Below are positions 1 to 64,000 of a stretch of 64,000 bases of DNA, one piece after another; position 1 is the stretch's first letter; each line of letters starts with the position of its first letter. Under the pieces are notes generated by a model. That model saw only the letters and a program-made list of their open reading frames with translations, was not told the origin of the DNA and made no database searches. The DNA is from Terriglobus tenax (lineage in GTDB: Bacteria > Acidobacteriota > Terriglobia > Terriglobales > Acidobacteriaceae). The stretch spans positions 930,001 through 994,000 of the forward strand of contig NZ_JAGSYA010000004.1 in assembly GCF_025685395.1 (NCBI RefSeq). Reading direction: 5' to 3'. The position numbers and the translations under genes were made by a program.

Positions 1-1141
1 GCCGCAGAGCCTCTTTGCTCTGGGTCACCAGTTGCGCGGTTACGTCGAGGCTGCGGTATGCCTCATCGGCCCTGTACCAGCTATTGCGAACCTCTTCGTT
101 GACCTGTAGCCGAAACTGTTTCACATCTTGCGCGCGGGCTTTTGCTTCAAGCTCTGCCTCGTTCCTGCGGGCATGGAACAAGCCGCCGTTGAATACGGGA
201 ACATTCAGGTTGAAGCCAACCGAGGCGTAATCTTCATGCAGTGTGTGGTCGTGATACGGCAACTGGCCCGCCGTGCCAAGAACATTGAGCGTCGGATAGC
301 TCAGCCGTTTTTCTGACTTCGCAAAGCTCTCCGCCGCCTGCTGCTGCGCCTGCAATGCGTTCAGATCCGCCCGCTGCGCACCTGCCTGGTGCTGCAGGTC
401 TTCAGGAGATGCCGGCAACGCGTCGTCACTCGCGGCTGCATCCACCAATCTGGCTGACACGGGCATCTCCAGCCCCATAGCTGTCGCCAGGGTATTCCGC
501 TCCTGTGCCACAGAGCTCTGTGCTCGAACAACCGCCAGCTCCGCCTCGCGCTCCAGCACTTTCGCGAAGTTCAGGTCGAGGGTGGAGCGCAGTTCACTCT
601 GGGTCAACGCTTCGATCCGTCGTGCGTTGAGCTTGCGGTTCTCCAGCGCGGCTTGCGCGGCACGTAGAACCGCCTCGGCCCCAAGCACACGATAATACGC
701 CGTTCGTACATTCAGCCGGACCTGAGCGCGAGTGAGGGTTGCAAGATCGTTCTGTGCTTCGGCGTTATGCCTGGCAGAGCTCACAAGAGAGCTCGTTCTG
801 CCAAAGTCGGTCACCAGTTGTGTGAGATTGCCGCCGTACGCGAATCGCCCGGACAAGGCTGAGGTTGGCAAAGCTCCTGCTGCTACGGCAGAACCAGTGT
901 CAGCAACCTGCGCTCCGGTCGCATTGAAGTTGATCGTCGGGGCGTAACCGGCACGCGCCTGCTTTACACGCTCCGCAAGCGAACGCGCCCTTAGCTGAGC
1001 CGCCAGCATTCGCGGCTGGTTTGCCAGCGCGGTTGCTTCGACCTGAGGCAGGTCCAACGGTCCATTGCTCGTCGCAGATTGTCCCCAGACAGGTGCCAGA
1101 GCGAGCCCCAAAGACACAACCGCGGTGATGAAAGACTTCAT
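1..1141 (-). CDS. TolC-family outer-membrane efflux protein (3' end outside the window)
   Basis: The minus-strand frame is open from an ATG at 1141 to the window edge, about 380 codons. It begins MKSFITAVVSLGLALAPVWGQ, a clear signal peptide, and continues with the alternating coiled-coil pattern of TolC/OEP proteins (for example LNARRIEALTQSEL and AERVKQARAGYAPTINF). A second OEP repeat begins near residue 290 and is cut by the edge. Such proteins form the outer-membrane channel of RND or type I exporters. The gene diverges from an OmpR/HisKA pair, an arrangement common for efflux operons under two-component control. Exporter partners would lie to the left, outside the window. Family call is secure; substrate is unknown. 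Confidence 0.85.
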   Translation of the reverse strand, partial: MKSFITAVVSLGLALAPVWGQSATSNGPLDLPQVEATALANQPRMLAAQLRARSLAERVKQARAGYAPTINFNATGAQVADTGSAVAAGALPTSALSGRFAYGGNLTQLVTDFGRTSSLVSSARHNAEAQNDLATLTRAQVRLNVRTAYYRVLGAEAVLRAAQAALENRKLNARRIEALTQSELRSTLDLNFAKVLEREAELAVVRAQSSVAQERNTLATAMGLEMPVSARLVDAAASDDALPASPEDLQHQAGAQRADLNALQAQQQAAESFAKSEKRLSYPTLNVLGTAGQLPYHDHTLHEDYASVGFNLNVPVFNGGLFHARRNEAELEAKARAQDVKQFRLQVNEEVRNSWYRADEAYRSLDVTAQLVTQSKEALR

Positions 1142-1193
1142 CTACAGGTTTCCTCGCCGATGCGATATCACCTGCAGTGAAACATTTTCGTTT

Positions 1194-1221
1194 CTGACAT
1201 TCCCTTACATCTTCCTTACAT
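1194..1221. promoter_or_regulatory. Candidate OmpR-family response-regulator box (direct repeats)
   Basis: CTTACAT occurs at 1204-1210 and again at 1215-1221, an 11-bp pitch that puts both copies on one face of the helix. A related CTGACAT lies at 1194-1200. Direct repeats at about one-turn spacing are the usual sites of winged-helix OmpR-type regulators. The repeat sits between the divergent tolC-like gene and the regulator gene, so autoregulation and control of the channel are both possible. No binding evidence is available. Confidence 0.5.
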
Positions 1222-1274
1222 CGCCGGATCCCGGCTTGCTGGCCAGGCGTGGAATCGGAAATCATAGAGAACAG

Positions 1275-1973
1275 ATGGTTGCAATGAAGCCCAGAATCCT
1301 CATCATCGAAGATGATCGCAAGATGTCGGAGGCCCTGGTCGTCGGCCTGCAGGAGGCGGGCTACGACATGGATACGGCAGCTTCGGGCGAGGAAGGATTT
1401 TATCTTGCCCACAAACAGCGGCCCGACCTGCTCCTGCTGGACCTGACCTTACCGCATCGCAATGGGTTGGAGATTCTGAAGCAGTTGCGTGCCGAAGGGA
1501 TCGACATGCGGGTGCTGATTCTTACCTCGCACAACACGGTTGAAGACCGCGTGGAAGGTCTGCGGGCCGGGGCAGATGACTATCTTGGCAAACCCTTTTC
1601 CTTCCCCGAATTGCTGGCACGTATCGATGCCTTGTTGCGCCGTGTGCTGCCGCCGACGGAAGCAAACACCTATGGCATCGGCGACCTGTCTCTCGACACA
1701 AAAGCCCGCACAGCAGCGCGCAAAGGCGAGATGCTGGACCTCACGCCGCGCGAGTTCGACCTTCTGCTTTACTTCGTCCAGAATCGAGGACGAATCGTCT
1801 CGCGGGAGATGCTGGCACGGGACGTATGGCGCGAGACATCGCGGTTCACCCCCATCGACAACGTGATCGACGTGCAGATCGCGCGCCTGCGCAAAAAGAT
1901 CGACGATCCCTTCCCGGTCAAGCTGCTGCAGACTGTGCGAGGATTAGGCTTCTGCCTCAGGGAGCCCTCGTGA
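1275..1973 (+). CDS. OmpR/PhoB-family response regulator
   Basis: DNA-binding two-component regulator of about 230 residues. The receiver domain opens KPRILIIEDDRKM (acidic pair), has the phospho-acceptor Asp in LLLLDLTLP near residue 56, the Thr switch in LILTS and the Lys in GKPFSF. A winged-helix domain follows (LTPREFDLLLYFVQNRGRIVSREML ... VDVQIARLRKKID). Starts at 1275 or 1284 are in frame; 1275 has GAGA just upstream. A longer upstream reading would run into the divergent promoter region and adds nothing conserved. The stop overlaps the GTG of the histidine kinase by 4 bp, so the two are translationally coupled. It resembles the CusR/QseB branch, but the signal is unknown. Confidence 0.93.
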   Translation: MVAMKPRILIIEDDRKMSEALVVGLQEAGYDMDTAASGEEGFYLAHKQRPDLLLLDLTLPHRNGLEILKQLRAEGIDMRVLILTSHNTVEDRVEGLRAGADDYLGKPFSFPELLARIDALLRRVLPPTEANTYGIGDLSLDTKARTAARKGEMLDLTPREFDLLLYFVQNRGRIVSREMLARDVWRETSRFTPIDNVIDVQIARLRKKIDDPFPVKLLQTVRGLGFCLREPS

Positions 1974-3373
1974 AGCGATTCACGCCAACGAACCTGCGAA
2001 GCCGCCTTACGTCCTGGTACGTAGCCGTTCTGGCGCTGCTGCTGCTTGTTTACGCGACGATTGTCTTTGCGTTCCAATATGCCGTGCTGACGCGGCAAAT
2101 GCTCCACGATGAGATTCAGGATGTTGTTACCGTCGAAGGCCTGCTTTACTTCGACAGCTTCGGGAAACTTCAGCTCCGGCAGGACTATTTCTCTCGCCCC
2201 CAGTCTCATCTCCTTGTCGATCGTTATATGGAGGTAAGGGACCGGGCAGACAATGTGCTCTTCAGCAGCCCGACGCTTCACGGGATGCGCCTCGGCGGGC
2301 CGTCGTATCAAGGTGAAGGAGATCGCGACTTCGCCGAGCGGATTGTGCGTCTGGATGACGGATCGCATGTCTTCGTTGTCAGCCATGTGCATGGAATGGA
2401 CGACAGAACATTGCTCATCCGCCTTGGCTACAGCCTTGCGCCGCTCCGTGACCGGATGTGGCAGTTCCTGTTGCTTTTGCTGATCGCGATTCCTGTCGCG
2501 TTGGCTTTGGCGGCAATCGCAGGACAGACCATTGCAAAACGAGCGCTACGACCGGTGGATGACATGACGGATCGTGCCACGCAGATCACGGCCACCAACT
2601 TGCACGATCGCCTCCTTATCGCGAATCCCGACGATGAACTGGGGAGAATGGCGACGGCTTTCAACCATCTCCTCAGCCGGCTCGAAGCCGCTTTTCAGCA
2701 ACTCGGACGCTTTACTTCCGATGCCGCACATGAACTAAGAACCCCACTCGCCTCCATTCGAACGATGGGTGAAGTCGCTCTCAGCAGAGAAATGGATGCG
2801 AACTCGCGGAGAGTCGTCGAAGACATCCTGGAAGAAACCTCGCGTCTTAGCGGAACAGTGGACAGCCTCTTGTTGCTGTCGCGCGTGGAAGCCACAGGGG
2901 CTACCGGGCAGTTCGAGAAGTTTCAGCTTTGCGATTTGTTGAATGAGATTACGGCACTTCTGGCACTGATGATGGAAGAGTCGAGGGTAAGTTTGGAGCT
3001 TTCTTGCGATACAAACATCTTCGTGCAGGCCGACAGAAGCTTGATGCGGGTGGCTTTGCTTAATGTCACGCACAACGCCTGGAAGTTTTCTCCGTCAGAT
3101 TCAACCATTCGTGTGGTCTGCAGACGAGTTGAATCATCAGCCATGGCAGAAGTTGTAATCGAAGATGAAGGGGAGGGGCTCAGCCCAGAAGATCGAGAGA
3201 AGGTCTTTGAGCGCTTCTATACGGGGACGGCTACTTCGCAAAGCCAAAAGGGTGCAGGACTCGGGTTGTCAATATCCAAGCTCGTAGTCGAACGCTTTGG
3301 TGGATCAATAGAATTCAATTCGGAATACAAGTCAGGTGCAAGATGTGTGATCCATCTTCCTGCACTGAAATAA
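1970..3373 (+). CDS. Two-component sensor histidine kinase (HisKA/HATPase)
   Basis: Membrane sensor kinase, 467 residues from a GTG overlapping the regulator's stop. Order: TM1 about 15-37, periplasmic sensor about 38-163, TM2 about 164-185, HAMP to about 240, HisKA with the phospho-His in DAAHELRTPLAS near residue 254, then HATPase_c with N-box NVTHNAWKFSP, G1 box EDEGEG and G2 box GAGLGLSI. The N-box reads HNAWKFS rather than the common NNAxKYT, but the Asn is kept. It should phosphorylate the OmpR-type partner just upstream. With the divergent TolC-like gene, an envelope or toxic-compound response is a reasonable inference; the ligand cannot be read from sequence. Confidence 0.93.
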   Translation: MKRFTPTNLRSRLTSWYVAVLALLLLVYATIVFAFQYAVLTRQMLHDEIQDVVTVEGLLYFDSFGKLQLRQDYFSRPQSHLLVDRYMEVRDRADNVLFSSPTLHGMRLGGPSYQGEGDRDFAERIVRLDDGSHVFVVSHVHGMDDRTLLIRLGYSLAPLRDRMWQFLLLLLIAIPVALALAAIAGQTIAKRALRPVDDMTDRATQITATNLHDRLLIANPDDELGRMATAFNHLLSRLEAAFQQLGRFTSDAAHELRTPLASIRTMGEVALSREMDANSRRVVEDILEETSRLSGTVDSLLLLSRVEATGATGQFEKFQLCDLLNEITALLALMMEESRVSLELSCDTNIFVQADRSLMRVALLNVTHNAWKFSPSDSTIRVVCRRVESSAMAEVVIEDEGEGLSPEDREKVFERFYTGTATSQSQKGAGLGLSISKLVVERFGGSIEFNSEYKSGARCVIHLPALK

Positions 3374-3381
3374 CGTTTTTC

Positions 3382-3412
3382 GGAAGCTGCGGATTGTGAA
3401 TCCGCAGCTTCC
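3382..3412 (+). terminator. Perfect 14-bp hairpin after the kinase gene
   Basis: GGAAGCTGCGGATT at 3382-3395 pairs perfectly with 3399-3412 around a 3-nt loop, 9 bp after the kinase stop. The downstream T-tract is poor, so it may act as a weak intrinsic terminator or as an mRNA 3' stabiliser. Confidence 0.6.
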
Positions 3413-3616
3413 TGGTGATACTTTCCGGAATCCCATGCCATTTCCTGCAAGCTGGCGCAACTCGGAAAATCAATTCAAATCATTGAATAAATGCGTTACG
3501 CGCCACCGTGCAGCGTGGTGCAGCAGTCTGCAGAACGCGGAAAACAGCTCTCAAATCCGCATCGCTTAACGGTGAGTGGAAGTTCAGGCCCACTCCGGGC
3601 ACCACGCAATGATTCT

Positions 3617-3745
3617 CTATTGCACGATCAGGGTAACGGCTGTTGAAACGGTAGCTTGATGATTAGTAGATGTCGTCGTGCCTCCGCCGGAACCCGTGTT
3701 TGCTCCCCCGCATCCTGTGAAGAGAAACCCTCCGGCTAACAGCAC
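3617..3745 (-). pseudogene. Remnant of the C-terminal tail of a large acidobacterial surface lipoprotein-like protein
   Basis: Between 3374 and 3979 there is no intact gene. On the minus strand a short frame ends VLLAGGFLFTGCGGANTGSG, then GGTTTSTNHQATVSTAVTLIVQ and a stop. The hydrophobic stretch, lipobox-like TGCGG, Gly/Ser/Thr run and terminal TVTL-VQ pattern match the extreme C-terminus of big Ig-like or NHL-repeat proteins in Acidobacteria, where an internal membrane segment plus Cys precedes a threonine-rich strand. Nothing upstream in any frame continues the protein. I read it as a decayed 3' end. The rest of the 606-bp gap shows only the hairpin at 3382 and the leader of the next gene. 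Confidence 0.4.
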
Positions 3746-3979
3746 ATCTGAAGGGCAGAATATATATAAAATTTTCGAGGACGCGGGCGGTATAGCATTC
3801 CTTCCCATTTCGTTTGGGTCAATCCGATCCTTAGACCTGCCTATCACTCACCTAACTCTTGTGCCGGTTTGCACTGAAAATTTAGTGCGATTCGATACGA
3901 CTCGATGCACCACACAATACATCCCTTCTGGGTACCATCAGGACGGCCATTGACCGCACTCTGAAAAGGAAGCGTAACG

Positions 3980-4948
3980 ATGCATGCATGGACATGGAAC
4001 GGAGACCCAGAGTCCTCCGCTCTGCGACTTGAAGAGCTTTCCCTGCCAGCTCCGCAGCCCGGAGAAGTACTGGTCGCCAACAAGGCTGTCGCGCTCAATC
4101 CTATTGACTGGAAGATTCTGGGAAGAAAATCCGGATGGGAACATGGACATATCCCCGGCGTAGATGGAGCCGGCATTGTGGTGGCCTGCGGTGAGGATGT
4201 TGTGATTCCTACGGGTACCCGTGTCGCCTATCACCAGGATCTGCAGCGCCATGGCAGCTTTGCGACGCATACGGTTGTAGCGGTGAAGGCATTGCTTCCT
4301 CTTCCGGAAGCGATCCGCTTTATGGATGCCGCCACGGTTCCGTGCCCCGGTCTGACGGCGTGGATGGCGATCGACAAGCTCCCGCATCGCGTGGGACGCG
4401 ATGTGCTGGTTGTCGGAGCTGGATCGGCGGTGGGTACGTTCCTGGTACAGATCGCGCTCCGGCGAGGCTATCGTGTCTGGACAACCGCCTCCGCACAACA
4501 TCACGCGCAGTTGCTGGAGAAAGGTGCCGCCGGCGTCTTCGACTATCACGATGCGGAATGGCGGGAAGCCCTGCTGCATGCCCTGGGAGAGCAGCATCTG
4601 TTTGCGGCTGTGGATACGGTGAATGAAGAACACGCGCGGTCGCTTGTGCCGTTGATCGGATACAACGGCCACGTGGTGTGCATCCAGGGCCGTTTGAACA
4701 GCCCTGCCTCACCTCCTGTTTCAACGGTGGTCTCGCAGCATGAGGTCGCTCTGGGTGCCATCTACCGCCATGGCAACGTGCAGGATTGGGACGACCTGCG
4801 CGGCGCAGGGGCTGCCCTGCTGCAGGACATTGCTGAAGGAAACATTGCACCGCCTGCTATTTGCCGCTTTGAGTTTGCGCATCTGGCAGAAGCACTTGCT
4901 TCCTTGCAGGCAGGTTCTTCGAACGGAAAGCTGGTCTGCGAGCTATGA
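3980..4948 (+). CDS. Zinc-independent MDR oxidoreductase (quinone reductase-like)
   Basis: Cytosolic NAD(P)H-dependent oxidoreductase of 322 residues. It has the GroES-like N-terminal domain (LPAPQPGEVLV, ALNPIDWKILG, PGVDGAGIVVACG) and a Rossmann domain with VLVVGAGSAVGTFLVQIALRRG near 135-156. The catalytic zinc Cys/His ligands and the structural four-Cys lobe of alcohol dehydrogenases are missing, which places it with the quinone oxidoreductase/enoyl reductase branch. The start is supported by AAAGGAAG about 9 bp upstream. It stands alone, about 50 bp before the next gene. Substrate is unknown. Confidence 0.85.
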   Translation: MHAWTWNGDPESSALRLEELSLPAPQPGEVLVANKAVALNPIDWKILGRKSGWEHGHIPGVDGAGIVVACGEDVVIPTGTRVAYHQDLQRHGSFATHTVVAVKALLPLPEAIRFMDAATVPCPGLTAWMAIDKLPHRVGRDVLVVGAGSAVGTFLVQIALRRGYRVWTTASAQHHAQLLEKGAAGVFDYHDAEWREALLHALGEQHLFAAVDTVNEEHARSLVPLIGYNGHVVCIQGRLNSPASPPVSTVVSQHEVALGAIYRHGNVQDWDDLRGAGAALLQDIAEGNIAPPAICRFEFAHLAEALASLQAGSSNGKLVCEL

Positions 4949-4998
4949 AGGCCTTGTGATCGCGGCTACCGTGTCCGCGTAGCTGATAGGTTGTTTGC

Positions 4999-6147
4999 AT
5001 GCGCCTTCCACTCCTGCTCGCACTGGTTACAGCAACGGCCTCTGCCCAGTTCACTCTGCAGCCGTCCAACTCGACGGAAAGCTTTCGCGGTATTCATGCC
5101 GTGAATGACCAGATCGCCTGGGCCTCCGGCACCGGAGGCACTGTCTTGCGTACGGTGGACGGCGGCGAGCACTGGCTGGCCTGCGCCATTCCGCCAGATG
5201 CAGAGAAGCTGGATTTTCGCGGGGTTCAGGCCTTCGACGAGAAGACAGCGATTGTGATGTCGAGCGGCAAGGGCGATGCTTCGCGTCTGTATAAGACGAC
5301 GGATGGCTGCAAGACATGGAAGCTGGTGTTTACCAATCCGGATAAGGATGGTTTCTGGGACGCACTGCAGTTTCTCTCCATCAGCAACGTGACAAACCAT
5401 GCATTGGCTGTGCAGTACGCACGGGGCGTACTGCTTGGCGATCCAGTCAATGGAGAGTTTGCCATCTTTCAGACGGGCGACGGAGGCGACCACTGGATAC
5501 GAAGAACCGCGCTCAAGCGGGGAAAAGAGAGCCGTTGCCGGATTGACACCTTCGCAGCAGCCCAGGGAGAGTCGCTCTTCGCCGCCAGCAATCAATCCCT
5601 CGTCTACCCACACCCCTATTTGTTCTTCTTCGTTACGGGCGGATCGAAGGCGCGGTTGGCCTATGTCGATCACTTCGATCTTGATTTTTCCTTCTGCCAC
5701 GAATCTGCAAAGTACGTTGATCTTCCACTGGGGGATGGCTCCAACTCCTCTGGATCGTTTGCTGTCGCGACCAAAGGTCGATTCGCCGCACCGCTGGAGG
5801 TGATGGCAGTCGGCGGGGACTATAAGAAACCAGATGCGACGGAGAAGAACGCGGTCCTTCTACGGCCACGGGGTTCGGTTCATTCCCTCTTCCCCCATAA
5901 GGTCGAGATGATAACGCCCACCACTCCTCCCCACGGCTACCGCAGTTCGGTTGCGTGGAGTGAAGACCTGAAAGCCTTTCTGACCGTTGGTCCCAATGGC
6001 ACGGATGTCTCTTACGACAACGGCAGCACCTGGAAACCTGTAGGTACCGATCCGGAGAAGAGTAACAACTGGAACGCCCTTTCGCTGCCCTTTGCCGTTG
6101 GACCGAAGGGGCGTATCGGCAAGCTGGACCGCAGCGCTTTTCCGTAG
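4999..6147 (+). CDS. Secreted BNR/YCF48-like beta-propeller protein
   Basis: A 382-residue exported protein with signal peptide MRLPLLLALVTATASAQ and repeated propeller blades carrying the BNR/YCF48 pattern: GTVLRTVDGGEHWLA, SRLYKTTDGCKTWKLV, FAIFQTGDGGDHWIRR and DVSYDNGSTWKPVG. The family includes photosystem II assembly factor HCF136/YCF48 and many heterotroph proteins described as oxidoreductase-like or sialidase-like with no proven activity. In a non-photosynthetic bacterium a periplasmic assembly or binding role is only an inference. No sialidase catalytic Arg triad is evident. The ribosome-binding site is weak. Confidence 0.75.
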   Translation: MRLPLLLALVTATASAQFTLQPSNSTESFRGIHAVNDQIAWASGTGGTVLRTVDGGEHWLACAIPPDAEKLDFRGVQAFDEKTAIVMSSGKGDASRLYKTTDGCKTWKLVFTNPDKDGFWDALQFLSISNVTNHALAVQYARGVLLGDPVNGEFAIFQTGDGGDHWIRRTALKRGKESRCRIDTFAAAQGESLFAASNQSLVYPHPYLFFFVTGGSKARLAYVDHFDLDFSFCHESAKYVDLPLGDGSNSSGSFAVATKGRFAAPLEVMAVGGDYKKPDATEKNAVLLRPRGSVHSLFPHKVEMITPTTPPHGYRSSVAWSEDLKAFLTVGPNGTDVSYDNGSTWKPVGTDPEKSNNWNALSLPFAVGPKGRIGKLDRSAFP

Positions 6148-6202
6148 CCGCCACGGGATGATTTCGCTTTGAGTGCGCCATGCTGGCTGATACCGTGATG
6201 GC

Positions 6203-7630
6203 ATGCGTTTTCGCGCGTGCCTGGCCGCTTTTCTTGCATTGCCTCTCTCTGCGGCATACGCGCAGAGCTCCGCCCCAAAGACATCGCTCGCCCAGTTCTC
6301 TGACGATCTGCAGGCTCTGTCGGCACAGGTGCTGCCGACGGTGGTTCGCATTACGGCGCAGGTGTATGTGGGCGACCACGAGGACAACTCCGCCATCAAC
6401 CCGACGGCGAGCACAGGCGGCTCCACAAATCTTCCAGACACGGGACTGGTGACCGCCGGCACGGCACAGGGGTCGGGCGTACTGGTGTCGGCCGATGGCT
6501 ACATTCTGACCAATGCCCACGTGATTGCCGGCAGCGCCAGGCTCCGTGCGGAGGTTCGCCTGCTCTCTGGCAAGCAGCGTTCGCTGCCCGTGACGCGCGT
6601 TGGACTGGACGAGGATACCGATCTTGCGGTGTTGAAGGCTGAGCCGCCGGAGGGTGAGGAGTTTGCGTTTCTGGATATTGCGCATCCGCCCTCAGCCCAC
6701 CAGGGACAGATCGCTGTCGCCTTTGGCAGCCCGTTCGGCTTTGAGCGGTCGGTCACAATGGGGATTGTTTCAGCGGTGCGGCGGCAGTCCTCCCCGGACG
6801 ATCCCCGGTTGTGGATCCAGACCGATGCAGCCGTGAATCCAGGCAACTCCGGCGGCCCGTTGGTGGATGTTCGCGGCGGATTGATCGGGATCAACACTCT
6901 GATCTACTCCGAGAGCGGAGGCAATGAAGGCATCGCCCTGGCGATCCCGGTTGAGACAGCGCGCTCGGTTTATAACGCGATCCGAAAGGATGGCCACGTC
7001 ACCCGTTCGACCTTCTCCGTAACCACGCATGCGCTCTCCCGCGACCTGACACGGGGACTGGGGCTGACGGGGACACAGGGTGTGCTTGTCGAGGATGTGT
7101 GGCCGGCTGGCAGCGGAGAGCGGGCCGGCATTCTGCCGGGCGATATTGTGCAGGAGGTGAATGGGAAAAAAATCACCTCCATCATCAACTACGCGCAGAC
7201 CGTAGCCGCCCTGGAGCCAAAGAAGGCCGTACCGGTAACAATTCTGCGGGGAGACAAAACGCTGGCCCTGAAGGTCGAGCCGGACCGCGCCGGATCCCGG
7301 GCCCGTTCTTTGACCTCCGACATCAGTTTTGGGCGCAACCTGATTCCGCGGCTGGAGATCTTCGGGATTACGGTTGATCCAGACACTCCGAATGAATGGA
7401 ATCCGATCCGCAGCCCGCAGGGAGTGCTGGTGGTGGCCCGTTCCAGCGCACTGCGCGTTGCGGAGAGCAGCCTGCGGCCGCACGATGTGATCCACGCGGT
7501 CAACGGCAGGCCTGTGATCTCGATTGAGTCATTGCGGCGCGAACTGGCGCAGGTCCCCAACCGGGAAGCGGTGGTTCTACAGATTGAGCGCGACGGGAAC
7601 CTGTCGTATGTCGTCGTTCCGCCGGCGTAG
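6203..7630 (+). CDS. Periplasmic HtrA/DegP-like serine protease with two PDZ domains
   Basis: A 475-residue exported quality-control protease. Signal peptide MRFRACLAAFLALPLSAAYA is followed by a trypsin-like domain with the full triad: His in TNAHVIAG (about 106), Asp in EDTDLAVL (about 140) and Ser in NPGNSGGPL (about 216). Two PDZ domains follow; the first contains LVEDVWPAGSGERAGILPGDIVQ and the second covers roughly 385-470. Length and layout match the DegP/DegQ/DegS group. It is a single gene, with the convergent zinc-ribbon gene starting 2 bp after its stop. There is an unusually long linker between the strand before loop LA and the GTAQGSGV motif. Confidence 0.92.
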   Translation: MRFRACLAAFLALPLSAAYAQSSAPKTSLAQFSDDLQALSAQVLPTVVRITAQVYVGDHEDNSAINPTASTGGSTNLPDTGLVTAGTAQGSGVLVSADGYILTNAHVIAGSARLRAEVRLLSGKQRSLPVTRVGLDEDTDLAVLKAEPPEGEEFAFLDIAHPPSAHQGQIAVAFGSPFGFERSVTMGIVSAVRRQSSPDDPRLWIQTDAAVNPGNSGGPLVDVRGGLIGINTLIYSESGGNEGIALAIPVETARSVYNAIRKDGHVTRSTFSVTTHALSRDLTRGLGLTGTQGVLVEDVWPAGSGERAGILPGDIVQEVNGKKITSIINYAQTVAALEPKKAVPVTILRGDKTLALKVEPDRAGSRARSLTSDISFGRNLIPRLEIFGITVDPDTPNEWNPIRSPQGVLVVARSSALRVAESSLRPHDVIHAVNGRPVISIESLRRELAQVPNREAVVLQIERDGNLSYVVVPPA

Positions 7631-7632
7631 CG

Positions 7633-7902
7633 CTACTGCGGCCTGCGGAAGGCGATGCGGTCGTCCTCGTCGACGAAGTACTCGGCCGAACAGGCGTTGC
7701 CGCCGCAGATCATCGGCTCAAGACCAATGTACTGGCTGCGCTTGATGAGCCCCATGCAGCCGCAGCGTGGACACGCCAGCACCGCAAAGTAGGGATTGTC
7801 ATCCTCTCCAAAACGACCGTCTCCGTCCAGCACAAAGACAGTTCCGGGGGCCATCTGCTCGGGGATCCACGCTTCCAGGAATTCCAACTCCGTCACGACC
7901 AT
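7633..7902 (-). CDS. Small zinc-ribbon-like protein of unknown function
   Basis: An 89-residue acidic protein from an ATG at 7902 with AAAGAGG about 6 bp upstream; a longer frame to 7998 exists but lacks a site. It carries a putative metal knuckle, LACPRCGCMG, and a second pair in MICGGNACSAEYF, consistent with a CxxC-x(n)-CxxxxC zinc ribbon. The N-terminal half (MVVTELEFLEAWIPEQM ... VFVLDGDGRFGEDDN) looks globular. It is convergent with htrA and separated by 2 bp. I do not recognise the family. DNA, RNA or protein binding are all possible. Confidence 0.6.
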   Translation of the reverse strand: MVVTELEFLEAWIPEQMAPGTVFVLDGDGRFGEDDNPYFAVLACPRCGCMGLIKRSQYIGLEPMICGGNACSAEYFVDEDDRIAFRRPQ

Positions 7903-8084
7903 TGCCTGCCTCTTTCCGTTGATGAGACGTACGTTGCGGCGCGCCCGCGCCTGTTGGCGGGGAATACGGTCGGAACAGCCAGCGTTCGGCTGCACCATCT
8001 TTGGTGCAAGAATACAGCTCCCAATTAGGCTGTCAAATGAAAGTTGGAGAGGGCGAGGAATCGCATGGGATTCCTCGCATGCAC

Positions 8085-8546
8085 CTACTCAATAAAATCG
8101 GCTTCGTGCACTTTGGCCCAGGCGATAAAGGCGACCGAAAGGGCGGTGTAGAGAACCAGCCACAGGACAGTACGCAGGGAGGCATTGAGAATCAGTCCCA
8201 GGCGGGTCCAGGTATGCACCGACATATCAATGGTCGCCACCCAGCGCTGGTACGCTGACGCGCCCCCGTCCACCACCAGACCGATAAGGCCGCAGTAGAA
8301 GAACCCCTTCTGCATTTCGTCAGAACGACGCAGGCTCTGCCAAAACATGGGGTTCGTCAGGAACATGGATACCAGGCCAATGAGAGCCCACAGGCCCATC
8401 GCCACAACAAAATGCTCATTGATGTAGTCCCATTTCGTTGCAAAGCGGGAACACACAGGACCTAAAGGATTGATTACATAGAAGATGTCCGACGCAACAA
8501 CTTCGGACACAACCAGGATCATGGACAGTGCCAATCGGAAATTCAC
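8085..8546 (-). CDS. Four-helix membrane protein of unknown function
   Basis: A 153-residue protein from a GTG at 8546 with AAGG upstream. It has about four hydrophobic segments: near 5-25, about 48-66 (VVAMGLWALIGLVSMFL), about 80-97 (GFFYCGLIGLVVDGGASAY) and about 124-143 (TVLWLVLYTALSVAFIAWA). Conserved-looking polar residues lie at the helix ends (NPMFWQSLRRSDEMQKG). I cannot assign a family. It is transcribed alone, away from the orphan-terminator region. Confidence 0.6.
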   Translation of the reverse strand: MNFRLALSMILVVSEVVASDIFYVINPLGPVCSRFATKWDYINEHFVVAMGLWALIGLVSMFLTNPMFWQSLRRSDEMQKGFFYCGLIGLVVDGGASAYQRWVATIDMSVHTWTRLGLILNASLRTVLWLVLYTALSVAFIAWAKVHEADFIE

Positions 8547-8639
8547 TCAGCTAAACCTTCCAAAAGCGGGGGGAAGCAGACGACGGTCTGCCTTGAACTT
8601 CAAGTGCGGGAATACTTTCTTCCAGTTTAGACGCAACTT

Positions 8640-8794
8640 CTAGATTATTTCTGCGTCTTAGATAGTGTACCGGCCGCTGATGTGGTAGTCTCAGAGGGTC
8701 GAAGATTTATCCGAATGATGCTTTAGACGTTCGGAAACAAGTTGCGTCACTGGCCTCCCGGCACGAACAGCAATGTTCGTGCCGTCTTTTTTTT
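8640..8794 (+). ncRNA. Putative short transcript ending at a strong terminator
   Basis: The flanking gene at 8085-8546 runs on the minus strand, yet a textbook plus-strand terminator lies at 8759-8794, so some plus-strand transcript must start between about 8547 and 8750. The interval holds a hairpin CCGAA ... TTCGG near 8711-8734 just before the terminator and no open frame with a ribosome-binding site. The 5' end is a guess. It may be a small RNA or an attenuated leader of the PCYCGC gene 41 bp downstream. I could not match it to 6S, SRP or RNase P RNA. Confidence 0.35.
8759..8794 (+). terminator. Strong intrinsic terminator without an obvious parent gene
   Basis: CGGCACGAACA at 8759-8769 pairs with 8774-8784 (11 bp, loop GCAA), followed by TC and eight T residues at 8787-8794. 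The minus strand lacks a T-tail, so it works only on plus-strand transcripts. Confidence 0.9.
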
Positions 8795-8835
8795 CTGTCG
8801 GACGTCCATATAGCCAGGACGGTTATCATTTCCCT

Positions 8836-9276
8836 ATGAAAAAGCGCTTTCTGGCTGCAGCTGGCATGGCTGCCCTGACCCTTGCTGCCTATGCTCAGTG
8901 GTCGAACCCCGCCAACGATATTCCCGCGTACAACGCTGCTCCACCCCGTGGAGTTCTGCCGCCGGTCATGGCTGGCAAGCAGCTGACGGGCGAGTATTTT
9001 TCTCATCCATACCAGGTGAAGACCTACCAGATGGCGGCCAAAATCTCCCCCGTGCTGCACCAGCTTCCCTGCTACTGCCGCTGCGACCGCTCCATGGGCC
9101 ACAACAGCCTGCATAGCTGCTTTGAGGGAACGCACGGCGCGGCCTGCTCCACCTGCATGAAGGAGGCAGCCTTTGCCTACCAGCAGACGAAGGCGGGAAA
9201 GACACCGGCGCAGATTCGCGCGGCAATTGAGCGCGGCGAGTGGATGAACCTGGACCTGGAGAAGGCCGGCCTCTGA
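8836..9276 (+). CDS. PCYCGC-motif secreted protein
   Basis: A 146-residue exported protein starting at the ATG before KKRFLAAAGMAALTLAAYAQ; an upstream start at 8773 would lie inside the terminator and is rejected. It holds LPCYCRCDRSMGHNSLHSCF near residues 75-94, then GAACSTCMKEA, matching the PCYCGC-motif family (PF13798 as I recall it) of small exported cysteine-rich proteins. The cysteines and His could bind metal or haem or form disulfides; the function is not established. The first motif reads PCYCRC rather than PCYCGC. It lies just upstream of ssrA, with a terminator between. Confidence 0.8.
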   Translation: MKKRFLAAAGMAALTLAAYAQWSNPANDIPAYNAAPPRGVLPPVMAGKQLTGEYFSHPYQVKTYQMAAKISPVLHQLPCYCRCDRSMGHNSLHSCFEGTHGAACSTCMKEAAFAYQQTKAGKTPAQIRAAIERGEWMNLDLEKAGL

Positions 9277-9311
9277 GTCCGGGGATGGTAGACTGGCATC
9301 AGATGTAAAGG

Positions 9312-9343
9312 AGCCAGCCGGAGCTCACTCCGGCTGGCTTTGC
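9312..9343 (+). terminator. Intrinsic terminator between the PCYCGC gene and ssrA
   Basis: AGCCAGCCGGAG at 9312-9323 pairs perfectly with 9328-9339 (12 bp, loop CTCA), followed by a short T-rich tail. It isolates ssrA from the gene upstream. Confidence 0.75.
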
Positions 9344-9381
9344 TGCCCTAAGGGGCTAGTTCAGGTTGTTCTTTGAGATGT

Positions 9382-9735
9382 GGGGGCGTCACGGTTTCGA
9401 CGGGATTGCGTGCGGCTGAGAGGCATGCCGGGGTGTGGACACCCGTAATCGCTCACAAAACTATAAGTGCCGAACCTCAATTCGCGCTTGCTGCTTAATT
9501 AACTAAGTAGCCGATTGCTTCCGCTTCGCCTACGGGCGGATACCAATCGTCGCACAGTAGGCTGGCTCCAAGGGCTCCGCCTGTGCCCGAGGAGTGAGAT
9601 CAATCAGGCTGGTGGCCGGCTCATCTTCGCCCGTTCTCAGGGCAGGCTACGAGACAAAGAGGAACGAGGAAAAGCATGAAAGCTCTCTGTCGGCTGTGAT
9701 TTCGGACGCGGGTTCGACTCCCGCCGCCTCCACCA
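9382..9735 (+). ncRNA. ssrA: tmRNA (transfer-messenger RNA)
   Basis: The 5' end GGGGGCGTCACGGTTTCGACGGG and the 3' end GGTTCGACTCCCGCCGCCTCC-ACCA fold into the tRNA-like domain: GGGGGCG pairs with CGCCTCC next to the discriminator A and an encoded CCA. The tag frame starts with resume codon GCC at 9469 and reads A-E-P-Q-F-A-L-A-A, stop TAA at 9496-9498. The hydrophobic ALAA end is the usual degron for ClpXP-type proteases. tmRNA with SmpB rescues stalled ribosomes. Length, about 354 nt, is normal for one-piece tmRNA. The 3' end borders the exopolysaccharide cluster; ssrA is a frequent integration site, but no integrase or duplicated 3' end was seen. Confidence 0.97.
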
Positions 9736-9872
9736 TTACTAAGCCAGTTTATTTTCTTGATTTGTGAAATCGCCTTCCTGGGGTATCCAGCGAAGCTCCT
9801 GAGTGCCCGTTCACAATCTGCCCGTCAGCACACTGCGCTGGGGCAATTCACCGTTAGGCATGCGGGCCCGCA

Positions 9873-11201
9873 TCACGAAGAGGGATGTGTTTTGAGGCTG
9901 GCATCCAGCAGCTTTGGCAAAAGCCATGCGGGCAATGCAATGCTTGCAATAAGGTAGGCCGCAGCCATGCCGGTTTCATGGAATCTAGGAACTAGCAAAA
10001 CTCCGCAGCCGATCATGATAATGTTCTCGGTTATCAGCAGCGAAGCTATACTCCATACCCGATCCAGGCCCATCAAAATCACGTAATGCAGGTGCGTCCA
10101 TACATTGCATACGAGGTAGGCTCCCAGAACGTAGATTAGTGAGCTTTGGCTATCAAGATCTACATGCCATATATGCTTTATTCCCCATGCTCCGCATGTA
10201 ATCAGCGCAAGTGCAAGAAGAGATGCTACCCCCATCAAAGAACGTCGAACTTTTTGTGTTGTTCTATGTATCCATCCGCTGTCCTGCCGTGCAGCAGCAT
10301 CAGTAAAAGCAGGCCACAGCGGCTGAGTCACGATTCCAACCACAGAAGCCACAAGGTCTACCGCACGATAGACCACCCCGAAAATAGCCGTCATCTCAGG
10401 GGTAGCGAATCTTGCCATGACATAGGTGCCTCCGTGCTGCTCAATCACAGCAGAGGCCTGAATGATCCAGAATGCCGTTCCCGTATGAACGATATGCTTC
10501 ATCGTCCTCTTGTTGATTTTGGAAAAGCCGCCTGCAAGGTATGGCCGTCGCCAAAGTAACATCACCAAATTGATGAGACGGCCAGCACCGGGAAGCAAAT
10601 ACAGCGTCAACAAGACCTGCACAATCGTGACGTGATGTCTGGAGATAACGAAGAGTACAAGCGCACTGGCCAGATAGCTTCCGCACACGCCGAAGTTGGT
10701 TTGAACCTGCTCTTGGTATCCGCTGAGCGCGGAATCGATTACGCCCATCATTCCCAGGAAAACGACAATCAGAGCGACGTAAGCCCCGGTATGCACGACT
10801 ACGTCCTGATCGACCGAGAACGATGCTCCGAACAGGCTACCCACCGGAATGAACCGGGTCACCGCAAGCACCCCGATTCCTGCGAACAGGGAGATCACCA
10901 TGGCAAAGATCAGGGCCGAGGCAAAAGCACTGGCTTCAGCACTGTGATCTTCTTCAGCATTCGATTTAGCGATTGACTGTGAAAGCGCGGGACCAGCACC
11001 CAACTGAGTGAGCGTAATGGTCGATAAAATTGCGGACAGAAGCAGGAACAGCGCATAATCATGCGGCCCAAGAGCATGGTAAACAAGCGGTATGGCTAGT
11101 CCCTGCAAGAGAGCGCCAGCTATCTTGCTGGCGCCGCGGCTCCACATTGCCAGCCGTAAAAGCCTCGAGCGTCGGATTGAAGCGCTGTGTTGCATTGGCA
11201 T
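9873..11201 (-). CDS. Polysaccharide flippase (Wzx/MATE-like, MVF superfamily)
   Basis: A 442-residue inner-membrane protein with about 12-14 hydrophobic segments, which should flip undecaprenyl-linked repeat units. The N-terminal signature WSRGASKIAGALLQGLAIPL followed by LGPHDYALFLLLSAILS and LTQLGAGPALSQSIAKSNA is typical of Wzx/RfbX-type transporters. ATGs at 11201 and 11195 are both possible. It lies downstream of the chain-length gene on the same strand. The 137-bp interval to ssrA shows no gene. Its repeat-unit specificity cannot be read. Confidence 0.85.
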   Translation of the reverse strand: MPMQHSASIRRSRLLRLAMWSRGASKIAGALLQGLAIPLVYHALGPHDYALFLLLSAILSTITLTQLGAGPALSQSIAKSNAEEDHSAEASAFASALIFAMVISLFAGIGVLAVTRFIPVGSLFGASFSVDQDVVVHTGAYVALIVVFLGMMGVIDSALSGYQEQVQTNFGVCGSYLASALVLFVISRHHVTIVQVLLTLYLLPGAGRLINLVMLLWRRPYLAGGFSKINKRTMKHIVHTGTAFWIIQASAVIEQHGGTYVMARFATPEMTAIFGVVYRAVDLVASVVGIVTQPLWPAFTDAAARQDSGWIHRTTQKVRRSLMGVASLLALALITCGAWGIKHIWHVDLDSQSSLIYVLGAYLVCNVWTHLHYVILMGLDRVWSIASLLITENIIMIGCGVLLVPRFHETGMAAAYLIASIALPAWLLPKLLDASLKTHPSS

Positions 11202-11273
11202 AGATAGGAAACGTTACGTGGCCACTTGTGGGAGTTGTGGTCAACGATGTCTCATGCGCTGCATTTGGAACGG

Positions 11274-12557
11274 CTATTCGCCGTAAAGGTATTGAGTTGC
11301 CCAAGCTTCATGACGCGAGCCGTCAATGACGTTCTTCTGCAAAGCAGAGGCATGTTCGGGGGCAAGCAGGTACGGCAGACAGATTGCGAGAAACAAGACC
11401 GTCGCCACAGGAGCTGTTGCGCGGTCTTTGAAGTGGAAGTACACCGCTGATGCAAGGAGACCCAAGATAAAAGCGGATAGAACCATAATCACACGTGGCG
11501 GTCCCGACTTGAGTTCAGGAGTAAAAGCGCGGTCTACAATCTGCGGAGAAGGGCCTTCTTTTGCTTCGTCAAGTCTGGCCGTCTCATATTGCCGGGCGAG
11601 TATCTCAAACATCGTCTCGTGGTATCGGACGTCTCTCTGTTTCCGAATATATTCAAGAGAAGCCTCGGGGACCTTCTTTGTCGTAAGATCCTCATCCGCT
11701 CCACCGCCCTGCTGGAGACGGCCAAGCTGAGCATTCAAACTGGCAATCTCTGAACGGAGCCGAATCACATCCATATTCTGCTCGGTCGAAGCCTGCAGAA
11801 GAGCCGCAAGCTGTGTTGTACGGCTCGTGATGAGAGCCCGGAGATTGGCAATCGTCTGGAAATGCATCTGAGCCTGGCTGCCAGGAACGACCAACCCGGT
11901 CTTTTCTTCGCTCTTTTTCAGCTCTACGTCCGCAGTAGCAAGTGCCTCTTTTTCCGCGGCAAGCCTCTCTTCGTAGAAACGGCGCCTCTGAGCACCTTCC
12001 GTGATGGCCAGCCTGGTAGAAAGGGCCTCAAGCTGGTCGAGGTAGGCATTGGCCAGGTCACGAGCTCGTACACGATCATTGTCTGTAACGCTGAGAGTTA
12101 CGATCGTGTCCTTCAAACCCACATCAATCACGGTTCTTTTAGCGAGCCGCACCATGGCCTGAGTTTTGGTCTTGGTGTGATACACGGTCATGAGGTGGAA
12201 CTGGTCCACCAGATTGCCTTGTACCGAGCTGCTTTTTAAAAGCCCCGCATACACATCCCCTGAAGTTTTTACACCACCCCCCAGTAACGCCATTCCCCCA
12301 AGAGAATTAAGCTGGCTGGCCAGCCCGGAAGACGATGACGAGGGGGGGGGGAGGAAAGAGACTTTAGCGGTGAATTCATTGGGCAGAAAGAATACCAACA
12401 CAAGAACAAGAAGGGCACTGACGCTCGCAAAACAGAAGATGGCTAACCTGTGCCGCCAAAGCCTTCTTGAGACCGTGGTAAGGTCGATCCCCTTCTCTTC
12501 TTCAGAGATCTGCCGCGATGAGGAATTCAGCAAATTACTTGCGATTGGCTCCACCAT
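11274..12557 (-). CDS. Polysaccharide chain-length determinant (Wzz/GumC-like), with a C10 tract
   Basis: A 427-residue polysaccharide co-polymerase. Order: short N-terminal tail (GIDLTTVSRRLWRHR), TM1 about 40-60, a large periplasmic coiled-coil region (for example RRRFYEERLAAEKEALATAD, then LRSEIASLNAQLGRL), TM2 (VIMVLSAFILGLLASAVYF) and an unusual further C-terminal hydrophobic segment with a short tail. No Walker kinase domain is attached. The start at 12557 is chosen over a longer frame; AAGGAG lies about 15 bp upstream. A run of ten C on the coding strand (12342-12351 in plus coordinates) encodes LPPP just after TM1, so slippage would switch the protein off. It likely forms an operon with the flippase 72 bp downstream. 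Confidence 0.85.
   Translation of the reverse strand: MVEPIASNLLNSSSRQISEEEKGIDLTTVSRRLWRHRLAIFCFASVSALLVLVLVFFLPNEFTAKVSFLPPPSSSSSGLASQLNSLGGMALLGGGVKTSGDVYAGLLKSSSVQGNLVDQFHLMTVYHTKTKTQAMVRLAKRTVIDVGLKDTIVTLSVTDNDRVRARDLANAYLDQLEALSTRLAITEGAQRRRFYEERLAAEKEALATADVELKKSEEKTGLVVPGSQAQMHFQTIANLRALITSRTTQLAALLQASTEQNMDVIRLRSEIASLNAQLGRLQQGGGADEDLTTKKVPEASLEYIRKQRDVRYHETMFEILARQYETARLDEAKEGPSPQIVDRAFTPELKSGPPRVIMVLSAFILGLLASAVYFHFKDRATAPVATVLFLAICLPYLLAPEHASALQKNVIDGSRHEAWATQYLYGE
12342..12351. repeat. Homopolymer G10/C10 tract inside the chain-length gene
   Basis: Ten consecutive G on the plus strand fall within the coding region after TM1. Tracts of this length are prone to slipped-strand mispairing, and a one-base change would shift the frame for the remaining three quarters of the protein. 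Confidence 0.9.
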
Positions 12558-12661
12558 ATCGATGGTACACGTCTCCTTCCATAGGATAAACGCAAGCAAA
12601 CAGGAATGTCTCATGCCGGAGTGTACGGCGCTCTCAAACCATACACTGGTGCGCAGGCACG

Positions 12662-14065
12662 ATGCCTCGGCTTTCTAGGCGGTCACCTGGGAATCACTAT
12701 AAGATTAGGTGCGTGACAGGTCTCGAACAAGGCGTTGCGGTGCCCCCTTCGTCCGGTTCGTTGAAGTGGCATGATGCCACATATGTATTTTTATTGATGC
12801 TTCTTCTGCCGATGGACTGGTTTGCGCCTACAGGAGCACTTTTGCGCGAGTTTGGCGCTAAGCCAGCCGTTCCCTTGATGGTTCTGGCAAGTCTTGCATT
12901 AATTGCAAAAGCTCCGGGCTACTATTTACGACTGACACCATCAGAGACACGTATCGCCCGTCCGCTTGCCGTGACTCTCCTTCTGGGCAGCGCTGCGTTT
13001 TTTCTGAACATGCTTCTGCGATGGTCAGCGTTTGGCCGGGAAAAGAACCCTGCCGTGCAGTTTGTAGGACAGGGCGGGCTGTACGCTGCTTTTTTGCTGG
13101 TTGTTGTGGTACACCAACGTTATTTTCAAGTAGAAGCCAGACGAAAGCTGGCCATGCGGATGCTCGCACCAGTGGCTTTAGTTTATCTAGCTGCCGTTTT
13201 TGCCGATGCCCTTGGACTGCTCAGCCACTCGCATGGCCTGCTTGCCTTATTCCGCTCGGAGGCGGGGTACGACGATGTCCGGCCGGCTGGCCTGTTGAGC
13301 GAACCTTCTTATTTTGGAGCGTTTGCGGGGATGTATGGCACACCTCTTATGTTCGTACGCATGGGACGCAAGAGATGGCCTTACGTTACTCTAGGGATCC
13401 TTCTCTTTTTGGCCAGCCTTCTCATTCGAGCAAAGACGTTTCTTCCGGTCATTGCGGCTCAGTTCCTCGTATTGCTGCTCTGCCGCAAACGTCCTGGCAA
13501 GTCGCGGCTTATTCCGGCTACGATTGGTCTTGTTGCGCTTGTTCTTATTGCCATGTTCCTGGTTGTCAGCAACTCGGCGCTGGATCTGCAGGAGAACCTG
13601 AGCAGCGCAATGCGCTTCGGGTCGGCGCTGCTGTGTCTGCGAGCAAGTCTTGCGGGATATGGGCTAACCGGTATTGGGTTCGGGCAGTTCCATTTTTTTT
13701 ACCGGCCAGAGTTCGCGCCCTCGTTTCTGATGAACTCTTACGAGGCCCTGAGTTCGATGGCTCCAGGCGCTGCTTCGCGTGCATCAGCCTTCAATCTGTA
13801 CGCAAGGATTCTGCTGGAAGCAGGAGTTGGGGGATTGGCTACCTTTCTGCTAGCCATGTACCGGGTTATCAAAGAGGCTCGTATTGGTTGGTCTTTTCAG
13901 GCAGAGTTTGGCATACTGATCGTCGTTGGAAGCCTTGGATTCTTGCTAACTCAGGATTCACTCTTCCTCCCCTCGCTTGCGATGGGAGTAGCGTTTCTTT
14001 CCGGGTTACGAGCATCTCTGCAAATACCCCAGCCTGATATTTTGCCTAACCAAGCGACTCGATGA
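12662..14065 (+). CDS. O-antigen/exopolysaccharide polymerase or ligase (Wzy/WaaL-like)
   Basis: An inner-membrane protein of up to 467 residues with about 10-12 hydrophobic segments and a large loop holding RPAGLLSEPSYFGAFAGMYG, a pattern common in Wzy-type polymerases. It should join lipid-linked repeat units in the periplasm. The start is uncertain: ATG at 12662, or GTG at 12713, which lies just after a TATAAG box (12698-12703) and could be leaderless. Eight T in a row at 13693-13700 encode part of HFF. It begins the plus-strand trio with two glycosyltransferases and diverges from the chain-length gene. Confidence 0.8.
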   Translation: MPRLSRRSPGNHYKIRCVTGLEQGVAVPPSSGSLKWHDATYVFLLMLLLPMDWFAPTGALLREFGAKPAVPLMVLASLALIAKAPGYYLRLTPSETRIARPLAVTLLLGSAAFFLNMLLRWSAFGREKNPAVQFVGQGGLYAAFLLVVVVHQRYFQVEARRKLAMRMLAPVALVYLAAVFADALGLLSHSHGLLALFRSEAGYDDVRPAGLLSEPSYFGAFAGMYGTPLMFVRMGRKRWPYVTLGILLFLASLLIRAKTFLPVIAAQFLVLLLCRKRPGKSRLIPATIGLVALVLIAMFLVVSNSALDLQENLSSAMRFGSALLCLRASLAGYGLTGIGFGQFHFFYRPEFAPSFLMNSYEALSSMAPGAASRASAFNLYARILLEAGVGGLATFLLAMYRVIKEARIGWSFQAEFGILIVVGSLGFLLTQDSLFLPSLAMGVAFLSGLRASLQIPQPDILPNQATR

Positions 14066-14077
14066 GAGGGAGTTTCT

Positions 14078-14863
14078 TTGACCCAAGCTGTTGAAATAAA
14101 CCCAGTGGATACAAGTCCTCTATTTTCTATAGTGACGATTAACTGGAACAACAGAAGTGGCCTGGCAAGGACTGCGCGTAGCATCGAAGCCCAGAGTTCG
14201 CGCGATTTTGAATGGATCATAATCGATGGGGGCTCCAACGATGGAACCGTTGAAGATCTTCCTGGGTACACGCAAGCTTCTTTCTGGATGAGTGAACCGG
14301 ACAAAGGTATCGCGGATGCGTGGAACAAAGGTATCCGTAGAGCCAAAGGCCGCCACCTGATGCTGCTAAATTCCGGCGATACGGTTGATCCTGAGTGTCT
14401 GGCTGTCCTGCAGAAGTATGTTTCCGATGACCGTATAACCTGTTGCCACGCTCGGCTCAGCACAGAAGCCGGTGACATCACTGGCGTCTTTAAGGCTCGC
14501 CCGGAGAGTCTGTGGCGCGGGATGCACCTGCCTCATAATTGGGCCATTGTCCCGCTTCATTTCTACGACGACCAGGAATTGGGACTGTACCAGTTACTCC
14601 CAAACAGCATGGACTACGAGTGGTTCCACCGGTATTACAAACGGTTTGGGAAAACAGGATTTTATGTGGTAGACCAGGTGCTGGGAACTTACTATTTGGG
14701 TGGCCACAGCGATGCAGCTTTTCTAAAGAGTTTTCGTTCCAACAAGAGAATTCAGCGTGAAAATGGAATGTCCAGTTTTATCGCAACGCTTTTGTGCTGG
14801 GGTTACATCACAAAGCACTGGCTCGTCCATCGTTTGATTCCACAGATCAAACGCTCTCACTAA
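14078..14863 (+). CDS. Family 2 glycosyltransferase
   Basis: A 261-residue cytosolic GT-A enzyme. It starts with TTG, supported by GAGGGAG about 6 bp upstream. The nucleotide-sugar fold is visible in FSIVTINWNNRSGLARTARSI, IIDGGSNDGTVE and the metal-binding region LMLLNSGDTVDPE (an SGD variant of DxD). The motif WMSEPDKGIADAWNKGI is typical of colanic-acid and exopolysaccharide transferases of the WcaA/WcaE type. Only 12 bp separate it from the polymerase gene and 16 bp from the next transferase, so the three are one operon. Sugar donor unknown. Confidence 0.9.
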   Translation: MTQAVEINPVDTSPLFSIVTINWNNRSGLARTARSIEAQSSRDFEWIIIDGGSNDGTVEDLPGYTQASFWMSEPDKGIADAWNKGIRRAKGRHLMLLNSGDTVDPECLAVLQKYVSDDRITCCHARLSTEAGDITGVFKARPESLWRGMHLPHNWAIVPLHFYDDQELGLYQLLPNSMDYEWFHRYYKRFGKTGFYVVDQVLGTYYLGGHSDAAFLKSFRSNKRIQRENGMSSFIATLLCWGYITKHWLVHRLIPQIKRSH

Positions 14864-14879
14864 AGGGCAGACGTGCACT

Positions 14880-16007
14880 ATGAAGAACTCCTCTCAGGAG
14901 TGGACGGTATCCTTTCTTTTGCCAACTCTTCGGGTCGGCGGCGGAGTACGGGAAGCCATAAAACTTGCGAAAGATCTTCAGGACCGCGGTTGCGCTGTTC
15001 AGATCATCACCATGTGGTCACACCCTGCTGAGGGGGCAGCCACTGGCCTGCCTGTATTACATTTGCTTCCGTCTATGCCTACGAAGGCGGGCGCATGGAA
15101 AGACCTGCCGCGCATTGCATATCTTTTACGGAAGCACTTAAGACGTCGCACAGGAACGGCGAACCGCCGCAATATTTTATTCGCGACACATTTCTCGACG
15201 CTTCCATTTTTGTTCTTTGTCGCCAACCGAACCCGCTACGTGTTTGTTCAAGACCTTGAATGGACTTTTGTGGCGAGGGGCTGGAAGCAGCATCTGCTAA
15301 AAAGCGCGATACTGTTTTTTTATCGCTATACATCTCTGGTAGTCGCAAACCAATACCTCAAGAAAAAGCTTCAGGAAATCGGGCTCCTCCCCTTGTGTGA
15401 GACGGCAATCTGGGCCTTATCCGATTTTTCCAGCAAAGCCCCCAATGTGGGCAGGTCCTTTGATTTCGTGATGGTTCTGCGAGATGGGGCGCATAAGCGG
15501 CTCGATCTCTATATGAGTCTGCTTGCCCTTCTGCGCACATGTGGTTCTATACGGACAGCTTGTATTACGCCGGACGAAAACATCGCCACAATGGCGGCCC
15601 CTTTGACCGATCGGATTCTGCTGAGACCTTCTGTGGAGGAGATGCGGGATCTGTACTCCGACACGAAAGTTTTTCTATTGCTGAGCGATCACGAGGGATT
15701 TGCTCTTCCTCCACTGGAAGCAATGGCCTCTGGCTGCGTACCTCTTTGCCGCGATTGCGGAGGGGTGTCCGCCTATATGCAAGGAATTCTCGCGAACAAC
15801 ATCGTGCCGCTTTCTCATAATCTAGACCAGATTGCCGAGAGAGCATGCGCCTTAGCCGGAGATGAACTACTCCTGAGCCAATTGTCCTGCGCAGCGCGAA
15901 ATGAGTTCGAAGCCGGCCTTCTCCGATCGCAGGAAACGCGAGCGGAAAGCTTAACCATGCTGGCGCAAATTTTCTCGGACCCAGAGCCTAACGGGGAGCC
16001 CCTGTAG
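14880..16007 (+). CDS. GT-B glycosyltransferase (family 4-like)
   Basis: A 375-residue enzyme with the acceptor-binding loop SFLLPTLRVGGGVREAIKLAKDL at the N-terminus and the C-terminal donor-binding stretch DHEGFALPPLEAMASGCVPLC, the E-x7-E motif of retaining GT4 enzymes. The middle segment (TRYVFVQDLEWTFV) is seen in rhamnosyl-type transferases with a bulky acceptor. The 3' end lies 33 bp from the convergent glycosyltransferase gene. It would add one sugar to the lipid-linked repeat unit on the cytosolic side. Confidence 0.87.
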   Translation: MKNSSQEWTVSFLLPTLRVGGGVREAIKLAKDLQDRGCAVQIITMWSHPAEGAATGLPVLHLLPSMPTKAGAWKDLPRIAYLLRKHLRRRTGTANRRNILFATHFSTLPFLFFVANRTRYVFVQDLEWTFVARGWKQHLLKSAILFFYRYTSLVVANQYLKKKLQEIGLLPLCETAIWALSDFSSKAPNVGRSFDFVMVLRDGAHKRLDLYMSLLALLRTCGSIRTACITPDENIATMAAPLTDRILLRPSVEEMRDLYSDTKVFLLLSDHEGFALPPLEAMASGCVPLCRDCGGVSAYMQGILANNIVPLSHNLDQIAERACALAGDELLLSQLSCAARNEFEAGLLRSQETRAESLTMLAQIFSDPEPNGEPL

Positions 16008-16040
16008 CAGAAGTTCCATTACTGCAGGCAAGTCGCAGGT

Positions 16041-17333
16041 TCACGCAAGCATACGCGTATAGATAGACCGTAGGACGCGGCCATAGTCCGCCCACGTGTA
16101 CTCTTGCGCAATCGTGTTAGCCCCATTCCTGCCGAGGCGTGCACGTTCCTCAACGGAGCCTGCAAGCCGGGCAATCTCCGCTGCGAGAGTCTGCGCATCG
16201 TTCACCGGAGTATAGACAACGGAGCTTCCATGCTGGAGAGGAAGACCGCAGTTCTCTGTTGTAATGACTGGCATTCCTGCGGCGGCAGCTTCCATGGCCG
16301 AACGGGAGCAACCCTCAGCCAGTGTTGGAAAAACGAATAGATCAGAAGATGCCAACAAGGGAAAAAGAGATTCAGGCGCGGCAAACGGTGTATGCCGCAA
16401 AAAGACCGAATCTCCCTCCTCAATCCAGACTGCACCGTCCGTTATATTACCCACAATATGCAGTTCTGCATCCACTCCGCTTGCCCGCAGGATACGCATT
16501 GCCTCCAGAAGAGAACGCGCCCCCTTCCGAAGTGAAAAGCTACCGGTAAACAAAACCTTCAGTCTGCCTTCAATTTCGTACTTCTGCTTCAAACCAAAGT
16601 AGCTCTCCCGGACTCCAAGATATCCAACGTCGATGCGGTCTTGATCGTACCCCTGCTCAATGAAGGTACGCCGTACGAAGTGCGAGTTAACCAGTAGTCG
16701 GTCCGCATCCATACAATCTTCAAGCACAATCTTCCAAAGGCCTGCTTTGCGAAATTCTTCAGGTGGAAGCTTCGCTCGTTCATACTCGGGCCGTAGAAGC
16801 TCCTCCATCGCATACGGATGCGCAATGGAGTGGTCAACAAGGATTTTCATCCCTTCGAAACGTGCTCGTGCGATTGCACCTCCGCGGCCTGCTCCGCTGC
16901 GGACATGAAAAATATCCGCACCATGAAGATGCTTCCGGCTCGCACGTCCGGCAAGAATGAATGCCTGCCCCCAGGAAGCCATCGGATCCAGAAGCTTCAG
17001 CTTTGTCCCGACCTGGAGAAGACCGCCAGCCACTTCAGGCCAGATAACCTCAATATTCTTCAGACCAGGTCGTGCGACGGCCCGTAGGCGCAGGCGATTA
17101 AAAAGAGAGTTTTCTCCGATAAGTTTCCCGAGTGCATCCACCCAGAAACGGTCCCTCTCACGCGGAATCCAGCCTGTAATAAAGCCAACGTCTACGTTTG
17201 CGGAGGCGGCTGCAAGTGCGGTGTCATTGAAGTGAAGCTTCCCCGCTCCCGAGGAGATAAGGACTTTCATGGAAGCATCAGTGTACGACATAATTCGAGA
17301 CTGTAGACGTGCTCCACCAGTTGCTGAACTCAT
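16041..17333 (-). CDS. Family 4 glycosyltransferase
   Basis: A 430-residue GT-B enzyme; a second in-frame Met (MKVLISSGAGKLHFND) about 22 residues in is an equally good start and fits the family better. The N-terminal domain contains DIFHVRSGAGRGGAIARARF and the C-terminal domain has LKVLFTGSFSLRKGARSLLEA and the E-x7-E motif in EGCSRSAMEAAAAGMPVI. The gene follows the Wzi-like gene with its ATG only 1 bp past the upstream TAA, so translation is coupled. It is the third transferase of the cluster. No priming phosphoglycosyl transferase is present here. Confidence 0.9.
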   Translation of the reverse strand: MSSATGGARLQSRIMSYTDASMKVLISSGAGKLHFNDTALAAASANVDVGFITGWIPRERDRFWVDALGKLIGENSLFNRLRLRAVARPGLKNIEVIWPEVAGGLLQVGTKLKLLDPMASWGQAFILAGRASRKHLHGADIFHVRSGAGRGGAIARARFEGMKILVDHSIAHPYAMEELLRPEYERAKLPPEEFRKAGLWKIVLEDCMDADRLLVNSHFVRRTFIEQGYDQDRIDVGYLGVRESYFGLKQKYEIEGRLKVLFTGSFSLRKGARSLLEAMRILRASGVDAELHIVGNITDGAVWIEEGDSVFLRHTPFAAPESLFPLLASSDLFVFPTLAEGCSRSAMEAAAAGMPVITTENCGLPLQHGSSVVYTPVNDAQTLAAEIARLAGSVEERARLGRNGANTIAQEYTWADYGRVLRSIYTRMLA

Positions 17334-17334
17334 G

Positions 17335-19104
17335 TTATTTACGACGGGAAATCAGTTTCTCCGACTGAGGATTCCAGGTCAAAGAAATCCAGGCACTTCC
17401 GTTTCGTTGTGCTCCCGGATTTAGCACAGGGATCAGCCAGCGCTCATATTGAGCAAATGCGGTGAGGCTCCATTCACGCGAAAGGGCGAAATTCCCTGTA
17501 AAGGAAAGATCACTGATCGAATGACTGCCGGGCAACATACGACCACCCTGTACATGCCGGAACGCGGCTGTGTAGGAAGTCCGCGCAGAGCGCCAGTATG
17601 TGGAACTGACTTCGTAGGATCTTGCGTTTCGTCCGACAGCATTCCCAAGCAAAAATCCTTTATTGGTATTAGCGTCGCGATATTGGTTGTTGATAAAGAA
17701 ACGGTTGCTGCCTTCATCCTGGCTCATAGCCATGGAGCTGGCCACCTCGAACCGTAGATCAACAGAATGCAGGTATGGCATCTGGCTGAAGTAGATTCCC
17801 GGACTCCAGGCAGTGCGCCGTGGCGCATCCATCGGAATTGGCTCATCGTCGGCATAACCGTCCGCGTAAATTGTCACGTAACGTTCGATTCCTGGAACGT
17901 GCCAGCGAAAGTCGAATCCACTCTTGCGATCACCTGGGTCGCTTCGTTCGCCGTAATCGAATGTATCTCCCGTAGAATTGGCACTGAAGAAGTTATCCTT
18001 CAGGCTTCGCAGGGTCATCGGGTGACCTACACCCCACAAGAGCGACCACCGCGTCGCACTCATCTCAAAATTTCTACCGAACGTGAGTTCCAACTTCTGT
18101 CCATTGAAGTACGGACGTGCGGGAAATTTGTGGCCGGAGAGTTTTCCAAACACAATGTCATACCGGTATGTAACCGCATGGCCAAGAAAGGGGACGTAAT
18201 GCGGCCGCGTAGCTACGAGCCTAAGGTTGTAGGTAGGTTCCGCATTACTGGAAAACGAGAACGGTCCCGACTTGGTTGGTCCCCAAAAAATTTGCTGCTT
18301 TCCGAACGACAACTGAGCTCCTGCGAATGCTACCCCCGCATAGAGTTCGATAGGCCGCTGTCGCACTCCGGCCGGTGATGCAGGAGCCACCGGAAATGCG
18401 TTTGGAATTGAGGACGTATATTGCAGCATGTCAATCTGCTGAAACAGATCCGACATCACCTTCGTGACTGCAGCTTTACCCGGACCATACTGCAATTCCT
18501 GGCGGTCATAAAAGAAGAACCGGCCACGGTGCGCACGTACAGAATAGCCGGCAATCACACTGCTTCCCCGCCCCAGTGGGCGGCCATAGTCATTCCACCA
18601 TGTCTGCCCGAAATGAAAACCGTCCGTAAGGGCTGGCCCAGCGATGGTGCCGACACGCGCATAAACTGATTCGACCTCCGCTGATGGAGCTAACGGAGAG
18701 TATTCAAACTCTCGTCGCAGATCAGATAGAAGACGCTCCGCCTCCGGATACATCGGGCTGTCAGCCATTTCACCAAGAAAGTTGCCCTCCGCCTCCTTCA
18801 GTTGCCGCAGACACTCTACTCTGGTCCATGGACGGATTGAGACGCTCTGATGATCGATGAATCCAAGATTTGCAAGACGCTCCAGGGCCGGATAGATCCA
18901 ACTATCCATGGGAACGTTGGTTGATCCATAAGCATCTGTATAAGAGAGTTCACTGTCCGAATCATCCTCCGGCAGCAAGAGATGGGGCTGTGACTGTTGC
19001 GCAAAAGCAGTGATAACAGAAAACACCGCCAACAAACAGCAAGTTCCCACCCATACAATACTCGAACCTGTGCAGGTCCATATTCTGCGTTTAAGGCGAC
19101 TCAT
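17335..19104 (-). CDS. Wzi-like capsule assembly outer-membrane protein
   Basis: A 589-residue exported protein: signal region IVWVGTCCLLAVFSVITAFAQ, then an N-terminal helical part (LERLANLGFIDHQSVSIRPWTRVEC) and a beta-barrel with alternating aromatic strands (FFFYDRQELQYGP, LSFGKQQIFWGPTKSGPFSF). The segment SFGKQQIFWGP with SLLWGVGHPMTLRSLKDNFF is characteristic of the Wzi-type capsule assembly family. Wzi-type proteins anchor or organise capsule at the surface. The gene is coupled to the GT4 gene downstream. Its presence argues that the product is a surface-associated polysaccharide. Confidence 0.88.
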   Translation of the reverse strand: MSRLKRRIWTCTGSSIVWVGTCCLLAVFSVITAFAQQSQPHLLLPEDDSDSELSYTDAYGSTNVPMDSWIYPALERLANLGFIDHQSVSIRPWTRVECLRQLKEAEGNFLGEMADSPMYPEAERLLSDLRREFEYSPLAPSAEVESVYARVGTIAGPALTDGFHFGQTWWNDYGRPLGRGSSVIAGYSVRAHRGRFFFYDRQELQYGPGKAAVTKVMSDLFQQIDMLQYTSSIPNAFPVAPASPAGVRQRPIELYAGVAFAGAQLSFGKQQIFWGPTKSGPFSFSSNAEPTYNLRLVATRPHYVPFLGHAVTYRYDIVFGKLSGHKFPARPYFNGQKLELTFGRNFEMSATRWSLLWGVGHPMTLRSLKDNFFSANSTGDTFDYGERSDPGDRKSGFDFRWHVPGIERYVTIYADGYADDEPIPMDAPRRTAWSPGIYFSQMPYLHSVDLRFEVASSMAMSQDEGSNRFFINNQYRDANTNKGFLLGNAVGRNARSYEVSSTYWRSARTSYTAAFRHVQGGRMLPGSHSISDLSFTGNFALSREWSLTAFAQYERWLIPVLNPGAQRNGSAWISLTWNPQSEKLISRRK

Positions 19105-19191
19105 CCAGACTCCGTGGAATGATCATAGCCTTCATCCTACAGAGCACTCTAAACAGGTGCAACGCAACGGGCAGGTTGCAGTATGCGTTAT

Positions 19192-19554
19192 TTATCCAGG
19201 ACAGCACCGTGCACAAAAAGAACAATCATAGGCGGCCTTTTCTTTTGTTCCGGATTTTCTTGTGCCAATTTGCTTCGCGATTCTATGCAGAAATTCTGTC
19301 TCGGCCTTGATGGCATTCGTAGGGCAGGAAAACCCGTCGGGGAGAAGATCATTGGCGGAAAAGCGGACCAGGCTGCCGGGCTGGCCCACGACAACGCGGG
19401 GTCCCATTTTCCTTGCCAGTTCGTTCAGTGAGTCGCTATATCCCGGGCCGATGTGTTCGCGCAGATGGGCACTGACGCGGGACGACCTCTTCTTATTCAG
19501 CGCAATAGGGACGGCAGCGATAAAGGCACCTGCGGCCTTTGCAATATCCGTAAG
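19192..19554 (-). pseudogene. Possible decayed SGNH-hydrolase 3' end
   Basis: The gap 19105-19769 holds no confident gene. A minus-strand frame contains LTDIAKAAGAFIAAVPIALN, YSDSLNELARKMGPRVVVGQ and NDLLPDGFSCPTNAIKAETEFLHRIA, which resembles the last third of an SGNH/GDSL hydrolase (block V normally reads DGxHPN). The catalytic His is replaced by Ser-Cys, and no GDS or GxN block is found upstream in any minus frame. The similarity is by eye only. The rest of the gap has a TATAAT hexamer at 19665-19670 without a good -35, possibly the promoter of the next gene. Confidence 0.3.
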
Positions 19555-19769
19555 CCGTGGAGCCGATGACCGCGTGCAGGAGATTGCATGGTCTGTGCAG
19601 GGAATCGCACCAGAGAGCCGGAGATCTCCCGCAAAGAAGGACCATATCGAGGTATGACGGCACTTATAATCAGCTTGGACACGGACGGAAAGCCTATTCC
19701 AATTCCAACACTCTCCCACTCTATCCCTCTCGATTCCATATTTCTGAACTGCTTTCACGAGAAGAGAAC

Positions 19770-21158
19770 ATGACTGATCGCCGCAGATTCCTGCAGAACA
19801 CCACCTTACTGGCAGCGGCATTCCCCGGTGCTGTCCGGTATGCCATGGCGAAAGAAACCGCCAGCCACAGTAAGCAGCCTTCCAGAACAGCTAGCAAGCT
19901 GAACCCGGTTCATCTGAACGTTCGTGACTTCGGTGCCAAGGGCGATGGAACGACGAAAGACACGCTGGCCTTTCAGCAGGCACTGGACCGCTGCCTCGTT
20001 CTGGGCGGTGGTGAGGTTCTTGTTCCCGCCGGTGAGTACCTGATCGGCACCATTTCCCTGCACTCCAACACCACGCTGCGAATCGAGGAAGGCGCAACGC
20101 TTCAGGGATCTCCTGACCTTACCGATTATCCGCTGTCGCAGGTGCGCTGGGAGGGCAAGTGGATCAAGGGCTATCCCGGCCTGATCATCTCTGTCGATGC
20201 CGAGAACATCACTTTGACTGGCAAGGGAAAGATCCTGGGCAACACCGCCATTCCCGGGCGCGTCGACCGCGCCACCGGCATGCGTCATCCCGCGCTGCTG
20301 GAGTTTGTGAACTGCAAGCACGTGCTGGTACAGGACCTCTACACCAGGCAGAATGACATGTGGTCCACGCACCCGGTCTATTGCGAAGACGTGACCTTCC
20401 GCAACGTGACCGTGCATGGAGGCGCCGACGGCATTGATGTCGACTCGTGCCGCGGCGTGGTGATCGAAGGATGCGACTTCGACACCGGCGACGACTGTAT
20501 CTCGCTCAAGTCGGGCCGTGGCATGGAGGGCAACACCATCGCTCGCCCCACGGAGAATGTCCGCATCGCCAACTGCACCTTCCGCGACCATCACTGGGCC
20601 TGCATCGGCATTGGCAGCGAGACCTCCGCCGGCGTGCGTAACGTGCACGTGGAGCACTGCAAGTGCCTTAGCGCAAAAACCTTCGCCATCTACATCAAGA
20701 GCAGACCCGGCCGCGGCGCATTTCTCGAGAACATCGTGATGAACGACCTCGAGGTCTCCGGCGCGCAGATGGGCTTCCTCCGTCTGAATATTCTCGACAG
20801 CGGTAAGCAGGATGAGTTCCCGGTGCCGGGGCTCGACGGCATTCCGACCATTCGCAACTTCCAGTTCCACAACATCCGCGTTACGGATATGCCAGTGCTG
20901 GTGGAAGCGGTGAATATCCATCCCGAAAAACCGCTGGATGGCTTTGTACTGGAAAACATCACGGGCACCTGCAGCAAGGGCATGTCGCTGGCCAATATGC
21001 GTCATGTCTCGCTGAAAAACATTGCAGTTACCGGGTTCAACGGCCCACTGCTGAGCATGGTCAACGTGAGCGGCAGCGGCCTGCAGGGTGCGGTGGCATT
21101 GCAGCCGACCAAAGTTCCGGACCCAATTACCGCAAAAGAGACGTACGTGTTGCGCTAG
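19770..21158 (+). CDS. GH28 polygalacturonase, Tat/Sec exported
   Basis: Pectin backbone hydrolase, 462 residues from the ATG at 19770 (GAAGAGAA upstream). An RRRFLQ twin-arginine leader precedes the beta-helix. The entry motif LNVRDFGAKGDGTTKDTLAFQQA is typical of GH28. Catalytic strands are GVVIEGCDFDTGDDCISLKSG (the DD pair), then GIGSETSAGVRNV (G-S replaces the common G-H-G-x-S-x-G) and AIYIKSRPGRG (the R-K region). It overlaps the convergent LacI gene by 4 bp. Exo- versus endo-activity cannot be decided; the GIGSE form is common in GH28 proteins of gut and soil bacteria acting on short or substituted galacturonides. Confidence 0.9.
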   Translation: MTDRRRFLQNTTLLAAAFPGAVRYAMAKETASHSKQPSRTASKLNPVHLNVRDFGAKGDGTTKDTLAFQQALDRCLVLGGGEVLVPAGEYLIGTISLHSNTTLRIEEGATLQGSPDLTDYPLSQVRWEGKWIKGYPGLIISVDAENITLTGKGKILGNTAIPGRVDRATGMRHPALLEFVNCKHVLVQDLYTRQNDMWSTHPVYCEDVTFRNVTVHGGADGIDVDSCRGVVIEGCDFDTGDDCISLKSGRGMEGNTIARPTENVRIANCTFRDHHWACIGIGSETSAGVRNVHVEHCKCLSAKTFAIYIKSRPGRGAFLENIVMNDLEVSGAQMGFLRLNILDSGKQDEFPVPGLDGIPTIRNFQFHNIRVTDMPVLVEAVNIHPEKPLDGFVLENITGTCSKGMSLANMRHVSLKNIAVTGFNGPLLSMVNVSGSGLQGAVALQPTKVPDPITAKETYVLR

Positions 21159-22234
21159 CTCACCGGCGGCTTTGCCGTGGACTCGCGCAGCACAATGCTG
21201 GCCGACAGCATGGACTCGTGGGCCTGCTCTTTCCCGTCAATGTAAGCATTCAGCATCTTCAGCACGCTGCGCGCCAGGTCGGTGCGCGGCGTGGCAACTG
21301 TCGTCAGCGGCGGATGCAGGAAGTCACACAGATAGGTGTTGTCGAATCCTACGACGGAAACATCGTGTGGAATCGACAGCCCGGCTGCCTGCAAGCCGCG
21401 AAAGGCTCCCAGGGCGACCAGGTCGTTGATGGCAACCACTGCCGTGAAGCGATAGCGTTCCAGCGCTCGCTGCACCGCCCGCAACCCCGCCGCGGCCGGC
21501 TCACCCGCTTCGTCGACGATGTGAACATCCATCTCCTTGGGGTTGTACTGCAGCAGCGCTTCTTCAAAGCCGATCTGCCGTTCCATGTGCGAGAACATCG
21601 GCGGCTCAGGCGGCTCGGAGGGGCTTTGCTGCGAGTTCTTGATCAGCAGGATGCGGCGGTGCCCCAGTTCCAGCAGGTGCTGCACGGCAACAAACATGCC
21701 GTGCCGCTTGTCGACCCGGACAGTGCCGATAGACGGAGCAGAGTGGCTGTTGTCCAGATAGACCGCTGGTGTGCCGCTGTTCTTCAGCAGTGAGTAAGCT
21801 TCCGGATCGTTTTCGGAGGTCATCATGGCAATGCCGGCCACACGCAACGCCAGCATCTGCTGCACGGCAGCATACTGCTGGTCCGGGTGAAAGCTGGTAG
21901 CGGCCAGAAATGTCTCGTACCCCTGCTCACGCGCCTGGGTATCGAGCGCCTTGGCAATCTCTGCAAAGAACGGATTGAGAAGGTCAGAGACAATGATGCC
22001 GATCAGCTTGGTACGACGCCGCGCCAGGTTGCTGGCAAAGATATTCGGCGTGTACCCAAGCTGTTCAATCACATTCAGAACGCGCTGGCGCGTCTCGGGA
22101 CGAATATTGTCTTTCTCGTTGAGCACGCCGGAGACGGTGCTCAACGAGACCTGCGCCATGCGGGCGACATCCTGAATTTTGATTCGGCTGGATCGCTTCT
22201 GCTGGTAAGCGTCTGCCTTCGGTGAAACTGCCAA
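21155..22234 (-). CDS. LacI/GalR-family transcriptional regulator (pectin locus, copy 1)
   Basis: A 359-residue repressor. HTH IKIQDVARMAQVSLSTVSGVLN at about 18-39, hinge near residues 57-73 (IFASNLARRRTKLIG), then the periplasmic-binding-like core (GIIVSDLLNPFFAEI, VVGFDNTYLCDFLHPPLTTV). It lies 60 bp downstream of the GH2 gene on the same strand, so it may be the last gene of the receptor-GH2 unit. A LacI protein inside a pectin locus is likely to answer to a galacturonide or galactoside. The operator-like sites at 29.4-29.5 and 33.79 kb fit a LacI protein, but which of the two regulators here binds them is not known. Confidence 0.92.
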   Translation of the reverse strand: MAVSPKADAYQQKRSSRIKIQDVARMAQVSLSTVSGVLNEKDNIRPETRQRVLNVIEQLGYTPNIFASNLARRRTKLIGIIVSDLLNPFFAEIAKALDTQAREQGYETFLAATSFHPDQQYAAVQQMLALRVAGIAMMTSENDPEAYSLLKNSGTPAVYLDNSHSAPSIGTVRVDKRHGMFVAVQHLLELGHRRILLIKNSQQSPSEPPEPPMFSHMERQIGFEEALLQYNPKEMDVHIVDEAGEPAAAGLRAVQRALERYRFTAVVAINDLVALGAFRGLQAAGLSIPHDVSVVGFDNTYLCDFLHPPLTTVATPRTDLARSVLKMLNAYIDGKEQAHESMLSASIVLRESTAKPPVS

Positions 22235-22294
22235 CGCAAAATCTCCTGAAAGGACGGGGCTACCAGCTTACCTGATGACAGGAACAACAGGAAA

Positions 22295-25200
22295 CTACGA
22301 CTGTTGTGCTCCTCCTTTGGTTGTCAGGAACGCGAGAGCATTCGCCATGAAGCGCTGCAGCAGGACCGGATGCATGTCCACAATGCGATGCAACACAACC
22401 GGCGTGCTGCCCACCTTCGCAGCCAGCGTGCCCGCTCCGATGTTGCGATCATGATCGCGTGCATAGGCGCACGGCACCTCCACCGACGGCCCATCGACCA
22501 TCCAACCGTTCGATCCCCCGCCCTTCACCTGGTAGTGAATGCTCATGGCCTGGTCCACCGGCATGCCGTCGTACAGAGGATGCTTGCGGATGAAATACCA
22601 CGACCCCATCCACGAGGCGCGAGAGGCGCCAACCACTCCATGGAACTTGAAGGCGCCCAGTGTCTCCAACTGCTTCGCCACACCGATCGACTGCCCGTCT
22701 GTCGGCGTAATTGCCAGCAGAGGCGTGCCCGCCTTGACGGCAGCCAGCATTGCCTCCGGCAGGGTGAACTCCTTGATTGGACCGGAGCCGGGCTTGTAGG
22801 CACCTTCGGCATCCACAGCCAGATTCTTCGAGGCATCGGATGCGCCACCGGAGCCGATCAGAACGTCGTACTTACCGCCTTCCACAAACGGCTCTACCGT
22901 GATGCCGGCAATCTTCTTCAGCGTCTCTTCCACCTGGGGAGACAACTGCGCCGCGCCAACACGCAGCGGCTTCAGGCTGGCCGGCGCAAGGTCGACAACC
23001 AGCAGTGAAACCTCGTGCACAACATCCGGATGCTCGCTGCCGGAGAAGCGTGCCACCCAGGTTCCAGCCCCGGTCAGCGGAACCGTCGTAACGCTCTCCT
23101 CCAGCAGGTACGAGAGCTGGTCCCGCTGGAACTTCGGAGCATCGTACTGCGCCACCTGGGTCTTCACACCATCAGGACTGGTAAGGGTAAGCGTCAGCTT
23201 GCCAGCCACGGGTTTATCACTATCGTTCAGCAGCCACGTGTCGAAGACGGCCTTCTCGCCCGTGGCCAGCACAAGGCGCTTCTGCTTGGCCACCGGCAGC
23301 ACCGGCCTCAGAGCGTTCGAGATCGCCTTCGGGTCTGCCTTGAAGTCGCGGAAGTTGTCGACCAGGCCTGAGTGGTTCTCCATGGCCGTCGACTCCCAGC
23401 CGCTGATCGCCGCCATGTCATTCTCGTCGCAGATGCGGACGTTCTCCATGAACTGCCCCCACGACTCATACGCACGGCGGCCAATGGAGAGGAAGAGCTT
23501 CTCCGCCGTCGGGAAAGCCGCACGGAAGCCCCAGCGATCGAGGAATTTCTCATAGCTCGCAAGCTGTTCCTCATGGTCCAGCTTGTCGTAGCTCAGGCCG
23601 CCATGGCGGCGAATCTCACGCAGCACGCTCGCGTGGTTGTCGATCGACGCAGCGCCCTTCATTTCGCCCCACTCCACAATCTCAGCCTTCACGGGCGAGC
23701 GGTAATAGAAGTCGGTCTTCGAGTTGTAATACGTGTCCTGCCACACATCGGAGAAGTGGCCCGTGTGGTCAACCCACCATCCGCCGGCCCCGCCCTCTTC
23801 CGTCGCCTTCCCCTTGGACTTCAGAATCTCCGCGCTGTAGGGCTGGCTCCACGCCTGCGGTGCACGCATCACAAAGCCATCGTTGCCCACAATGGTGCGG
23901 CTCGGGTCCTCGGCCTGCATCAGGTGGAAGAGCTGTGCCAGGTCGGGGCTCTGCGGATCAAGCGTCGTCTCGTTCTGGATAATGTAGTGCACCACCGATG
24001 GGTGGCTGCGGAAGGCGCGGATCATGCCGCGAATCTTGGCCTCCATGTAGCGCCGCGCGCTCTGGTGGCCCTGCGATGCCGGAACGAAGCCCTGGCTGCC
24101 GCCGCCAGGTTCCAGGCAGCGAAGCAGTCCCATGCGATCCTGCACGTACAGCACATCTTCCTTGCCCAGGTTCCGGTGGAAGTTCAGTGCGTTCAGGTTG
24201 AACTGCTTGGCGACGCGCACCTCCTTCTCCGCGAGGTCTGGTGATGGAAACAGCCCATTCAGAGCCCAGAAGCCCCACGAGATCGAGGTATAGATGCGGA
24301 TACGCCGGCCGTTCAGGCGGATGACCGCATCCTTGCCAACGCCATCCGTCGTAATCCAGCGAAAGCCGCAATCCACGTCACGGACTGCCGCGGCCTTGCC
24401 GCCGTCAATCCACTCCGAGCGAAGCGTGTAGACATGCGGCGTATCCAGGTCCCAGATCTTCGCGTCCTTCGCCGTAAGCTCTGATTTCAGCGTTGCCGTC
24501 TTGCCAGGCTCAACGCTGGCTGGCACTTCGATCGTAGCCAGAGTCTGCTTCCCGTTTGCCGCAAGCACTGAGAAGCGTACCTTGCCCGTGATGCCCTGCC
24601 TGCCGCTGTTCTCCACCTCGGCATGCGCCACAATGCACTTTGCCTCCGGCGTATTCAAGGCCCAGCTGTCGGCAATGCGGACCGGACCATGCGCGCTGAG
24701 CACCATGCCGCGGTCAATGCCGCCGAAGCCATGGCTCTTCTGGAACTCCATACCGCCCCAGCTCAGGCGGTTGCCGTCCACCCAGTCAAGACGGCCGCCC
24801 GGATTGGTAATGCGGACAGCCAGCACATTCCTCTGCCCCGGCTGCGCTGCCTCGGTCAGGTCACACTCAAACGGCAGCTCCTCCATGATGGAGTAGCCCA
24901 CCAGCTTCTGGTTCAGGTAGACCTCGGCGCGCTGGCGAGCTCCGCGAATGTGCAGCAGGATGCGCTTACCGGCAAAGGCCTTGGGAATCGAAATCTCGCG
25001 CCACCACCAGGAGACGCCGTAGTACGCGCCATTCTTCACCTGGTCATCAGTGGTCTCAAACTTGTACTCGTCTTTGTAAGGAAAAAAGCCGTTGATGCCC
25101 CAGAAGAACTGCTCCGCCGTCGCCGGCAAGGCCACACCTAGCCCCTGCTGCGTGGAGAGCACCGCCCATCCCCCGGTTGGAGCATTCACGGGTAACGAGG

Positions 25201-25435
25201 CGAGCTTCACATCCTGGGGCAGAAAGATCGTATCGTTCTTCCACTCCGCCTTGCGATCCAGCCACAGGCGCCAGCCATCATCAGGAACATCCAGCTCCAT
25301 CTCGCTATAACGCACGCTGCGCGCACCCGTTGTCAGCAGCGGCTGTTCCTTCGGCTGGGAATACACGGCTTCCGTTTTCAGAGCTGAGGCGACGCTGGCC
25401 AATGTGCTGTTACGGAGAAACGAACGGCGATCCAT
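22295..25435 (-). CDS. GH2-family glycoside hydrolase (beta-galactosidase-like), Tat leader
   Basis: A 1046-residue exported enzyme beginning MDRRSFLRNSTLAS (twin-arginine type). Order: jelly-roll sugar-binding domain (GVSWWWREISIPKAFAGKRILLHIRG ... AEVYLNQKLVGYS), Ig-like domain, TIM barrel (FRWITTDGVGKDAVIRLNGRRI, then LNFHRNLGKEDVLYVQDRMGLL) with the probable acid/base Glu in HYIIQNETTL and a candidate nucleophile in EIVEWGE. The C-terminal ~250 residues are a separate domain with a ThuA/GATase-like look (YDVLIGSGGASD). The family cleaves beta-galactosides, glucuronides or galacturonides; in this locus side-chain galactan or unsaturated uronides are plausible targets. Confidence 0.82.
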   Translation of the reverse strand: MDRRSFLRNSTLASVASALKTEAVYSQPKEQPLLTTGARSVRYSEMELDVPDDGWRLWLDRKAEWKNDTIFLPQDVKLASLPVNAPTGGWAVLSTQQGLGVALPATAEQFFWGINGFFPYKDEYKFETTDDQVKNGAYYGVSWWWREISIPKAFAGKRILLHIRGARQRAEVYLNQKLVGYSIMEELPFECDLTEAAQPGQRNVLAVRITNPGGRLDWVDGNRLSWGGMEFQKSHGFGGIDRGMVLSAHGPVRIADSWALNTPEAKCIVAHAEVENSGRQGITGKVRFSVLAANGKQTLATIEVPASVEPGKTATLKSELTAKDAKIWDLDTPHVYTLRSEWIDGGKAAAVRDVDCGFRWITTDGVGKDAVIRLNGRRIRIYTSISWGFWALNGLFPSPDLAEKEVRVAKQFNLNALNFHRNLGKEDVLYVQDRMGLLRCLEPGGGSQGFVPASQGHQSARRYMEAKIRGMIRAFRSHPSVVHYIIQNETTLDPQSPDLAQLFHLMQAEDPSRTIVGNDGFVMRAPQAWSQPYSAEILKSKGKATEEGGAGGWWVDHTGHFSDVWQDTYYNSKTDFYYRSPVKAEIVEWGEMKGAASIDNHASVLREIRRHGGLSYDKLDHEEQLASYEKFLDRWGFRAAFPTAEKLFLSIGRRAYESWGQFMENVRICDENDMAAISGWESTAMENHSGLVDNFRDFKADPKAISNALRPVLPVAKQKRLVLATGEKAVFDTWLLNDSDKPVAGKLTLTLTSPDGVKTQVAQYDAPKFQRDQLSYLLEESVTTVPLTGAGTWVARFSGSEHPDVVHEVSLLVVDLAPASLKPLRVGAAQLSPQVEETLKKIAGITVEPFVEGGKYDVLIGSGGASDASKNLAVDAEGAYKPGSGPIKEFTLPEAMLAAVKAGTPLLAITPTDGQSIGVAKQLETLGAFKFHGVVGASRASWMGSWYFIRKHPLYDGMPVDQAMSIHYQVKGGGSNGWMVDGPSVEVPCAYARDHDRNIGAGTLAAKVGSTPVVLHRIVDMHPVLLQRFMANALAFLTTKGGAQQS

Positions 25436-25495
25436 GGTGCAAGGCTCCTGGGAGTCAAAATATTAATTACGGGTAACAAACAAAATAAGCAAAGG

Positions 25496-25522
25496 AAAGC
25501 CGCCGGCAGGACCGGCGGCTTT
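25496..25522 (-). terminator. Hairpin between the TonB receptor and GH2 genes
   Basis: AAAGCCGCCGG at 25496-25506 pairs with 25512-25522 (11 bp, 5-nt loop). On the minus strand the hairpin is followed by a T-rich stretch, so it should end or attenuate receptor transcripts before the GH2 gene. Confidence 0.8.
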
Positions 25523-25534
25523 CTGGGTTACGGG

Positions 25535-28500
25535 TTAGAACTCGATGCGAGCAGCGAGCTGCAGCGCACGGTTGGTTGCAGAAGAACTGTCTACAACCAT
25601 CGTTCCGTAGCTGGCGGTACCGAATGTGTTCAGCACAGCGTTGGACTGGCTGTACACAAAGCGGGTGTGATTGGTCACGTTGAAGTAGTCCGCTTCGATG
25701 ACCAGCTTGTTGGTTTCAAGCGGACCGGCCTTCGGCAGATTGATGGCGCGACGCAGGCTCATATCCAGGCGGTAGTTGCCCGGCTGGAACAGACCTGAGT
25801 ACGGAGCCGTACGAGCGATCGTGCTGAAGCGGTAGTCATACTGCGCCTGGTTGCCAGCGTAAGGAACGAACGCATTCGCATCCAGGAACTGCTTGGCTCC
25901 CACTTCTGTGGCCAGATGCGGACGATTGCTGCCATTGTTCAGACGGCCATTGCCCACATAGTTCGGATTCGCCTGCGGATAGCAGACATTCTGCGACGGG
26001 TTGATGTTGCAGGAGTTCATCGTGACCGACATCGGAGCGCCTGAGAATGCATTGAAGATTCCCGAGACCTTCCATCCGCCAATCAGCTGGCGGACAAACG
26101 GATTGCTTCCGCCAAGCTCGCCCTTACCGAACGGCAGGTCATACGCGCCGGTGACAACGAACTTGTGACGTTGATCGCCGAGCGACAGGCTCTTATCCAG
26201 AGAACGGGCCGCATGGAACTTGCCATCGCTGGCATAAGCAGCCGGCAGGTCGTAGCCAACACGGAAGGTTCCGTTGTTGTCGATCGAACGTGCCCACTGG
26301 TAGTTGGTCATGAACGTAAGACCATTGGTCAGACGCTTGGTGACATAGGCCTGGAAGGCATGGAAGCGGGTGTTACCCACAAAGCCATAGGCATCACTGA
26401 TGCTGCCGTACTGCGGGAACGGCTTCAGAGCCTGGGCAATCGAGGGGTTAGCAGAACCACCGAAGCTGGCGTAAGGCAGGGAGACTCCCGCCGTTGCCAG
26501 GTTAGCCGGCGTCGCTTGTGCATTCAACAGCGAACCCAGTGCAAGGTAACGCGGGTCCACCTGGTTGGAGATGGCACCGCGAGCGTTCAGGCTGTCCGGC
26601 TGCAGGAAGTGGCCCTGCGATCCGACGTAGCTCAGCGTCATCGTCGTGCTCGGCGTCAGCTCGCGCTGAATACCGAAGTTCCAGTTGATGAACTGCGGCG
26701 CACGGCCACCGTAATTCGGATCGGCGTACGAAGGTGTCTGCGACGAGGCCGATGAAAGCGTCGTGTAGAACGTACCGATCGACGGATCAAGATTCGGCGG
26801 AGCGCTGTAGGACGGATAGGCCGTGTCCAGCTTCCAATACTGCGATCCAACCTGGCCTGCGGCAGGAGCTGCAAAGACCGTGGAGGGGCTCACGCTGTAG
26901 CCCTGCAGGCCAATGCCCTGCCGGGAGGTGGCGCTGCCGCCATTCGCGTTGCCATGCGTATAGATCACGCTGTAGCTGCCACGAACCACCGTTTTCGGAT
27001 CCAGCTGGTAGGCAAAGCCCACACGCGGGCTGAAACCCTTGAAGTAGTCGTTGACCGGGCTGTTACAGTTGCAACGTCCCGCGCCGTATCCGCCGAAGGC
27101 CACCGCTCCGCGAGCGCCAACCAGAGGATTGGTTGCATTCGGGTCAAAGTACGAAAAGCGGTTCTGTACTTCACGATAGCTGGGGAAATAGTCGAAACGC
27201 ACGCCAATATCCAGCGTCAGCTTCGGGGTGATCTTCCAGTTGTCCTGCACATAACCAGACACGGGACGGAAACGAGCGCCTGTCTCAGGCACCGACGACA
27301 ACGTAAACGTGCCGCTGTTAACCGCACCAGCCAGGAAGCTGGCATACGCCTGACCCGTTGTTCCGACCGTCGCCGTACCGGTGTAGCCGGCCGTCGAGGT
27401 CGCGTTGAAGGTCAGCTGCAGCGGATTCACACCCGTCGCATTGTTCAGGAAGTTGTACTGCATCCAGGCAATCTGACCGCCAAAGGTGAAGTTATGGTTG
27501 CCCTTGGTGTACTGCAGGTTGTCGACCAGGACAAAGCCGTTTGCCACGGGACGATTGCTTGAGTAGCCCGCCCAGCGGTTGATGTTGGTGTTACCCGAGA
27601 AGGTCACCGTCGGGAACGAGGTGGAAGCCTGTCCGCTCGGAAGACCCGAAATGCCATTTGCCGCTGCTCCCCAGGTGCTGCTGATGCTCTGGTTGAAGCC
27701 AGGACCGTCATAACGGCCAAACGCATAGTGAACCTGGTTCGTGATGCGCGACGTAATCGCATAGGTATGCTCAAAGATGAACACCTTCGTCTTCGGCGCA
27801 AACTGCTGTGACGAGATGTACGGTGCTGGCATACCGTTGGAGGTGGACGAGATGCTGACCGCGGCCGGAGCCGTGGTTGCCTGACGGCCCCACGCCAGCA
27901 CGACCGACAACGCCTGCTTGTTGTTGATCGTGTAGTCGATACGGTTGGTCGTCGTCCAGTTGTTCAGACCGGTCTTGTAGTTCACCAGGTAGTTATTGTT
28001 GACGTTGCTGTTGGTCGGAGCCGGCAGATACGACTGCAGGTTGCGCGCAACCTGCGACTGGCGCGAGACCGGGATAATGTTGTTGGCAAACACGGTGCGC
28101 TGGTAGTTATTGCCCACCAGGCGAGTCGTATCCGGATCGTAGATGCAGCCAGCGATTACAGAGGTTGATCCGGCAACGCAGCTCGCCGGATTGGTCAGCA
28201 GCTCGCCAAAGTCGCCCTGGCGCATACGTGCTGTCGGCGCCGTCATCTGCTGGAAAGGAACCTGGCGCGAGAAGCGGTAGCCCTCATAGCCGCCAAAGAC
28301 AAACAGCTTATCCTTGATAATCGGCAAGCCAAGGAACATGCCGTACTCATGCTGATGCTCGGTCGGCTTCTGCAGGCGGCCCGTCAGCGGGTTGGTCGCC
28401 TTCTGGAAGCCCCAGGTATCCAGCGCGGTGTCACGGAAGTAGTCATAGATCGATCCGTGAATGCTGTTCGTACCACGCTTTACAACGTAGTTCTGGACGC

Positions 28501-29272
28501 CCTGTCCTTCGTAGATTGACGAGTAGCCAACCGTCTGCACCTGGAACTGCTCAATGGCGTCTACCGCCATCGATGTCCATACAAAGCGGGGATCGCCTTC
28601 GCCAGCCGCCGAGGTGATCGGCACACCATTGATGTAAATCGCCGAAACAGCACCACGGCTGCCCGAACCATTCACAACACCAGCATTGGTGGTCTGGTTG
28701 CCGTTGGTCGTCTGCGAGCTTACACCCGGCAGCAACGAGGCAAAGTCGGTGGCGCGGCGCTGACCGCCGCCATCCTGAATCAGAGGCAGGGCAGCATACT
28801 GCTCCTGCTCGATCGTGACACCGAGCGTTGCGTTGGACGTTTCAAGTGTCGGAGGCGCGTCGGATACCGTTACCTGTTCCGTCGTCTCGCCCGTGGGCAA
28901 AGTTACGTCGACTGAAAAGGTCTGCAGAGCATTGACGTTGACATTCTCCTGCGTCACGGTCTTGAAGCCAGGCATGGAAACCGTGATCGTGTATTTGCCT
29001 GGGTCCAGAGAAAAGGTGTAGTCGCCAGCCCCGGAACTCTTGGCTGTGAGCTTCTTATTGGTGCCGTTGTCGGTGATCGTGACATCAGCACCCGGAACAA
29101 CCGCGCCGGTAGTGTCGACGATGCGACCGTTGATCGACCCCTTACCAGCAAGCTGAGCGCTGGCAGAAACCGACAACGCTGCAGCCAGTGCCAGCGGCGT
29201 CGCGTATCGAACGACTCCTCTGGTCAGACCAGCTGCAAGTGCCAGTCGAGAGATGGAAGAGCGAAACGTCAT
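25535..29272 (-). CDS. TonB-dependent receptor, Oar-like, with carboxypeptidase-regulatory domain
   Basis: An outer-membrane receptor of 1245 residues from the ATG at 29272 (GGAG 6 bp upstream); a longer frame to 29521 would run through the promoter and is rejected. Signal peptide (PLALAAALSVSASAQ), then a CarboxypepD_reg fold (GSINGRIVDTTGAVVPGADVTI), plug (DFASLLPGVSSQTT, AIYINGVPITSAAG) and a long barrel ending RALQLAARIEF with the terminal Phe used by the BAM machine. There is no SusD partner, as is usual in Acidobacteria. Placement in the pectin locus suggests uptake of oligogalacturonides or RG fragments. Large size, no frameshift. Confidence 0.93.
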   Translation of the reverse strand: MTFRSSISRLALAAGLTRGVVRYATPLALAAALSVSASAQLAGKGSINGRIVDTTGAVVPGADVTITDNGTNKKLTAKSSGAGDYTFSLDPGKYTITVSMPGFKTVTQENVNVNALQTFSVDVTLPTGETTEQVTVSDAPPTLETSNATLGVTIEQEQYAALPLIQDGGGQRRATDFASLLPGVSSQTTNGNQTTNAGVVNGSGSRGAVSAIYINGVPITSAAGEGDPRFVWTSMAVDAIEQFQVQTVGYSSIYEGQGVQNYVVKRGTNSIHGSIYDYFRDTALDTWGFQKATNPLTGRLQKPTEHQHEYGMFLGLPIIKDKLFVFGGYEGYRFSRQVPFQQMTAPTARMRQGDFGELLTNPASCVAGSTSVIAGCIYDPDTTRLVGNNYQRTVFANNIIPVSRQSQVARNLQSYLPAPTNSNVNNNYLVNYKTGLNNWTTTNRIDYTINNKQALSVVLAWGRQATTAPAAVSISSTSNGMPAPYISSQQFAPKTKVFIFEHTYAITSRITNQVHYAFGRYDGPGFNQSISSTWGAAANGISGLPSGQASTSFPTVTFSGNTNINRWAGYSSNRPVANGFVLVDNLQYTKGNHNFTFGGQIAWMQYNFLNNATGVNPLQLTFNATSTAGYTGTATVGTTGQAYASFLAGAVNSGTFTLSSVPETGARFRPVSGYVQDNWKITPKLTLDIGVRFDYFPSYREVQNRFSYFDPNATNPLVGARGAVAFGGYGAGRCNCNSPVNDYFKGFSPRVGFAYQLDPKTVVRGSYSVIYTHGNANGGSATSRQGIGLQGYSVSPSTVFAAPAAGQVGSQYWKLDTAYPSYSAPPNLDPSIGTFYTTLSSASSQTPSYADPNYGGRAPQFINWNFGIQRELTPSTTMTLSYVGSQGHFLQPDSLNARGAISNQVDPRYLALGSLLNAQATPANLATAGVSLPYASFGGSANPSIAQALKPFPQYGSISDAYGFVGNTRFHAFQAYVTKRLTNGLTFMTNYQWARSIDNNGTFRVGYDLPAAYASDGKFHAARSLDKSLSLGDQRHKFVVTGAYDLPFGKGELGGSNPFVRQLIGGWKVSGIFNAFSGAPMSVTMNSCNINPSQNVCYPQANPNYVGNGRLNNGSNRPHLATEVGAKQFLDANAFVPYAGNQAQYDYRFSTIARTAPYSGLFQPGNYRLDMSLRRAINLPKAGPLETNKLVIEADYFNVTNHTRFVYSQSNAVLNTFGTASYGTMVVDSSSATNRALQLAARIEF

Positions 29273-29376
29273 TGGTGACTCCTCAAAAATTAACTCGCGG
29301 ATATAAATAGACCGCAATATCACCGTGCGCATAGCTTCGCGCTGCGGCTTGGTCTCAGATTTCGAGAACGATGCGA

Positions 29377-29406
29377 ATGTTACGCTCCGGAAAACACGAC
29401 AGTCAA
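29377..29406 (-). promoter_or_regulatory. Sigma-70-like promoter of the TonB-receptor gene
   Basis: On the minus strand TTGACT (29406-29401) and TAACAT (29382-29377) are separated by 18 bp, about 100 bp upstream of the receptor ATG. Both operator-like sites lie just upstream of the -35. Confidence 0.6.
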
Positions 29407-29423
29407 ATGGAGTTTTCAAAATT

Positions 29424-29433
29424 AAAACGGTTC
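29424..29433. promoter_or_regulatory. LacI-type operator-like site C
   Basis: AAAACGGTTC, part of TTAAAACGGTTCGGATAA, shares the central CG and flanks with the sites at 29489 and 33784. It lies 17 bp upstream of the receptor promoter -35. Confidence 0.45.
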
Positions 29434-29488
29434 GGATAAGCCATCGAATGCCCTCCTTAAAACGGAATAAATATCCAAAAATCTGGAA

Positions 29489-29504
29489 ATTGAAGCGTTT
29501 CGAT
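29489..29504. promoter_or_regulatory. LacI-type operator-like site B
   Basis: The core GAAGCGTTTC is a near-palindrome around a central CG, flanked by TT and GATAA. Together with the site at 33784 it suggests a consensus TTnAAnCGnTTCnATA. Apart from the two operators, the receptor promoter and the terminator at 29597, nothing else is seen in the gap 29273-29691. Confidence 0.5.
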
Positions 29505-29591
29505 AAACGCCCGTTTCTCATGGCTCGGAATTCGCTTTTTCATCACTGAAAACCGCCTCGTTTCCTGCTGCATCCAGAACCCTTTTATCCA

Positions 29592-29630
29592 GAAAAATCC
29601 GGAGGCTGGGATCACTCCCCGCCTCCGGAT
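29592..29630 (-). terminator. Intrinsic terminator after the pectinesterase operon
   Basis: ATCCGGAGGC at 29597-29606 pairs with 29621-29630 (10 bp). Read on the minus strand the hairpin is followed by TTTTTC (29596-29591). It ends the GH28-acetylesterase-pectinesterase unit before the receptor gene. Confidence 0.85.
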
Positions 29631-29691
29631 CCGGAACCTTTCTGAATTCTTTACAGAAATAATTTCAATAGCGTAATGGTCTGACCAATAC

Positions 29692-30759
29692 CTAACGCGC
29701 CAGCTTACGGAGCCGCCCAATCGCGCCAACCGGATCCCACTTGTCCGTTCCCGCCAACAGGCCCCGGGGAGTCAGCGACTTCTCCTCTGCCCGGGTGAGA
29801 GGCGGATAGTTGACGACGCGCTGGCCACCGTTCACTCCCGGTCCGTGCGACTTGTATTCGCGGTAGGTGCTGTTCTTCAGACGGCCACCCCACTCGGACC
29901 ACCCATCGGCGGCAAGCTTCTGCTGAATGTCGGTGTCGTAGAACAGGACCGTGGAATATGTCCGCCACGGCCGCCCAAGGATGACCTTATCGCCCACGTC
30001 CTGCCCGGTGATGCGGCAGTGCAGGAAGTAGTAGCCCGAGTCCTCCTCCGGAAACTGCCGGCTCTGCGCCGTCACCATCACCGTGTCATGGTGGCGCGAG
30101 TGCAGCTCGCAGTTCTCAAAGACCGCCTTGGCGTCGCCAAAGATATAGTCCACGTGCCCCTCGATATAGCAATCGCGGAAGTACTGCCGCGAGCCCTGGC
30201 AGGCGGCTCGTCCCGGCGGCGGGGCGCTGCCGTCCTTCGGCAGGTTGTCATGGCAGGTGCGGCTGTTGGCGTAGAGCGTGTCCTGCGCGCCCAGCAGGCG
30301 CACACGGTCCAGCACCGCCTTGTCCGAGCTCATCAGCAGTGCGACGGCTTGCGAACCCTCACCCGGAAAACGCTCGTGCTCCAGCTCAAAGGTGTTCTCG
30401 ATGGTCAGGTTCTCGGCGGCAAAGCCGTCGGCGTCCACGCTTACGCTGCCGCTCTTACCGGTGCCTCCGGCAGACTTCGCCGAGTCGTTCCAACTCAGCA
30501 CCACATCCTGCGGCTGCTTGCCCGTGCCGATCAGATGGATGTTCGGTTTGCTGATGTGAATCTTCTCGCGGTACTTGCCCGGAGCGATGCGCAGGATCGC
30601 GCCTTCAGCCGGCGCGTGGTCCACGGCCTCCTGAATCGTGTGGAAGTCAGCACTTCCCTGCGGCGCCACGGTAATCGCCTTCAAAGAATCGGCGGCAACA
30701 GCGGGCAGCGTACAGACAGCAGCAGAAAGCAGCAACGTGGCAAAGCAACGTAGCGTCAC
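29692..30759 (-). CDS. Pectin methylesterase (CE8)
   Basis: A 355-residue exported right-handed beta-helix enzyme that removes methyl esters from homogalacturonan. Signal peptide MTLRCFATLLLSAAVCTLPAVAA. Catalytic features: Gln in GSQAVALLMS, GAQDTLYANSRTC (first Asp region), YIEGHVDYIFGDAKAVF (second Asp) and LGRPWRTYSTVLFYDTDI with the conserved Arg and Trp. It is the last gene of a minus-strand operon behind the acetylesterase (33 bp), with a terminator downstream. A Cys-rich insert (TCHDNLPKDGSAPPPGRAAC) sits between the two Asp strands, as in several bacterial CE8 enzymes. Confidence 0.95.
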   Translation of the reverse strand: MTLRCFATLLLSAAVCTLPAVAADSLKAITVAPQGSADFHTIQEAVDHAPAEGAILRIAPGKYREKIHISKPNIHLIGTGKQPQDVVLSWNDSAKSAGGTGKSGSVSVDADGFAAENLTIENTFELEHERFPGEGSQAVALLMSSDKAVLDRVRLLGAQDTLYANSRTCHDNLPKDGSAPPPGRAACQGSRQYFRDCYIEGHVDYIFGDAKAVFENCELHSRHHDTVMVTAQSRQFPEEDSGYYFLHCRITGQDVGDKVILGRPWRTYSTVLFYDTDIQQKLAADGWSEWGGRLKNSTYREYKSHGPGVNGGQRVVNYPPLTRAEEKSLTPRGLLAGTDKWDPVGAIGRLRKLAR

Positions 30760-30792
30760 AAAACACTCCTTCAGTTGTAATGAAACAGATCT

Positions 30793-32310
30793 CTAGTGAC
30801 CGTCCGTGGGCGCGGCCTGTTGCAGAACGGGCGTCGCTCCCTCAGGCAGCCCCTTCACATTCGGCCCAAGCTCTACCTGCGTGCGGATGACGTTGTCGGC
30901 CACCATGCGGCCAAACAGCGCCTTGCCCTTGTCATTCAGGTGAGTACGGTCGGGCTTTACTTCCGTGCCGTTCTCCGCCCTGGCGTCAGGGTGCGTGGTG
31001 GCGTTGTATGCATCCGCCTCGGCCTGTGTCTTCATAGACAGGTAGTGCTGTGACAGGCTGAACAGGTCCAGGAAGGTAACCTTCTCCTCCGCGGCAACCT
31101 TACGTACGGAGGCGGCGTAGTCCTCAAGGCCGTCCTTCACCAGCTTGCCGTCCTTATAGTTGCGCCGCGAAAGCGGGCTGACCAGGATCGGAATGCCGCC
31201 GATTGCACGCACTTCCTTAATGAAGCGGCGCAGGTTGTCGGCATACAGACCGTCGGCGTCCGCGTGGCGCTTGGGGTCGGGCTTCTGGTCATTGTGGCCA
31301 AACTGGATGAAGTAGTACTGCCCTTTCTCATCGATCGACTTCTTCCACCAGCCTTCGTCGATAAAGCTGACCGTACTGCGGCCGTTCTGCGCCAGGTCCA
31401 CACAGGTGACGTTCGGTGTCAGCGTGGCGCAGAAGCCCGGCCCCCAGCCACCTTCCAGAGCCGTGGTCGAGTCGCCGGTCAGGACGATCTTAAAGGGCTT
31501 GCCTTCGATGACATCCATCGCCAGTTTGCCCTGCGGCGGCAGCTCGGCGGCCTTCGGCAGCACATACTTCTTCAGCGCCGGAACGGCTTTGCCCAGATCG
31601 GCGGCAACCATGCGGCCAAAAATATAGCTTCCCTGCCAGTCCAGATGCGTCTTGTCCGGAACAGTGTTGCCGTCCTTGTCCTTCTTGGTAATGCCGAGCT
31701 TGTTGCCTTCCTGCTCGCCAATCTTATCCAGATAGGCAATGCTCTCAGTCTGCAGGTCAATCAGCGGCACCTTCATCTCGCTGGCCACCTTCTTCATGGT
31801 GGCGGCGTGAGCCAGCAGGTCACTATGGATCTTGCCGTCCTTCTCAAAGTAACGACGTGTCAGCGGAGTCACGAGCACCGGCTTGATGCCTTGCGCTCGT
31901 GCCTCCTCCACCATGCGGCGCAGGTTAGCTTCATACTCGGCCATGGTCACCTGGCGGGCAAGGTGCTCAGCGCTCTCCATATCGTTATGGCCGAACTGGA
32001 TGAGCATGTAGTCGGGCCTGGTGCTCAGCGCGCGGTCCCACAAACCCATCTCACGATAGGTCTTGGTGCTGGCGCCGCCTTTGGCCATGTTCAGGCAATC
32101 CACCTTCTCTGAAAGGTTGGCGCAGAAGCCGCGACCATAGCCGGCGTTGTCGGTCTGCGTCGAATCACCGATCAGGTCGATGCGCACCGTGGTTCCGGCG
32201 CGGCGCTGTGCCGGATGATCGCCAACATACGCGTCTTCCGCAACCGCACCCGCGGCAGCGGCACACAGCAACAACGCACCCACATTCTTCGCGACAAACC
32301 GCATCGTCAT
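30793..32310 (-). CDS. Tandem two-domain rhamnogalacturonan acetylesterase (SGNH, CE12-like)
   Basis: A 505-residue exported protein (signal region VGALLLCAAAAGAVA) with two complete SGNH domains. Domain 1 (about 40-250): IDLIGDSTQTDN, NMAKGGASTKT, IQFGHNDMES and DKTHLDWQG. Domain 2 (about 270-485): IVLTGDSTTALEGGWGPGF, LAQNGRSTVSF, IQFGHNDQKPDP and DRTHLNDKG. Each keeps Ser, oxyanion Gly/Asn and the D-x-x-H dyad, so both may be active. Single-domain relatives deacetylate the galacturonate of rhamnogalacturonan I. It lies between GH28 (5 bp) and the pectinesterase. The domains differ in sequence, so the duplication is not recent. Confidence 0.9.
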   Translation of the reverse strand: MTMRFVAKNVGALLLCAAAAGAVAEDAYVGDHPAQRRAGTTVRIDLIGDSTQTDNAGYGRGFCANLSEKVDCLNMAKGGASTKTYREMGLWDRALSTRPDYMLIQFGHNDMESAEHLARQVTMAEYEANLRRMVEEARAQGIKPVLVTPLTRRYFEKDGKIHSDLLAHAATMKKVASEMKVPLIDLQTESIAYLDKIGEQEGNKLGITKKDKDGNTVPDKTHLDWQGSYIFGRMVAADLGKAVPALKKYVLPKAAELPPQGKLAMDVIEGKPFKIVLTGDSTTALEGGWGPGFCATLTPNVTCVDLAQNGRSTVSFIDEGWWKKSIDEKGQYYFIQFGHNDQKPDPKRHADADGLYADNLRRFIKEVRAIGGIPILVSPLSRRNYKDGKLVKDGLEDYAASVRKVAAEEKVTFLDLFSLSQHYLSMKTQAEADAYNATTHPDARAENGTEVKPDRTHLNDKGKALFGRMVADNVIRTQVELGPNVKGLPEGATPVLQQAAPTDGH

Positions 32311-32315
32311 CTCCC

Positions 32316-33698
32316 CTAATCCTGGTACGGAACAAACTTGTTGTCGCAGCTGAAGCCCGACTTCACTGAGGGAATCGGCGTAGGTGTGCTGGTCACGCTC
32401 GTTCCGGTAAAGGTAAAGTTTGCGCCCTTCGCGCCCACAGTCACACTGGCATTACGAGCCCGTACCTGCTCGGGTTTCACACCGCGAACTTCCACGCCAT
32501 CCAGCGTCAACTCGGTCGCACGCTCAGCGTTCAGACCAGCCACCTGCACAATGCCCGGCGTCAAGCTGAGGAAGTTTTCAATGCGGATGCCCTTGTAGTC
32601 CGGCGTCAGCGGTCCCTTCAATCCAAGATCTTCAATGCCGTCGGTCGTCTGGCCGTTGTAGAAGGGGCTGATGGAGATGGGCACCTCGACATCCCGCAGG
32701 CACAGGTTGCGATAGACCACGTTGCGCACCACGCCGCCGCGCTGCACATTGCTCTTGATGCGGACGCCGCTGGTGGTGTGGTCCAGCGTCAGCGTGTCTA
32801 CGTAGATGTCACTTTCGTCGCGCGCTTCCGAGCCCATCGACATGCCATGACCGCTGTAAAAATGATTGTCCAGCACGCTCATGTGGTGAACACCAGCCTT
32901 GATGGCGATATTGTCGTCGCCGTTGTCGATCCAGCTCTTCGTCACGGTCACATTCTGCGAGCTGCCTGGGTCAATGCCATCCGTATTACGCGCATCGGTC
33001 CCACGCACGGTGGGCGTCAGCAGGTGCACGCCCCACGCGGTAAAGCCGTCGGTGTTGCTGACCGTCACATGGAAATTGGGCGAGTTGTGCAGGCGCACCT
33101 TGTACAGGATCAGGCCGTCTGCATGATTTGCGACCACGAGCCGTGGCGCGGAGTACTTCGTGTTCGTCGGCTCAGCCGCGCGCGACTGCTGCCACCAGGT
33201 ATAGCTCTTGCCAATCAGCTGGCTGCCGCCACGGCCATCAATCGCGCCTTCGCCCATAATGGCCGCGTTCTTCACATCCTTCACACTGATCAGCGGCCGG
33301 CAGGCGCTGCTTTCGGGTCCGGAGGTACCGCACCCGCCGGGCTTGGTGTCATACAACTTCGGGTCGCGTGATCCATACAGCGTGACACCCTTCTCGATCA
33401 GCAGAGTAACGCCTGCACGCATTTCCAGAGGGCCGCTCAGAAAGGCGTTGTTCCCCCCGCTTGCACGCAACGCTACAGCCTTGCCCGCGCCGCAGCTATC
33501 CAGAGCCTTCTGAATGCGTTCGGAGTCGAGCTTCTGCTCGTCCTGCTCGCGCAGGGCGTTGTTCTCCGCACGCAGCTCGGACTTCAGCACCGTGCACGCC
33601 TTTGGGATAACAGGTTCAACAACATGGCGGGTGTCCTGGGCTGCGGCGGCGAGGCTTAACAATGCGAACGGAAGGGCAAAAACGGCAGAACGAGTCAC
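32316..33698 (-). CDS. GH28 polygalacturonase (second copy)
   Basis: A 460-residue exported enzyme from a GTG at 33698 (GGAG upstream), giving signal peptide VFALPFALLSLAAAAQ; a longer frame to 33809 would place the promoter inside the gene. The beta-helix includes IMGEGAIDGRGG, NTDGIDPGSSQNVTVTKSWIDNGDDNIAIKAG (NTD and DD catalytic Asp), YSGHGMSMGSE (GHGxSxGS) and SGVRIKSNVQRGG (RIK). These are the four canonical GH28 motifs, unlike the more divergent copy at 19770. It heads the operon with the acetylesterase and pectinesterase, under the promoter/operator at 33747-33800. Confidence 0.93.
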   Translation of the reverse strand: MTRSAVFALPFALLSLAAAAQDTRHVVEPVIPKACTVLKSELRAENNALREQDEQKLDSERIQKALDSCGAGKAVALRASGGNNAFLSGPLEMRAGVTLLIEKGVTLYGSRDPKLYDTKPGGCGTSGPESSACRPLISVKDVKNAAIMGEGAIDGRGGSQLIGKSYTWWQQSRAAEPTNTKYSAPRLVVANHADGLILYKVRLHNSPNFHVTVSNTDGFTAWGVHLLTPTVRGTDARNTDGIDPGSSQNVTVTKSWIDNGDDNIAIKAGVHHMSVLDNHFYSGHGMSMGSEARDESDIYVDTLTLDHTTSGVRIKSNVQRGGVVRNVVYRNLCLRDVEVPISISPFYNGQTTDGIEDLGLKGPLTPDYKGIRIENFLSLTPGIVQVAGLNAERATELTLDGVEVRGVKPEQVRARNASVTVGAKGANFTFTGTSVTSTPTPIPSVKSGFSCDNKFVPYQD

Positions 33699-33746
33699 GG
33701 AACTCCACTTCAAAGCCAGAGGGATGCACCAGAGGTGCTCGCCTGA

Positions 33747-33776
33747 ACTATATGGAGCGGAGTTAATTCGCGTCAA
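33747..33776 (-). promoter_or_regulatory. Sigma-70-like promoter of the pectin-degradation operon
   Basis: On the minus strand TTGACG (33776-33771) and TATAGT (33752-33747) are 18 bp apart, about 50 bp before the GH28 start codon. The spacing equals that of the receptor promoter. Confidence 0.6.
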
Positions 33777-33783
33777 ATACAAA

Positions 33784-33800
33784 TCAAAACGTTTCAATAG
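33784..33800. promoter_or_regulatory. LacI-type operator-like site A
   Basis: TCAAAACGTTTCAATAG has a perfect 8-bp core palindrome AAACGTTT. It sits 7 bp upstream of the -35 of the GH28 operon promoter. A fourth similar sequence, TGAAACGCTTCGATAG at 33908-33923, is inside the carboxylesterase coding region. Confidence 0.55.
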
Positions 33801-33809
33801 CGGAAACAT

Positions 33810-35471
33810 TTATGTGCCGGGCTGGCGGTAGTGCGCCTGCGCCGCCAATCTACGCTCCTCTCCGCGCGGATCGCTGGCGACCAGAGGCTTTGTCTCCCAC
33901 ATCATGGTGAAACGCTTCGATAGGTCGTAGGAGGGCCACTGCGGGATCGCCCGATTGTTCGGATTGCCGGTTTTTGCATAGGTGATCAGCGTCTGGCTCA
34001 TGGCCTCCGCCAGAGGCTGGGCGCGGCGAATTTCGTCCTTTGTGGCGCCGATCATGCCCGGAGAGAGCGCTAAATTGTCGAAAAAGAACGGAATATCGAG
34101 CGTATGTGGCGCTTTAAACTTGCCACCCGCCACCGGCGACGGCCAGTTCATCTGGTAGACCCAGGTACGGTTGGATGCGGGACTCTGGGCGCGGCGCTCC
34201 GCCTCGATCACCTGTCCCGGCCACGAACGGAAGGCTGTCGCGGCGGCAAAAAAGACGTCCGCCGGAGAGTACAGCGGATACCAGCCGCGATATTTCGTGA
34301 CCACATCCTTCGGGTCCATGCCGCCGAGGAAGCTGCCGACGTTCTTTTGAAGCGCGGCTGGCAAGTCCTCCCAGGTGATTGAAAACAAAGCTGGCTGCCC
34401 ACCGCCGATCAGGCCGCGGGTCTCGTCATGGGTGTTGCCAAGGATCATCGGCACGTCGTTCGAGAGCGGCGGAGCGTCCGGGTCGAACGGATCGCGCGGC
34501 AGCGCTCCGCCATCCACTACCGGGAGCCACGCGCCACTGACACGGGCGGCGTCTTCCAGGGTTTCGAGCGGCAATGCGTCCAGCTTCTGCCGCAACTCCG
34601 TGCCGGAGACATCCTGCAAGCCGAGTTTTGCCAGGAACTGACGAGACCGATCGGTCGCAATTTTCTTCGGGGCCGCCGTCACCTGCTGGCCGCTCATGCT
34701 CATCACGCGATGGAAGAGACCGTGTGCGGCGGGCATGGCCATCAGGGTGGCGCACTTGGCTCCGCCGCCGGACTGTCCCCAGATAGTGACGCGATTGGGA
34801 TCGCCGCCAAACGAGGCGATGTTGTCCTTCACCCAGCGCAAGGCCAGCACCAGATCCAGCATGCCAGCGTTGCCGGAATCGGCATAGGCAGGATCGTTCG
34901 TCAGCTCCGCCAGGTAGAGATAGCCGAAGGCGTTGAGGCGATGGTTCACCGTGACCACGACGACATCGCCACGCTTCGCCAGCCGTGTGCCATCGTAGAG
35001 AGCGGCGTTGACCGTACCGCCGTTGTAGGCTCCGCCATGGATGTAGAAGAGCACCGGGCGCTTCTTATGACCAGCGCGCGAAGGCGACGGTGTCCACACA
35101 TTCAGGTGCAGGCAGTCTTCGCTGATGGGGCCTTCATCGGGCGGAAGGTGAAAGGTGTCAGGGTTCTGCTTCGGCTCTTCCCGCCGGGCGCGGCTGCTGC
35201 CGCCAAGCTGCGGAGAACGGTCTCCCCAACGGATGCAGTCGCGAATGCCTGTCCATGCGGTGGGCGGCACAGGCGGCTGGAAGCGGCGGGTGCTGGTGTC
35301 GGCTCCGTAAGGAATGCCGAGGAAGCTGGCGATGCCGTCCTTCGTTGCACCGCGAACCTCGCCCGCGGAGGTGCGGACCACGGGCCGCGTCTCCGCAAAG
35401 GCCAACAACGAACGCGACGAGAGCATGGCCGCAGCGCCAAGCCCACCTTCCAGAAATGTACGACGACGCAC
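33810..35471 (-). CDS. Type-B carboxylesterase, exported
   Basis: A 553-residue alpha/beta hydrolase starting at a GTG at 35471 with GGGAGAG upstream; the longer frame reads through galT and is not credible. An RRRTFLEGG twin-arginine leader is followed by the carboxylesterase motifs: SFLGIPYGAD, EDCLHLNVWTP, oxyanion loop FYIHGGAYNGG, nucleophile elbow TIWGQSGGGAKC, Glu in NTHDETRGL and His in APHTLDIPFFF. Located 37 bp after galT, it may be the third gene of a galK-galT-esterase unit. In this locus it could remove acetyl or feruloyl groups from pectin side chains; the substrate is inferred only. Confidence 0.88.
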   Translation of the reverse strand: MRRRTFLEGGLGAAAMLSSRSLLAFAETRPVVRTSAGEVRGATKDGIASFLGIPYGADTSTRRFQPPVPPTAWTGIRDCIRWGDRSPQLGGSSRARREEPKQNPDTFHLPPDEGPISEDCLHLNVWTPSPSRAGHKKRPVLFYIHGGAYNGGTVNAALYDGTRLAKRGDVVVVTVNHRLNAFGYLYLAELTNDPAYADSGNAGMLDLVLALRWVKDNIASFGGDPNRVTIWGQSGGGAKCATLMAMPAAHGLFHRVMSMSGQQVTAAPKKIATDRSRQFLAKLGLQDVSGTELRQKLDALPLETLEDAARVSGAWLPVVDGGALPRDPFDPDAPPLSNDVPMILGNTHDETRGLIGGGQPALFSITWEDLPAALQKNVGSFLGGMDPKDVVTKYRGWYPLYSPADVFFAAATAFRSWPGQVIEAERRAQSPASNRTWVYQMNWPSPVAGGKFKAPHTLDIPFFFDNLALSPGMIGATKDEIRRAQPLAEAMSQTLITYAKTGNPNNRAIPQWPSYDLSKRFTMMWETKPLVASDPRGEERRLAAQAHYRQPGT

Positions 35472-35508
35472 CAGAACTCTCCCGTTGCTGCAATTCGCAG
35501 CAATGGGT

Positions 35509-36573
35509 TCATTCTTGAACGGCGATGGGCAAACCGCCAAATGACTGCATGACGGAACGGAGGGTTGCGGCGGCGGACTCCGGCGTAATGTCGCGTTGCG
35601 GAGAGCCGAGAAGCTCAAAGCCGACCATGAACTTGCGTACGGTTGCCGAGCGCAGAAGCGGCGGATAGAAGTGGGCATGCATGGTCCACTCCGGGTGCTC
35701 TTCGCCATCCGAGGGTGCGGGATGGAAGCCCATGGAATATGGGAAGGGCGTATCGAAGACGCGGTTGTAGCCCGCCGTGAGAGTATGCAGGATTGCCGCC
35801 AGACCGTCGCGCTCAGAGCTGGTGAGCGCGTCGAAGGAAGCAACGGAACGTTTGGGCAGCAACAGCGTCTCAAACGGCCATACGGCCCAGAAGGGCAGCA
35901 CGACCCCCCAGGTCTCGTTCTGCGCGACGATGCGTTCCTGCTGCGCCAGCTCGGTCCGCAGATACGAAGCCAGTAACGGCTCCCCGTGCTGCGCGTAGAA
36001 CTCACGCTGTGCGGCAAGCTCCAGAAGGGGCTCATTGGGGATGTGTTCGGTGGCCCAGATCTGTCCGTGCGGATGTGGATTGCTGGCGCCCATCATGGCG
36101 CCGCGGTTCTCGAAGATCTGCACGTACTGGATCTCCGGCCGTGCTCCCAGCTCCGCGGCCTGCGCCGTCCACATCTCCACCACGTTGCGAATCTTTGCGA
36201 CGGGCATCGTCGCCAGTGTGAGGTCGTGACGCGGATCGAAGCAGAGCACGCGGCAGATACCGCGCTCGGTCTCAGCGCGCAGAAGGCCGGAGGGATCGAG
36301 CGACAGCGCAGCCTGCGGCACATCGGGCTTCAGCGCGGCAAAGTCATTCTCAAAGACGAAGGTGCTGTCATACTGCGGCGTGCGATCACCGTTGGCGCGG
36401 AGGTTTCCGGGGCAGAGGTAGCAGCCGGGATCATGCTGCAGAACGGCGGGCGTGGCGGGAGTTTCCGTCTGCCCCTGCCAGGGACGCTGCGTGCGGTGCG
36501 GAGAAACCACTACCCACTCGCGGCGTAAGGGGTTCCAACGGCGATGCGGCGACTGCAGCCAGAGCGCGTCCAT
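35509..36573 (-). CDS. galT: Galactose-1-phosphate uridylyltransferase
   Basis: A 354-residue cytosolic Leloir-pathway enzyme that exchanges UMP between UDP-glucose and galactose-1-phosphate. Motifs: RRWNPLRREWVVVSPHR, Zn-site CYLCPGN, FENRGAMMGASNPHPHGQIWA (the catalytic His of HPHGQ) and WTMHAHFYPPLLRS near the C-terminus. Its ATG overlaps the galK stop by one base (TAATG), so it is translationally coupled to galK. galE is not in the window. It feeds galactose, likely released from galactan side chains, to glucose-1-phosphate. Confidence 0.96.
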   Translation of the reverse strand: MDALWLQSPHRRWNPLRREWVVVSPHRTQRPWQGQTETPATPAVLQHDPGCYLCPGNLRANGDRTPQYDSTFVFENDFAALKPDVPQAALSLDPSGLLRAETERGICRVLCFDPRHDLTLATMPVAKIRNVVEMWTAQAAELGARPEIQYVQIFENRGAMMGASNPHPHGQIWATEHIPNEPLLELAAQREFYAQHGEPLLASYLRTELAQQERIVAQNETWGVVLPFWAVWPFETLLLPKRSVASFDALTSSERDGLAAILHTLTAGYNRVFDTPFPYSMGFHPAPSDGEEHPEWTMHAHFYPPLLRSATVRKFMVGFELLGSPQRDITPESAAATLRSVMQSFGGLPIAVQE

Positions 36574-37721
36574 TAGGCATTCTCCTTTGCGGCGAGTTCC
36601 ACGGCGCCATCCACGGCATCGCAGAGGTAGATCTCAGGATCAATTCCGTAGCGGGCCTGGTAAGCACGGATGATCGCCCGAGAGAATGCCGGGACCTCGT
36701 CTTTCTTCACCAGGTTGACGGTGCAGCCGCCGAAGCCGCCGCCGGTGAGGCGTGCACCGAGGCAGCCGGGCTGTGCCATGGCCGTGTCCACAAGGAAGTC
36801 GATCTCTTCGCAACTGTCTTCAAACTCGTCTCTCTGGCTGATGTGCGAGGCCAGCATCAACTCGCCAAAGCGCTTCGCATCGCCCGCCATCAGGGCTTCG
36901 CGGGCAGACAAAACGCGGGCGTTCTCCGTAATCACGTGGAAGCAACGCTTGTAGGCTTCATGCGACATGTTGTCCCTGCATTGTTCCAACTGCTGCACGG
37001 TGGCATCGCCCAGATCGCGCAGGCCGGGAAAGGTTTCGCGCAGTACCTGCTGCCCTGCTTCGACACCCTTGCGGCGCGAGCCGTAGTCTCCGGTTGCCAC
37101 CGAGTGCTTGACCATGGAGTTGCAGGCCACGATGCTGAGGCCGGCCAGGGCGCCTGTAGTCACCGGCACAAGCTCATAGGTGAGGTCGCGTGTTTGCAGC
37201 AGAAGAGCGTGCCCCTCTGTACCGGCGGTGACCACGAACTGGTCCATGATGCCGCAGGGGGACTCCACGAAGAGGTTCTCGGCGCGCTGACACAGAAGGG
37301 CGATCTCCGCATCGGTCATCGAGGATCCGCTCAGCCGCAGCATGGCCATGCAGGAGGCCACCTCAATGGAAGCCGAGGAGCTGAGTCCCGCACCGAGCGG
37401 CACGTTGCCACTGACCTCCATGGCAAAGGGTGGCGGAGCGATCCCCAGCTTTGCCAGCTCCTGCAGAACACCCACAGGGTAGTCGCTCCAGGTGTGGTGG
37501 CGTGTCTTCAGAGTGTGCAGGTCGCCTTCGGCCACGCCCTCGAACTGGAGGCTGCGAAAGCTGTAACGCCCATCGACAGAGGGAGAGATGCGCACCTGGG
37601 TGTAGTAGGAGATGGCGATGGGCAGCACCCATCCTCCGCTGTAGTCCGTATGTTCGCCCAGCAGATTGACGCGCGCGGGAGCACGGAAGAGGGTGGTTTG
37701 CTGGTCAGTGCTGGCGGTCAT
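36573..37721 (-). CDS. galK: Galactokinase
   Basis: A 382-residue GHMP kinase that phosphorylates galactose at C1 with ATP. It opens with the galactokinase signature RVNLLGEHTDYSGGWVLPIAI, has the ATP loop VPLGAGLSSSASIEVA near 120 and the C-terminal GGGFGGCTVNLV. The start at 37721 has AAGGA 5 bp upstream; a longer frame to 37859 has no site. It heads the galK-galT-carboxylesterase unit. Upstream, TGTATCGTGGG at 37749-37759 repeats exactly the left arm of the inverted repeat at 49409. Confidence 0.96.
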   Translation of the reverse strand: MTASTDQQTTLFRAPARVNLLGEHTDYSGGWVLPIAISYYTQVRISPSVDGRYSFRSLQFEGVAEGDLHTLKTRHHTWSDYPVGVLQELAKLGIAPPPFAMEVSGNVPLGAGLSSSASIEVASCMAMLRLSGSSMTDAEIALLCQRAENLFVESPCGIMDQFVVTAGTEGHALLLQTRDLTYELVPVTTGALAGLSIVACNSMVKHSVATGDYGSRRKGVEAGQQVLRETFPGLRDLGDATVQQLEQCRDNMSHEAYKRCFHVITENARVLSAREALMAGDAKRFGELMLASHISQRDEFEDSCEEIDFLVDTAMAQPGCLGARLTGGGFGGCTVNLVKKDEVPAFSRAIIRAYQARYGIDPEIYLCDAVDGAVELAAKENA

Positions 37722-37868
37722 GCAGATCCTTGAAAGTGTATGGAGAAGTGTATCGTGGGAGGGAAAAAAGCCTCTTCGGTAACGTACACGAGAGGAGTTA
37801 CGGATGCAAAGTTTTCGGCGCGGCTTTCGCGAACAGCCGGGGGTGAAGCTTCTTTCCATGCTGGTTTA

Positions 37869-37904
37869 TTTCAGGACGAAGTTCCCTGCCCCTTCGTCCT
37901 GAAA
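37869..37904. terminator. 13-bp perfect hairpin between galK and the LacI gene
   Basis: TTTCAGGACGAAG at 37869-37881 pairs perfectly with 37892-37904 around a 10-nt loop. It lies downstream of the LacI gene (minus strand) and upstream of galK. The T-tract is short on both sides, so it may be a terminator or another structured element. The remaining gap 37722-38013 shows the galK leader only. Confidence 0.5.
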
Positions 37905-38013
37905 GCTAAGGCTTTCCAGCGTTCCCCTTACGACATCGTTCCCCGACAAAAAACGGCAACATCCTTAGAGGAAAGAAGGTCTTCTCTCGCCGCTTGTTCT
38001 CTGCAGGGCATGC

Positions 38014-39096
38014 CTAGGAATCCGGCAGAAGCGAGGCTTCCTGGTCCAGTCCGTCGGCGAACAAGGAGAGATTGCTGCGCAGCACAAGGTGGGGCGCTAG
38101 GCGCGTGATGGGCGGTACCGGCTTCAAGCCCAGAACGTGGGCATACAGCATCTCGACTGCCATCTTTCCCTGCGTAAACGGACGCTGATGCAGCGAGCAC
38201 AGGATGCGGTCGCTCTCAATGAGGGGGACAAGTTCCGGAAACAGGTCCGTGGTCACGATCTTCAACCTGCCCAGCAGCTTTGCCTCATCCACAGCCCGGA
38301 GAACGGGAAGGCTATTCGCCGTTCCCAGGTAGAGGCCGCCCAGGGCGGGGTGCCTGCGCAGCAGCTTCCGCGCGGCTTCATATCCCTCTTCCGGATTGTC
38401 ATGCGACTCCAGCGGCGGTAGAAGGGTGAGTTGCGGTGCGTGCACGGCCAGGGACTCCGAGAAGCCACGCAGTTTTTCACCGTGATCCTGAATGCGGAGA
38501 TCTCCGGCGATCATGGCGACCTTCGCCGGCTGCGGCAAAACGCGGCCCAGCAGATCGGCCGCGATGCGGCCGCTGACCGTTGCATCGGACGAGACGGAGG
38601 CAATGCGGTCCAGCAAGGGAGCATCGCTGCCGATGAACAACAGCGGCGGCGCGGAGGAGTCACGGAAGAGCGTTGAGAGACCGGAAGGATTACCCGGTGC
38701 GAGCACTACACCATCAAACTGATGCCAGCGGGCACGTTCCATGCATTCCACGTCACCATCGCCCAAACGAGGAAAGCGAAAGAACTTCAGTTCGAGCGGT
38801 GTGCCTGTCGTCAGCCGTTCGGCGGCAGCCTGCATGCCTGCCTGCATGCTGTCGAAGTAGACGGCGATCCGTTCGGGAAGAAATATGCCGAAGCGGAGTG
38901 TTCGTGAGAGCTTGAGGTTGCGCGCGGCGAAGTTGGGCTTGTAGTTCAGCTTCTTCGCCATGCGCAGAACGCTGTCGCGCGTCTGTGGACTGATGCCTGG
39001 ACGGCCATGCAGGGCACGGTCTACGGTGCCGATGGAGACCCCGAGGGCTTCAGCAATTTCGCGAATTCCGTTTGGCTTGTCTGCGCTTCCGGACAC
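38014..39096 (-). CDS. LacI-family transcriptional regulator (copy 2)
   Basis: A 360-residue regulator with HTH GIREIAEALGVSIGTVDRALHG at about 10-31 and hinge NFAARNLKLSRTLRFGI. The effector domain is of the divergent kind that carries FGIFLPERIAVYFDSMQAGMQAA (as in monosaccharide-responsive regulators). The GTVDRALHGR recognition helix differs from the STVSGVLN helix of copy 1, so the two should read different operators. It lies 24 bp downstream of the aminotransferase gene on the same strand and upstream of galK. Candidate targets are galK and the aminotransferase unit. Confidence 0.92.
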   Translation of the reverse strand: MSGSADKPNGIREIAEALGVSIGTVDRALHGRPGISPQTRDSVLRMAKKLNYKPNFAARNLKLSRTLRFGIFLPERIAVYFDSMQAGMQAAAERLTTGTPLELKFFRFPRLGDGDVECMERARWHQFDGVVLAPGNPSGLSTLFRDSSAPPLLFIGSDAPLLDRIASVSSDATVSGRIAADLLGRVLPQPAKVAMIAGDLRIQDHGEKLRGFSESLAVHAPQLTLLPPLESHDNPEEGYEAARKLLRRHPALGGLYLGTANSLPVLRAVDEAKLLGRLKIVTTDLFPELVPLIESDRILCSLHQRPFTQGKMAVEMLYAHVLGLKPVPPITRLAPHLVLRSNLSLFADGLDQEASLLPDS

Positions 39097-39120
39097 CCTA
39101 CCATCCTAGAGCCACAGAGT

Positions 39121-40461
39121 TCAGCCGCAGGGAGTAATCAGGCATTCGCCCGCGGTAAAGCGGTTGGCCGGGGCGGCTACGGAGCCAAATACCGCGTCCA
39201 GTGCGCGATGGAACGACTCGACGATATCGTCTTCATCCTGCGCGGTGAGGCAGGATGGCACGACCAGCAACTGCGTACGCTCGAACAGATCATCGGAGGC
39301 CGGACAGGCTCCGTGGGCGTAGCTGTAGACGGAATCGCGGTTCTCCGCCAGCGTCCAGGGGAAGCCGCGTTTGTCCGTGCCAGTCTTCTGCACCAGGGCG
39401 GGGATGTTGGAGTAGATGTGCATGCCGTAGTTGGCGAGCAGCACGTTGCTGGTGTCCGGCGACTTGGTCGCAATGCCATGCTGACGCATCAGCCGGTTGA
39501 CCTGCCGGGCCGAATCGCGATCGGGAAAGATGGTCAGAAGGAAGCAGCTGGTGTCTCCTGCTGCATCCACGCGACGGCGGAAGCTGAGCTGCTGATGAGC
39601 GTACAGCGACTCCAGGATGCGGTTCTTGCTGCGGCGCATCCGGCTGATCGTGGTTTCCACCTTGCCCAGTTGCACCCGCAGGACGGCGGCACGCAGTTCA
39701 TCGAGACGAACGCCACGTCCCCAGCTATAGGAAGCGATGTCATCCATCTGCAGATCTTCATCCAGGCCTCGGGAGTAGCCGGCATCGTGCACGGCCACCG
39801 CTTTGCGGTAAAGCCGCTCGTCGTTGGTGACAACGGCGCCGGCTTCTCCGACGGTCATGTTCTTGTTCAGCTGGAAGCTGAAGATGGCCATGTCTCCGAA
39901 GGTTCCCACGCGCTGGCCGCCGACGGTGGCTCCCACGCACTGGGCGCAGTCTTCCAGCAGGAAGATGCCGTTGCGGCGAGCTACCTCCGCCAGGCGGTGA
40001 ATGTTCACCGCGCAGCCGTTCATGTGTACGGCCACGATGCCTGCTGTGCGCGGGGTGATTCTGCGCTCGACATCGCGCGGGTCCAGGCCGAAGGTGTCGT
40101 CGATCTCCGCGAGCACCGGGATCGCGCCGAGGTTCACCACGGCCGCAACGACCGATACCCACATGTAGGCGGGAACGATCACTTCGTCGCCGGGGCCAAT
40201 TTTCAGGGCGCTCAGGGCGACATGCAGAGCAGAGGTTCCGCTGGTTACGGCCAGCACATGCCGCGCTTCCAGGAAGCGGGCGAACTCCTCTTCAAAGGAG
40301 GAGACCTCGTGCTGTGGATGAACGCCGTAGTAGCGATAGAGCGATTTGCTGCGAATGATGCGAATCGCGGCCTCAGCCTCGTCCTCGTCCATCGAATGGA
40401 CGCCGGGGAATTCATCCGGCAATGGCCGTGTACGGATCGGCTTTTCGAGATCAAGACTCAT
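39121..40461 (-). CDS. DegT/DnrJ/EryC1/StrS PLP-dependent sugar aminotransferase
   Basis: A 446-residue cytosolic enzyme from the ATG at 40461. It shows VTSGTSALHVALSALKIGPGDEVIVPAYMW (PLP-binding Ser/Thr), LLEDCAQCVGATVGG (Asp to the pyridine N) and FSFQLNKNMTVGEAGAVV with the Schiff-base Lys. Family members transaminate keto-sugars or keto-inositols. It diverges from the ROK regulator (112 bp) and is followed by the LacI gene, outside any antibiotic or lipopolysaccharide cluster. A catabolic or inosose-type role is possible but unproven. The C-terminal half is longer than the ~380-residue norm (PCLT insert, ICxxC absent). Confidence 0.87.
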   Translation of the reverse strand: MSLDLEKPIRTRPLPDEFPGVHSMDEDEAEAAIRIIRSKSLYRYYGVHPQHEVSSFEEEFARFLEARHVLAVTSGTSALHVALSALKIGPGDEVIVPAYMWVSVVAAVVNLGAIPVLAEIDDTFGLDPRDVERRITPRTAGIVAVHMNGCAVNIHRLAEVARRNGIFLLEDCAQCVGATVGGQRVGTFGDMAIFSFQLNKNMTVGEAGAVVTNDERLYRKAVAVHDAGYSRGLDEDLQMDDIASYSWGRGVRLDELRAAVLRVQLGKVETTISRMRRSKNRILESLYAHQQLSFRRRVDAAGDTSCFLLTIFPDRDSARQVNRLMRQHGIATKSPDTSNVLLANYGMHIYSNIPALVQKTGTDKRGFPWTLAENRDSVYSYAHGACPASDDLFERTQLLVVPSCLTAQDEDDIVESFHRALDAVFGSVAAPANRFTAGECLITPCG

Positions 40462-40573
40462 GGCACATGCACTGGCGCGGTTTGCGTATACGAAGTTGTA
40501 TGCCCGTTCGACAGCCGACGTCAATCGGATTCCACGGCATATACTGGCCATCACGAAGGAAATAGCTTCGCTT

Positions 40574-41878
40574 ATGATGGTTCACGATATGCCGCGCATG
40601 GGGAAGGACAAAGAACGCGTTTCGAGCAGGACGCAGACCGAGTTTGCCGTGCTGCAGCTGATTCAGCGTGAACCCTCCATCTCTCGCGTGGAGCTGGCGC
40701 AGCGGCTGGGTCTGAGCACCGCCAATATTACCGGCGTGGTGGGCGGTCTGGTGGAGAAGAAGTTCCTTGTCGAGGAGATGTCTTCCGCCAAGGTTGTGGG
40801 CCGCCGCCGCATTTCGCTAACCATGCACCCCGACCTGGGTAACGTGGTTGGCGTGGATATCGGTACCTTCAACCTGCGTATCGCCATTACGGACCTGAAC
40901 GGCAAGCTGCTGGGCTATCGGGAAGAAGCTACCGAGATGTGGCGCGGGCGCGAAGCCGCGCTCAATCGCTGCTTTCAACTGATCGACCAGGCACTGGCGG
41001 ACGCCGGCGTTGCGCGCAGCTCGGTGCTGGGCATTGGCGTTGCCTTCTCCGGCGTGATCGATGTCGCCCGAGGCATGGTGCTCTCCTACCCGCGACTGGG
41101 CCACGCCGAACAATGGAAGAATGTGCCGCTGAAGCAGTTGGTGGAGGATTACTTTGGGATTCCCTGCCTGCTGGAGGACAGCGCGCGTGCTGTGGCCACC
41201 AGCGAATGCTTTCTGGGTGCGGGGCAGAACTTTCGCGACTTCGTGTACGTTGACGCGGGCATGGGTATCGGCGCTTCGATCTTTATCGGAGGCTCGATCT
41301 ACCGTGGCTTTAATGGCAGTGCGGGCGAGTTTGGCCACATGACCGTGGATGAAAACGGGCCCCTGTGCCTGTGCGGCAATAACGGCTGCCTGGAGGCGAT
41401 GGCCTCTTCCGCCACCATCATTGAGGCCGTGCGACGGGCCCTGTCCAAAGGCGTTATCTCCAAGACGCTGGAGATGGCCGGCAATGACATGGACCGCATC
41501 AGCATTGAGATTATTGCGCAGGCAGCCGAGGAGAACGACAGCCTTGCCTTCCGCGTGCTCTCAGAGGCAGCCTCGCACATTGGCGCGTCCGCGGCGGACC
41601 TGGTGAACCTGCTGAACCCCGAGGCCATCATCTTCGGCGGAGCGCTGTTCCGCGCCGCGCCGGTGCTGCTGCTGGACCAGATTCGCCGTGTCGTTCGCCA
41701 GCGTGCCATGGAAAAGGCAGTCAACGATGTGCAGTTGCTGATCTCTCCGCTGAGCACCAACGCGGGAGCAGTGGGCGCAGCCCGCCTGACAGCCGCGGCC
41801 CTGATGGAGAGCGTTCACAACCGCGGCGCGGAGACTGCTATACCCACCATGCCTCAACAGGCGGTTCACGCAGGATAG
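40574..41878 (+). CDS. ROK-family transcriptional regulator (NagC/Mlc/XylR type)
   Basis: A 434-residue protein with an N-terminal winged helix (FAVLQLIQREPSISRVELAQRLGLSTANITGVVGGLVEK at about 21-60) followed by the sugar-kinase-like ROK domain: GVDIGTFNLRIAITDLNGKL (phosphate-1), GIGVAFSGVIDVARG, GEFGHMTVDENGPLCLCGNNGCLEAMAS (zinc motif CxCGxxGCxE). ATGs at 40574 and 40577 are possible. It would repress sugar genes until inducer binds. Its 3' end overlaps the convergent isomerase gene by 41 bp. Targets probably include the neighbouring isomerase/oxidoreductase genes; the inverted repeat at 42854 is a candidate site. Confidence 0.9.
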   Translation: MMVHDMPRMGKDKERVSSRTQTEFAVLQLIQREPSISRVELAQRLGLSTANITGVVGGLVEKKFLVEEMSSAKVVGRRRISLTMHPDLGNVVGVDIGTFNLRIAITDLNGKLLGYREEATEMWRGREAALNRCFQLIDQALADAGVARSSVLGIGVAFSGVIDVARGMVLSYPRLGHAEQWKNVPLKQLVEDYFGIPCLLEDSARAVATSECFLGAGQNFRDFVYVDAGMGIGASIFIGGSIYRGFNGSAGEFGHMTVDENGPLCLCGNNGCLEAMASSATIIEAVRRALSKGVISKTLEMAGNDMDRISIEIIAQAAEENDSLAFRVLSEAASHIGASAADLVNLLNPEAIIFGGALFRAAPVLLLDQIRRVVRQRAMEKAVNDVQLLISPLSTNAGAVGAARLTAAALMESVHNRGAETAIPTMPQQAVHAG

Positions 41879-42803
41879 CCCGCGAGAGCGTCGCCACGGC
41901 CGCAGACAGGCCTTCGCGAATCGAGGCCAGTGCGTCCTCATGCTCAATGCTGATGACGTAGTCGTACCCCGCGAGGCGCAGCGCCGAGGCGATTCCCTTC
42001 CACTCCAGATCGCCATGGCCCCAGCCGACGCTGCGGAACAACCATGCGCGCTCCTGCATGCGGGTATAACTCTTCGCATCCAGCACGCCGGTGCGGGCTA
42101 CATTGCCGGTGTTCAGGGCGACGTCCTTGGCGTGGACATGGAAGATGGCCTCGCCCAGGTAAGCAATCGCGGCCGGCAGGTCGACTCCCTGCCAGAAGAA
42201 GTGGCTGGGGTCCAGGTTGATGCCGACGGACTTGCCCGCCGTGGCGCGCAGTTGCATGGCGGTCTCCGGGTTGTAGACGCAGAAACCGGGGTGGGCTTCA
42301 ATTGCGACCCTGATGCCATGGTCCGCGGCGAATGCGCCGGCGTCCTGCCAGTACGGAATCAACCGCTGTTCCCACTGCCAGGCGAGCATCTCGCTGTACT
42401 CCGGCGGCCAGGGGGTTGTGATCCAGTTAGGCTTCGTCTCTTGTGGCCCCCCTCCGGGGCAGCCGGAAAAGGTGACGACGACCGGCACTTCCAGCATCTC
42501 CGCCAAACGTACGGTCTTGCGAAAGAGGGTGTCAGCTTCGCTGGCCACGGCGGCGTCCGGGTGCAGCGGATTCCCATGGCAGGAGAAGGCGCTGATGACC
42601 AGGCCGGCGTCCTGAATCTGCCGCCTGAAGGTTGTGGCGGCGTCTTTGGAGGCGAGGCAGGCGTCCAGATCGATATGTGCGCTGCCCGGCCAGCCACCGG
42701 TGCCGACTTCGACGGCGGTAATCTCGGGATAGAGCTTCAGTTCCGCCAGCATCTGCTGCAGGCTCAGTTTTGCGAAGACCGGATTGAAGACACCAAGTCG
42801 CAT
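41838..42803 (-). CDS. Sugar isomerase/epimerase, xylose-isomerase-like TIM barrel
   Basis: A 321-residue cytosolic enzyme. Metal ligands of the AP-endonuclease-2-like family are visible: Glu in VAIEAHPGFCVYNP, Asp/His in INLDPSHFFWQG, His in FHVHAKDVALN and Glu in VISIEHEDAL. The N-terminus LGVFNPVFAKLSLQQMLAEL is typical. It diverges from the Gfo/Idh/MocA oxidoreductase gene across a 196-bp region holding an inverted repeat, and overlaps the ROK 3' end by 41 bp. Isomerase + Gfo/Idh pairs act on keto-sugars or inositols; the substrate is not known here. Confidence 0.87.
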   Translation of the reverse strand: MRLGVFNPVFAKLSLQQMLAELKLYPEITAVEVGTGGWPGSAHIDLDACLASKDAATTFRRQIQDAGLVISAFSCHGNPLHPDAAVASEADTLFRKTVRLAEMLEVPVVVTFSGCPGGGPQETKPNWITTPWPPEYSEMLAWQWEQRLIPYWQDAGAFAADHGIRVAIEAHPGFCVYNPETAMQLRATAGKSVGINLDPSHFFWQGVDLPAAIAYLGEAIFHVHAKDVALNTGNVARTGVLDAKSYTRMQERAWLFRSVGWGHGDLEWKGIASALRLAGYDYVISIEHEDALASIREGLSAAVATLSRAILREPPVEAWWV

Positions 42804-42853
42804 GGTTTTCCCCTGAGGCTATGCTATCGCCCTGGAAGGGAGGTTTGGCGGGC

Positions 42854-42881
42854 CGATATATTTTGATAATTAACAATATCG
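42854..42881. promoter_or_regulatory. Inverted repeat in a divergent promoter region
   Basis: CGATAT at 42854-42859 and ATATCG at 42876-42881 form perfect arms around an AT-rich 16-bp centre (TTTTGATAATTAAC). The placement between the isomerase and oxidoreductase genes fits an operator, most simply for the ROK regulator at 40574. Confidence 0.4.
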
Positions 42882-42999
42882 AGTCAAAACGAGGCTTCTT
42901 TCGGCAGGATTCGTTTTATCTTTGACAAACCTGCGCATGGCTAGGCAGCATTTATGGCAGTCGTCCCCATCCCCCGCAGGAACCGAGGTAGAGCAGCCG

Positions 43000-44202
43000 A
43001 TGTCATCCAACAAACGACTTACTATGGGACTGGTTGGCCCCGGATTTATTGCTCCCCACCACATTGACGCGGTGCGACGCCTGGGTGATGTTGAGGTTGT
43101 AGCCGTCGCGGGATCAAACCCGGAGACGGCCCGCAAGAAGGCCGACCTGCTGCACGTTCGCGATGCCTACGGTGATTTTCGCGAGCTGATCGCCCGGCCA
43201 GACATTGATGTGATCCACAACACCACGCCGAACCACCTGCACTTTCCGGTGAGCCTGGCAGCGCTGGAGGCGGGCAAGCATGTTGTCTCTGACAAGCCTG
43301 TGGCCATGACCAGCAAGGAAGCAGCGACCCTGCGCGCGGCGGCGGCCTCAGCCGGAGTGGTGAACGCGGTGACCTTCAACTACCGTGGCAATCCGCTGGT
43401 ACAGCAGATGCGCCTGATGATTGAGCAGGACAAGATTGGCCGCCTGTTCTTCGTGCATGGGCAATACCTGCAGGACTGGATGACGGACGACCATGTGTAT
43501 TCCTGGCGCTCGGACCCGGCGAAGGGCGGCGTGAGCTCAGCGCTGGCGGACATTGGCTCGCACTGGTGCGACCTGGCTCAGCATGTCTCCGGAGCTCGCA
43601 TTATTGAAGTGCTGGCCGATATGACGACGATTGTGAAGACCCGCTACACCAGCGGCGCCTCCGCCGAGGCCTTCTCGCAGAACAATTCCGGGGAGAAGTA
43701 TCCGGTGACGGTGGAAGGCGAGGACCTGGCCTCTGTGCTGGTGCGCTTCGACAACGGGGCACGTGGCTGCTTTACCGTGGCGCAGGTCTTGCCGGGGCAT
43801 AAGAACGGCCTGGAGATTGAGCTGAATGGCCGCGCGGCCAGCCTGCGCTGGGTGCAGGAAGAGCAGAACGAGATCTGGATTGGCCACCATGACCGTCCCA
43901 ACGAGACCCTGAAGAAAGACCCCAGCCTGATGCTGGCGGGAGCGGCCAGTTATGCCAGCCTGCCGGGCGGCCACCAGGAAGGCTGGCCGGATGCCTTCCG
44001 CAACATTATCGCGGACATTTATCAGTGGATCCGCACGGGCAACAAGCCAGCCACCGTCTGCACCTTTGCCGACGCCGAATACACGATGCGCGTGCTGGAT
44101 GCTATGCTGGCGAGCCATGAGGCTGGTAGCGTGTGGAAGCAGGTTCAACTGATGCCCGGCGAGAGCACCGCACCATCCTTTGCGACCCACAATTCGATCT
44201 AA
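43000..44202 (+). CDS. Gfo/Idh/MocA-family oxidoreductase
   Basis: A 400-residue NAD(P)-dependent dehydrogenase from the ATG at 43000 (GAGG about 12 bp upstream). Rossmann part: MGLVGPGFIAPHHIDAVRRLGDV, TTPNHLHFPVSLAALEAGKHVVSDKPVAM (Lys of the EKP-type motif). C-terminal part: GGVSSALADIGSHWCDLAQH, with the catalytic Asp/His pair. The family oxidises sugars or inositols or their phosphates, and ThuB-type members make 3-keto-disaccharides. It is followed 27 bp later by the MFS gene, so uptake and oxidation are likely co-expressed. Confidence 0.92.
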   Translation: MSSNKRLTMGLVGPGFIAPHHIDAVRRLGDVEVVAVAGSNPETARKKADLLHVRDAYGDFRELIARPDIDVIHNTTPNHLHFPVSLAALEAGKHVVSDKPVAMTSKEAATLRAAAASAGVVNAVTFNYRGNPLVQQMRLMIEQDKIGRLFFVHGQYLQDWMTDDHVYSWRSDPAKGGVSSALADIGSHWCDLAQHVSGARIIEVLADMTTIVKTRYTSGASAEAFSQNNSGEKYPVTVEGEDLASVLVRFDNGARGCFTVAQVLPGHKNGLEIELNGRAASLRWVQEEQNEIWIGHHDRPNETLKKDPSLMLAGAASYASLPGGHQEGWPDAFRNIIADIYQWIRTGNKPATVCTFADAEYTMRVLDAMLASHEAGSVWKQVQLMPGESTAPSFATHNSI

Positions 44203-44229
44203 TACGGAATCCGGAGAGACCACTTCCTG

Positions 44230-45423
44230 ATGAACATGCAGATGCGGTTCAGGCTTAGCACCATGATGTTTCTGGAGTTTTTCATCTGGGGCGCCTGGTA
44301 TGTGACGGTAACAACCTGGGTAAGCCAGACACTGCACTTCAATGGTGTGCAAACCGGCCTGATCGCCGGTACGACGGCAATTGGCGCCGTGCTTTCGCCC
44401 TTTATTGCCGGATGGGTGGCCGATAACCTGATGGCCGCGGAGAAGATGCTGGCGCTGCTGCACCTGATTGGCGGCGGGCTGATGTATGCGGCGTCTTTGC
44501 AGACAAGCTTCGGTCCGCTGTACGGCCTGGTGCTGGCGTATGCCGTTCTCTACATGCCGACGCTCGGTCTGGTGAACGCGATTGCTTTCCGCCAGATGAC
44601 CGATCCGAAGTCAGAGTTTGCGCCGATCCGCGTGCTTGGAACGATTGGCTGGATCTGCGCGGGGCTGGTGGTGAGCTATGGGTTCCAGGCGGAGGCCACG
44701 GCGCTTCCGCTGCGGCTGGCTGCCGGCGCCTCGGTGGCGCTGGCGGTGTATTCCCTGCTGCTGCCCAATACGCCCCCGCAGGCGAAGGAACGCTTCAGCG
44801 TGGGCAACCTGTTTCCGGTGGAGGTGCGGCGCATGTTCCTGGACCGCAGCTTCCTGATCTTTGCACTGGCGTCGTTCCTGATCTGCGTTCCGCTGCAGTT
44901 CTACTATGCCTTCACCAATCCCTTCCTGGTGCAGGTGGGTGTGGCCAACGCCGCGGGCAAGATGACCTTTGGCCAGATGTCCGAGCTTGGCTGCATGCTG
45001 CTGATCCCGTGGTTCTTCCGCCGGCTGGGTGTGAAGTGGATGCTGGTGGCGGGCATTGCGGCCTGGGTGCTGCGTTATCTTTGCTTCGCGTATGGCAATC
45101 CGCAGGCGGGCATGTGGATGCTGCTGCTGGGCATCCTGCTGCATGGCATCTGCTATGACTTCTTCTTTGTAACCGGGCAGATCTATACGGACCGCAAGGC
45201 TCCGGCTGCGTATCGCAGCGCGGCCCAGGGACTGATCACACTGATCACCTACGGCGTGGGCATGCTGCTGGGTTCGTGGCTGTCTGGCCTGGTGGTGGAC
45301 AAGTATGCCACGGCCGATGGGCACGCATGGAGGTCCATCTGGCTGGTGGCGGCGTCGGTTGCCGCCGTGGTGCTGCTGTTCTTCCTGGTGGCGTTCAAGG
45401 AAGAGAAGACGGCTGACGCGTAA
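44230..45423 (+). CDS. MFS permease of the nucleoside:H+ symporter type
   Basis: A 397-residue inner-membrane carrier with about 12 segments. FRLSTMMFLEFFIWGAWYVT, TGLIAGTTAIGAVLSPFIAGWVADN and FAPIRVLGTIGWICAGLVVS are hallmarks of the NupG/XapB family (Nuc_H_symport). In soil bacteria the family is often next to sugar oxidoreductases rather than nucleoside genes, and no nucleoside gene is nearby, so it may carry a sugar or inositol. It is the second gene of a unit with the Gfo/Idh oxidoreductase and is followed by a strong terminator. Confidence 0.88.
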   Translation: MNMQMRFRLSTMMFLEFFIWGAWYVTVTTWVSQTLHFNGVQTGLIAGTTAIGAVLSPFIAGWVADNLMAAEKMLALLHLIGGGLMYAASLQTSFGPLYGLVLAYAVLYMPTLGLVNAIAFRQMTDPKSEFAPIRVLGTIGWICAGLVVSYGFQAEATALPLRLAAGASVALAVYSLLLPNTPPQAKERFSVGNLFPVEVRRMFLDRSFLIFALASFLICVPLQFYYAFTNPFLVQVGVANAAGKMTFGQMSELGCMLLIPWFFRRLGVKWMLVAGIAAWVLRYLCFAYGNPQAGMWMLLLGILLHGICYDFFFVTGQIYTDRKAPAAYRSAAQGLITLITYGVGMLLGSWLSGLVVDKYATADGHAWRSIWLVAASVAAVVLLFFLVAFKEEKTADA

Positions 45424-45440
45424 GTTGGATGGGAAAGCTC

Positions 45441-45473
45441 AAAAGGCCCGCGATTCTTCGCGGGCCTTTTGCT
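45441..45473 (+). terminator. Intrinsic terminator after the MFS gene
   Basis: AAAAGGCCCGCGA at 45441-45453 pairs with 45458-45470 (13 bp, loop TTCT), ending in TTTT. Confidence 0.92.
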
Positions 45474-45484
45474 TTGTGACCTCA

Positions 45485-45534
45485 GCGGCTAAAGCCGCGT
45501 TGGGATGGAAGTTGCGGCACGGCTGAAGCCGTGC
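45485..45534. repeat. REP-like double hairpin
   Basis: Two palindromes, GCGGCT-AA-AGCCGC (45485-45498) and GCACGGCT-GA-AGCCGTGC (45517-45534), lie in the convergent gap. Paired hairpins of this form are widespread intergenic repeats in Acidobacteria. A degenerate single hairpin GCGGC ... TGAAGCCGC occurs at 63355-63373. Confidence 0.65.
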
Positions 45535-45552
45535 ACTGACGCATCACCTTCG

Positions 45553-45571
45553 AAAAGCCCCATGCGGGGCT
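45553..45571 (-). terminator. Terminator of the Tat-exported isomerase gene
   Basis: AGCCCC at 45556-45561 pairs with 45566-45571 (loop ATGC). On the minus strand it ends in TTTT (45556-45553). Confidence 0.65.
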
Positions 45572-45617
45572 CTTCACTTCGCTTCGCTCCTGTCGAGAGG
45601 ACAGTGGCTTTTGCTGG

Positions 45618-46625
45618 TTATGCCAGTGCTGCCTTGCAGTAGGACAGGCACTTGGCGACTTCCTTCACCGAGTCTGAACCCTCGGGGATGGGGTACTCCA
45701 GTTCGATGGTCGCCGGGAACTTGTAGCCTTCCTTCTTCATCAGCTGCAGCGCTTCCTTGATGGGCGTGTCGCCCTCGCCGAAGGGCATGTTGGCTTCGCC
45801 GTGCTCTTTGTTCTTGCGGTCCTTGACGTGCATGCTGGTGATGCGGGCGTGGTTCTTCCTGATGAACTCGATCGTGTCTGTGTTGCCGGCGGCGGTGTAG
45901 TGGCCGATGTCGAGGTTGATGCCGTTGTAGGGCGACTGCGCCATGGCTTCGTCCCAGGTGGTGGGTGTGGCCTGCAGGTGGGCGTGGTAGCCCATCATCA
46001 TCTTGTACTTGGACGCAAACTCGCCGATGCGCTTGGTGAGCTCGGGCTTTCCGTCGGGCATCTCCATCGTGAGGTGGCTTGCTCCGCAGGCCTTGGCAGC
46101 CTTGAAGGCGTAGTCGAACTCAGCGTCTTCCATAGCCATGTTCAGCGTGATTTTGAAGGCATAGATCGAACAACCTGCATCGGCGTAGATCTTCTTCAGT
46201 TCCTCGTACTTGGACATGGGGACGGAGAGGCGGAACTTCTTGAGGTCTTCGGCATACTGCTTCATGGCGGCCTGCTGCTCGGGCGACATCTGGCGGGGGC
46301 CGGCGGCGCGCGATGCACTGGTCTGTGGAGCGTTGGCACCCGGACGATTCATCGCGGGACGCTTCGGAGCGCCTGCCCACTCTTCCTGGACGGTTTCAAG
46401 CTCGAGCGCGTTGATACCGTTTTCGACGGCGTACTTCAGGTCATCGAGGGCGCCGTTCTGGGGCATCTGGCGGTAGCTGTAGCTGATGACGCCGATCTGC
46501 ACGCCGTTGATCTTTGAGTTGGGCTTGGTGGCCGCGAACAAACGCGCGGGGTTAGAGGCCAGGGCGGCAGCCACAGGCAGGCTCGACAAGGCCAGTTTGC
46601 CGAATTCACGTCGTGAGTAATGCAT
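45618..46625 (-). CDS. Tat-exported sugar isomerase/epimerase (TIM barrel)
   Basis: A 335-residue protein with a twin-arginine leader MHYSRREFGKLALSSLPVAAALA, so it acts in the periplasm. The TIM barrel has ITLNMAMEDAEFDYAF, Asp/His in INLDIGHYTAAGNTD, His in TSMHVKDRKN and Glu in ATIELEYPIPEG. A low-complexity insert (PAMNRPGANAPQTSASRAAG) lies near residues 90-115. The family isomerises sugars or hydrates keto-sugars. It is separated from the PQQ gene upstream by a terminator. Export of this class is common in Acidobacteria, Bacteroidetes and Planctomycetes. Confidence 0.87.
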   Translation of the reverse strand: MHYSRREFGKLALSSLPVAAALASNPARLFAATKPNSKINGVQIGVISYSYRQMPQNGALDDLKYAVENGINALELETVQEEWAGAPKRPAMNRPGANAPQTSASRAAGPRQMSPEQQAAMKQYAEDLKKFRLSVPMSKYEELKKIYADAGCSIYAFKITLNMAMEDAEFDYAFKAAKACGASHLTMEMPDGKPELTKRIGEFASKYKMMMGYHAHLQATPTTWDEAMAQSPYNGINLDIGHYTAAGNTDTIEFIRKNHARITSMHVKDRKNKEHGEANMPFGEGDTPIKEALQLMKKEGYKFPATIELEYPIPEGSDSVKEVAKCLSYCKAALA

Positions 46626-46665
46626 ACGTCACTCCTTGGATAAAACGTCTGTTGAAGCCAACGAA

Positions 46666-46699
46666 AAGGGCCGCCTGCAGATTTGCGAAAGCGGCCCTT
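46666..46699 (-). terminator. Terminator after the PQQ dehydrogenase gene
   Basis: AAGGGCCGC at 46666-46674 pairs with 46691-46699 (9 bp). Read on the minus strand it ends in CCCTTTTC. Confidence 0.75.
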
Positions 46700-46716
46700 G
46701 TCTTTCCTGTCCTTCC

Positions 46717-48408
46717 CTATTGCAGGCGGAAGGCGTACACCATGTCTCCACCGGCGACCAGGATGTACTGGTGACCGTCCAGCGTGTAGCTTTCGGGAGC
46801 GTTGGTGGTGGAGATGTGGGTGTGCCACAGCGGCTTGCCGGTTGCTGCGTCATGCGCCACAAAGTTGTTGCGCGCGTCGGAGGCAAACAGGAGTCCGCCA
46901 GCCGTTGTGAGCAGGCCGTTCAAGCCACCGCCACCCGCGACTCCGGGATAACGATGCTTCCATGCCGGCTTGCCGGTCTTGTAATCCATGGCGACCAGAT
47001 AGCTGCCCAGCGAGCCAACGCTGAGTTCGTCCTTACCCCCAAGGCCCATCGCTCCGCGAGGATCGGTGGTGGCCAGGTAGTACATGGCGTAGCTTTCCTG
47101 TGCGTGCGCATAGAACAGGCCGGTCTGCGGGCTGTAAGCCGGAGGCGGCCAGTTGACGATGCCGCCGTTGGCCGGCGAGACCAGAGCGCCGCCAAGGTCG
47201 AAGTCCTTGGCCGGGTCACGATCCGGAGCTCCGTTCTTGTCCAGCGTGTCCTTCGCCCAGTTGGGCGAGTCCACCAGCTTGCTGGTCAGCAGATGCTCCC
47301 CGGTCAGACGGTCCAGAACGAAGAAGTAGCCATTGCGGGCAGCGGTCAGCACCAGCTTGCGGGGCTTGCCATTGAAGGTGCCGTCCACGATGGTGGGCGT
47401 CTGCGTCGAATCGAAGTCATGGGTGTCGTGCGGCGAGGTCTGGTAATACCACTTCATCTTGCCGGTATCGACATCGAGCGCGACCAGCGAGCAGGTATAG
47501 AGGTTGGCGCCGGGTCCGCGAAGCTGCGAGGTGTAGGCAGCGGTGGGGTTGCCGGTACCGAAGATGTAGAGGTGTGTCTCCGGGTCATACGAGCCCGGCA
47601 CCCAGACGTTGCCGCCGCCGTGCGAGGCTGCGTCGAGGTTCTTCCAGGTGTCGAGACCGGGGTCGCCTTCCTTCATGGGAACGGCGTACCACTTCCACTC
47701 CACGTCGCCCGTCTCCGGGTTGAAGGACTGCAGGAGGCCGGGCTCGTCCAGATCGTTGCCGGTACCCACAAGGAGGTGGTTGCCAATGACGATGGGCGCC
47801 ATGGTGGAGAAATACTGCAGGTCAAAGGAGGCGATCTCCTTGTGCCAGATCTCCTTGCCGGTCGAAGCGTCCAGGGCCACGAGGTAGTTGTCCGGCGTTT
47901 CGAAGAAGAGGCGGTCATGCCACATGCCCACGCCGCGGTTGCCGATGTGGGTGCCGCCACGGGTCTTCCAGAGGAAGTGCCACAGCTCGTGACCGTCGTA
48001 TGCGTCCAGGGCCCATACATTGTCTGGCGAGGTGACATAGAGCACGCCATTCACCTTCAGGATGGCGCCCTTCACGGTGCCCATGGGAGCTTCAATGGTG
48101 CCCACGCCGCCAACGGTTGTGGGCGGAGCGGCGGCAGCCTGCATGAAGCTACCGGGCGCCGCGGAGGGCGGAGCCGATCCCGGAGTGAGACGCTGCATCC
48201 AGGCCAGCGTCAGCCCATGCACGTTGGTCTTGTTGATCTCTGTCAGCGGACTGAAACGTTGTCCGCTGTAGTCGCCGGAGTAGGTTGGCCAGCTATCGGG
48301 CTTGGGCTTCAGAATATCGGCCGGATCGAGCCACGCCTTTTGCGCAAGCGCGGGGGCCGCGGACATGGCCGCAAGTGCAATGGTTCCCAGTGTCTTCAGT
48401 ACGCGCAT
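46717..48408 (-). CDS. PQQ-dependent dehydrogenase (periplasmic beta-propeller)
   Basis: A 563-residue exported quinoprotein (signal region LGTIALAAMSAAPALAQ). It opens with SWPTYSGDYSGQRFSPLTEINKTNV, the typical entry of alcohol/sugar quinoproteins, and repeats tryptophan-docking blades such as GKEIWHKEIASF, GDVEWKWYAVP and GKPAWKHRYPG. The adjacent-cysteine disulfide of methanol dehydrogenases is absent, and no haem domain is fused. It lies 12 bp after a separate dihaem cytochrome c gene, which should take the electrons. The substrate, an alcohol or sugar, is unknown. Confidence 0.87.
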   Translation of the reverse strand: MRVLKTLGTIALAAMSAAPALAQKAWLDPADILKPKPDSWPTYSGDYSGQRFSPLTEINKTNVHGLTLAWMQRLTPGSAPPSAAPGSFMQAAAAPPTTVGGVGTIEAPMGTVKGAILKVNGVLYVTSPDNVWALDAYDGHELWHFLWKTRGGTHIGNRGVGMWHDRLFFETPDNYLVALDASTGKEIWHKEIASFDLQYFSTMAPIVIGNHLLVGTGNDLDEPGLLQSFNPETGDVEWKWYAVPMKEGDPGLDTWKNLDAASHGGGNVWVPGSYDPETHLYIFGTGNPTAAYTSQLRGPGANLYTCSLVALDVDTGKMKWYYQTSPHDTHDFDSTQTPTIVDGTFNGKPRKLVLTAARNGYFFVLDRLTGEHLLTSKLVDSPNWAKDTLDKNGAPDRDPAKDFDLGGALVSPANGGIVNWPPPAYSPQTGLFYAHAQESYAMYYLATTDPRGAMGLGGKDELSVGSLGSYLVAMDYKTGKPAWKHRYPGVAGGGGLNGLLTTAGGLLFASDARNNFVAHDAATGKPLWHTHISTTNAPESYTLDGHQYILVAGGDMVYAFRLQ

Positions 48409-48420
48409 CCAAAGTCCCCT

Positions 48421-49350
48421 TTATTTCAGCGTCACCAGATAGGCGGTAATGTCGTGGATTTCCTTGTCCTTGATCGTGCGGAACATGGCGCGATGCGCGG
48501 CAAGGGGATCGTGGATCTCAACCTTCGGAAGATCGTTCTCCCGCAGGAAACGGTGCGCCAATCCATCGTCCGTCGTGATCTGAACGTAGAAATCGTCAAT
48601 GGCGTCGAGCTTGCCGGTCACGGCCGGCCCCTTGGACGGGGTGACGGTCGCGGTTACAGGGGGAACATTCAGCTTCACCGCCGAAGCGGCTGCCGGGCCA
48701 CGACCGGCGCTGATGCCGGGCATGAGCCAGGCCTGCTGCATGGCGCGGGGATCCGTAAACTTGGCGGAGAAACCAGCCAGATCGCCGGTGACCGAGTGGC
48801 AGGAGCCGCAGAGCTTGGTGAAGGTGTCTTTGCCGGTATTGGCGTCCCCCACCACAATATTGATCTTCTCAGTGATGACTGCGCGGCTGCTTACCTTCAG
48901 GCTGTGGAGCCAGGCAGCTACGTCGGCAACCTGAGAGTCGGTCAGATCGATCTTCGGCATGCCACGGTCGGCGCGGGCGCCGTGCACGATGGGAGCAATC
49001 AGCTCACCGCTCTTATCCTGCAGCACGACTTCCGAGCGCAGCAGGTTCGGTCCGACCGATCCGCCGCCTGCATCGGAACCGTGACAGAAGGCGCAGTTCA
49101 CACCGAAAGCAGCCTTGCCGCGATCCAGCACCTCCTGCGGAGCTTTCGGGCGGTCAGGATAGGCTACAAGACCTCCGCGGGCCCCCGGGCCCGGGGCTGG
49201 AGCGGCCTGTCCGCCGTGCTCGGCGCTGGGTGCAGCCTGCTGGGCCGCGACGTGGAGATTGTCAGCGCACAGCCATATCAGCAGAGGCACCGCTGCCGCA
49301 AAACCACCTAAAAGGGCGCTTCGGCGAAGTTTCGTGTGGAAGATCGTCAT
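48421..49350 (-). CDS. Exported dihaem cytochrome c
   Basis: A 309-residue protein from the ATG at 49350 (AAGG upstream). After a signal segment and a Pro/Ala/Gly-rich linker it has two haem-binding motifs, CAFCHGSD (near residue 85) and CGSCHSVTG (near 180). The second domain contains a long insertion (GPAVTGKLDAIDDFYVQITT ... LPKVEIHDPLAAH) before a helix KDKEIHDITAYLVTL. The pairing with the PQQ gene suggests electron transfer to the terminal oxidase. The 8-bp inverted repeat at 49409-49438 lies in its promoter region. Confidence 0.85.
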   Translation of the reverse strand: MTIFHTKLRRSALLGGFAAAVPLLIWLCADNLHVAAQQAAPSAEHGGQAAPAPGPGARGGLVAYPDRPKAPQEVLDRGKAAFGVNCAFCHGSDAGGGSVGPNLLRSEVVLQDKSGELIAPIVHGARADRGMPKIDLTDSQVADVAAWLHSLKVSSRAVITEKINIVVGDANTGKDTFTKLCGSCHSVTGDLAGFSAKFTDPRAMQQAWLMPGISAGRGPAAASAVKLNVPPVTATVTPSKGPAVTGKLDAIDDFYVQITTDDGLAHRFLRENDLPKVEIHDPLAAHRAMFRTIKDKEIHDITAYLVTLK

Positions 49351-49408
49351 TGGCCAACCTTGTCGTAGTGTGTTTCGAATCAAAATCCAGGTCCATCATT
49401 CCGCCCGC

Positions 49409-49438
49409 TGTATCGTGGGCCATTCCAAGAACGATACA
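49409..49438. promoter_or_regulatory. Perfect 8-bp inverted repeat upstream of the cytochrome/PQQ operon
   Basis: TGTATCGT at 49409-49416 and ACGATACA at 49431-49438 are 22 bp apart centre to centre (two helical turns), about 60-90 bp before the cytochrome start. TGTATCGTGGG occurs again upstream of galK (37749). It looks like an operator of a dimeric regulator. The rest of the 439-bp gap 49351-49789 holds only the sigma-28 promoter at 49708. Confidence 0.5.
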
Positions 49439-49707
49439 AGACCGCCTTCTTGTGAGCGCGTTCTTTTATAAATGACTCAATCTGTCCTTGGGAAGTGGTT
49501 TCTTCCGGGTTCTTCGACGCATGAAGCGAAGAAATAGACGCAGAAGAGAAACCGAATCCTGAAATTAATTACAAATTCTTAGATAAAGCCACCTGAGGGC
49601 TCAGCTTCACACGGGGCTCATTTCATTTCTAAAGCATTCCTTAAAGAAAACCCCCTCCAACGCTCAATGAGGGACAGCCTCTTCTCTGCCTTCTTGAGAA
49701 ATGTCCG

Positions 49708-49734
49708 TCAAGAAATGCTTCTGCGGGCCGATGA
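49708..49734 (+). promoter_or_regulatory. Sigma-28 (FliA)-type promoter of the chemotaxis operon
   Basis: TCAAGAAA (49708-49715), 11-bp spacer, GCCGATGA (49727-49734), against consensus TAAAGTTT-N11-GCCGATAA. It ends 55 bp before the MCP start. Confidence 0.6.
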
Positions 49735-49789
49735 GGGTTCCTGAGGGCGCTGGACTCGTATCGGTCTTCAGCGGAATGGAGCGGCGGAC

Positions 49790-51379
49790 GTGAATCTGCA
49801 GAAACTTACGATCAAACAAAAACTACTGACCTCCTACGGGATCATGATGGTCCTCCTGGTGTTGCTGGGCGGCCTGTCGATCTACAAGATCAACAGCCTG
49901 GGCGATGCCATGTGGGAGGTGGGCGTCAAGGACTCCTCCAAGATGTTCAATGCAGGCATGGCCAATGGCTACTCCACCGAGATGCTGGCGGCAGGCCGTC
50001 TCATCATGGTGCGGGAGTTGTTGAATGACCAGGAGGGCCTGAAGAAAGCTACACAGGCTTACGAGACGAATGAAAAGGCCATGCGGGATTCAATTGCGAC
50101 CATTCTGCAACTGGGTGTCTCCGCGCAGGGCCGCCCTATTCTGGATGCCGCCAGCGCGAAGCTTGACCGGGCGGGCCAACTTTATCCGCGTTTTCTGCAG
50201 ATGGTTCATGCGCACCAGGTAAAGGAAGCAGCACAATTTGCGGAAAACGAGTTGGAGCCAGCGCTGCTGGACGTAGACTCTGCCGGGACCACGATGCTGG
50301 GCCGTCAGCGTGTGGTGATGGAAAAAGCCAATAAACAGGCAGAGCAGGAGGTTCTGCTCGCTCGCTGGATCATTGGTGGCCTGCTCCTTATCGGTGCTCT
50401 TGCCTCTGTTTTGATTGCGTACGTGGTTCGTGTGCTGGATCGCCAGTTGCGCCATGCGGTGCGTGAGCTCTCAGAGGGTTCTGACCAGGTGACGGATGCC
50501 TCGGTTCAGGTTGCCTCTTCCAGCCAGCACCTGGCGAAGGACACCTCTGAACAGGCGGCGATGATCGAGGAGACTTCGGCCTCCGCCGAAGAGATCAATT
50601 CCATGGCGCGGCGCAATGCTGAAAACTCTGACCACTCCACCATGCTGGTGGGCGAAGCCGTCCGCCACAGCGACGATGCCAACCGCGCAGTGGAACAGTG
50701 CGTGGAGGCGATGGATGCGCTCAGCGAGTCGAGCAGCCAGATTGCCAAGATCATTGAGGTGATCGACAAGATCGCCTTCCAGACCAACATTCTTGCGCTG
50801 AACGCAGCCGTGGAAGCTGCTCGCGCGGGTGAAGCCGGCATGGGCTTTGCTGTCGTCGCCGAAGAGGTCCGCAACCTGGCGCAGCGTTGCGCCCAGGCCG
50901 CGCAGGAGACTGCTGTGCTGATCAAGCGCTCTGTGGACAACACCGCTGCCGGCCGCGAGCGGATGACGACATTGGTGGATTCGGGCCGCAAGGTCAACGA
51001 GGTCTTCACGCGCATCAAGGTGATGATCGATGAGATTCGCCTGAGCAGCCAGGAACAGGGCAAGGGCATTGAACAGATCAGCCGCGCCATTGGCCGCATG
51101 GAACAGGGCACGCAGAAGAACGCAGCCAACGCGGAGGAAAGCGCGGCTGCCGCGGAAGAGCTGAACGCCCAGTCCGATGCCCTGCGAGCTGTGGCCCAGG
51201 ACCTGGCACTGATGACCGGCCTGGAGGTGGACGGGCGCACGCGCCAGCTTGCCACGGCAAAGAAGCGTCCCACAGCCCCTGCCGTGAAACCGATGACGGC
51301 AGGAGGCAGCAACTATGTCTCACAGAAGCTTGCCACCGCATCCGTAAGCAGCGCAGACGCCAACTTCACCGACTTCTAA
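49790..51379 (+). CDS. Methyl-accepting chemotaxis protein
   Basis: A 529-residue inner-membrane receptor starting at GTG. TM1 about 11-33, a 160-residue periplasmic helical bundle (4HB_MCP type), TM2 about 193-213, then almost immediately the cytoplasmic coiled coil, so a canonical HAMP is missing or very short. The signalling tip [42 protein letters not shown] lies at 325-366. Gln/Glu pairs in [15 protein letters not shown] and related helices fit methylation sites. The last residues, NFTDF, match the x-aromatic-x-x-aromatic tether bound by CheR/CheB. It heads the operon MCP-cheW-cheA-cheR-cheB. Confidence 0.95.
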
Positions 51380-51461
51380 CCGCATGGGCGGATGGCGCAC
51401 TCAACTTGCAGCGCCATCCGCCGATAGATCGAGTATCCGGATTCCTCTCAGGAGCAATTTC

Positions 51462-51959
51462 ATGGCAACCAAGACAAACAGCCGGGCGGTGCAGGTGGGG
51501 CTCGATACGTCGCGCAAACATCTCATCTTCTCCCTGGGCGATGAAGAGTTCGGCATCCAGGTGCTGAACATCAAAGAGATCATCCAGATGCAGGAGGTCA
51601 CGGCCGTTCCCAAGACGCCGGTCTATGTGAAAGGCGTGATCAACCTGCGCGGCCAGGTGATTCCTGTCCTTGACCTCTCGGTGCGCTTCAGCATTCCACA
51701 ACGCCAGTACACGGCCCATACCTGCATTGTGGTGGTCCGCCTTGCTTCACCGATGGGTGAGCGCCTGATTGGCGCGGTGGCCGATGGCGTCAGCGAGGTT
51801 CTTTCCATCTCCGAGGAAGATATTGAGCCCAGCCCTGACTTCGGCAATGGCACCGCTGTTCCTTACCTGCTGGGCATGGCAAAGGTACGCGGCAGTGTAA
51901 AACTGCTGCTCGACACGGACAAGGTCTTCTGTATCGAGAACACAGCAGACCTCAATTAG
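51462..51959 (+). CDS. cheW: Chemotaxis coupling protein CheW
   Basis: A 165-residue adaptor linking the receptor to CheA. AGGAG lies 7 bp before the ATG. CheW fold: HLIFSLGDEEFGIQVLNIKEIIQMQEVTAVPKTPVYVKGVINLRGQ, PVLDLSVRF and a C-terminal LLLDTDKVF. The GVINLRGQVIPVLDL core is the family signature. It lies 82 bp after the MCP and 37 bp before cheA. Confidence 0.97.
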   Translation: MATKTNSRAVQVGLDTSRKHLIFSLGDEEFGIQVLNIKEIIQMQEVTAVPKTPVYVKGVINLRGQVIPVLDLSVRFSIPQRQYTAHTCIVVVRLASPMGERLIGAVADGVSEVLSISEEDIEPSPDFGNGTAVPYLLGMAKVRGSVKLLLDTDKVFCIENTADLN

Positions 51960-51996
51960 CACGTACAACCGCGGTTCTCTACCAGGGATAAGAACA

Positions 51997-54141
51997 ATGT
52001 CGTCCAAGCAGAAAACAACACCGATTGTTGAGCAACTGGCCGCAAAGCTCGATGAGCTGGGCACGCTTTGGATGGTGGATGGTCCGGGATCGCTCACCGA
52101 ACAACGGCTGATTCAACTGGCGGCACTTGCGCAGAAGGATCCCGCCTTTGCCGCTGTGGCCAAGCATGTCAACGCACTGGCCAACGAACGGTCGAAAGGC
52201 AAACTTATCGCCGAGGAACCCTTCACCGCGCTTCATGCACTGATGCGTGGCGAGACCGAGCCTGAGCCAGTCGTCGTCTCTCAGCCTGTCGCTGAAGTTG
52301 AGGAAGAAACCGGAGAGTGCGACGACAATAGTGCCTTTGACGATGATCCGGAGATGCTGACTGGCTTTGTCACCGAATCGCAGGAGCACCTTACGGCCAT
52401 CGAAGAACAAATCCTCGCGCTCGAGCGCGATCCGTCCCAGATGCCCGCCGTGCATGCTGTCTTCCGCGCCTTCCACACCATTAAAGGACTTGCGGGATTT
52501 CTTGGATTGAAGAGCGTGCAGAGCGTAGCGCATGAAGTAGAGACACTGCTGGATCACGCGCGGAACAGCCGTGTGCGGATCAGTGTTGAGATTGTCGACC
52601 TGGTTCTTGAAAGCTCTGAGTACCTGCAGGGCGAGGTCAACCGCATCCATGCAACGCTCAACGGAGCAGCACCGGGTAAGGCGAAGAACAATCGTTCCCT
52701 GCTGCGCACGATTGCCGACGTCACACAACGTGCCCTTGCGGGAGGCAGCGCCCCTGTTGCTCCGGAGGTGAAGAGCGATGTTGCTCCAGTTGTTGATGTG
52801 CCCGATCCGCAAGCCGCCGATGTTGCGGTACCGGCAAAGATGGCGGAGCCTGCACCCTCCCTGGCGGAAGAGCCCGTATCCGTACCTGCGGAAGCGGCGG
52901 CTGTAAAAGAAGATGTCCAGGCCGAGCCCGCGGCGAAGGCTGTCGCGAAGAACGAACCGATCTCCGCATCGATCCGCATTGACACCACAAAGCTTGATCA
53001 GTTGATGGACATGGTTGGCGAGATGGTGATCGCCCAGTCGATCCTGAGCAACAACCCATGCGTTGCGAACAACCGCGATGCACGCCTGGTGGGTGACCTG
53101 GCACAGCTTGCACGCATCACGGGCGAAGTGCAGCGGCGTGCCATGAACATTCGCATGATGCCGATCGGTCCGCTGTTCCAGAAGAATGCCAAGCTGGTGC
53201 GGGATCTTTCGCGGCGGCATGGCAAGCAGGTGGACTTGATTATCTCCGGCGAAGGGACGGAACTGGATAAGACGATCGCGGAGGAACTTTCCGATCCGTT
53301 GCTGCACATGATCCGCAATGCACTGGACCATGGCATTGAAACACCGCAGGAGCGCATTGCGGCGGGCAAGAGCGCAACGGCAACGCTTCGGCTTTCCGCC
53401 GAACATGAGTCCGGCAAGATCGTTGTCTCTATCTCCGACGATGGCCGCGGGCTGGATCCCGCAAAGATTTTCCGCAAGGCGGTAGAGCGCGGGCTGGTGA
53501 GTGAAGATGCACAAATGAGCGATGAAGACATCTTCCAGCTGATCTTCGCCCCAGGCTTCTCGACCGCGGAAAAGATCACCGATATTTCCGGCCGCGGTGT
53601 TGGCATGGACGTGGTGCGGAAGCATGTCGAGACGTTGCGTGGTCATATCCAGATTGAGTCTGAGCTGGGCAAAGGAACCACCTTCTATATTCATCTTCCG
53701 CTGACGCTGGCCATCATTGAGGGTCTGGTTATCGTGGTGGGTGATCACCGGTACATCATTCCTGTTTTTTCTGTCCGCGAGATGCTGCGGCCCACGGGGG
53801 AGATGCTGGTCCGGGTGCAGGGCACGGAGGAGATGATCCTGATGCGAGGCAATCTCTACCCGCTTGTCCGGCTGCATCGGCGCTTTGGCATCCGGGCGGC
53901 GTCAGAGGATATCTGCGAAGGCCTGGTAGTGGTGTGTGAAGGTGCGGGACGCCAGTTCTGTCTGCACGTCGATGACCTTGTAGGGCGGCAGGAGATTGTG
54001 ATCAAAAGCCTGGGCGAAAGCTTCAGTAACCAATCCGGCCTTACCGGATGCGCCATTCTTGGCGACGGCCGCATTGGCCTGATCCTGGATGTTGTACAGA
54101 TTTTCAGAATGCCGAATGCAAGCGGCGAGGAGGCAGCATGA
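51997..54141 (+). CDS. cheA: Chemotaxis histidine kinase CheA, with N-terminal extension
   Basis: A 714-residue kinase. Unusually, about 110 residues of unassigned helical sequence (TPIVEQLAAKLDELG ... FTALHALMRGETEPEP) precede the HPt domain, whose phospho-His lies in FRAFHTIKGLAGFLG (about 160). An Ala/Pro/Val/Glu-rich linker (about 250-320) takes the place of a CheY-binding P2 domain. Then P3 dimerisation (TTKLDQLMDMVGEMV), P4 ATPase (MIRNALDHGIETP, DDGRGLD, GRGVGMDVV) and a CheW-like P5 from about 575. The cheR start overlaps its stop (ATGA). It should phosphorylate the two CheY proteins and CheB here. Confidence 0.95.
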   Translation: MSSKQKTTPIVEQLAAKLDELGTLWMVDGPGSLTEQRLIQLAALAQKDPAFAAVAKHVNALANERSKGKLIAEEPFTALHALMRGETEPEPVVVSQPVAEVEEETGECDDNSAFDDDPEMLTGFVTESQEHLTAIEEQILALERDPSQMPAVHAVFRAFHTIKGLAGFLGLKSVQSVAHEVETLLDHARNSRVRISVEIVDLVLESSEYLQGEVNRIHATLNGAAPGKAKNNRSLLRTIADVTQRALAGGSAPVAPEVKSDVAPVVDVPDPQAADVAVPAKMAEPAPSLAEEPVSVPAEAAAVKEDVQAEPAAKAVAKNEPISASIRIDTTKLDQLMDMVGEMVIAQSILSNNPCVANNRDARLVGDLAQLARITGEVQRRAMNIRMMPIGPLFQKNAKLVRDLSRRHGKQVDLIISGEGTELDKTIAEELSDPLLHMIRNALDHGIETPQERIAAGKSATATLRLSAEHESGKIVVSISDDGRGLDPAKIFRKAVERGLVSEDAQMSDEDIFQLIFAPGFSTAEKITDISGRGVGMDVVRKHVETLRGHIQIESELGKGTTFYIHLPLTLAIIEGLVIVVGDHRYIIPVFSVREMLRPTGEMLVRVQGTEEMILMRGNLYPLVRLHRRFGIRAASEDICEGLVVVCEGAGRQFCLHVDDLVGRQEIVIKSLGESFSNQSGLTGCAILGDGRIGLILDVVQIFRMPNASGEEAA

Positions 54142-54989
54142 GTGCATTTACATCCGTTGGAGACTTGAAACTTTCCTCAAAGGATTTTGACCGTTTCAGA
54201 AAGCTGGCTTACGACTACTGTGGTCTTGCAATTGACACGGGCAAAGAGAGCCTGGTCGCCTCGCGATTGACCAAGATCATGCGCTCACTGAACATCACTT
54301 CGTTCTCTGACTATTACGACTATGTGGTTCGTGACAGCTCAAGCGATGCGCTGGTTGCCATGATTGACGGGCTGACCACCAACTACACGAACTTCTTCCG
54401 CGAGCCGAAACACTTCGAGTTTCTGACAGCGACGATCTTTCCCGCGTTGGCCAGCCGCAGCGAGTTCACGCTGTGGAGCGCGGCCTGTTCCAGTGGTGAG
54501 GAGCCGTATTCGCTCGCCTTTGCTGCACAGGAATTTTATGGAAACGGTGGACCGCGCGTCAGCCTGCTGGCGACGGACATCTCCACCAAGGTGCTGGCGC
54601 GCGCGCAGGATGGCACCTACAACGAGAAGTGCTTTACACAGGTGCCAACAGAAATGTTGCGTAAGTATCTGCAGCGGGGCATAGGACCGGCCTCCGGGAA
54701 CTACCGTGTGAAACAGTTCATCCGTGAGACCATCACATTCCGCCGACTGAACCTGATCAAACCATTCGAGAATTTTGTCGGCAGCTATCCGTTGATTCTC
54801 TGTCGCAATGCCATGATCTACTTCGATATTCCGACGCAGCAGGACCTTGTCGACCGCTTTCACGAACGTCTTGAGCCGGGTGGTTACCTATTTGTCGGCC
54901 ATGCCGAGAGCCTGAACAACCTGAAGCACAAATTCGAATACGTGCAGCCCGCCGTGTACAAGAAGGCCGGCTCACTGAAAAAACGCTAG
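54138..54989 (+). CDS. cheR: Chemotaxis methyltransferase CheR
   Basis: A 283-residue SAM-dependent glutamate methyltransferase. The ATG overlaps the cheA stop by 4 bp, with GAGGAGG upstream. An N-terminal helical domain (FRKLAYDYCGLAI, TTNYTNFFREPKHFEFL) is followed by the SAM domain with LWSAACSSGEEPYSLAF (GEEPYS motif), LLATDIST, and NAMIYFD with GYLFVGHAESL. The beta-subdomain that binds the receptor tail pentapeptide is present, consistent with the NFTDF tail of the upstream MCP. Confidence 0.96.
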   Translation: MSAFTSVGDLKLSSKDFDRFRKLAYDYCGLAIDTGKESLVASRLTKIMRSLNITSFSDYYDYVVRDSSSDALVAMIDGLTTNYTNFFREPKHFEFLTATIFPALASRSEFTLWSAACSSGEEPYSLAFAAQEFYGNGGPRVSLLATDISTKVLARAQDGTYNEKCFTQVPTEMLRKYLQRGIGPASGNYRVKQFIRETITFRRLNLIKPFENFVGSYPLILCRNAMIYFDIPTQQDLVDRFHERLEPGGYLFVGHAESLNNLKHKFEYVQPAVYKKAGSLKKR

Positions 54990-54998
54990 GACATTCCG

Positions 54999-56093
54999 AT
55001 GAACAGCTCGCCGATTCGCGTCCTGATCGTGGACGATTCCGCTACTGTGCGCAAAATTCTTTCCGATGCTCTGCGGAATGCTGCTGGCATTGAGGTTGTG
55101 GGGACCGCACCGGACCCTTATGTCGCGCGCGAAAAGATCCTGGCGCTTAAGCCTGATGTGCTCACACTCGACATTGAGATGCCGCGCATGGATGGTCTGA
55201 CCTTCCTGAAAAAGCTGATGGAGTACAAGCCGATGCCGGTCATCATGATCAGCTCGCTTGGGCAGGCATCGTGCCATGCCACCATGGAGGCCTTCCGCCT
55301 TGGCGCTGTCGACGTGCTTGCCAAGCCGCATGGTCCTTACTCCGTGGGAGATCTGGCCAATACACTTGCCGACAAGGTCCGCTCCGCAGCCCAGGCGAAC
55401 CCACGGGCTTTTGCACCGTCGCGAACGTCTGCGGTTTCTGCCTCCCAGCCTGCGGCAGGGAAAGCTGTCGCGTCATCGTTACCAGCGTTTGCATCGCGCC
55501 GGCTTATCGCGATTGGTGCCTCCACGGGCGGACCGCAGACGATTGCACACATCGTCAGCCAATTCCCGGCCGACATGCCACCGGTGGTGATTACGCAGCA
55601 TATGCCACCTGTCTTTACCGCGCACTTTGCAGAGCGCATGAAGAAGACATGCATGATGGATGTTAAAGAGGCGCAAGACGGGGATGAACTCCGGCCAGGC
55701 CGTATTCTCATTGCGCCGGGTGACTTCCACATGACGCTGCAGCGTTCTGCGGCAGGTGCACGTGTCCGCATTGCCGGCGGCCCTCTGGTCTGCTTCAGCA
55801 GACCTTCTGTCGATGTGATGTTCGCGTCTGTTGCCCAGACCTACGCAGAGCAGGCCATTGGAGTGCTGCTGACGGGTATGGGGTCCGACGGAGCGCGAGG
55901 CATGCTGCAGATGCGACAAGCGGGAGCGACGACCATTGCGCAGGACGAGGCTACGAGCATCGTTTTCGGCATGCCAAGGGAGGCGATCCGTATGGGCGCC
56001 GCGACCTCTGTACTTCCCCTGGATCAGATCGCCTCGAATGTTCTGACACAGCTTACCCAACAGATCGCGCGAAAGAACCAACACGCGCGCTAG
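54999..56093 (+). CDS. cheB: Chemotaxis methylesterase/deamidase CheB
   Basis: A 364-residue response regulator-esterase. Receiver: RVLIVDDSATVRKIL, phospho-Asp in LTLDIEMPRMDG, Lys in VLAKPHG. After an Ala/Ser-rich linker comes the esterase with Ser in IAIGASTGGPQT, His in ITQHMPPVF and Asp in GMGSDGARG. When phosphorylated by CheA it removes methyl groups added by CheR. It is the last gene of the plus-strand operon; a terminator shared with the convergent cheX-like gene follows. Confidence 0.97.
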   Translation: MNSSPIRVLIVDDSATVRKILSDALRNAAGIEVVGTAPDPYVAREKILALKPDVLTLDIEMPRMDGLTFLKKLMEYKPMPVIMISSLGQASCHATMEAFRLGAVDVLAKPHGPYSVGDLANTLADKVRSAAQANPRAFAPSRTSAVSASQPAAGKAVASSLPAFASRRLIAIGASTGGPQTIAHIVSQFPADMPPVVITQHMPPVFTAHFAERMKKTCMMDVKEAQDGDELRPGRILIAPGDFHMTLQRSAAGARVRIAGGPLVCFSRPSVDVMFASVAQTYAEQAIGVLLTGMGSDGARGMLQMRQAGATTIAQDEATSIVFGMPREAIRMGAATSVLPLDQIASNVLTQLTQQIARKNQHAR

Positions 56094-56104
56094 TTTCTTC
56101 TCCT

Positions 56105-56140
56105 CAAAAAAGAAACCCTCTCGCAAGAGAGGGTTTTTAT
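56105..56140. terminator. Bidirectional terminator between cheB and the cheX-like gene
   Basis: AAACCCTCTC at 56113-56122 pairs with 56127-56136 (10 bp, loop GCAA). TTAT follows on the plus strand and an A-run (56105-56111) provides a T-tail for the minus strand. Confidence 0.9.
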
Positions 56141-56157
56141 CTGCTCCGGAAGGCGAC

Positions 56158-56586
56158 TCAGCACGTCTTCACCCATGCCACCAGGATGCCTTCCTCCCAA
56201 TCCATACGCGCATTCTGCTCTTCGAAGACCGGTTCCTGCGCCACCGGCGTGGTGAGGGCAAACGCGCGATCCTGGTAACAATGACCAAGTAGGTTGCCGC
56301 ACACCATATTGGCGAGCTCGCCCATCACCTCGCCAACCTGCTTCTCAGTCAGATCAATTGGATCTTCGCACAAAAAATCAGAGGCAATGCGTATGGCGAC
56401 GCTGTGCGGTGCACGTATGCCGAAGCGCCCTTCCTCCGGTCCATGAAAGGTCAACGTCCGCTCGACCCAGGACTCGTTCGCAAAGGTGTGTTCATCTGCC
56501 GGTTCCCCGGGAAGGATGAAGCACATCGACTCCATCACCTGGGCCATGGCCATTTCAAGATTGCTCGATAACTGTTCGACTGGCAT
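56158..56586 (-). CDS. CheX/CheC-type CheY-P phosphatase-like protein
   Basis: A 142-residue cytosolic protein. GEVMGELANMVCGNLLGHCY contains the E-x-x-N catalytic pair on the long helix used by CheX/CheC/FliY phosphatases. The fold pattern (IDLTEKQVGEVMGEL preceded by beta strands RFGIRAPHSVAIRIAS) fits. It lies 2 bp after the cheY gene on the minus strand, in the order cheD-cheY-cheX, and probably hydrolyses CheY-P. Confidence 0.82.
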   Translation of the reverse strand: MPVEQLSSNLEMAMAQVMESMCFILPGEPADEHTFANESWVERTLTFHGPEEGRFGIRAPHSVAIRIASDFLCEDPIDLTEKQVGEVMGELANMVCGNLLGHCYQDRAFALTTPVAQEPVFEEQNARMDWEEGILVAWVKTC

Positions 56587-56588
56587 CC

Positions 56589-56969
56589 CTATACCTCTAC
56601 AAAGATTTCATTCAGCGCTGCTCCAAGAGTCTCCGGAGCAAAAGGCTTGGTGACATATCCTTTGGCACCCAGAGCGTCCATGCGGCGCATGCGTTCTTCG
56701 CTGCGGTCGGTGGAGATGACCATGACCGGCATCAGGGAGAGCGTGTCATCCTGCGACATTTTCTCAAGCAGCTCCTCACCATTCATGCGTGGCATGTTGA
56801 TGTCGGTCAGGACAATGTCTATGGGTTCAATCCGCAGGATATCCAGGGCTTCCAGACCATCGTTGGCCTCAAAGCACTCCTGCGTCTCGAAGTTCGAGAG
56901 CATAAGGACTCTGCGAATCACCTTACGCATCGCCGGTGAATCATCGACGATCAGTACGTTGCGTGTCAT
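56589..56969 (-). CDS. cheY: CheY-type single-domain response regulator
   Basis: A 126-residue receiver from the ATG at 56969 (AAGGAAA upstream). RNVLIVDDSPAMRKVIRRVL, phospho-Asp in IVLTDINMPRMNGEELL, Thr/Ser in PVMVISTDRSEERMRR and Lys in GYVTKPFAPETLGAAL. It overlaps the cheD stop by 4 bp. There is no output domain, so it should bind the flagellar switch or act as a phosphate sink. This is one of two CheY proteins in the locus. Confidence 0.95.
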   Translation of the reverse strand: MTRNVLIVDDSPAMRKVIRRVLMLSNFETQECFEANDGLEALDILRIEPIDIVLTDINMPRMNGEELLEKMSQDDTLSLMPVMVISTDRSEERMRRMDALGAKGYVTKPFAPETLGAALNEIFVEV

Positions 56970-57466
56970 ACGTTGCGTTTCCTTTCCTGGGCTGGCACAA
57001 GCTCGCGCTCTCTTCCACCGTGCGAGATCACGACTCTGCCTGAACTGACATCCATGTGAACGGTCCGCGGGTCTTCTCCGCCGACATCTTCGTGGTGAAC
57101 CATCACACCGGCCTTCCACAGAATTTTTCTGGCGGCAACATGGTTTCGCTTGCCGATCTGGAAGACGTCGTTGGTGCCAAGCACCTGTGCTCCGCCAATC
57201 AGAGCGACCTTAAGTCGCTGTTTGACGGCTCCCAGCTCGTACGACATGCGGAAGAAGGTTGGAATCCCGCTGTCGGCAAACATGTAGGGCCTGGTACGTG
57301 CGCGCTCCGGATCGGTTGCTGAGTCCGGAAGCATGAAGTGCAGAAGTCCTGAGACGCCTGCAACCGGGTCGTAGATCGCGACTGCGATACACGAACCCAG
57401 TGCGTGTGTCGCAATGACTCCTTGCGGGTCTGCGGATACGACGCAGTCGCTGATTCCTACGGTCAT
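56966..57466 (-). CDS. cheD: Chemoreceptor glutamine deamidase CheD
   Basis: A 166-residue enzyme; start chosen at 57466 (MTVGISDCVVSADPQGVI), the family's normal N-terminus. A longer frame to 57559 would overlap a sigma-28 promoter at 57535-57561. Catalytic Cys in HALGSCIAVAIYDP, His in SGLLHFMLPDS and Thr/Gln in the KVALIGGAQVLG region. CheD deamidates receptor glutamines and can be controlled by CheC-type phosphatases. It is first in the cheD-cheY-cheX minus-strand unit. No clear ribosome-binding site is seen at either start. Confidence 0.93.
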   Translation of the reverse strand: MTVGISDCVVSADPQGVIATHALGSCIAVAIYDPVAGVSGLLHFMLPDSATDPERARTRPYMFADSGIPTFFRMSYELGAVKQRLKVALIGGAQVLGTNDVFQIGKRNHVAARKILWKAGVMVHHEDVGGEDPRTVHMDVSSGRVVISHGGRERELVPAQERKRNV

Positions 57467-57534
57467 GAGAGATCGGGTATTCAAGGTCACGGTTTCGCCC
57501 AGATGTATTTCCGTCTTGAAGTCATTCGAGATCT

Positions 57535-57561
57535 TTATCGGCGATGGAACAGCAAACATGA
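57535..57561 (-). promoter_or_regulatory. Sigma-28-type promoter of cheD-cheY-cheX
   Basis: On the minus strand TCATGTTT (57561-57554), 11-bp spacer, GCCGATAA (57542-57535); the -10 is an exact consensus match and the -35 matches 6 of 8. Confidence 0.7.
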
Positions 57562-57596
57562 GTGTTGAGTTTTCGCTGTTATTTCAGGCGCGCGCC

Positions 57597-57623
57597 TCAA
57601 CTTCTGCGTCAGGCCGCCGATAA
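57597..57623 (+). promoter_or_regulatory. Sigma-28-type promoter of the second cheY
   Basis: TCAACTTC (57597-57604), 11-bp spacer, GCCGATAA (57616-57623); the -10 is exact, the -35 matches 5 of 8. It ends 35 bp before the cheY ATG and is back to back with the cheD promoter. Confidence 0.7.
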
Positions 57624-57658
57624 GCTCACCAGTCGCATCAGCGACATGCGAGCGAATC

Positions 57659-58021
57659 ATGGACATCCTCTTGGTAGACGACAGCAAGACTATGCGCCAG
57701 CTGGTAAAGCGGGCACTACGCCAGGCCGGCTACGAAAACCTGCAGATTGGCGAGGCCGGAAATGGTGCTGAAGCTCTTGGCATGGTGCAGGCCGAACAGC
57801 CAAGACTTGTGCTCTCGGACTGGAACATGCCCGAGATGCTGGGCATCGACCTGCTGAAGCAGGTTCGCGGCGGCAACTGCGAGGTTCCCTTCGGTTTCAT
57901 CACCTCGGAATCCTCCGACGACATTCGTGAAGCCGCCATGAGTGCGGGCGCCTTCTTCATCACGAAACCTTTTACTCCCGAAAGCATTGATGCGGCCCTG
58001 TCGCCGCACATGAGCAAATAG
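57659..58021 (+). CDS. cheY: CheY-type single-domain response regulator (second)
   Basis: A 120-residue receiver: MDILLVDDSKTMRQLVKRAL, phospho-Asp in LVLSDWNMPEMLGIDLL, Thr in FGFITSESSDD and Lys in FFITKPFTPESI. It resembles the DWNMP type of canonical CheY more closely than the first copy. It is expressed from its own sigma-28 promoter and starts a plus-strand run of cheY, a CheC/X-like gene and cheX. The pair of CheY proteins suggests one motor-binding protein and one sink, undecided which. Confidence 0.94.
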   Translation: MDILLVDDSKTMRQLVKRALRQAGYENLQIGEAGNGAEALGMVQAEQPRLVLSDWNMPEMLGIDLLKQVRGGNCEVPFGFITSESSDDIREAAMSAGAFFITKPFTPESIDAALSPHMSK

Positions 58022-58023
58022 CC

Positions 58024-58491
58024 ATGTCAGGACCAACGGCATTCTCATTCACGCATCTGTTCTCTGACCTGGTGGATCGCCCCGTCAACTTTTCCGAGGC
58101 GAAAGCGCTTCCGGCAGTCGAGGCGAAAAAGGTCTTTGGCATCTACGAAACGTTGCCGGCTGGACGGCCAATCATCGTCCGTGCCGATCTGCCTTTCCTT
58201 GCCACTATCGCTGGCCTTCTGATCGGGCTTCCGGCAGCCACGGCGATGGAACGCGCTTTATGCGACCCGATGGATGATGCGATTCGTGACGCGATTTACG
58301 AAGCGCTCAATATCTGTTCGACATGCCTGTGTGGCGATGAACGCGTGTTGTTGCGCAGCATGACTACCCACAGCAACGCCATTCCTCATCCTGCTTCCGA
58401 GCTGCTTAAGAAGTCCACCTACGCCAGCAACTTCAAGGTTGTCATCTCCGGAAAGGACTGCGGTTTGCTCTCCGTTCTCGGAGCGTACTAG
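58024..58491 (+). CDS. CheC/CheX-like protein of uncertain activity
   Basis: A 155-residue protein starting 2 bp after the cheY stop. I recognise no exact family, but the long helix MDDAIRDAIYEALNICSTCL holds an E-x-x-N pair like those of CheX and CheC phosphatases, and the segment IVRADLPFLATIAGLLIGLP parallels the beta-helix part of CheX. The C-terminus (SNFKVVISGKDCGLLSVLG) has no partner motif. It may be a degenerate, specialised or scaffolding phosphatase. Its position between cheY and cheX supports a chemotaxis role. Confidence 0.55.
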   Translation: MSGPTAFSFTHLFSDLVDRPVNFSEAKALPAVEAKKVFGIYETLPAGRPIIVRADLPFLATIAGLLIGLPAATAMERALCDPMDDAIRDAIYEALNICSTCLCGDERVLLRSMTTHSNAIPHPASELLKKSTYASNFKVVISGKDCGLLSVLGAY

Positions 58492-58513
58492 GCCACAGGA
58501 AGCCACCTTCACC

Positions 58514-58957
58514 ATGCATGTACAGAACGCAATTCAGGATGCACTGAGCACACTGACGGGATGTTCCGTCCAGATGTCAGAAACTGGCAGCGACAGCTTT
58601 CCCGTCGAGCTGCATGCCGTTGTTGACTTCAACGGATCGCCCTCCGGGATGATCCGCATTGAGCTGAGCCAGGCCACGGCTGACAGGCTGAGCGCTGCGA
58701 TGCTTGGCTTCGATGATCCCAGCGAAGTGGACGACGAAGAGATGCGCAATGACGCCATCGGAGAGATCGTCAACATTATCGCCGGCAAAGTAAAAGCCCT
58801 GCGCGGCAAGACAGACGCGGTAATGTCCATGCCCGTCGTCAGCACAGAACAGACGGATCGCCCTGAGCTTGGACACGACAACTTCAGCGCCACCTTTGTG
58901 CTGGGGGAAGATGTCATCCGCGTCAGCACGGGATGGGATCATCCCGCCGAACGATAA
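58514..58957 (+). CDS. cheX: CheX-type CheY-P phosphatase
   Basis: A 147-residue protein from the ATG at 58514. The helix NDAIGEIVNIIAGKVKAL contains E-x-x-N, and the remaining pattern (AVVDFNGSPSGMIRIELSQATADRLSAAMLG) is that of CheX. It would shorten the life of CheY-P. It is the third gene of the cheY-cheC/X-cheX run, followed at 48 bp by the porin gene. Confidence 0.87.
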   Translation: MHVQNAIQDALSTLTGCSVQMSETGSDSFPVELHAVVDFNGSPSGMIRIELSQATADRLSAAMLGFDDPSEVDDEEMRNDAIGEIVNIIAGKVKALRGKTDAVMSMPVVSTEQTDRPELGHDNFSATFVLGEDVIRVSTGWDHPAER

Positions 58958-59004
58958 GGCCTGTCGCAAAACGCATTTCCACACATCGCAAACGAGAGCC
59001 TGTC

Positions 59005-60414
59005 ATGTCTATTCGTAACGTATCTTCGTGTCTTTTTTTCTTGATCATCCGTTGCATCTTGTCCCCGGAAGCTTATGCACAGCCTCCGGCCAGGCATGCG
59101 CCCGCGCAAAAATCGGCGGCGACTTCAACGGTCGTCTACGCAGACTATCCTCAGAAGAAAGGGAAGGTGCAGGCGATTCAATGGAGCTTTTTACCGGCGT
59201 GGCTTTCCTTTGATATGGAGGTGCGCGACCGTGGCGAGTACCAGAATGCTTTCAGTGCCACGAAGGGAGAGCGCGTCTATAGTCTGACGCGCGTTCGTGG
59301 CGGCATGACAATTCGTCCTGCGCGATTCCTCTCGCTCTATATGCAGTTTCACGACACGCATGCGCTTGGCCAGCCGCTTGATCTTGTCTCCGCCAATATG
59401 CGCGATGGATTCGACCTGCGCGTGGGCTACCTTGAGTTCCACCGTAGGAACCTCCAGTTGCTTGTTGGGCGACAGGATCTGAAATTTGGCAGCGAGCGTG
59501 TGATTGGCGTCAGCGATTGGACCAACAACGCACGCTCTTTCGATGCGATTCTGCTTGGGATTGGTGGATTGAAGAATCGCCTGAATATCTTTACCAGCTC
59601 GGTGGTTGCGGTTCACCCTACCTCGCTGGATACGCACGGGAACGGCCTGAACTTTCATGGTGCATACGCATCCCTGCAGTCCGTTGTTCCGGGAGCAAGG
59701 GTTACGCCGTTCGTGCTCATCAAGGCGATTCGCACCGTATCAAGCCAACAGAAGGTGAATGGAAACGAACTGGAAACCACTTTCGGCTCAGAAATTGAAG
59801 GAAAGCTGCCTGCACACTTCAGTTATCAGGCTATGGGCACCCTGCAGCGTGGCAGCTACTCCAACAACTCCATCCATGCGGGCGCCGGATTTGCGAAGCT
59901 TTACTACTCCATGCCGAAACTGCCGCTACAGCCGCGCATGGGCGCCGAGTACGATTACGCCACCGGCAACCCACACCGTAATGCGTACCGCATCAGCACC
60001 TACGACAATCTATATCCCAGCAACCACAACATCCATGGCCTGGTAGACCAGTTTGGTTTCCAGAATATCCGTATGGAGCGCATCCACCTGGACCTGCGCC
60101 CTACGACAAACCTCTCACTCTTATTGCAAGCAGGACAGCAAAGCCTGGCAACCCGCATGGACAGTGTCTATAGCAGCGGTGGATCCGCCTCCATCAAAGC
60201 GCCAGCGAAAGGCTTTGCTCACAGCAACCTTGGAAACACGATGGACCTGACGATTAAGTATGTTTACCGCGAGTCCGTCGTGGCAAACCTCGGTGTGGGC
60301 CATCTGTTCCCTGGCCAGGTGCTGAAAGACAATGGCCGTGGAATACCACAGACCATTGCCTATGCCGGACTGACCTATCGCTTCCGCATGGAACGCAATC
60401 CATCGAAGGAGTAA
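59005..60414 (+). CDS. Alginate-export-type outer-membrane porin
   Basis: A 469-residue exported beta-barrel from the ATG at 59005 (GAGAG upstream): signal CLFFLIIRCILSPEAYAQ, then many amphipathic strands such as FLSLYMQFHDTHALG, RNLQLLVGRQDLKFGSERVI, and GDW-like SDWTNNARSFDAILLGI. The VGRQDLKFGSERVIG stretch is typical of the alginate_exp family (PF13372 by memory), which conducts charged polysaccharides or oligomers. Its placement after cheX may be accidental or link sugar sensing with uptake. It abuts the convergent PEP carboxykinase gene with no spacing (stops at 60414 and 60415). Confidence 0.8.
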   Translation: MSIRNVSSCLFFLIIRCILSPEAYAQPPARHAPAQKSAATSTVVYADYPQKKGKVQAIQWSFLPAWLSFDMEVRDRGEYQNAFSATKGERVYSLTRVRGGMTIRPARFLSLYMQFHDTHALGQPLDLVSANMRDGFDLRVGYLEFHRRNLQLLVGRQDLKFGSERVIGVSDWTNNARSFDAILLGIGGLKNRLNIFTSSVVAVHPTSLDTHGNGLNFHGAYASLQSVVPGARVTPFVLIKAIRTVSSQQKVNGNELETTFGSEIEGKLPAHFSYQAMGTLQRGSYSNNSIHAGAGFAKLYYSMPKLPLQPRMGAEYDYATGNPHRNAYRISTYDNLYPSNHNIHGLVDQFGFQNIRMERIHLDLRPTTNLSLLLQAGQQSLATRMDSVYSSGGSASIKAPAKGFAHSNLGNTMDLTIKYVYRESVVANLGVGHLFPGQVLKDNGRGIPQTIAYAGLTYRFRMERNPSKE

Positions 60415-62238
60415 CTACATTCTGCAGATGAGTAGTTCTCTTTCGTAGATCATTTCTGGGGGGAGGTGGTCATGGAGGAGGAGGAAGAGTTGTTCGTGTC
60501 CCATGACCTCCTCGGTCCAGGCCTGGTGGTTGACCTCCTGCAGTTGGTCGAACTGGGTTTTGCTGAACTCCAGGCCTTCCCAGTGCATGTCGTCGTAGCG
60601 CGGGGTCCAGCCGATGGGGGTTTCGTCGCTGCCTACCTTGCCTGTTGCACGGTCAACGATCCACTTCAGAACGCGCATGTTCTGGCTGAAGCCGGGCCAC
60701 AGGAACCTGCCCTGTTCATCCTTGCGGAACCAGTTCACGTGGAAGATCCTCGGCGTCCGCTTCAGCTTCTTCTGCATGCGCAGCCAGTGACGGAAGTAGT
60801 CGCCCATGTGGTAGCCGCAGAACGGAAGCATCGCCATCGGGTCGCGGCGCACCACGCCCAGCTTGCCCGCCGCGGCGGCCGTCATCTCCGAGCCCATCGT
60901 CGCTCCGGCGTAGACTCCGCTGGACCAGTTGAAGGCCTGGTACACCAGCGGCATCGTCGTTGCCCTGCGGCCGCCGAAGATGATGGCCGCGATGGGCACG
61001 CCCGCGGGGTCTTCCCATGCCGGGTCGATCGACGGGCACTGCGATGCGGGCGCGGTAAAGCGGCCGTTGGGATGTGCCGCAGGTGTTGAGGACGCGGGCG
61101 TCCATGGCTTGCCCTGCCAGTCCAACGCTTCGGCGGGTGGCTCGTCCGTCATGCCTTCCCACCACACGTCACCCGTTGGCACACCGTTCTTCGTGATCAA
61201 CGCAACGTTGGTGAAGATGCTGTTCTTCTTGAGCGTGGCCATCGCGTTCGGGTTGGTCTTCGCGCTGGTGCCGGGTGCGACGCCGAAGAAGCCGGACTCA
61301 GGGTTGATGGCGCGAAGATGGCCCGTCGCATCAGGCTTGATCCACGCGATGTCGTCGCCCACCGTCCACACCTTCCAGCCATCGAAGCCCTTCGGAGGGA
61401 TGAGCATGGCGAAGTTGGTCTTGCCGCAGGCCGAGGGGAAGGCCGCGGCCACGTAGGTCTTTTCGCCTTCGGGAGACTCGACGCCGAGGAGGAGCATGTG
61501 CTCGGCCATCCAGCCTTCATCGCGCGCGATGTTCGAGGCGATGCGCAGGGCGAAGCACTTCTTGCCCAGAAGAGCGTTGCCGCCGTAGCCGGAGCCGTAG
61601 CTCCAGATCTCGCGCGTCTCCGGGAAGTGAACGATGTACTTGGTCTCGTTCTGCGGCCACGGTACATCCTGCTCGCCCGGCGCAAGCGGTGCGCCCACGC
61701 TATGCATGCACGGCACCACGCGCTTGAGGTCCTTGTCGATCTCCGCGAAGACTGGCTTGCCGATGCGCGCCATGATGCGCATGTTCACCACCGCATACGC
61801 TGAGTCGGTCAGCTGCACGCCGATCTGCGAGAACGGAGATCCGATGGGGCCCATCGAGTACGGCAGAACATACATCGTGCGGCCCTTCATCGAGCCGCGG
61901 AAAAGCGACTTCAGCTTCTTGCGCATCACGAAGGGGTCTTTCCAGTTGTTGGTCGGGCCGGCGTTGTCCTTCGACAAGGAGCAGATGAAGGTGCGGTCTT
62001 CAACACGCGCTACGTCGCTGGCAGAAGACCGCGCGTAGAAGCAGCCAGGCCAGCGCTCCTCATTCAACTTCAAGAACGTCCCCGCAGAGACCAACTCCCC
62101 GCACAGACGGTCATACTCCTCCTGAGATCCATCCACCCAGTGAATCCCATCAGGCTGACACAAATCCACCATCTTCTCCACCCAACGGATCAAATGACGG
62201 TTGTGGGTCGGGATCTTCGCTTGCTTATGCTCCAACAT
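60415..62238 (-). CDS. pckG: GTP-dependent phosphoenolpyruvate carboxykinase
   Basis: A 607-residue gluconeogenic enzyme converting oxaloacetate and GTP to PEP, GDP and CO2. The kinase-1 P-loop with the reactive Cys is [16 protein letters not shown] (268-280), the metal-binding kinase-2 motif [10 protein letters not shown] (293-302), substrate loop [15 protein letters not shown] and guanine-site residues in the [19 protein letters not shown] block. Length and motifs separate it from the shorter ATP form (about 540 residues). It is convergent with the porin gene and divergent from the ThuA-like gene. Confidence 0.97.
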
Positions 62239-62380
62239 CGGCCTCCGGTGACACTGTTCATTGTTCCGTCTGAAGAAGGAGCGTGGCGGGAAAAACAGTA
62301 TCGCTACTGTTGCGCGGGTGACGGGAGTTGCCGGGGTACTTTACCCTGCTTGGGCTGAATCTCCGTTTGAGGTTGTTGCT

Positions 62381-63325
62381 GTGAAACTACGTGTCACCTT
62401 TGCCCTGCTCGCCTTCTCGTTCTTTTTCGCGAACGCACAACAGACGCAGAACCGGCAAGGGACGGCTGACCTGGGGATGCAGGACGGCATTCGCCGCGGG
62501 CCGGGAATGAATGCCGCCAGCGTTGGCGACTACAGCTACCACAACAACGCCGTGCCGCATCGCAAGCGCGTGCTGGCATGGATCGATGTGAGCAACGGGT
62601 ACCAGCACGACTCGATTTCACATGCCGTAGCCACGATTGAGCGGCTTGGTTATGAGACCGGCGCCTACGATACGTTTATCCGTACCGACTCAAAGATGAT
62701 CACCAAGGGGGCAGTGAACGGGAGCGATGGAAAGCCTTTGCTCTATTCCAAAAACCTGAATGACTACGATGCGATCTTCTTCTTTGGGGTGCGCGAGATT
62801 GATCTGACACCGGAGCAGCGCGCCGACCTGTTGTCGTTTGTACACGATGACGGCAAGGGCTTTGTGGCGGCACATGCCGGTGCGACTGCCTTCTTCTCGT
62901 GGCCAGAGTTTGGCGAAATGCTGGGCGGCCGGTTCGATGAGCATCCGTGGGGCATTACCGAGGCTCCGGTGATTGTGGAAGACCCGAAGTTCCCCGGTAT
63001 GACAAACCTTCCGGCATCGTTCGCTCACATTGACGAGTACTACCAGATCAAGGATTTTTCGCGGAGCAAGGCACGTGTGCTGCTGCGGCTGGATGTGTCA
63101 GGGCTGGATAAGAACATGCCGCTGGTGCATCACAAGGATGATGACTTCCCGCTGGCGTGGGCGAAGATGTATGGCAAGGGACGAGTTTATTATTCGGCCC
63201 TGGGGCACGACCCCAGCACATGGGACGACCGTGTAGTGCAGCAGATGTATTACGAGGCGATTCGCTGGGCGTTGAAGCTGACAGATGCAGAGCTTGCACC
63301 GCGGGCGTTTCCGGCTTCCAAGTAA
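62381..63325 (+). CDS. Exported ThuA-like protein
   Basis: A 314-residue secreted protein from a GTG at 62381 (TTGAGGT upstream), giving signal peptide FALLAFSFFFANAQ; a longer frame to 62261 lacks a signal. The flavodoxin/GATase-like ThuA domain shows RVLAWIDVSNGYQHDSISHAVATI, FFFGVREIDLTPEQRADLLSF, GFVAAHAGATAFFSWPEF and VYYSALGHDPSTWDDR. ThuA proteins belong to trehalose/keto-sugar utilisation and are often found with Gfo/Idh enzymes. No catalytic Cys is seen at the elbow (HAG), as is usual for ThuA. Exported forms are frequent in Acidobacteria and Planctomycetes. Confidence 0.88.
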   Translation: MKLRVTFALLAFSFFFANAQQTQNRQGTADLGMQDGIRRGPGMNAASVGDYSYHNNAVPHRKRVLAWIDVSNGYQHDSISHAVATIERLGYETGAYDTFIRTDSKMITKGAVNGSDGKPLLYSKNLNDYDAIFFFGVREIDLTPEQRADLLSFVHDDGKGFVAAHAGATAFFSWPEFGEMLGGRFDEHPWGITEAPVIVEDPKFPGMTNLPASFAHIDEYYQIKDFSRSKARVLLRLDVSGLDKNMPLVHHKDDDFPLAWAKMYGKGRVYYSALGHDPSTWDDRVVQQMYYEAIRWALKLTDAELAPRAFPASK

Positions 63326-63383
63326 TTCTCTCTGATTGTTTTGCGGCCCTTCATGCGGCATGTCTGAAGCCGCGCCTTAAAGG

Positions 63384-64000
63384 TCACGAAGACAGACCGA
63401 GCTGGCGGTAAAGCGCGGTGAAGCGATGGTCTTCGCGGACATTGTCGAAACGGGGATCGATGCGGATGGTGACCAGCTCGAAGCAGCGGTCCTGAAATGC
63501 TTCTGCGAGACGCTCAAAGCCCTCGTCCATTCTGCCCAAGGCAAAATGGATCAGTGCCAGCTCAAACGGCGAGATGTAGCGACGCGTTGACAGATCATTC
63601 AGGTCACGGAGAAGACGCAGCGCTTCCTGCTTTCGTCCGGAGATTGCATAGGTCCTCGCCAGTGCACCGACGACACGCGGGTTGGGCGGTGCGAGCTCGA
63701 TGGCGCGCTGAAACGCGGCGATGGCCTCCTCCCATTCTTCGCGCTGTTCCTGCACCAGACCAAGTGTCCAGTAGGCGGCGGAGAAGTGCGGATTCTGTTC
63801 GATGGTGTAATCGCTCTGCTCCAGCGCCAGATCGTATTCGCGGCGGAAATGATGGATCTGCGCGAGGTCGCGCGAGATAATCGACGACACAGGATCAAGA
63901 CTCTGCGCCATGGTGACCTCCTGCAGCGCCTCATCCAGGCGGCCCAGCGGAACCAGACAGGACATCGCGTACCAGTGGTGTGCGGTCGAGTTACGAGGAC
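63384..64000 (-). CDS. TPR-repeat protein, 5' part outside the window
   Basis: A partial protein of at least 205 residues, open to the window edge; the first residues visible read NSTAHHWYAMSCLVPLGRLDEAL. TPR repeats follow (SAAYWTLGLVQEQREEWEEAIAAFQRAIELAPPNP, VVGALARTYAISGRKQEALRLL) and the end contains ELVTIRIDPRFDNVREDHRFTAL. The combination AHHWYAMxCL plus the DPRFDxLRxDPRF-like end is common in acidobacterial winged-helix/TolB/TPR regulators of the CadC type; an N-terminal DNA-binding part would lie beyond 64000. No start codon is visible. Confidence 0.75.
   Translation of the reverse strand, partial: PRNSTAHHWYAMSCLVPLGRLDEALQEVTMAQSLDPVSSIISRDLAQIHHFRREYDLALEQSDYTIEQNPHFSAAYWTLGLVQEQREEWEEAIAAFQRAIELAPPNPRVVGALARTYAISGRKQEALRLLRDLNDLSTRRYISPFELALIHFALGRMDEGFERLAEAFQDRCFELVTIRIDPRFDNVREDHRFTALYRQLGLSS

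What the first reader, a model, noticed from the sequence alone, without database searches (positions are those of the whole stretch)
29377..33800. Shared LacI-type operators upstream of two look-alike promoters: a candidate pectin regulon
Two promoters with the same 18-bp spacing (receptor: TTGACT/TAACAT; GH28 operon: TTGACG/TATAGT) each have operator-like near-palindromes with a central CG (AAAACGTTTC, GAAGCGTTTC, AAAACGGTTC) immediately upstream of the -35. Sites downstream of or on the promoter would be usual for repression. The upstream location leaves open activation or looping. Two LacI genes lie in the same locus.
Basis: partly seen in the sequence, partly recalled or inferred. Interest (0 to 1): 0.65.

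Follow-up and report, generated by a model that had tools for sequence, protein, structure and literature searches.

The report
Conserved LacI switch for pectin genes
A soil bacterium carries a small, conserved genetic switch in which one sugar-sensing regulator very probably controls both its pectin-cutting enzymes and the matching outer-membrane receptor, from DNA sites placed just upstream of the promoters instead of on top of them.

Summary
In detail: a conserved local regulon of Terriglobus (Acidobacteriota). The three named sites exist; a fourth lies at 33907-33920 inside the upstream esterase gene. As mere sequence they are not above chance in the window; conservation makes them credible. 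In 10 of 12 GH28 upstream regions an operator is centred 49.5-50.5 bp before the predicted start, with an 18-bp promoter spacer. The misses are G153, which lacks the regulator, and G140, where GH28 is internal to an operon. The likely regulator is LacI1 (21155-22234), last gene behind the receptor; LacI2 is not needed (G152 has the sites but no LacI2 relative). G153 keeps the GH28 promoter hexamers but not the operator, and its receptor instead carries a different palindrome just after the start, beside another LacI gene. In a small sample from the genus, four other LacI-type palindromes with a recognisable promoter lie just past the start, so the upstream placement looks unusual. I think LacI1 most likely a sugar-inducible repressor acting from upstream by contacting or crowding RNA polymerase (cf. 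GalR); activation (cf. CcpA) is not excluded. No binding or expression data exist.

The parts
33784..33797 (.). GH28 proximal operator (TCAAAACGTTTCAA on +), centre 50.5 bp before the predicted start
   Evidence: same place to within 1 bp in 10 of 12 GH28 upstream regions (11 genomes); misses G153 (no LacI1) and G140 (GH28 internal to an operon, no such promoter). Aligned for 9 genomes.
33907..33920 (.). GH28 distal operator (GTGAAACGCTTCGA on +), inside the carboxylesterase coding sequence, centre 173.5 bp before the predicted start
   Evidence: a counterpart 122-128 bp above the proximal site in 9 of 10 operator-bearing regions at up to 1 mismatch, the tenth (G155) at 2; perfect core at the same distance in G152, whose upstream DNA shows no other similarity.
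33747..33776 (-). GH28 promoter TTGACG-N18-TATAGT
   Evidence: TTGAC and TATAGT invariant in the nine aligned genomes, G153 included.
29422..29435 (.). Receptor proximal operator (TTAAAACGGTTCGG on +), centre 58.5 bp before the predicted start
   Evidence: a site at -57.5 to -60.5 in 5 of 8 receptor promoters of this locus, at -80.5 in 2, none nearer than -128.5 in 1 (G095).
29490..29503 (.). Receptor distal operator (TTGAAGCGTTTCGA on +), centre 126.5 bp before the predicted start
   Evidence: 8 of 8 receptor upstream regions have at least two sites; each has one between -125.5 and -141.5.
29377..29406 (-). Receptor promoter TTGACT-N18-TAACAT
21155..22234 (-). LacI1, the probable cognate regulator, last gene behind the receptor (P0001)
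   Evidence: Pfam LacI + Peripla_BP_3; orthologs at 76-92% identity in 9 other genomes of the genus and in G140 of another genus.
22295..25435 (-). GH2 family glycoside hydrolase between receptor and LacI1
   Evidence: full match in G128, only a remnant in G148; another gene there in G095 and G152.
25535..29272 (-). TonB-dependent receptor (CarboxypepD_reg + OMP_b-brl_4)
29692..30759 (-). Pectinesterase
   Evidence: PF01095, E 2.4e-58.
30793..32310 (-). Two-domain GDSL esterase, possibly a pectin acetylesterase
   Evidence: PaeY model 72.1 bits against a cut-off of 1000.
32316..33698 (-). GH28 hydrolase (polygalacturonase family), first gene of the controlled operon
   Evidence: PF00295, E 1.2e-48; best NCBIfam model PglA, below its cut-off.
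38014..39096 (-). LacI2, next to galK/galT; probably not the regulator of these sites
   Evidence: close ortholog (83%) only in G148, G128, G155 and G157 of 19 genus genomes; no relative at E<=1e-60 in G152, which has the sites.

Best explanation
LacI1 (21155-22234) binds a near-palindrome of consensus GAAnCGnTTC (best form TCGAAACGTTTCGA) upstream of two operons, GH28-GDSL esterase-pectinesterase and receptor-GH2-LacI1, and controls both, its own gene included. Shown by comparison: the sites, the promoters, their geometry, and joint absence of regulator and GH28 operator in one genome. Inferred: binding by LacI1, a pectin-derived sugar as the signal, co-transcription of LacI1, and the sign. 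Most likely it is a sugar-inducible repressor: without the sugar a dimer sits at about -50 (GH28) or -58 (receptor), where it contacts the alpha subunit C-terminal domain of RNA polymerase or denies it its DNA, a second dimer at the upstream site adds to this, and the sugar releases both.
For: Operator at -49.5/-50.5 in 10 of 12 GH28 upstream regions, and at -49.5 of a different GH28 gene (31% identity) in another genus, G140. A composite pattern (site, 9-12 bp, TTGAC, 17-19 bp, TAnnnT) modelled on these promoters has 12 hits in 19 genus genomes, 10 of them the GH28 promoter, and 0 for the reversed pattern. LacI1 stands behind the targets in the window and 6 further genomes. In 3 of 3 fetched loci of more distant relatives (46-49% identity: G098, G160, G161) a perfect TGAA(A/G)CGTTTCA palindrome lies 108.5-172.5 bp before the regulator gene itself. 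G153, one contig and 99% complete, has GH28 and the receptor but no LacI1 (best LacI 34%) and no site with up to 1 mismatch in 260 and 500 bp upstream, while its GH28 hexamers equal the window's, as expected if LacI1 was not needed for activity. In G140 one site of its (28% identical) receptor lies 39.5 bp past the start, a repressor position. In G153 the orthologous receptor has another palindrome 12.5 bp past the start and another LacI gene in the operon. In the own genome a second receptor (41% identical) has the same core between its -35 and -10 (its regulator is unknown). GalR at -60.5 represses gal P1 by contact (PMC4693257, passages). Repression of a receptor locus by a LacI-family protein is shown for SuxR (PMC1790865, passages).
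Against: No binding or expression data. Four other LacI-type palindromes of the genus with a recognised promoter lie 5.5-15.5 bp past the start, so a plain repressor here might be expected there too. In Bacillus, cre sites upstream of the -35 were held to mean activation, with the lev operon as a stated exception (PMC3463425, passages). G155 and G157 keep the GH28 operator although no LacI1 was found; both are fragmented assemblies whose contigs end within this locus, so this may be a gap. G150, G151 and G161 have LacI1 at 76-82% identity without GH28 or a close receptor ortholog; near LacI1 G150 has only a pectinesterase (67%) and one weak intergenic site just before LacI1, G151 two one-mismatch sites just before LacI1, G161 no intergenic site. 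G095's receptor promoter has no site nearer than -128.5.
Confidence: 0.55

Rival explanations
1. LacI1 is an activator: a dimer at about -50/-58, with its ligand bound, recruits RNA polymerase through the alpha C-terminal domain, as described for CcpA at ackA or GalR at gal P2.
For: Position fixed to 1 bp at GH28 over diverged spacer DNA and reused at another GH28 gene in G140; contrast with four downstream palindromes elsewhere in the genus; nearest solved relatives are CcpA; published rule that cre sites upstream of the -35 activate (PMC3463425, passages).
Against: The GH28 promoter of G153 keeps its hexamers without regulator or site; G140 has a receptor site past the start; receptor sites vary in distance (-57.5 to -80.5, none near in G095). 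A local sugar regulator that activates would need ligand-promoted binding (my reasoning).
Confidence: 0.3
2. The paired sites serve DNA looping, as GalR does with HU, and the distal sites are essential.
For: At least two sites in 8 of 8 receptor and 9 of 10 operator-bearing GH28 regions at up to 1 mismatch; distal GH28 site at the same distance in DNA of G152 that is otherwise dissimilar (chance of a perfect core in a 3-bp target about 4e-5); in the esterase the operator's arginine is the only one of 7 invariant arginines with an invariant codon.
Against: Spacings of 58, 65, 68-69, 122-123, 127-128 and 147 bp do not share a helical phase; no tetramerisation helix (LacI1 ends 3 residues after the part aligned to LacI 332 of 360); the operator's serine and phenylalanine codons do vary; the distal site of the G095 group has a mismatch and that of G155 two.
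Confidence: 0.3
3. LacI2 (38014-39096) or another LacI protein binds the sites.
For: LacI2 lies in the same gene cluster, upstream of galK, galT and the esterase; it is present in G155 and G157, where LacI1 was not found.
Against: G152 has the sites and no LacI2 relative at E<=1e-60; G095, G031 and G154 have only 51% relatives elsewhere; LacI2's recognition region differs (by eye).
Confidence: 0.04
4. Chance palindromes with no function.
For: Not enriched in the window or, at 2 mismatches, much in the own genome.
Against: Conservation in nine genomes, eight of them aligned against diverged surroundings; 12 composite hits against 0 control.
Confidence: 0.02

Closest known systems
SuxR / sux locus of Xanthomonas campestris
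   Same: LacI/GalR-family protein that represses a locus with a TonB-dependent receptor and its enzyme, relieved by sugar (PMC1790865, passages)
   Different: Sucrose, not pectin; operator placement and orthology not compared here
GalR at gal OE (Escherichia coli)
   Same: LacI-family dimer just upstream of the promoter (-60.5), with a second operator; contact repression of P1 and contact activation of P2 (PMC4693257, passages)
   Different: GalR's second site is past the start; here both sites are upstream, except at the G140 receptor
CcpA (Bacillus subtilis)
   Same: Nearest solved relatives by sequence (1zvv, E 1.9e-52); similar operator; sites upstream of the -35 known and held to activate, with exceptions (PMC3463425, passages)
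   Different: 173.7 bits against a cut-off of 442.35 for the NCBIfam ccpA model; local regulon; no evidence sought or seen for an HPr co-factor
LacI-family local regulons of RegPrecise (ExuR, KdgR, UxaR, UxuR for uronates)
   Same: Even palindrome with central CG, local sugar regulon (PMC4052901, passages and section 9)
   Different: The words 'Acidobacteri', 'pectin' and 'TonB' do not occur in that paper's main text (supplement not read); it puts under 1% of sites in coding regions

Membership tests
LacI-family transcription factors | LacI-type helix-turn-helix plus periplasmic-binding-type sensor domain | tested here: met
   PF00356 64.3 bits, PF13377 104.9 bits, both over cut-off
LacI-family transcription factors | Even palindromic operator with central CG near the regulator's targets | tested here: met
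LacI-family transcription factors | The protein binds the operator | not testable with these tools
   Only co-occurrence:
LacI-family local regulon | Regulator co-inherited with its targets; sites absent where the regulator is absent | tested here: inconclusive
   Fits in G153; G155 and G157 keep GH28 sites without a LacI1 found, in broken assemblies; G150, G151, G161 have LacI1 without these targets
LacI-family local regulon | Autoregulation | tested here: inconclusive
   LacI1 is last behind the receptor and GH2 with gaps of 99 and 60 bp (coordinates); co-transcription not shown; distant relatives have a palindrome before the regulator gene
CcpA | Equivalog score over the curated cut-off | tested here: not met
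   TIGR01481 173.7 against 442.35 bits
LacI-type tetrameric looping repressor | C-terminal tetramerisation helix (its place in LacI recalled) | tested here: not met
   query 18-356 of 359 aligns to LacI 4-332 of 360
GalR-type contact repressor | Repression from a site just upstream of the -35 through RNA polymerase contact | not testable with these tools
   Position similar (-58.5 and -60.5 at receptors); mechanism untested

The most novel reading that the evidence does not exclude
LacI1 belongs to a group of LacI-family local regulators that work from a fixed position about 50 bp upstream of the start, by direct RNA polymerase contact (a dedicated catabolic activator or contact repressor), with a companion operator carried inside the neighbouring gene; in a sister species the receptor was rewired to an ordinary downstream-site LacI repressor.
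Probability: 0.3. Interest if true: 0.55.

Novelty: new member of a known kind. Interest (0 to 1): 0.4.

Why it matters
My searches of the paper library found no paper on LacI or regulon footprinting in Acidobacteria (titles and starts of abstracts), although these are common soil bacteria. This gives a concrete, testable regulator-operator pair for pectin use, with natural variants (G153 without regulator and operator, G140 with a site past the start) that let the question of what a LacI-type protein does from upstream of the -35 be asked on natural promoters.

Tried and rejected
LacI2 as regulator: rejected on distribution. A wider regulon in the own genome: of the 57 match rows, 6 lie in the locus; 45 distinct further places were read, 34 in reading frames and 11 intergenic, all 11 with two mismatches; one place (window 3882-3897) was not read. 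One of the 11 sits between the -35 and -10 of a second receptor (C4:2928064, 41% identical to this one); whether LacI1 acts there is open, so a strictly local regulon is not proved. The same 16-mer at 1 mismatch in 12 genomes gave 93 match rows against 44 for the reversed control (my sums), also above control in G156, which lacks LacI1, so other regulators share the core; 15 of these places were read and gave no clear target in G150, G151 or G161. A family-wide upstream architecture: 26 hits outside the genus against 18 reversed hits in 398 genomes (my counts), not clearly general. Looping by common helical phase: not seen. Timing of the loss in G153: trees do not settle it (GH28 fork open; receptor puts G153 with the window clade at 80/57). 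Structure prediction was not run.

The helical-face test was made after seeing the data and used 7 (or 4) proximal positions; it left out the G095 receptor (no proximal site), the G140 receptor, the second proximal GH28 site of G152 (-72.5) and L167 as a clade member.

Known slips: one search prints site centres 1 bp off for its 16-mer; its distances are not used. In some searches the predicted start counts as 0, so values past it are one less than the usual +n. The palindrome scan ran on one strand. One search has no shuffled control.
Full report
WHAT IS THERE. The window lies in a 4.36-Mb genome, G000. The genus is Terriglobus: contigs of the same-genus genomes G148 and G151 have the lengths of T. 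albidus DSM 26559 and T. roseus DSM 18391 contigs. On the - strand, in order of transcription, run LacI2, galK, galT, a carboxylesterase, GH28, a GDSL esterase, a pectinesterase, a TonB-dependent receptor, a GH2 hydrolase and LacI1. The GH28 and receptor promoters are TTGACG-N18-TATAGT and TTGACT-N18-TAACAT. The three named sites are present; a fourth is at 33907-33920 inside the esterase gene.

CHANCE. Over the window the loose motif is not enriched (23 against 21.9; 13 against 13.2). In the own genome a stricter 16-mer gives 57 rows at up to two mismatches against 46 for the reversed control; its two exact hits are both here, but it was built from them. So the sites alone would prove little.

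CONSERVATION. LacI1 orthologs (76-92%) occur in 10 of 19 genus genomes, the window's included, and in G140 of another genus; G160, G098 and a second gene in G161 match at 46-49%. In six further genomes (G148, G128, G095, G031, G154, G152) LacI1 stands behind the same GH28-GDSL-pectinesterase-receptor order. I read 12 GH28 upstream regions from 11 genomes: 10 have a site centred 49.5 or 50.5 bp before the predicted start, each with an 18-bp spacer and TATAGT. The misses are G153 and G140; in G140 GH28 is inside an operon without such a promoter. The DNA between site and -35 differs between clades while the distance does not. A composite pattern modelled on this has 12 hits in 19 genus genomes, 10 at GH28, none for the reversed control; the other two are one promoter shared by G155 and G157. 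In G140 a different GH28 gene, after LacI1, has the site at -49.5 again.

The 8 receptor promoters read have two or three sites each; the nearest is at -57.5 to -60.5 in five, -80.5 in two and -128.5 in G095. Most proximal sites fall on one helical face, but that test was made after seeing the data, on few points, with rows left out.

DISTAL SITES. Each of the 10 operator-bearing GH28 regions has a second site 122-128 bp further up, in 9 at up to one mismatch and in G155 at two. In the window clade it is inside the esterase gene; in G095 (and, by likeness, G031 and G154) inside an unrelated gene with one mismatch; in G152 in DNA without other similarity to the window. In the esterase, 34 of 130 invariant residues have an invariant codon; of 7 invariant arginines only the operator's has one, while the operator's serine and phenylalanine codons vary: suggestive only.

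WHICH REGULATOR. LacI1, by position and distribution. LacI2's close ortholog is limited to G148, G128, G155 and G157; G152 has the sites without any LacI2 relative at E<=1e-60. In 3 of 3 fetched loci of 46-49% relatives a perfect palindrome of the same core lies before the regulator gene itself. G153, a single contig, has GH28 at 80% and the receptor at 73% but no LacI1; its GH28 promoter keeps TTGACG-N18-TATAGT and lacks the site. Its receptor stands in another operon with a second GH28, a second pectinesterase and another LacI gene, and has two GGCAACG(A/T)TGCC palindromes at -202.5 and +12.5, the only two within one mismatch found on the strand scanned in those 20 kb. Against: G155 and G157 have the operator but no LacI1 was found; their contigs end within this locus. 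G150, G151 and G161 have LacI1 without these targets; G151 has two one-mismatch sites just before LacI1, G150 one, G161 none.

SIGN AND MECHANISM. That local LacI-family regulators are mostly sugar-released repressors is my general knowledge; the abstract of PMC4052901 says most sense sugars and nearly 90% are local. For repression: unchanged hexamers in G153 without regulator; a site past the start at the G140 receptor; the palindrome just past the start on the same receptor in G153; the same core between -35 and -10 of a second receptor in the own genome, regulator unknown; GalR contact repression from -60.5. For activation: fixed spacing; nearest solved relatives CcpA; the cre rule, which has exceptions; and the contrast that four other LacI-type palindromes with a recognised promoter, found in 20 stretches around other LacI genes, lie at +5.5 to +15.5. 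Those four were what remained of 14 intergenic palindromes listed; the other ten had no promoter fitting my pattern. I weigh repression at about 0.55-0.6 and activation at about 0.3. Looping may add to either; the spacings give no common phase and LacI1 has no tetramerisation helix. The later finding leans slightly to repression; I left the odds as they were.

KNOWN OR NEW. It is a new local regulon of a known kind. Library searches for LacI with TonB-dependent or with polysaccharide in Acidobacteria returned 3 papers each, none on this subject by title and start of abstract; regulon footprinting there returned none; Terriglobus with pectin gave 36 papers, 15 listed, none on this regulation by title; LacI family with pectin regulons gave 5, none on Acidobacteria by title.

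LITERATURE SEEN. PMC4052901: abstract and outline, sections 6 and 9, passages. PMC3463425, PMC4693257 and PMC1790865: passages only. All others: search listing.

Noticed in passing
L164 12156-12430 (G153) and L164 5086-6081: The receptor ortholog in G153 stands under another LacI-type system: two GGCAACG(A/T)TGCC palindromes at -202.5 and +12.5 of its promoter and a different LacI gene in the same operon with other GH28 and pectinesterase genes. A natural regulator swap.
   Followed up: partly
L275 2060-2085 (G000 C4:2928064): A second receptor of the own genome (41% identical) has the core TGAAACGTTTCGA between its predicted -35 and -10 (TTGACAATGAAACGTTTCGACCTCTAGGGT); regulator unknown.
   Followed up: partly
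window 29345-29370 (- strand) and receptor leaders of L071, L072, L167, L073, L074, L158, L159: The receptor mRNA leader begins with a short inverted repeat (TCTCG...CGAGA and variants; GTCC...GGAC in G152) with what look like paired changes: a possible 5'-terminal stem-loop. Folding of the whole leader keeps it in some species only.
   Followed up: partly
window 33810-39096: The LacI2-galK-galT-esterase block upstream of GH28 was found in the window, G148, G128 (LacI2), G155 and G157; G095 and G152 have other genes there.
   Followed up: partly
window 22295-25435; L071 4067-4764; L073 14660-16260; L159 15190-16840: Between receptor and LacI1 the gene differs by species: GH2 in the window and G128, only a remnant match in G148, an alpha/beta hydrolase-type gene in G152 and, by likeness, G095.
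   Followed up: partly
L174 (G155 C60:2188) and L179 (G157 C192:5127): Another promoter shared by two genomes has a LacI-type core at the same distance upstream of the -35 (AAACGTTTACTTCAACGTTGACAATCGC).
   Followed up: no
L217 3503 and 3683, L219 7469, L224 9724: Other LacI-type palindromes in the genus lie 5.5-15.5 bp past the predicted start, the usual repressor place.
   Followed up: partly
G152 C1:945982, 2750263, 3053782: G152 has further near-perfect TTGAAACGTTTCAA-type palindromes elsewhere; possibly more targets or another LacI regulon.
   Followed up: no
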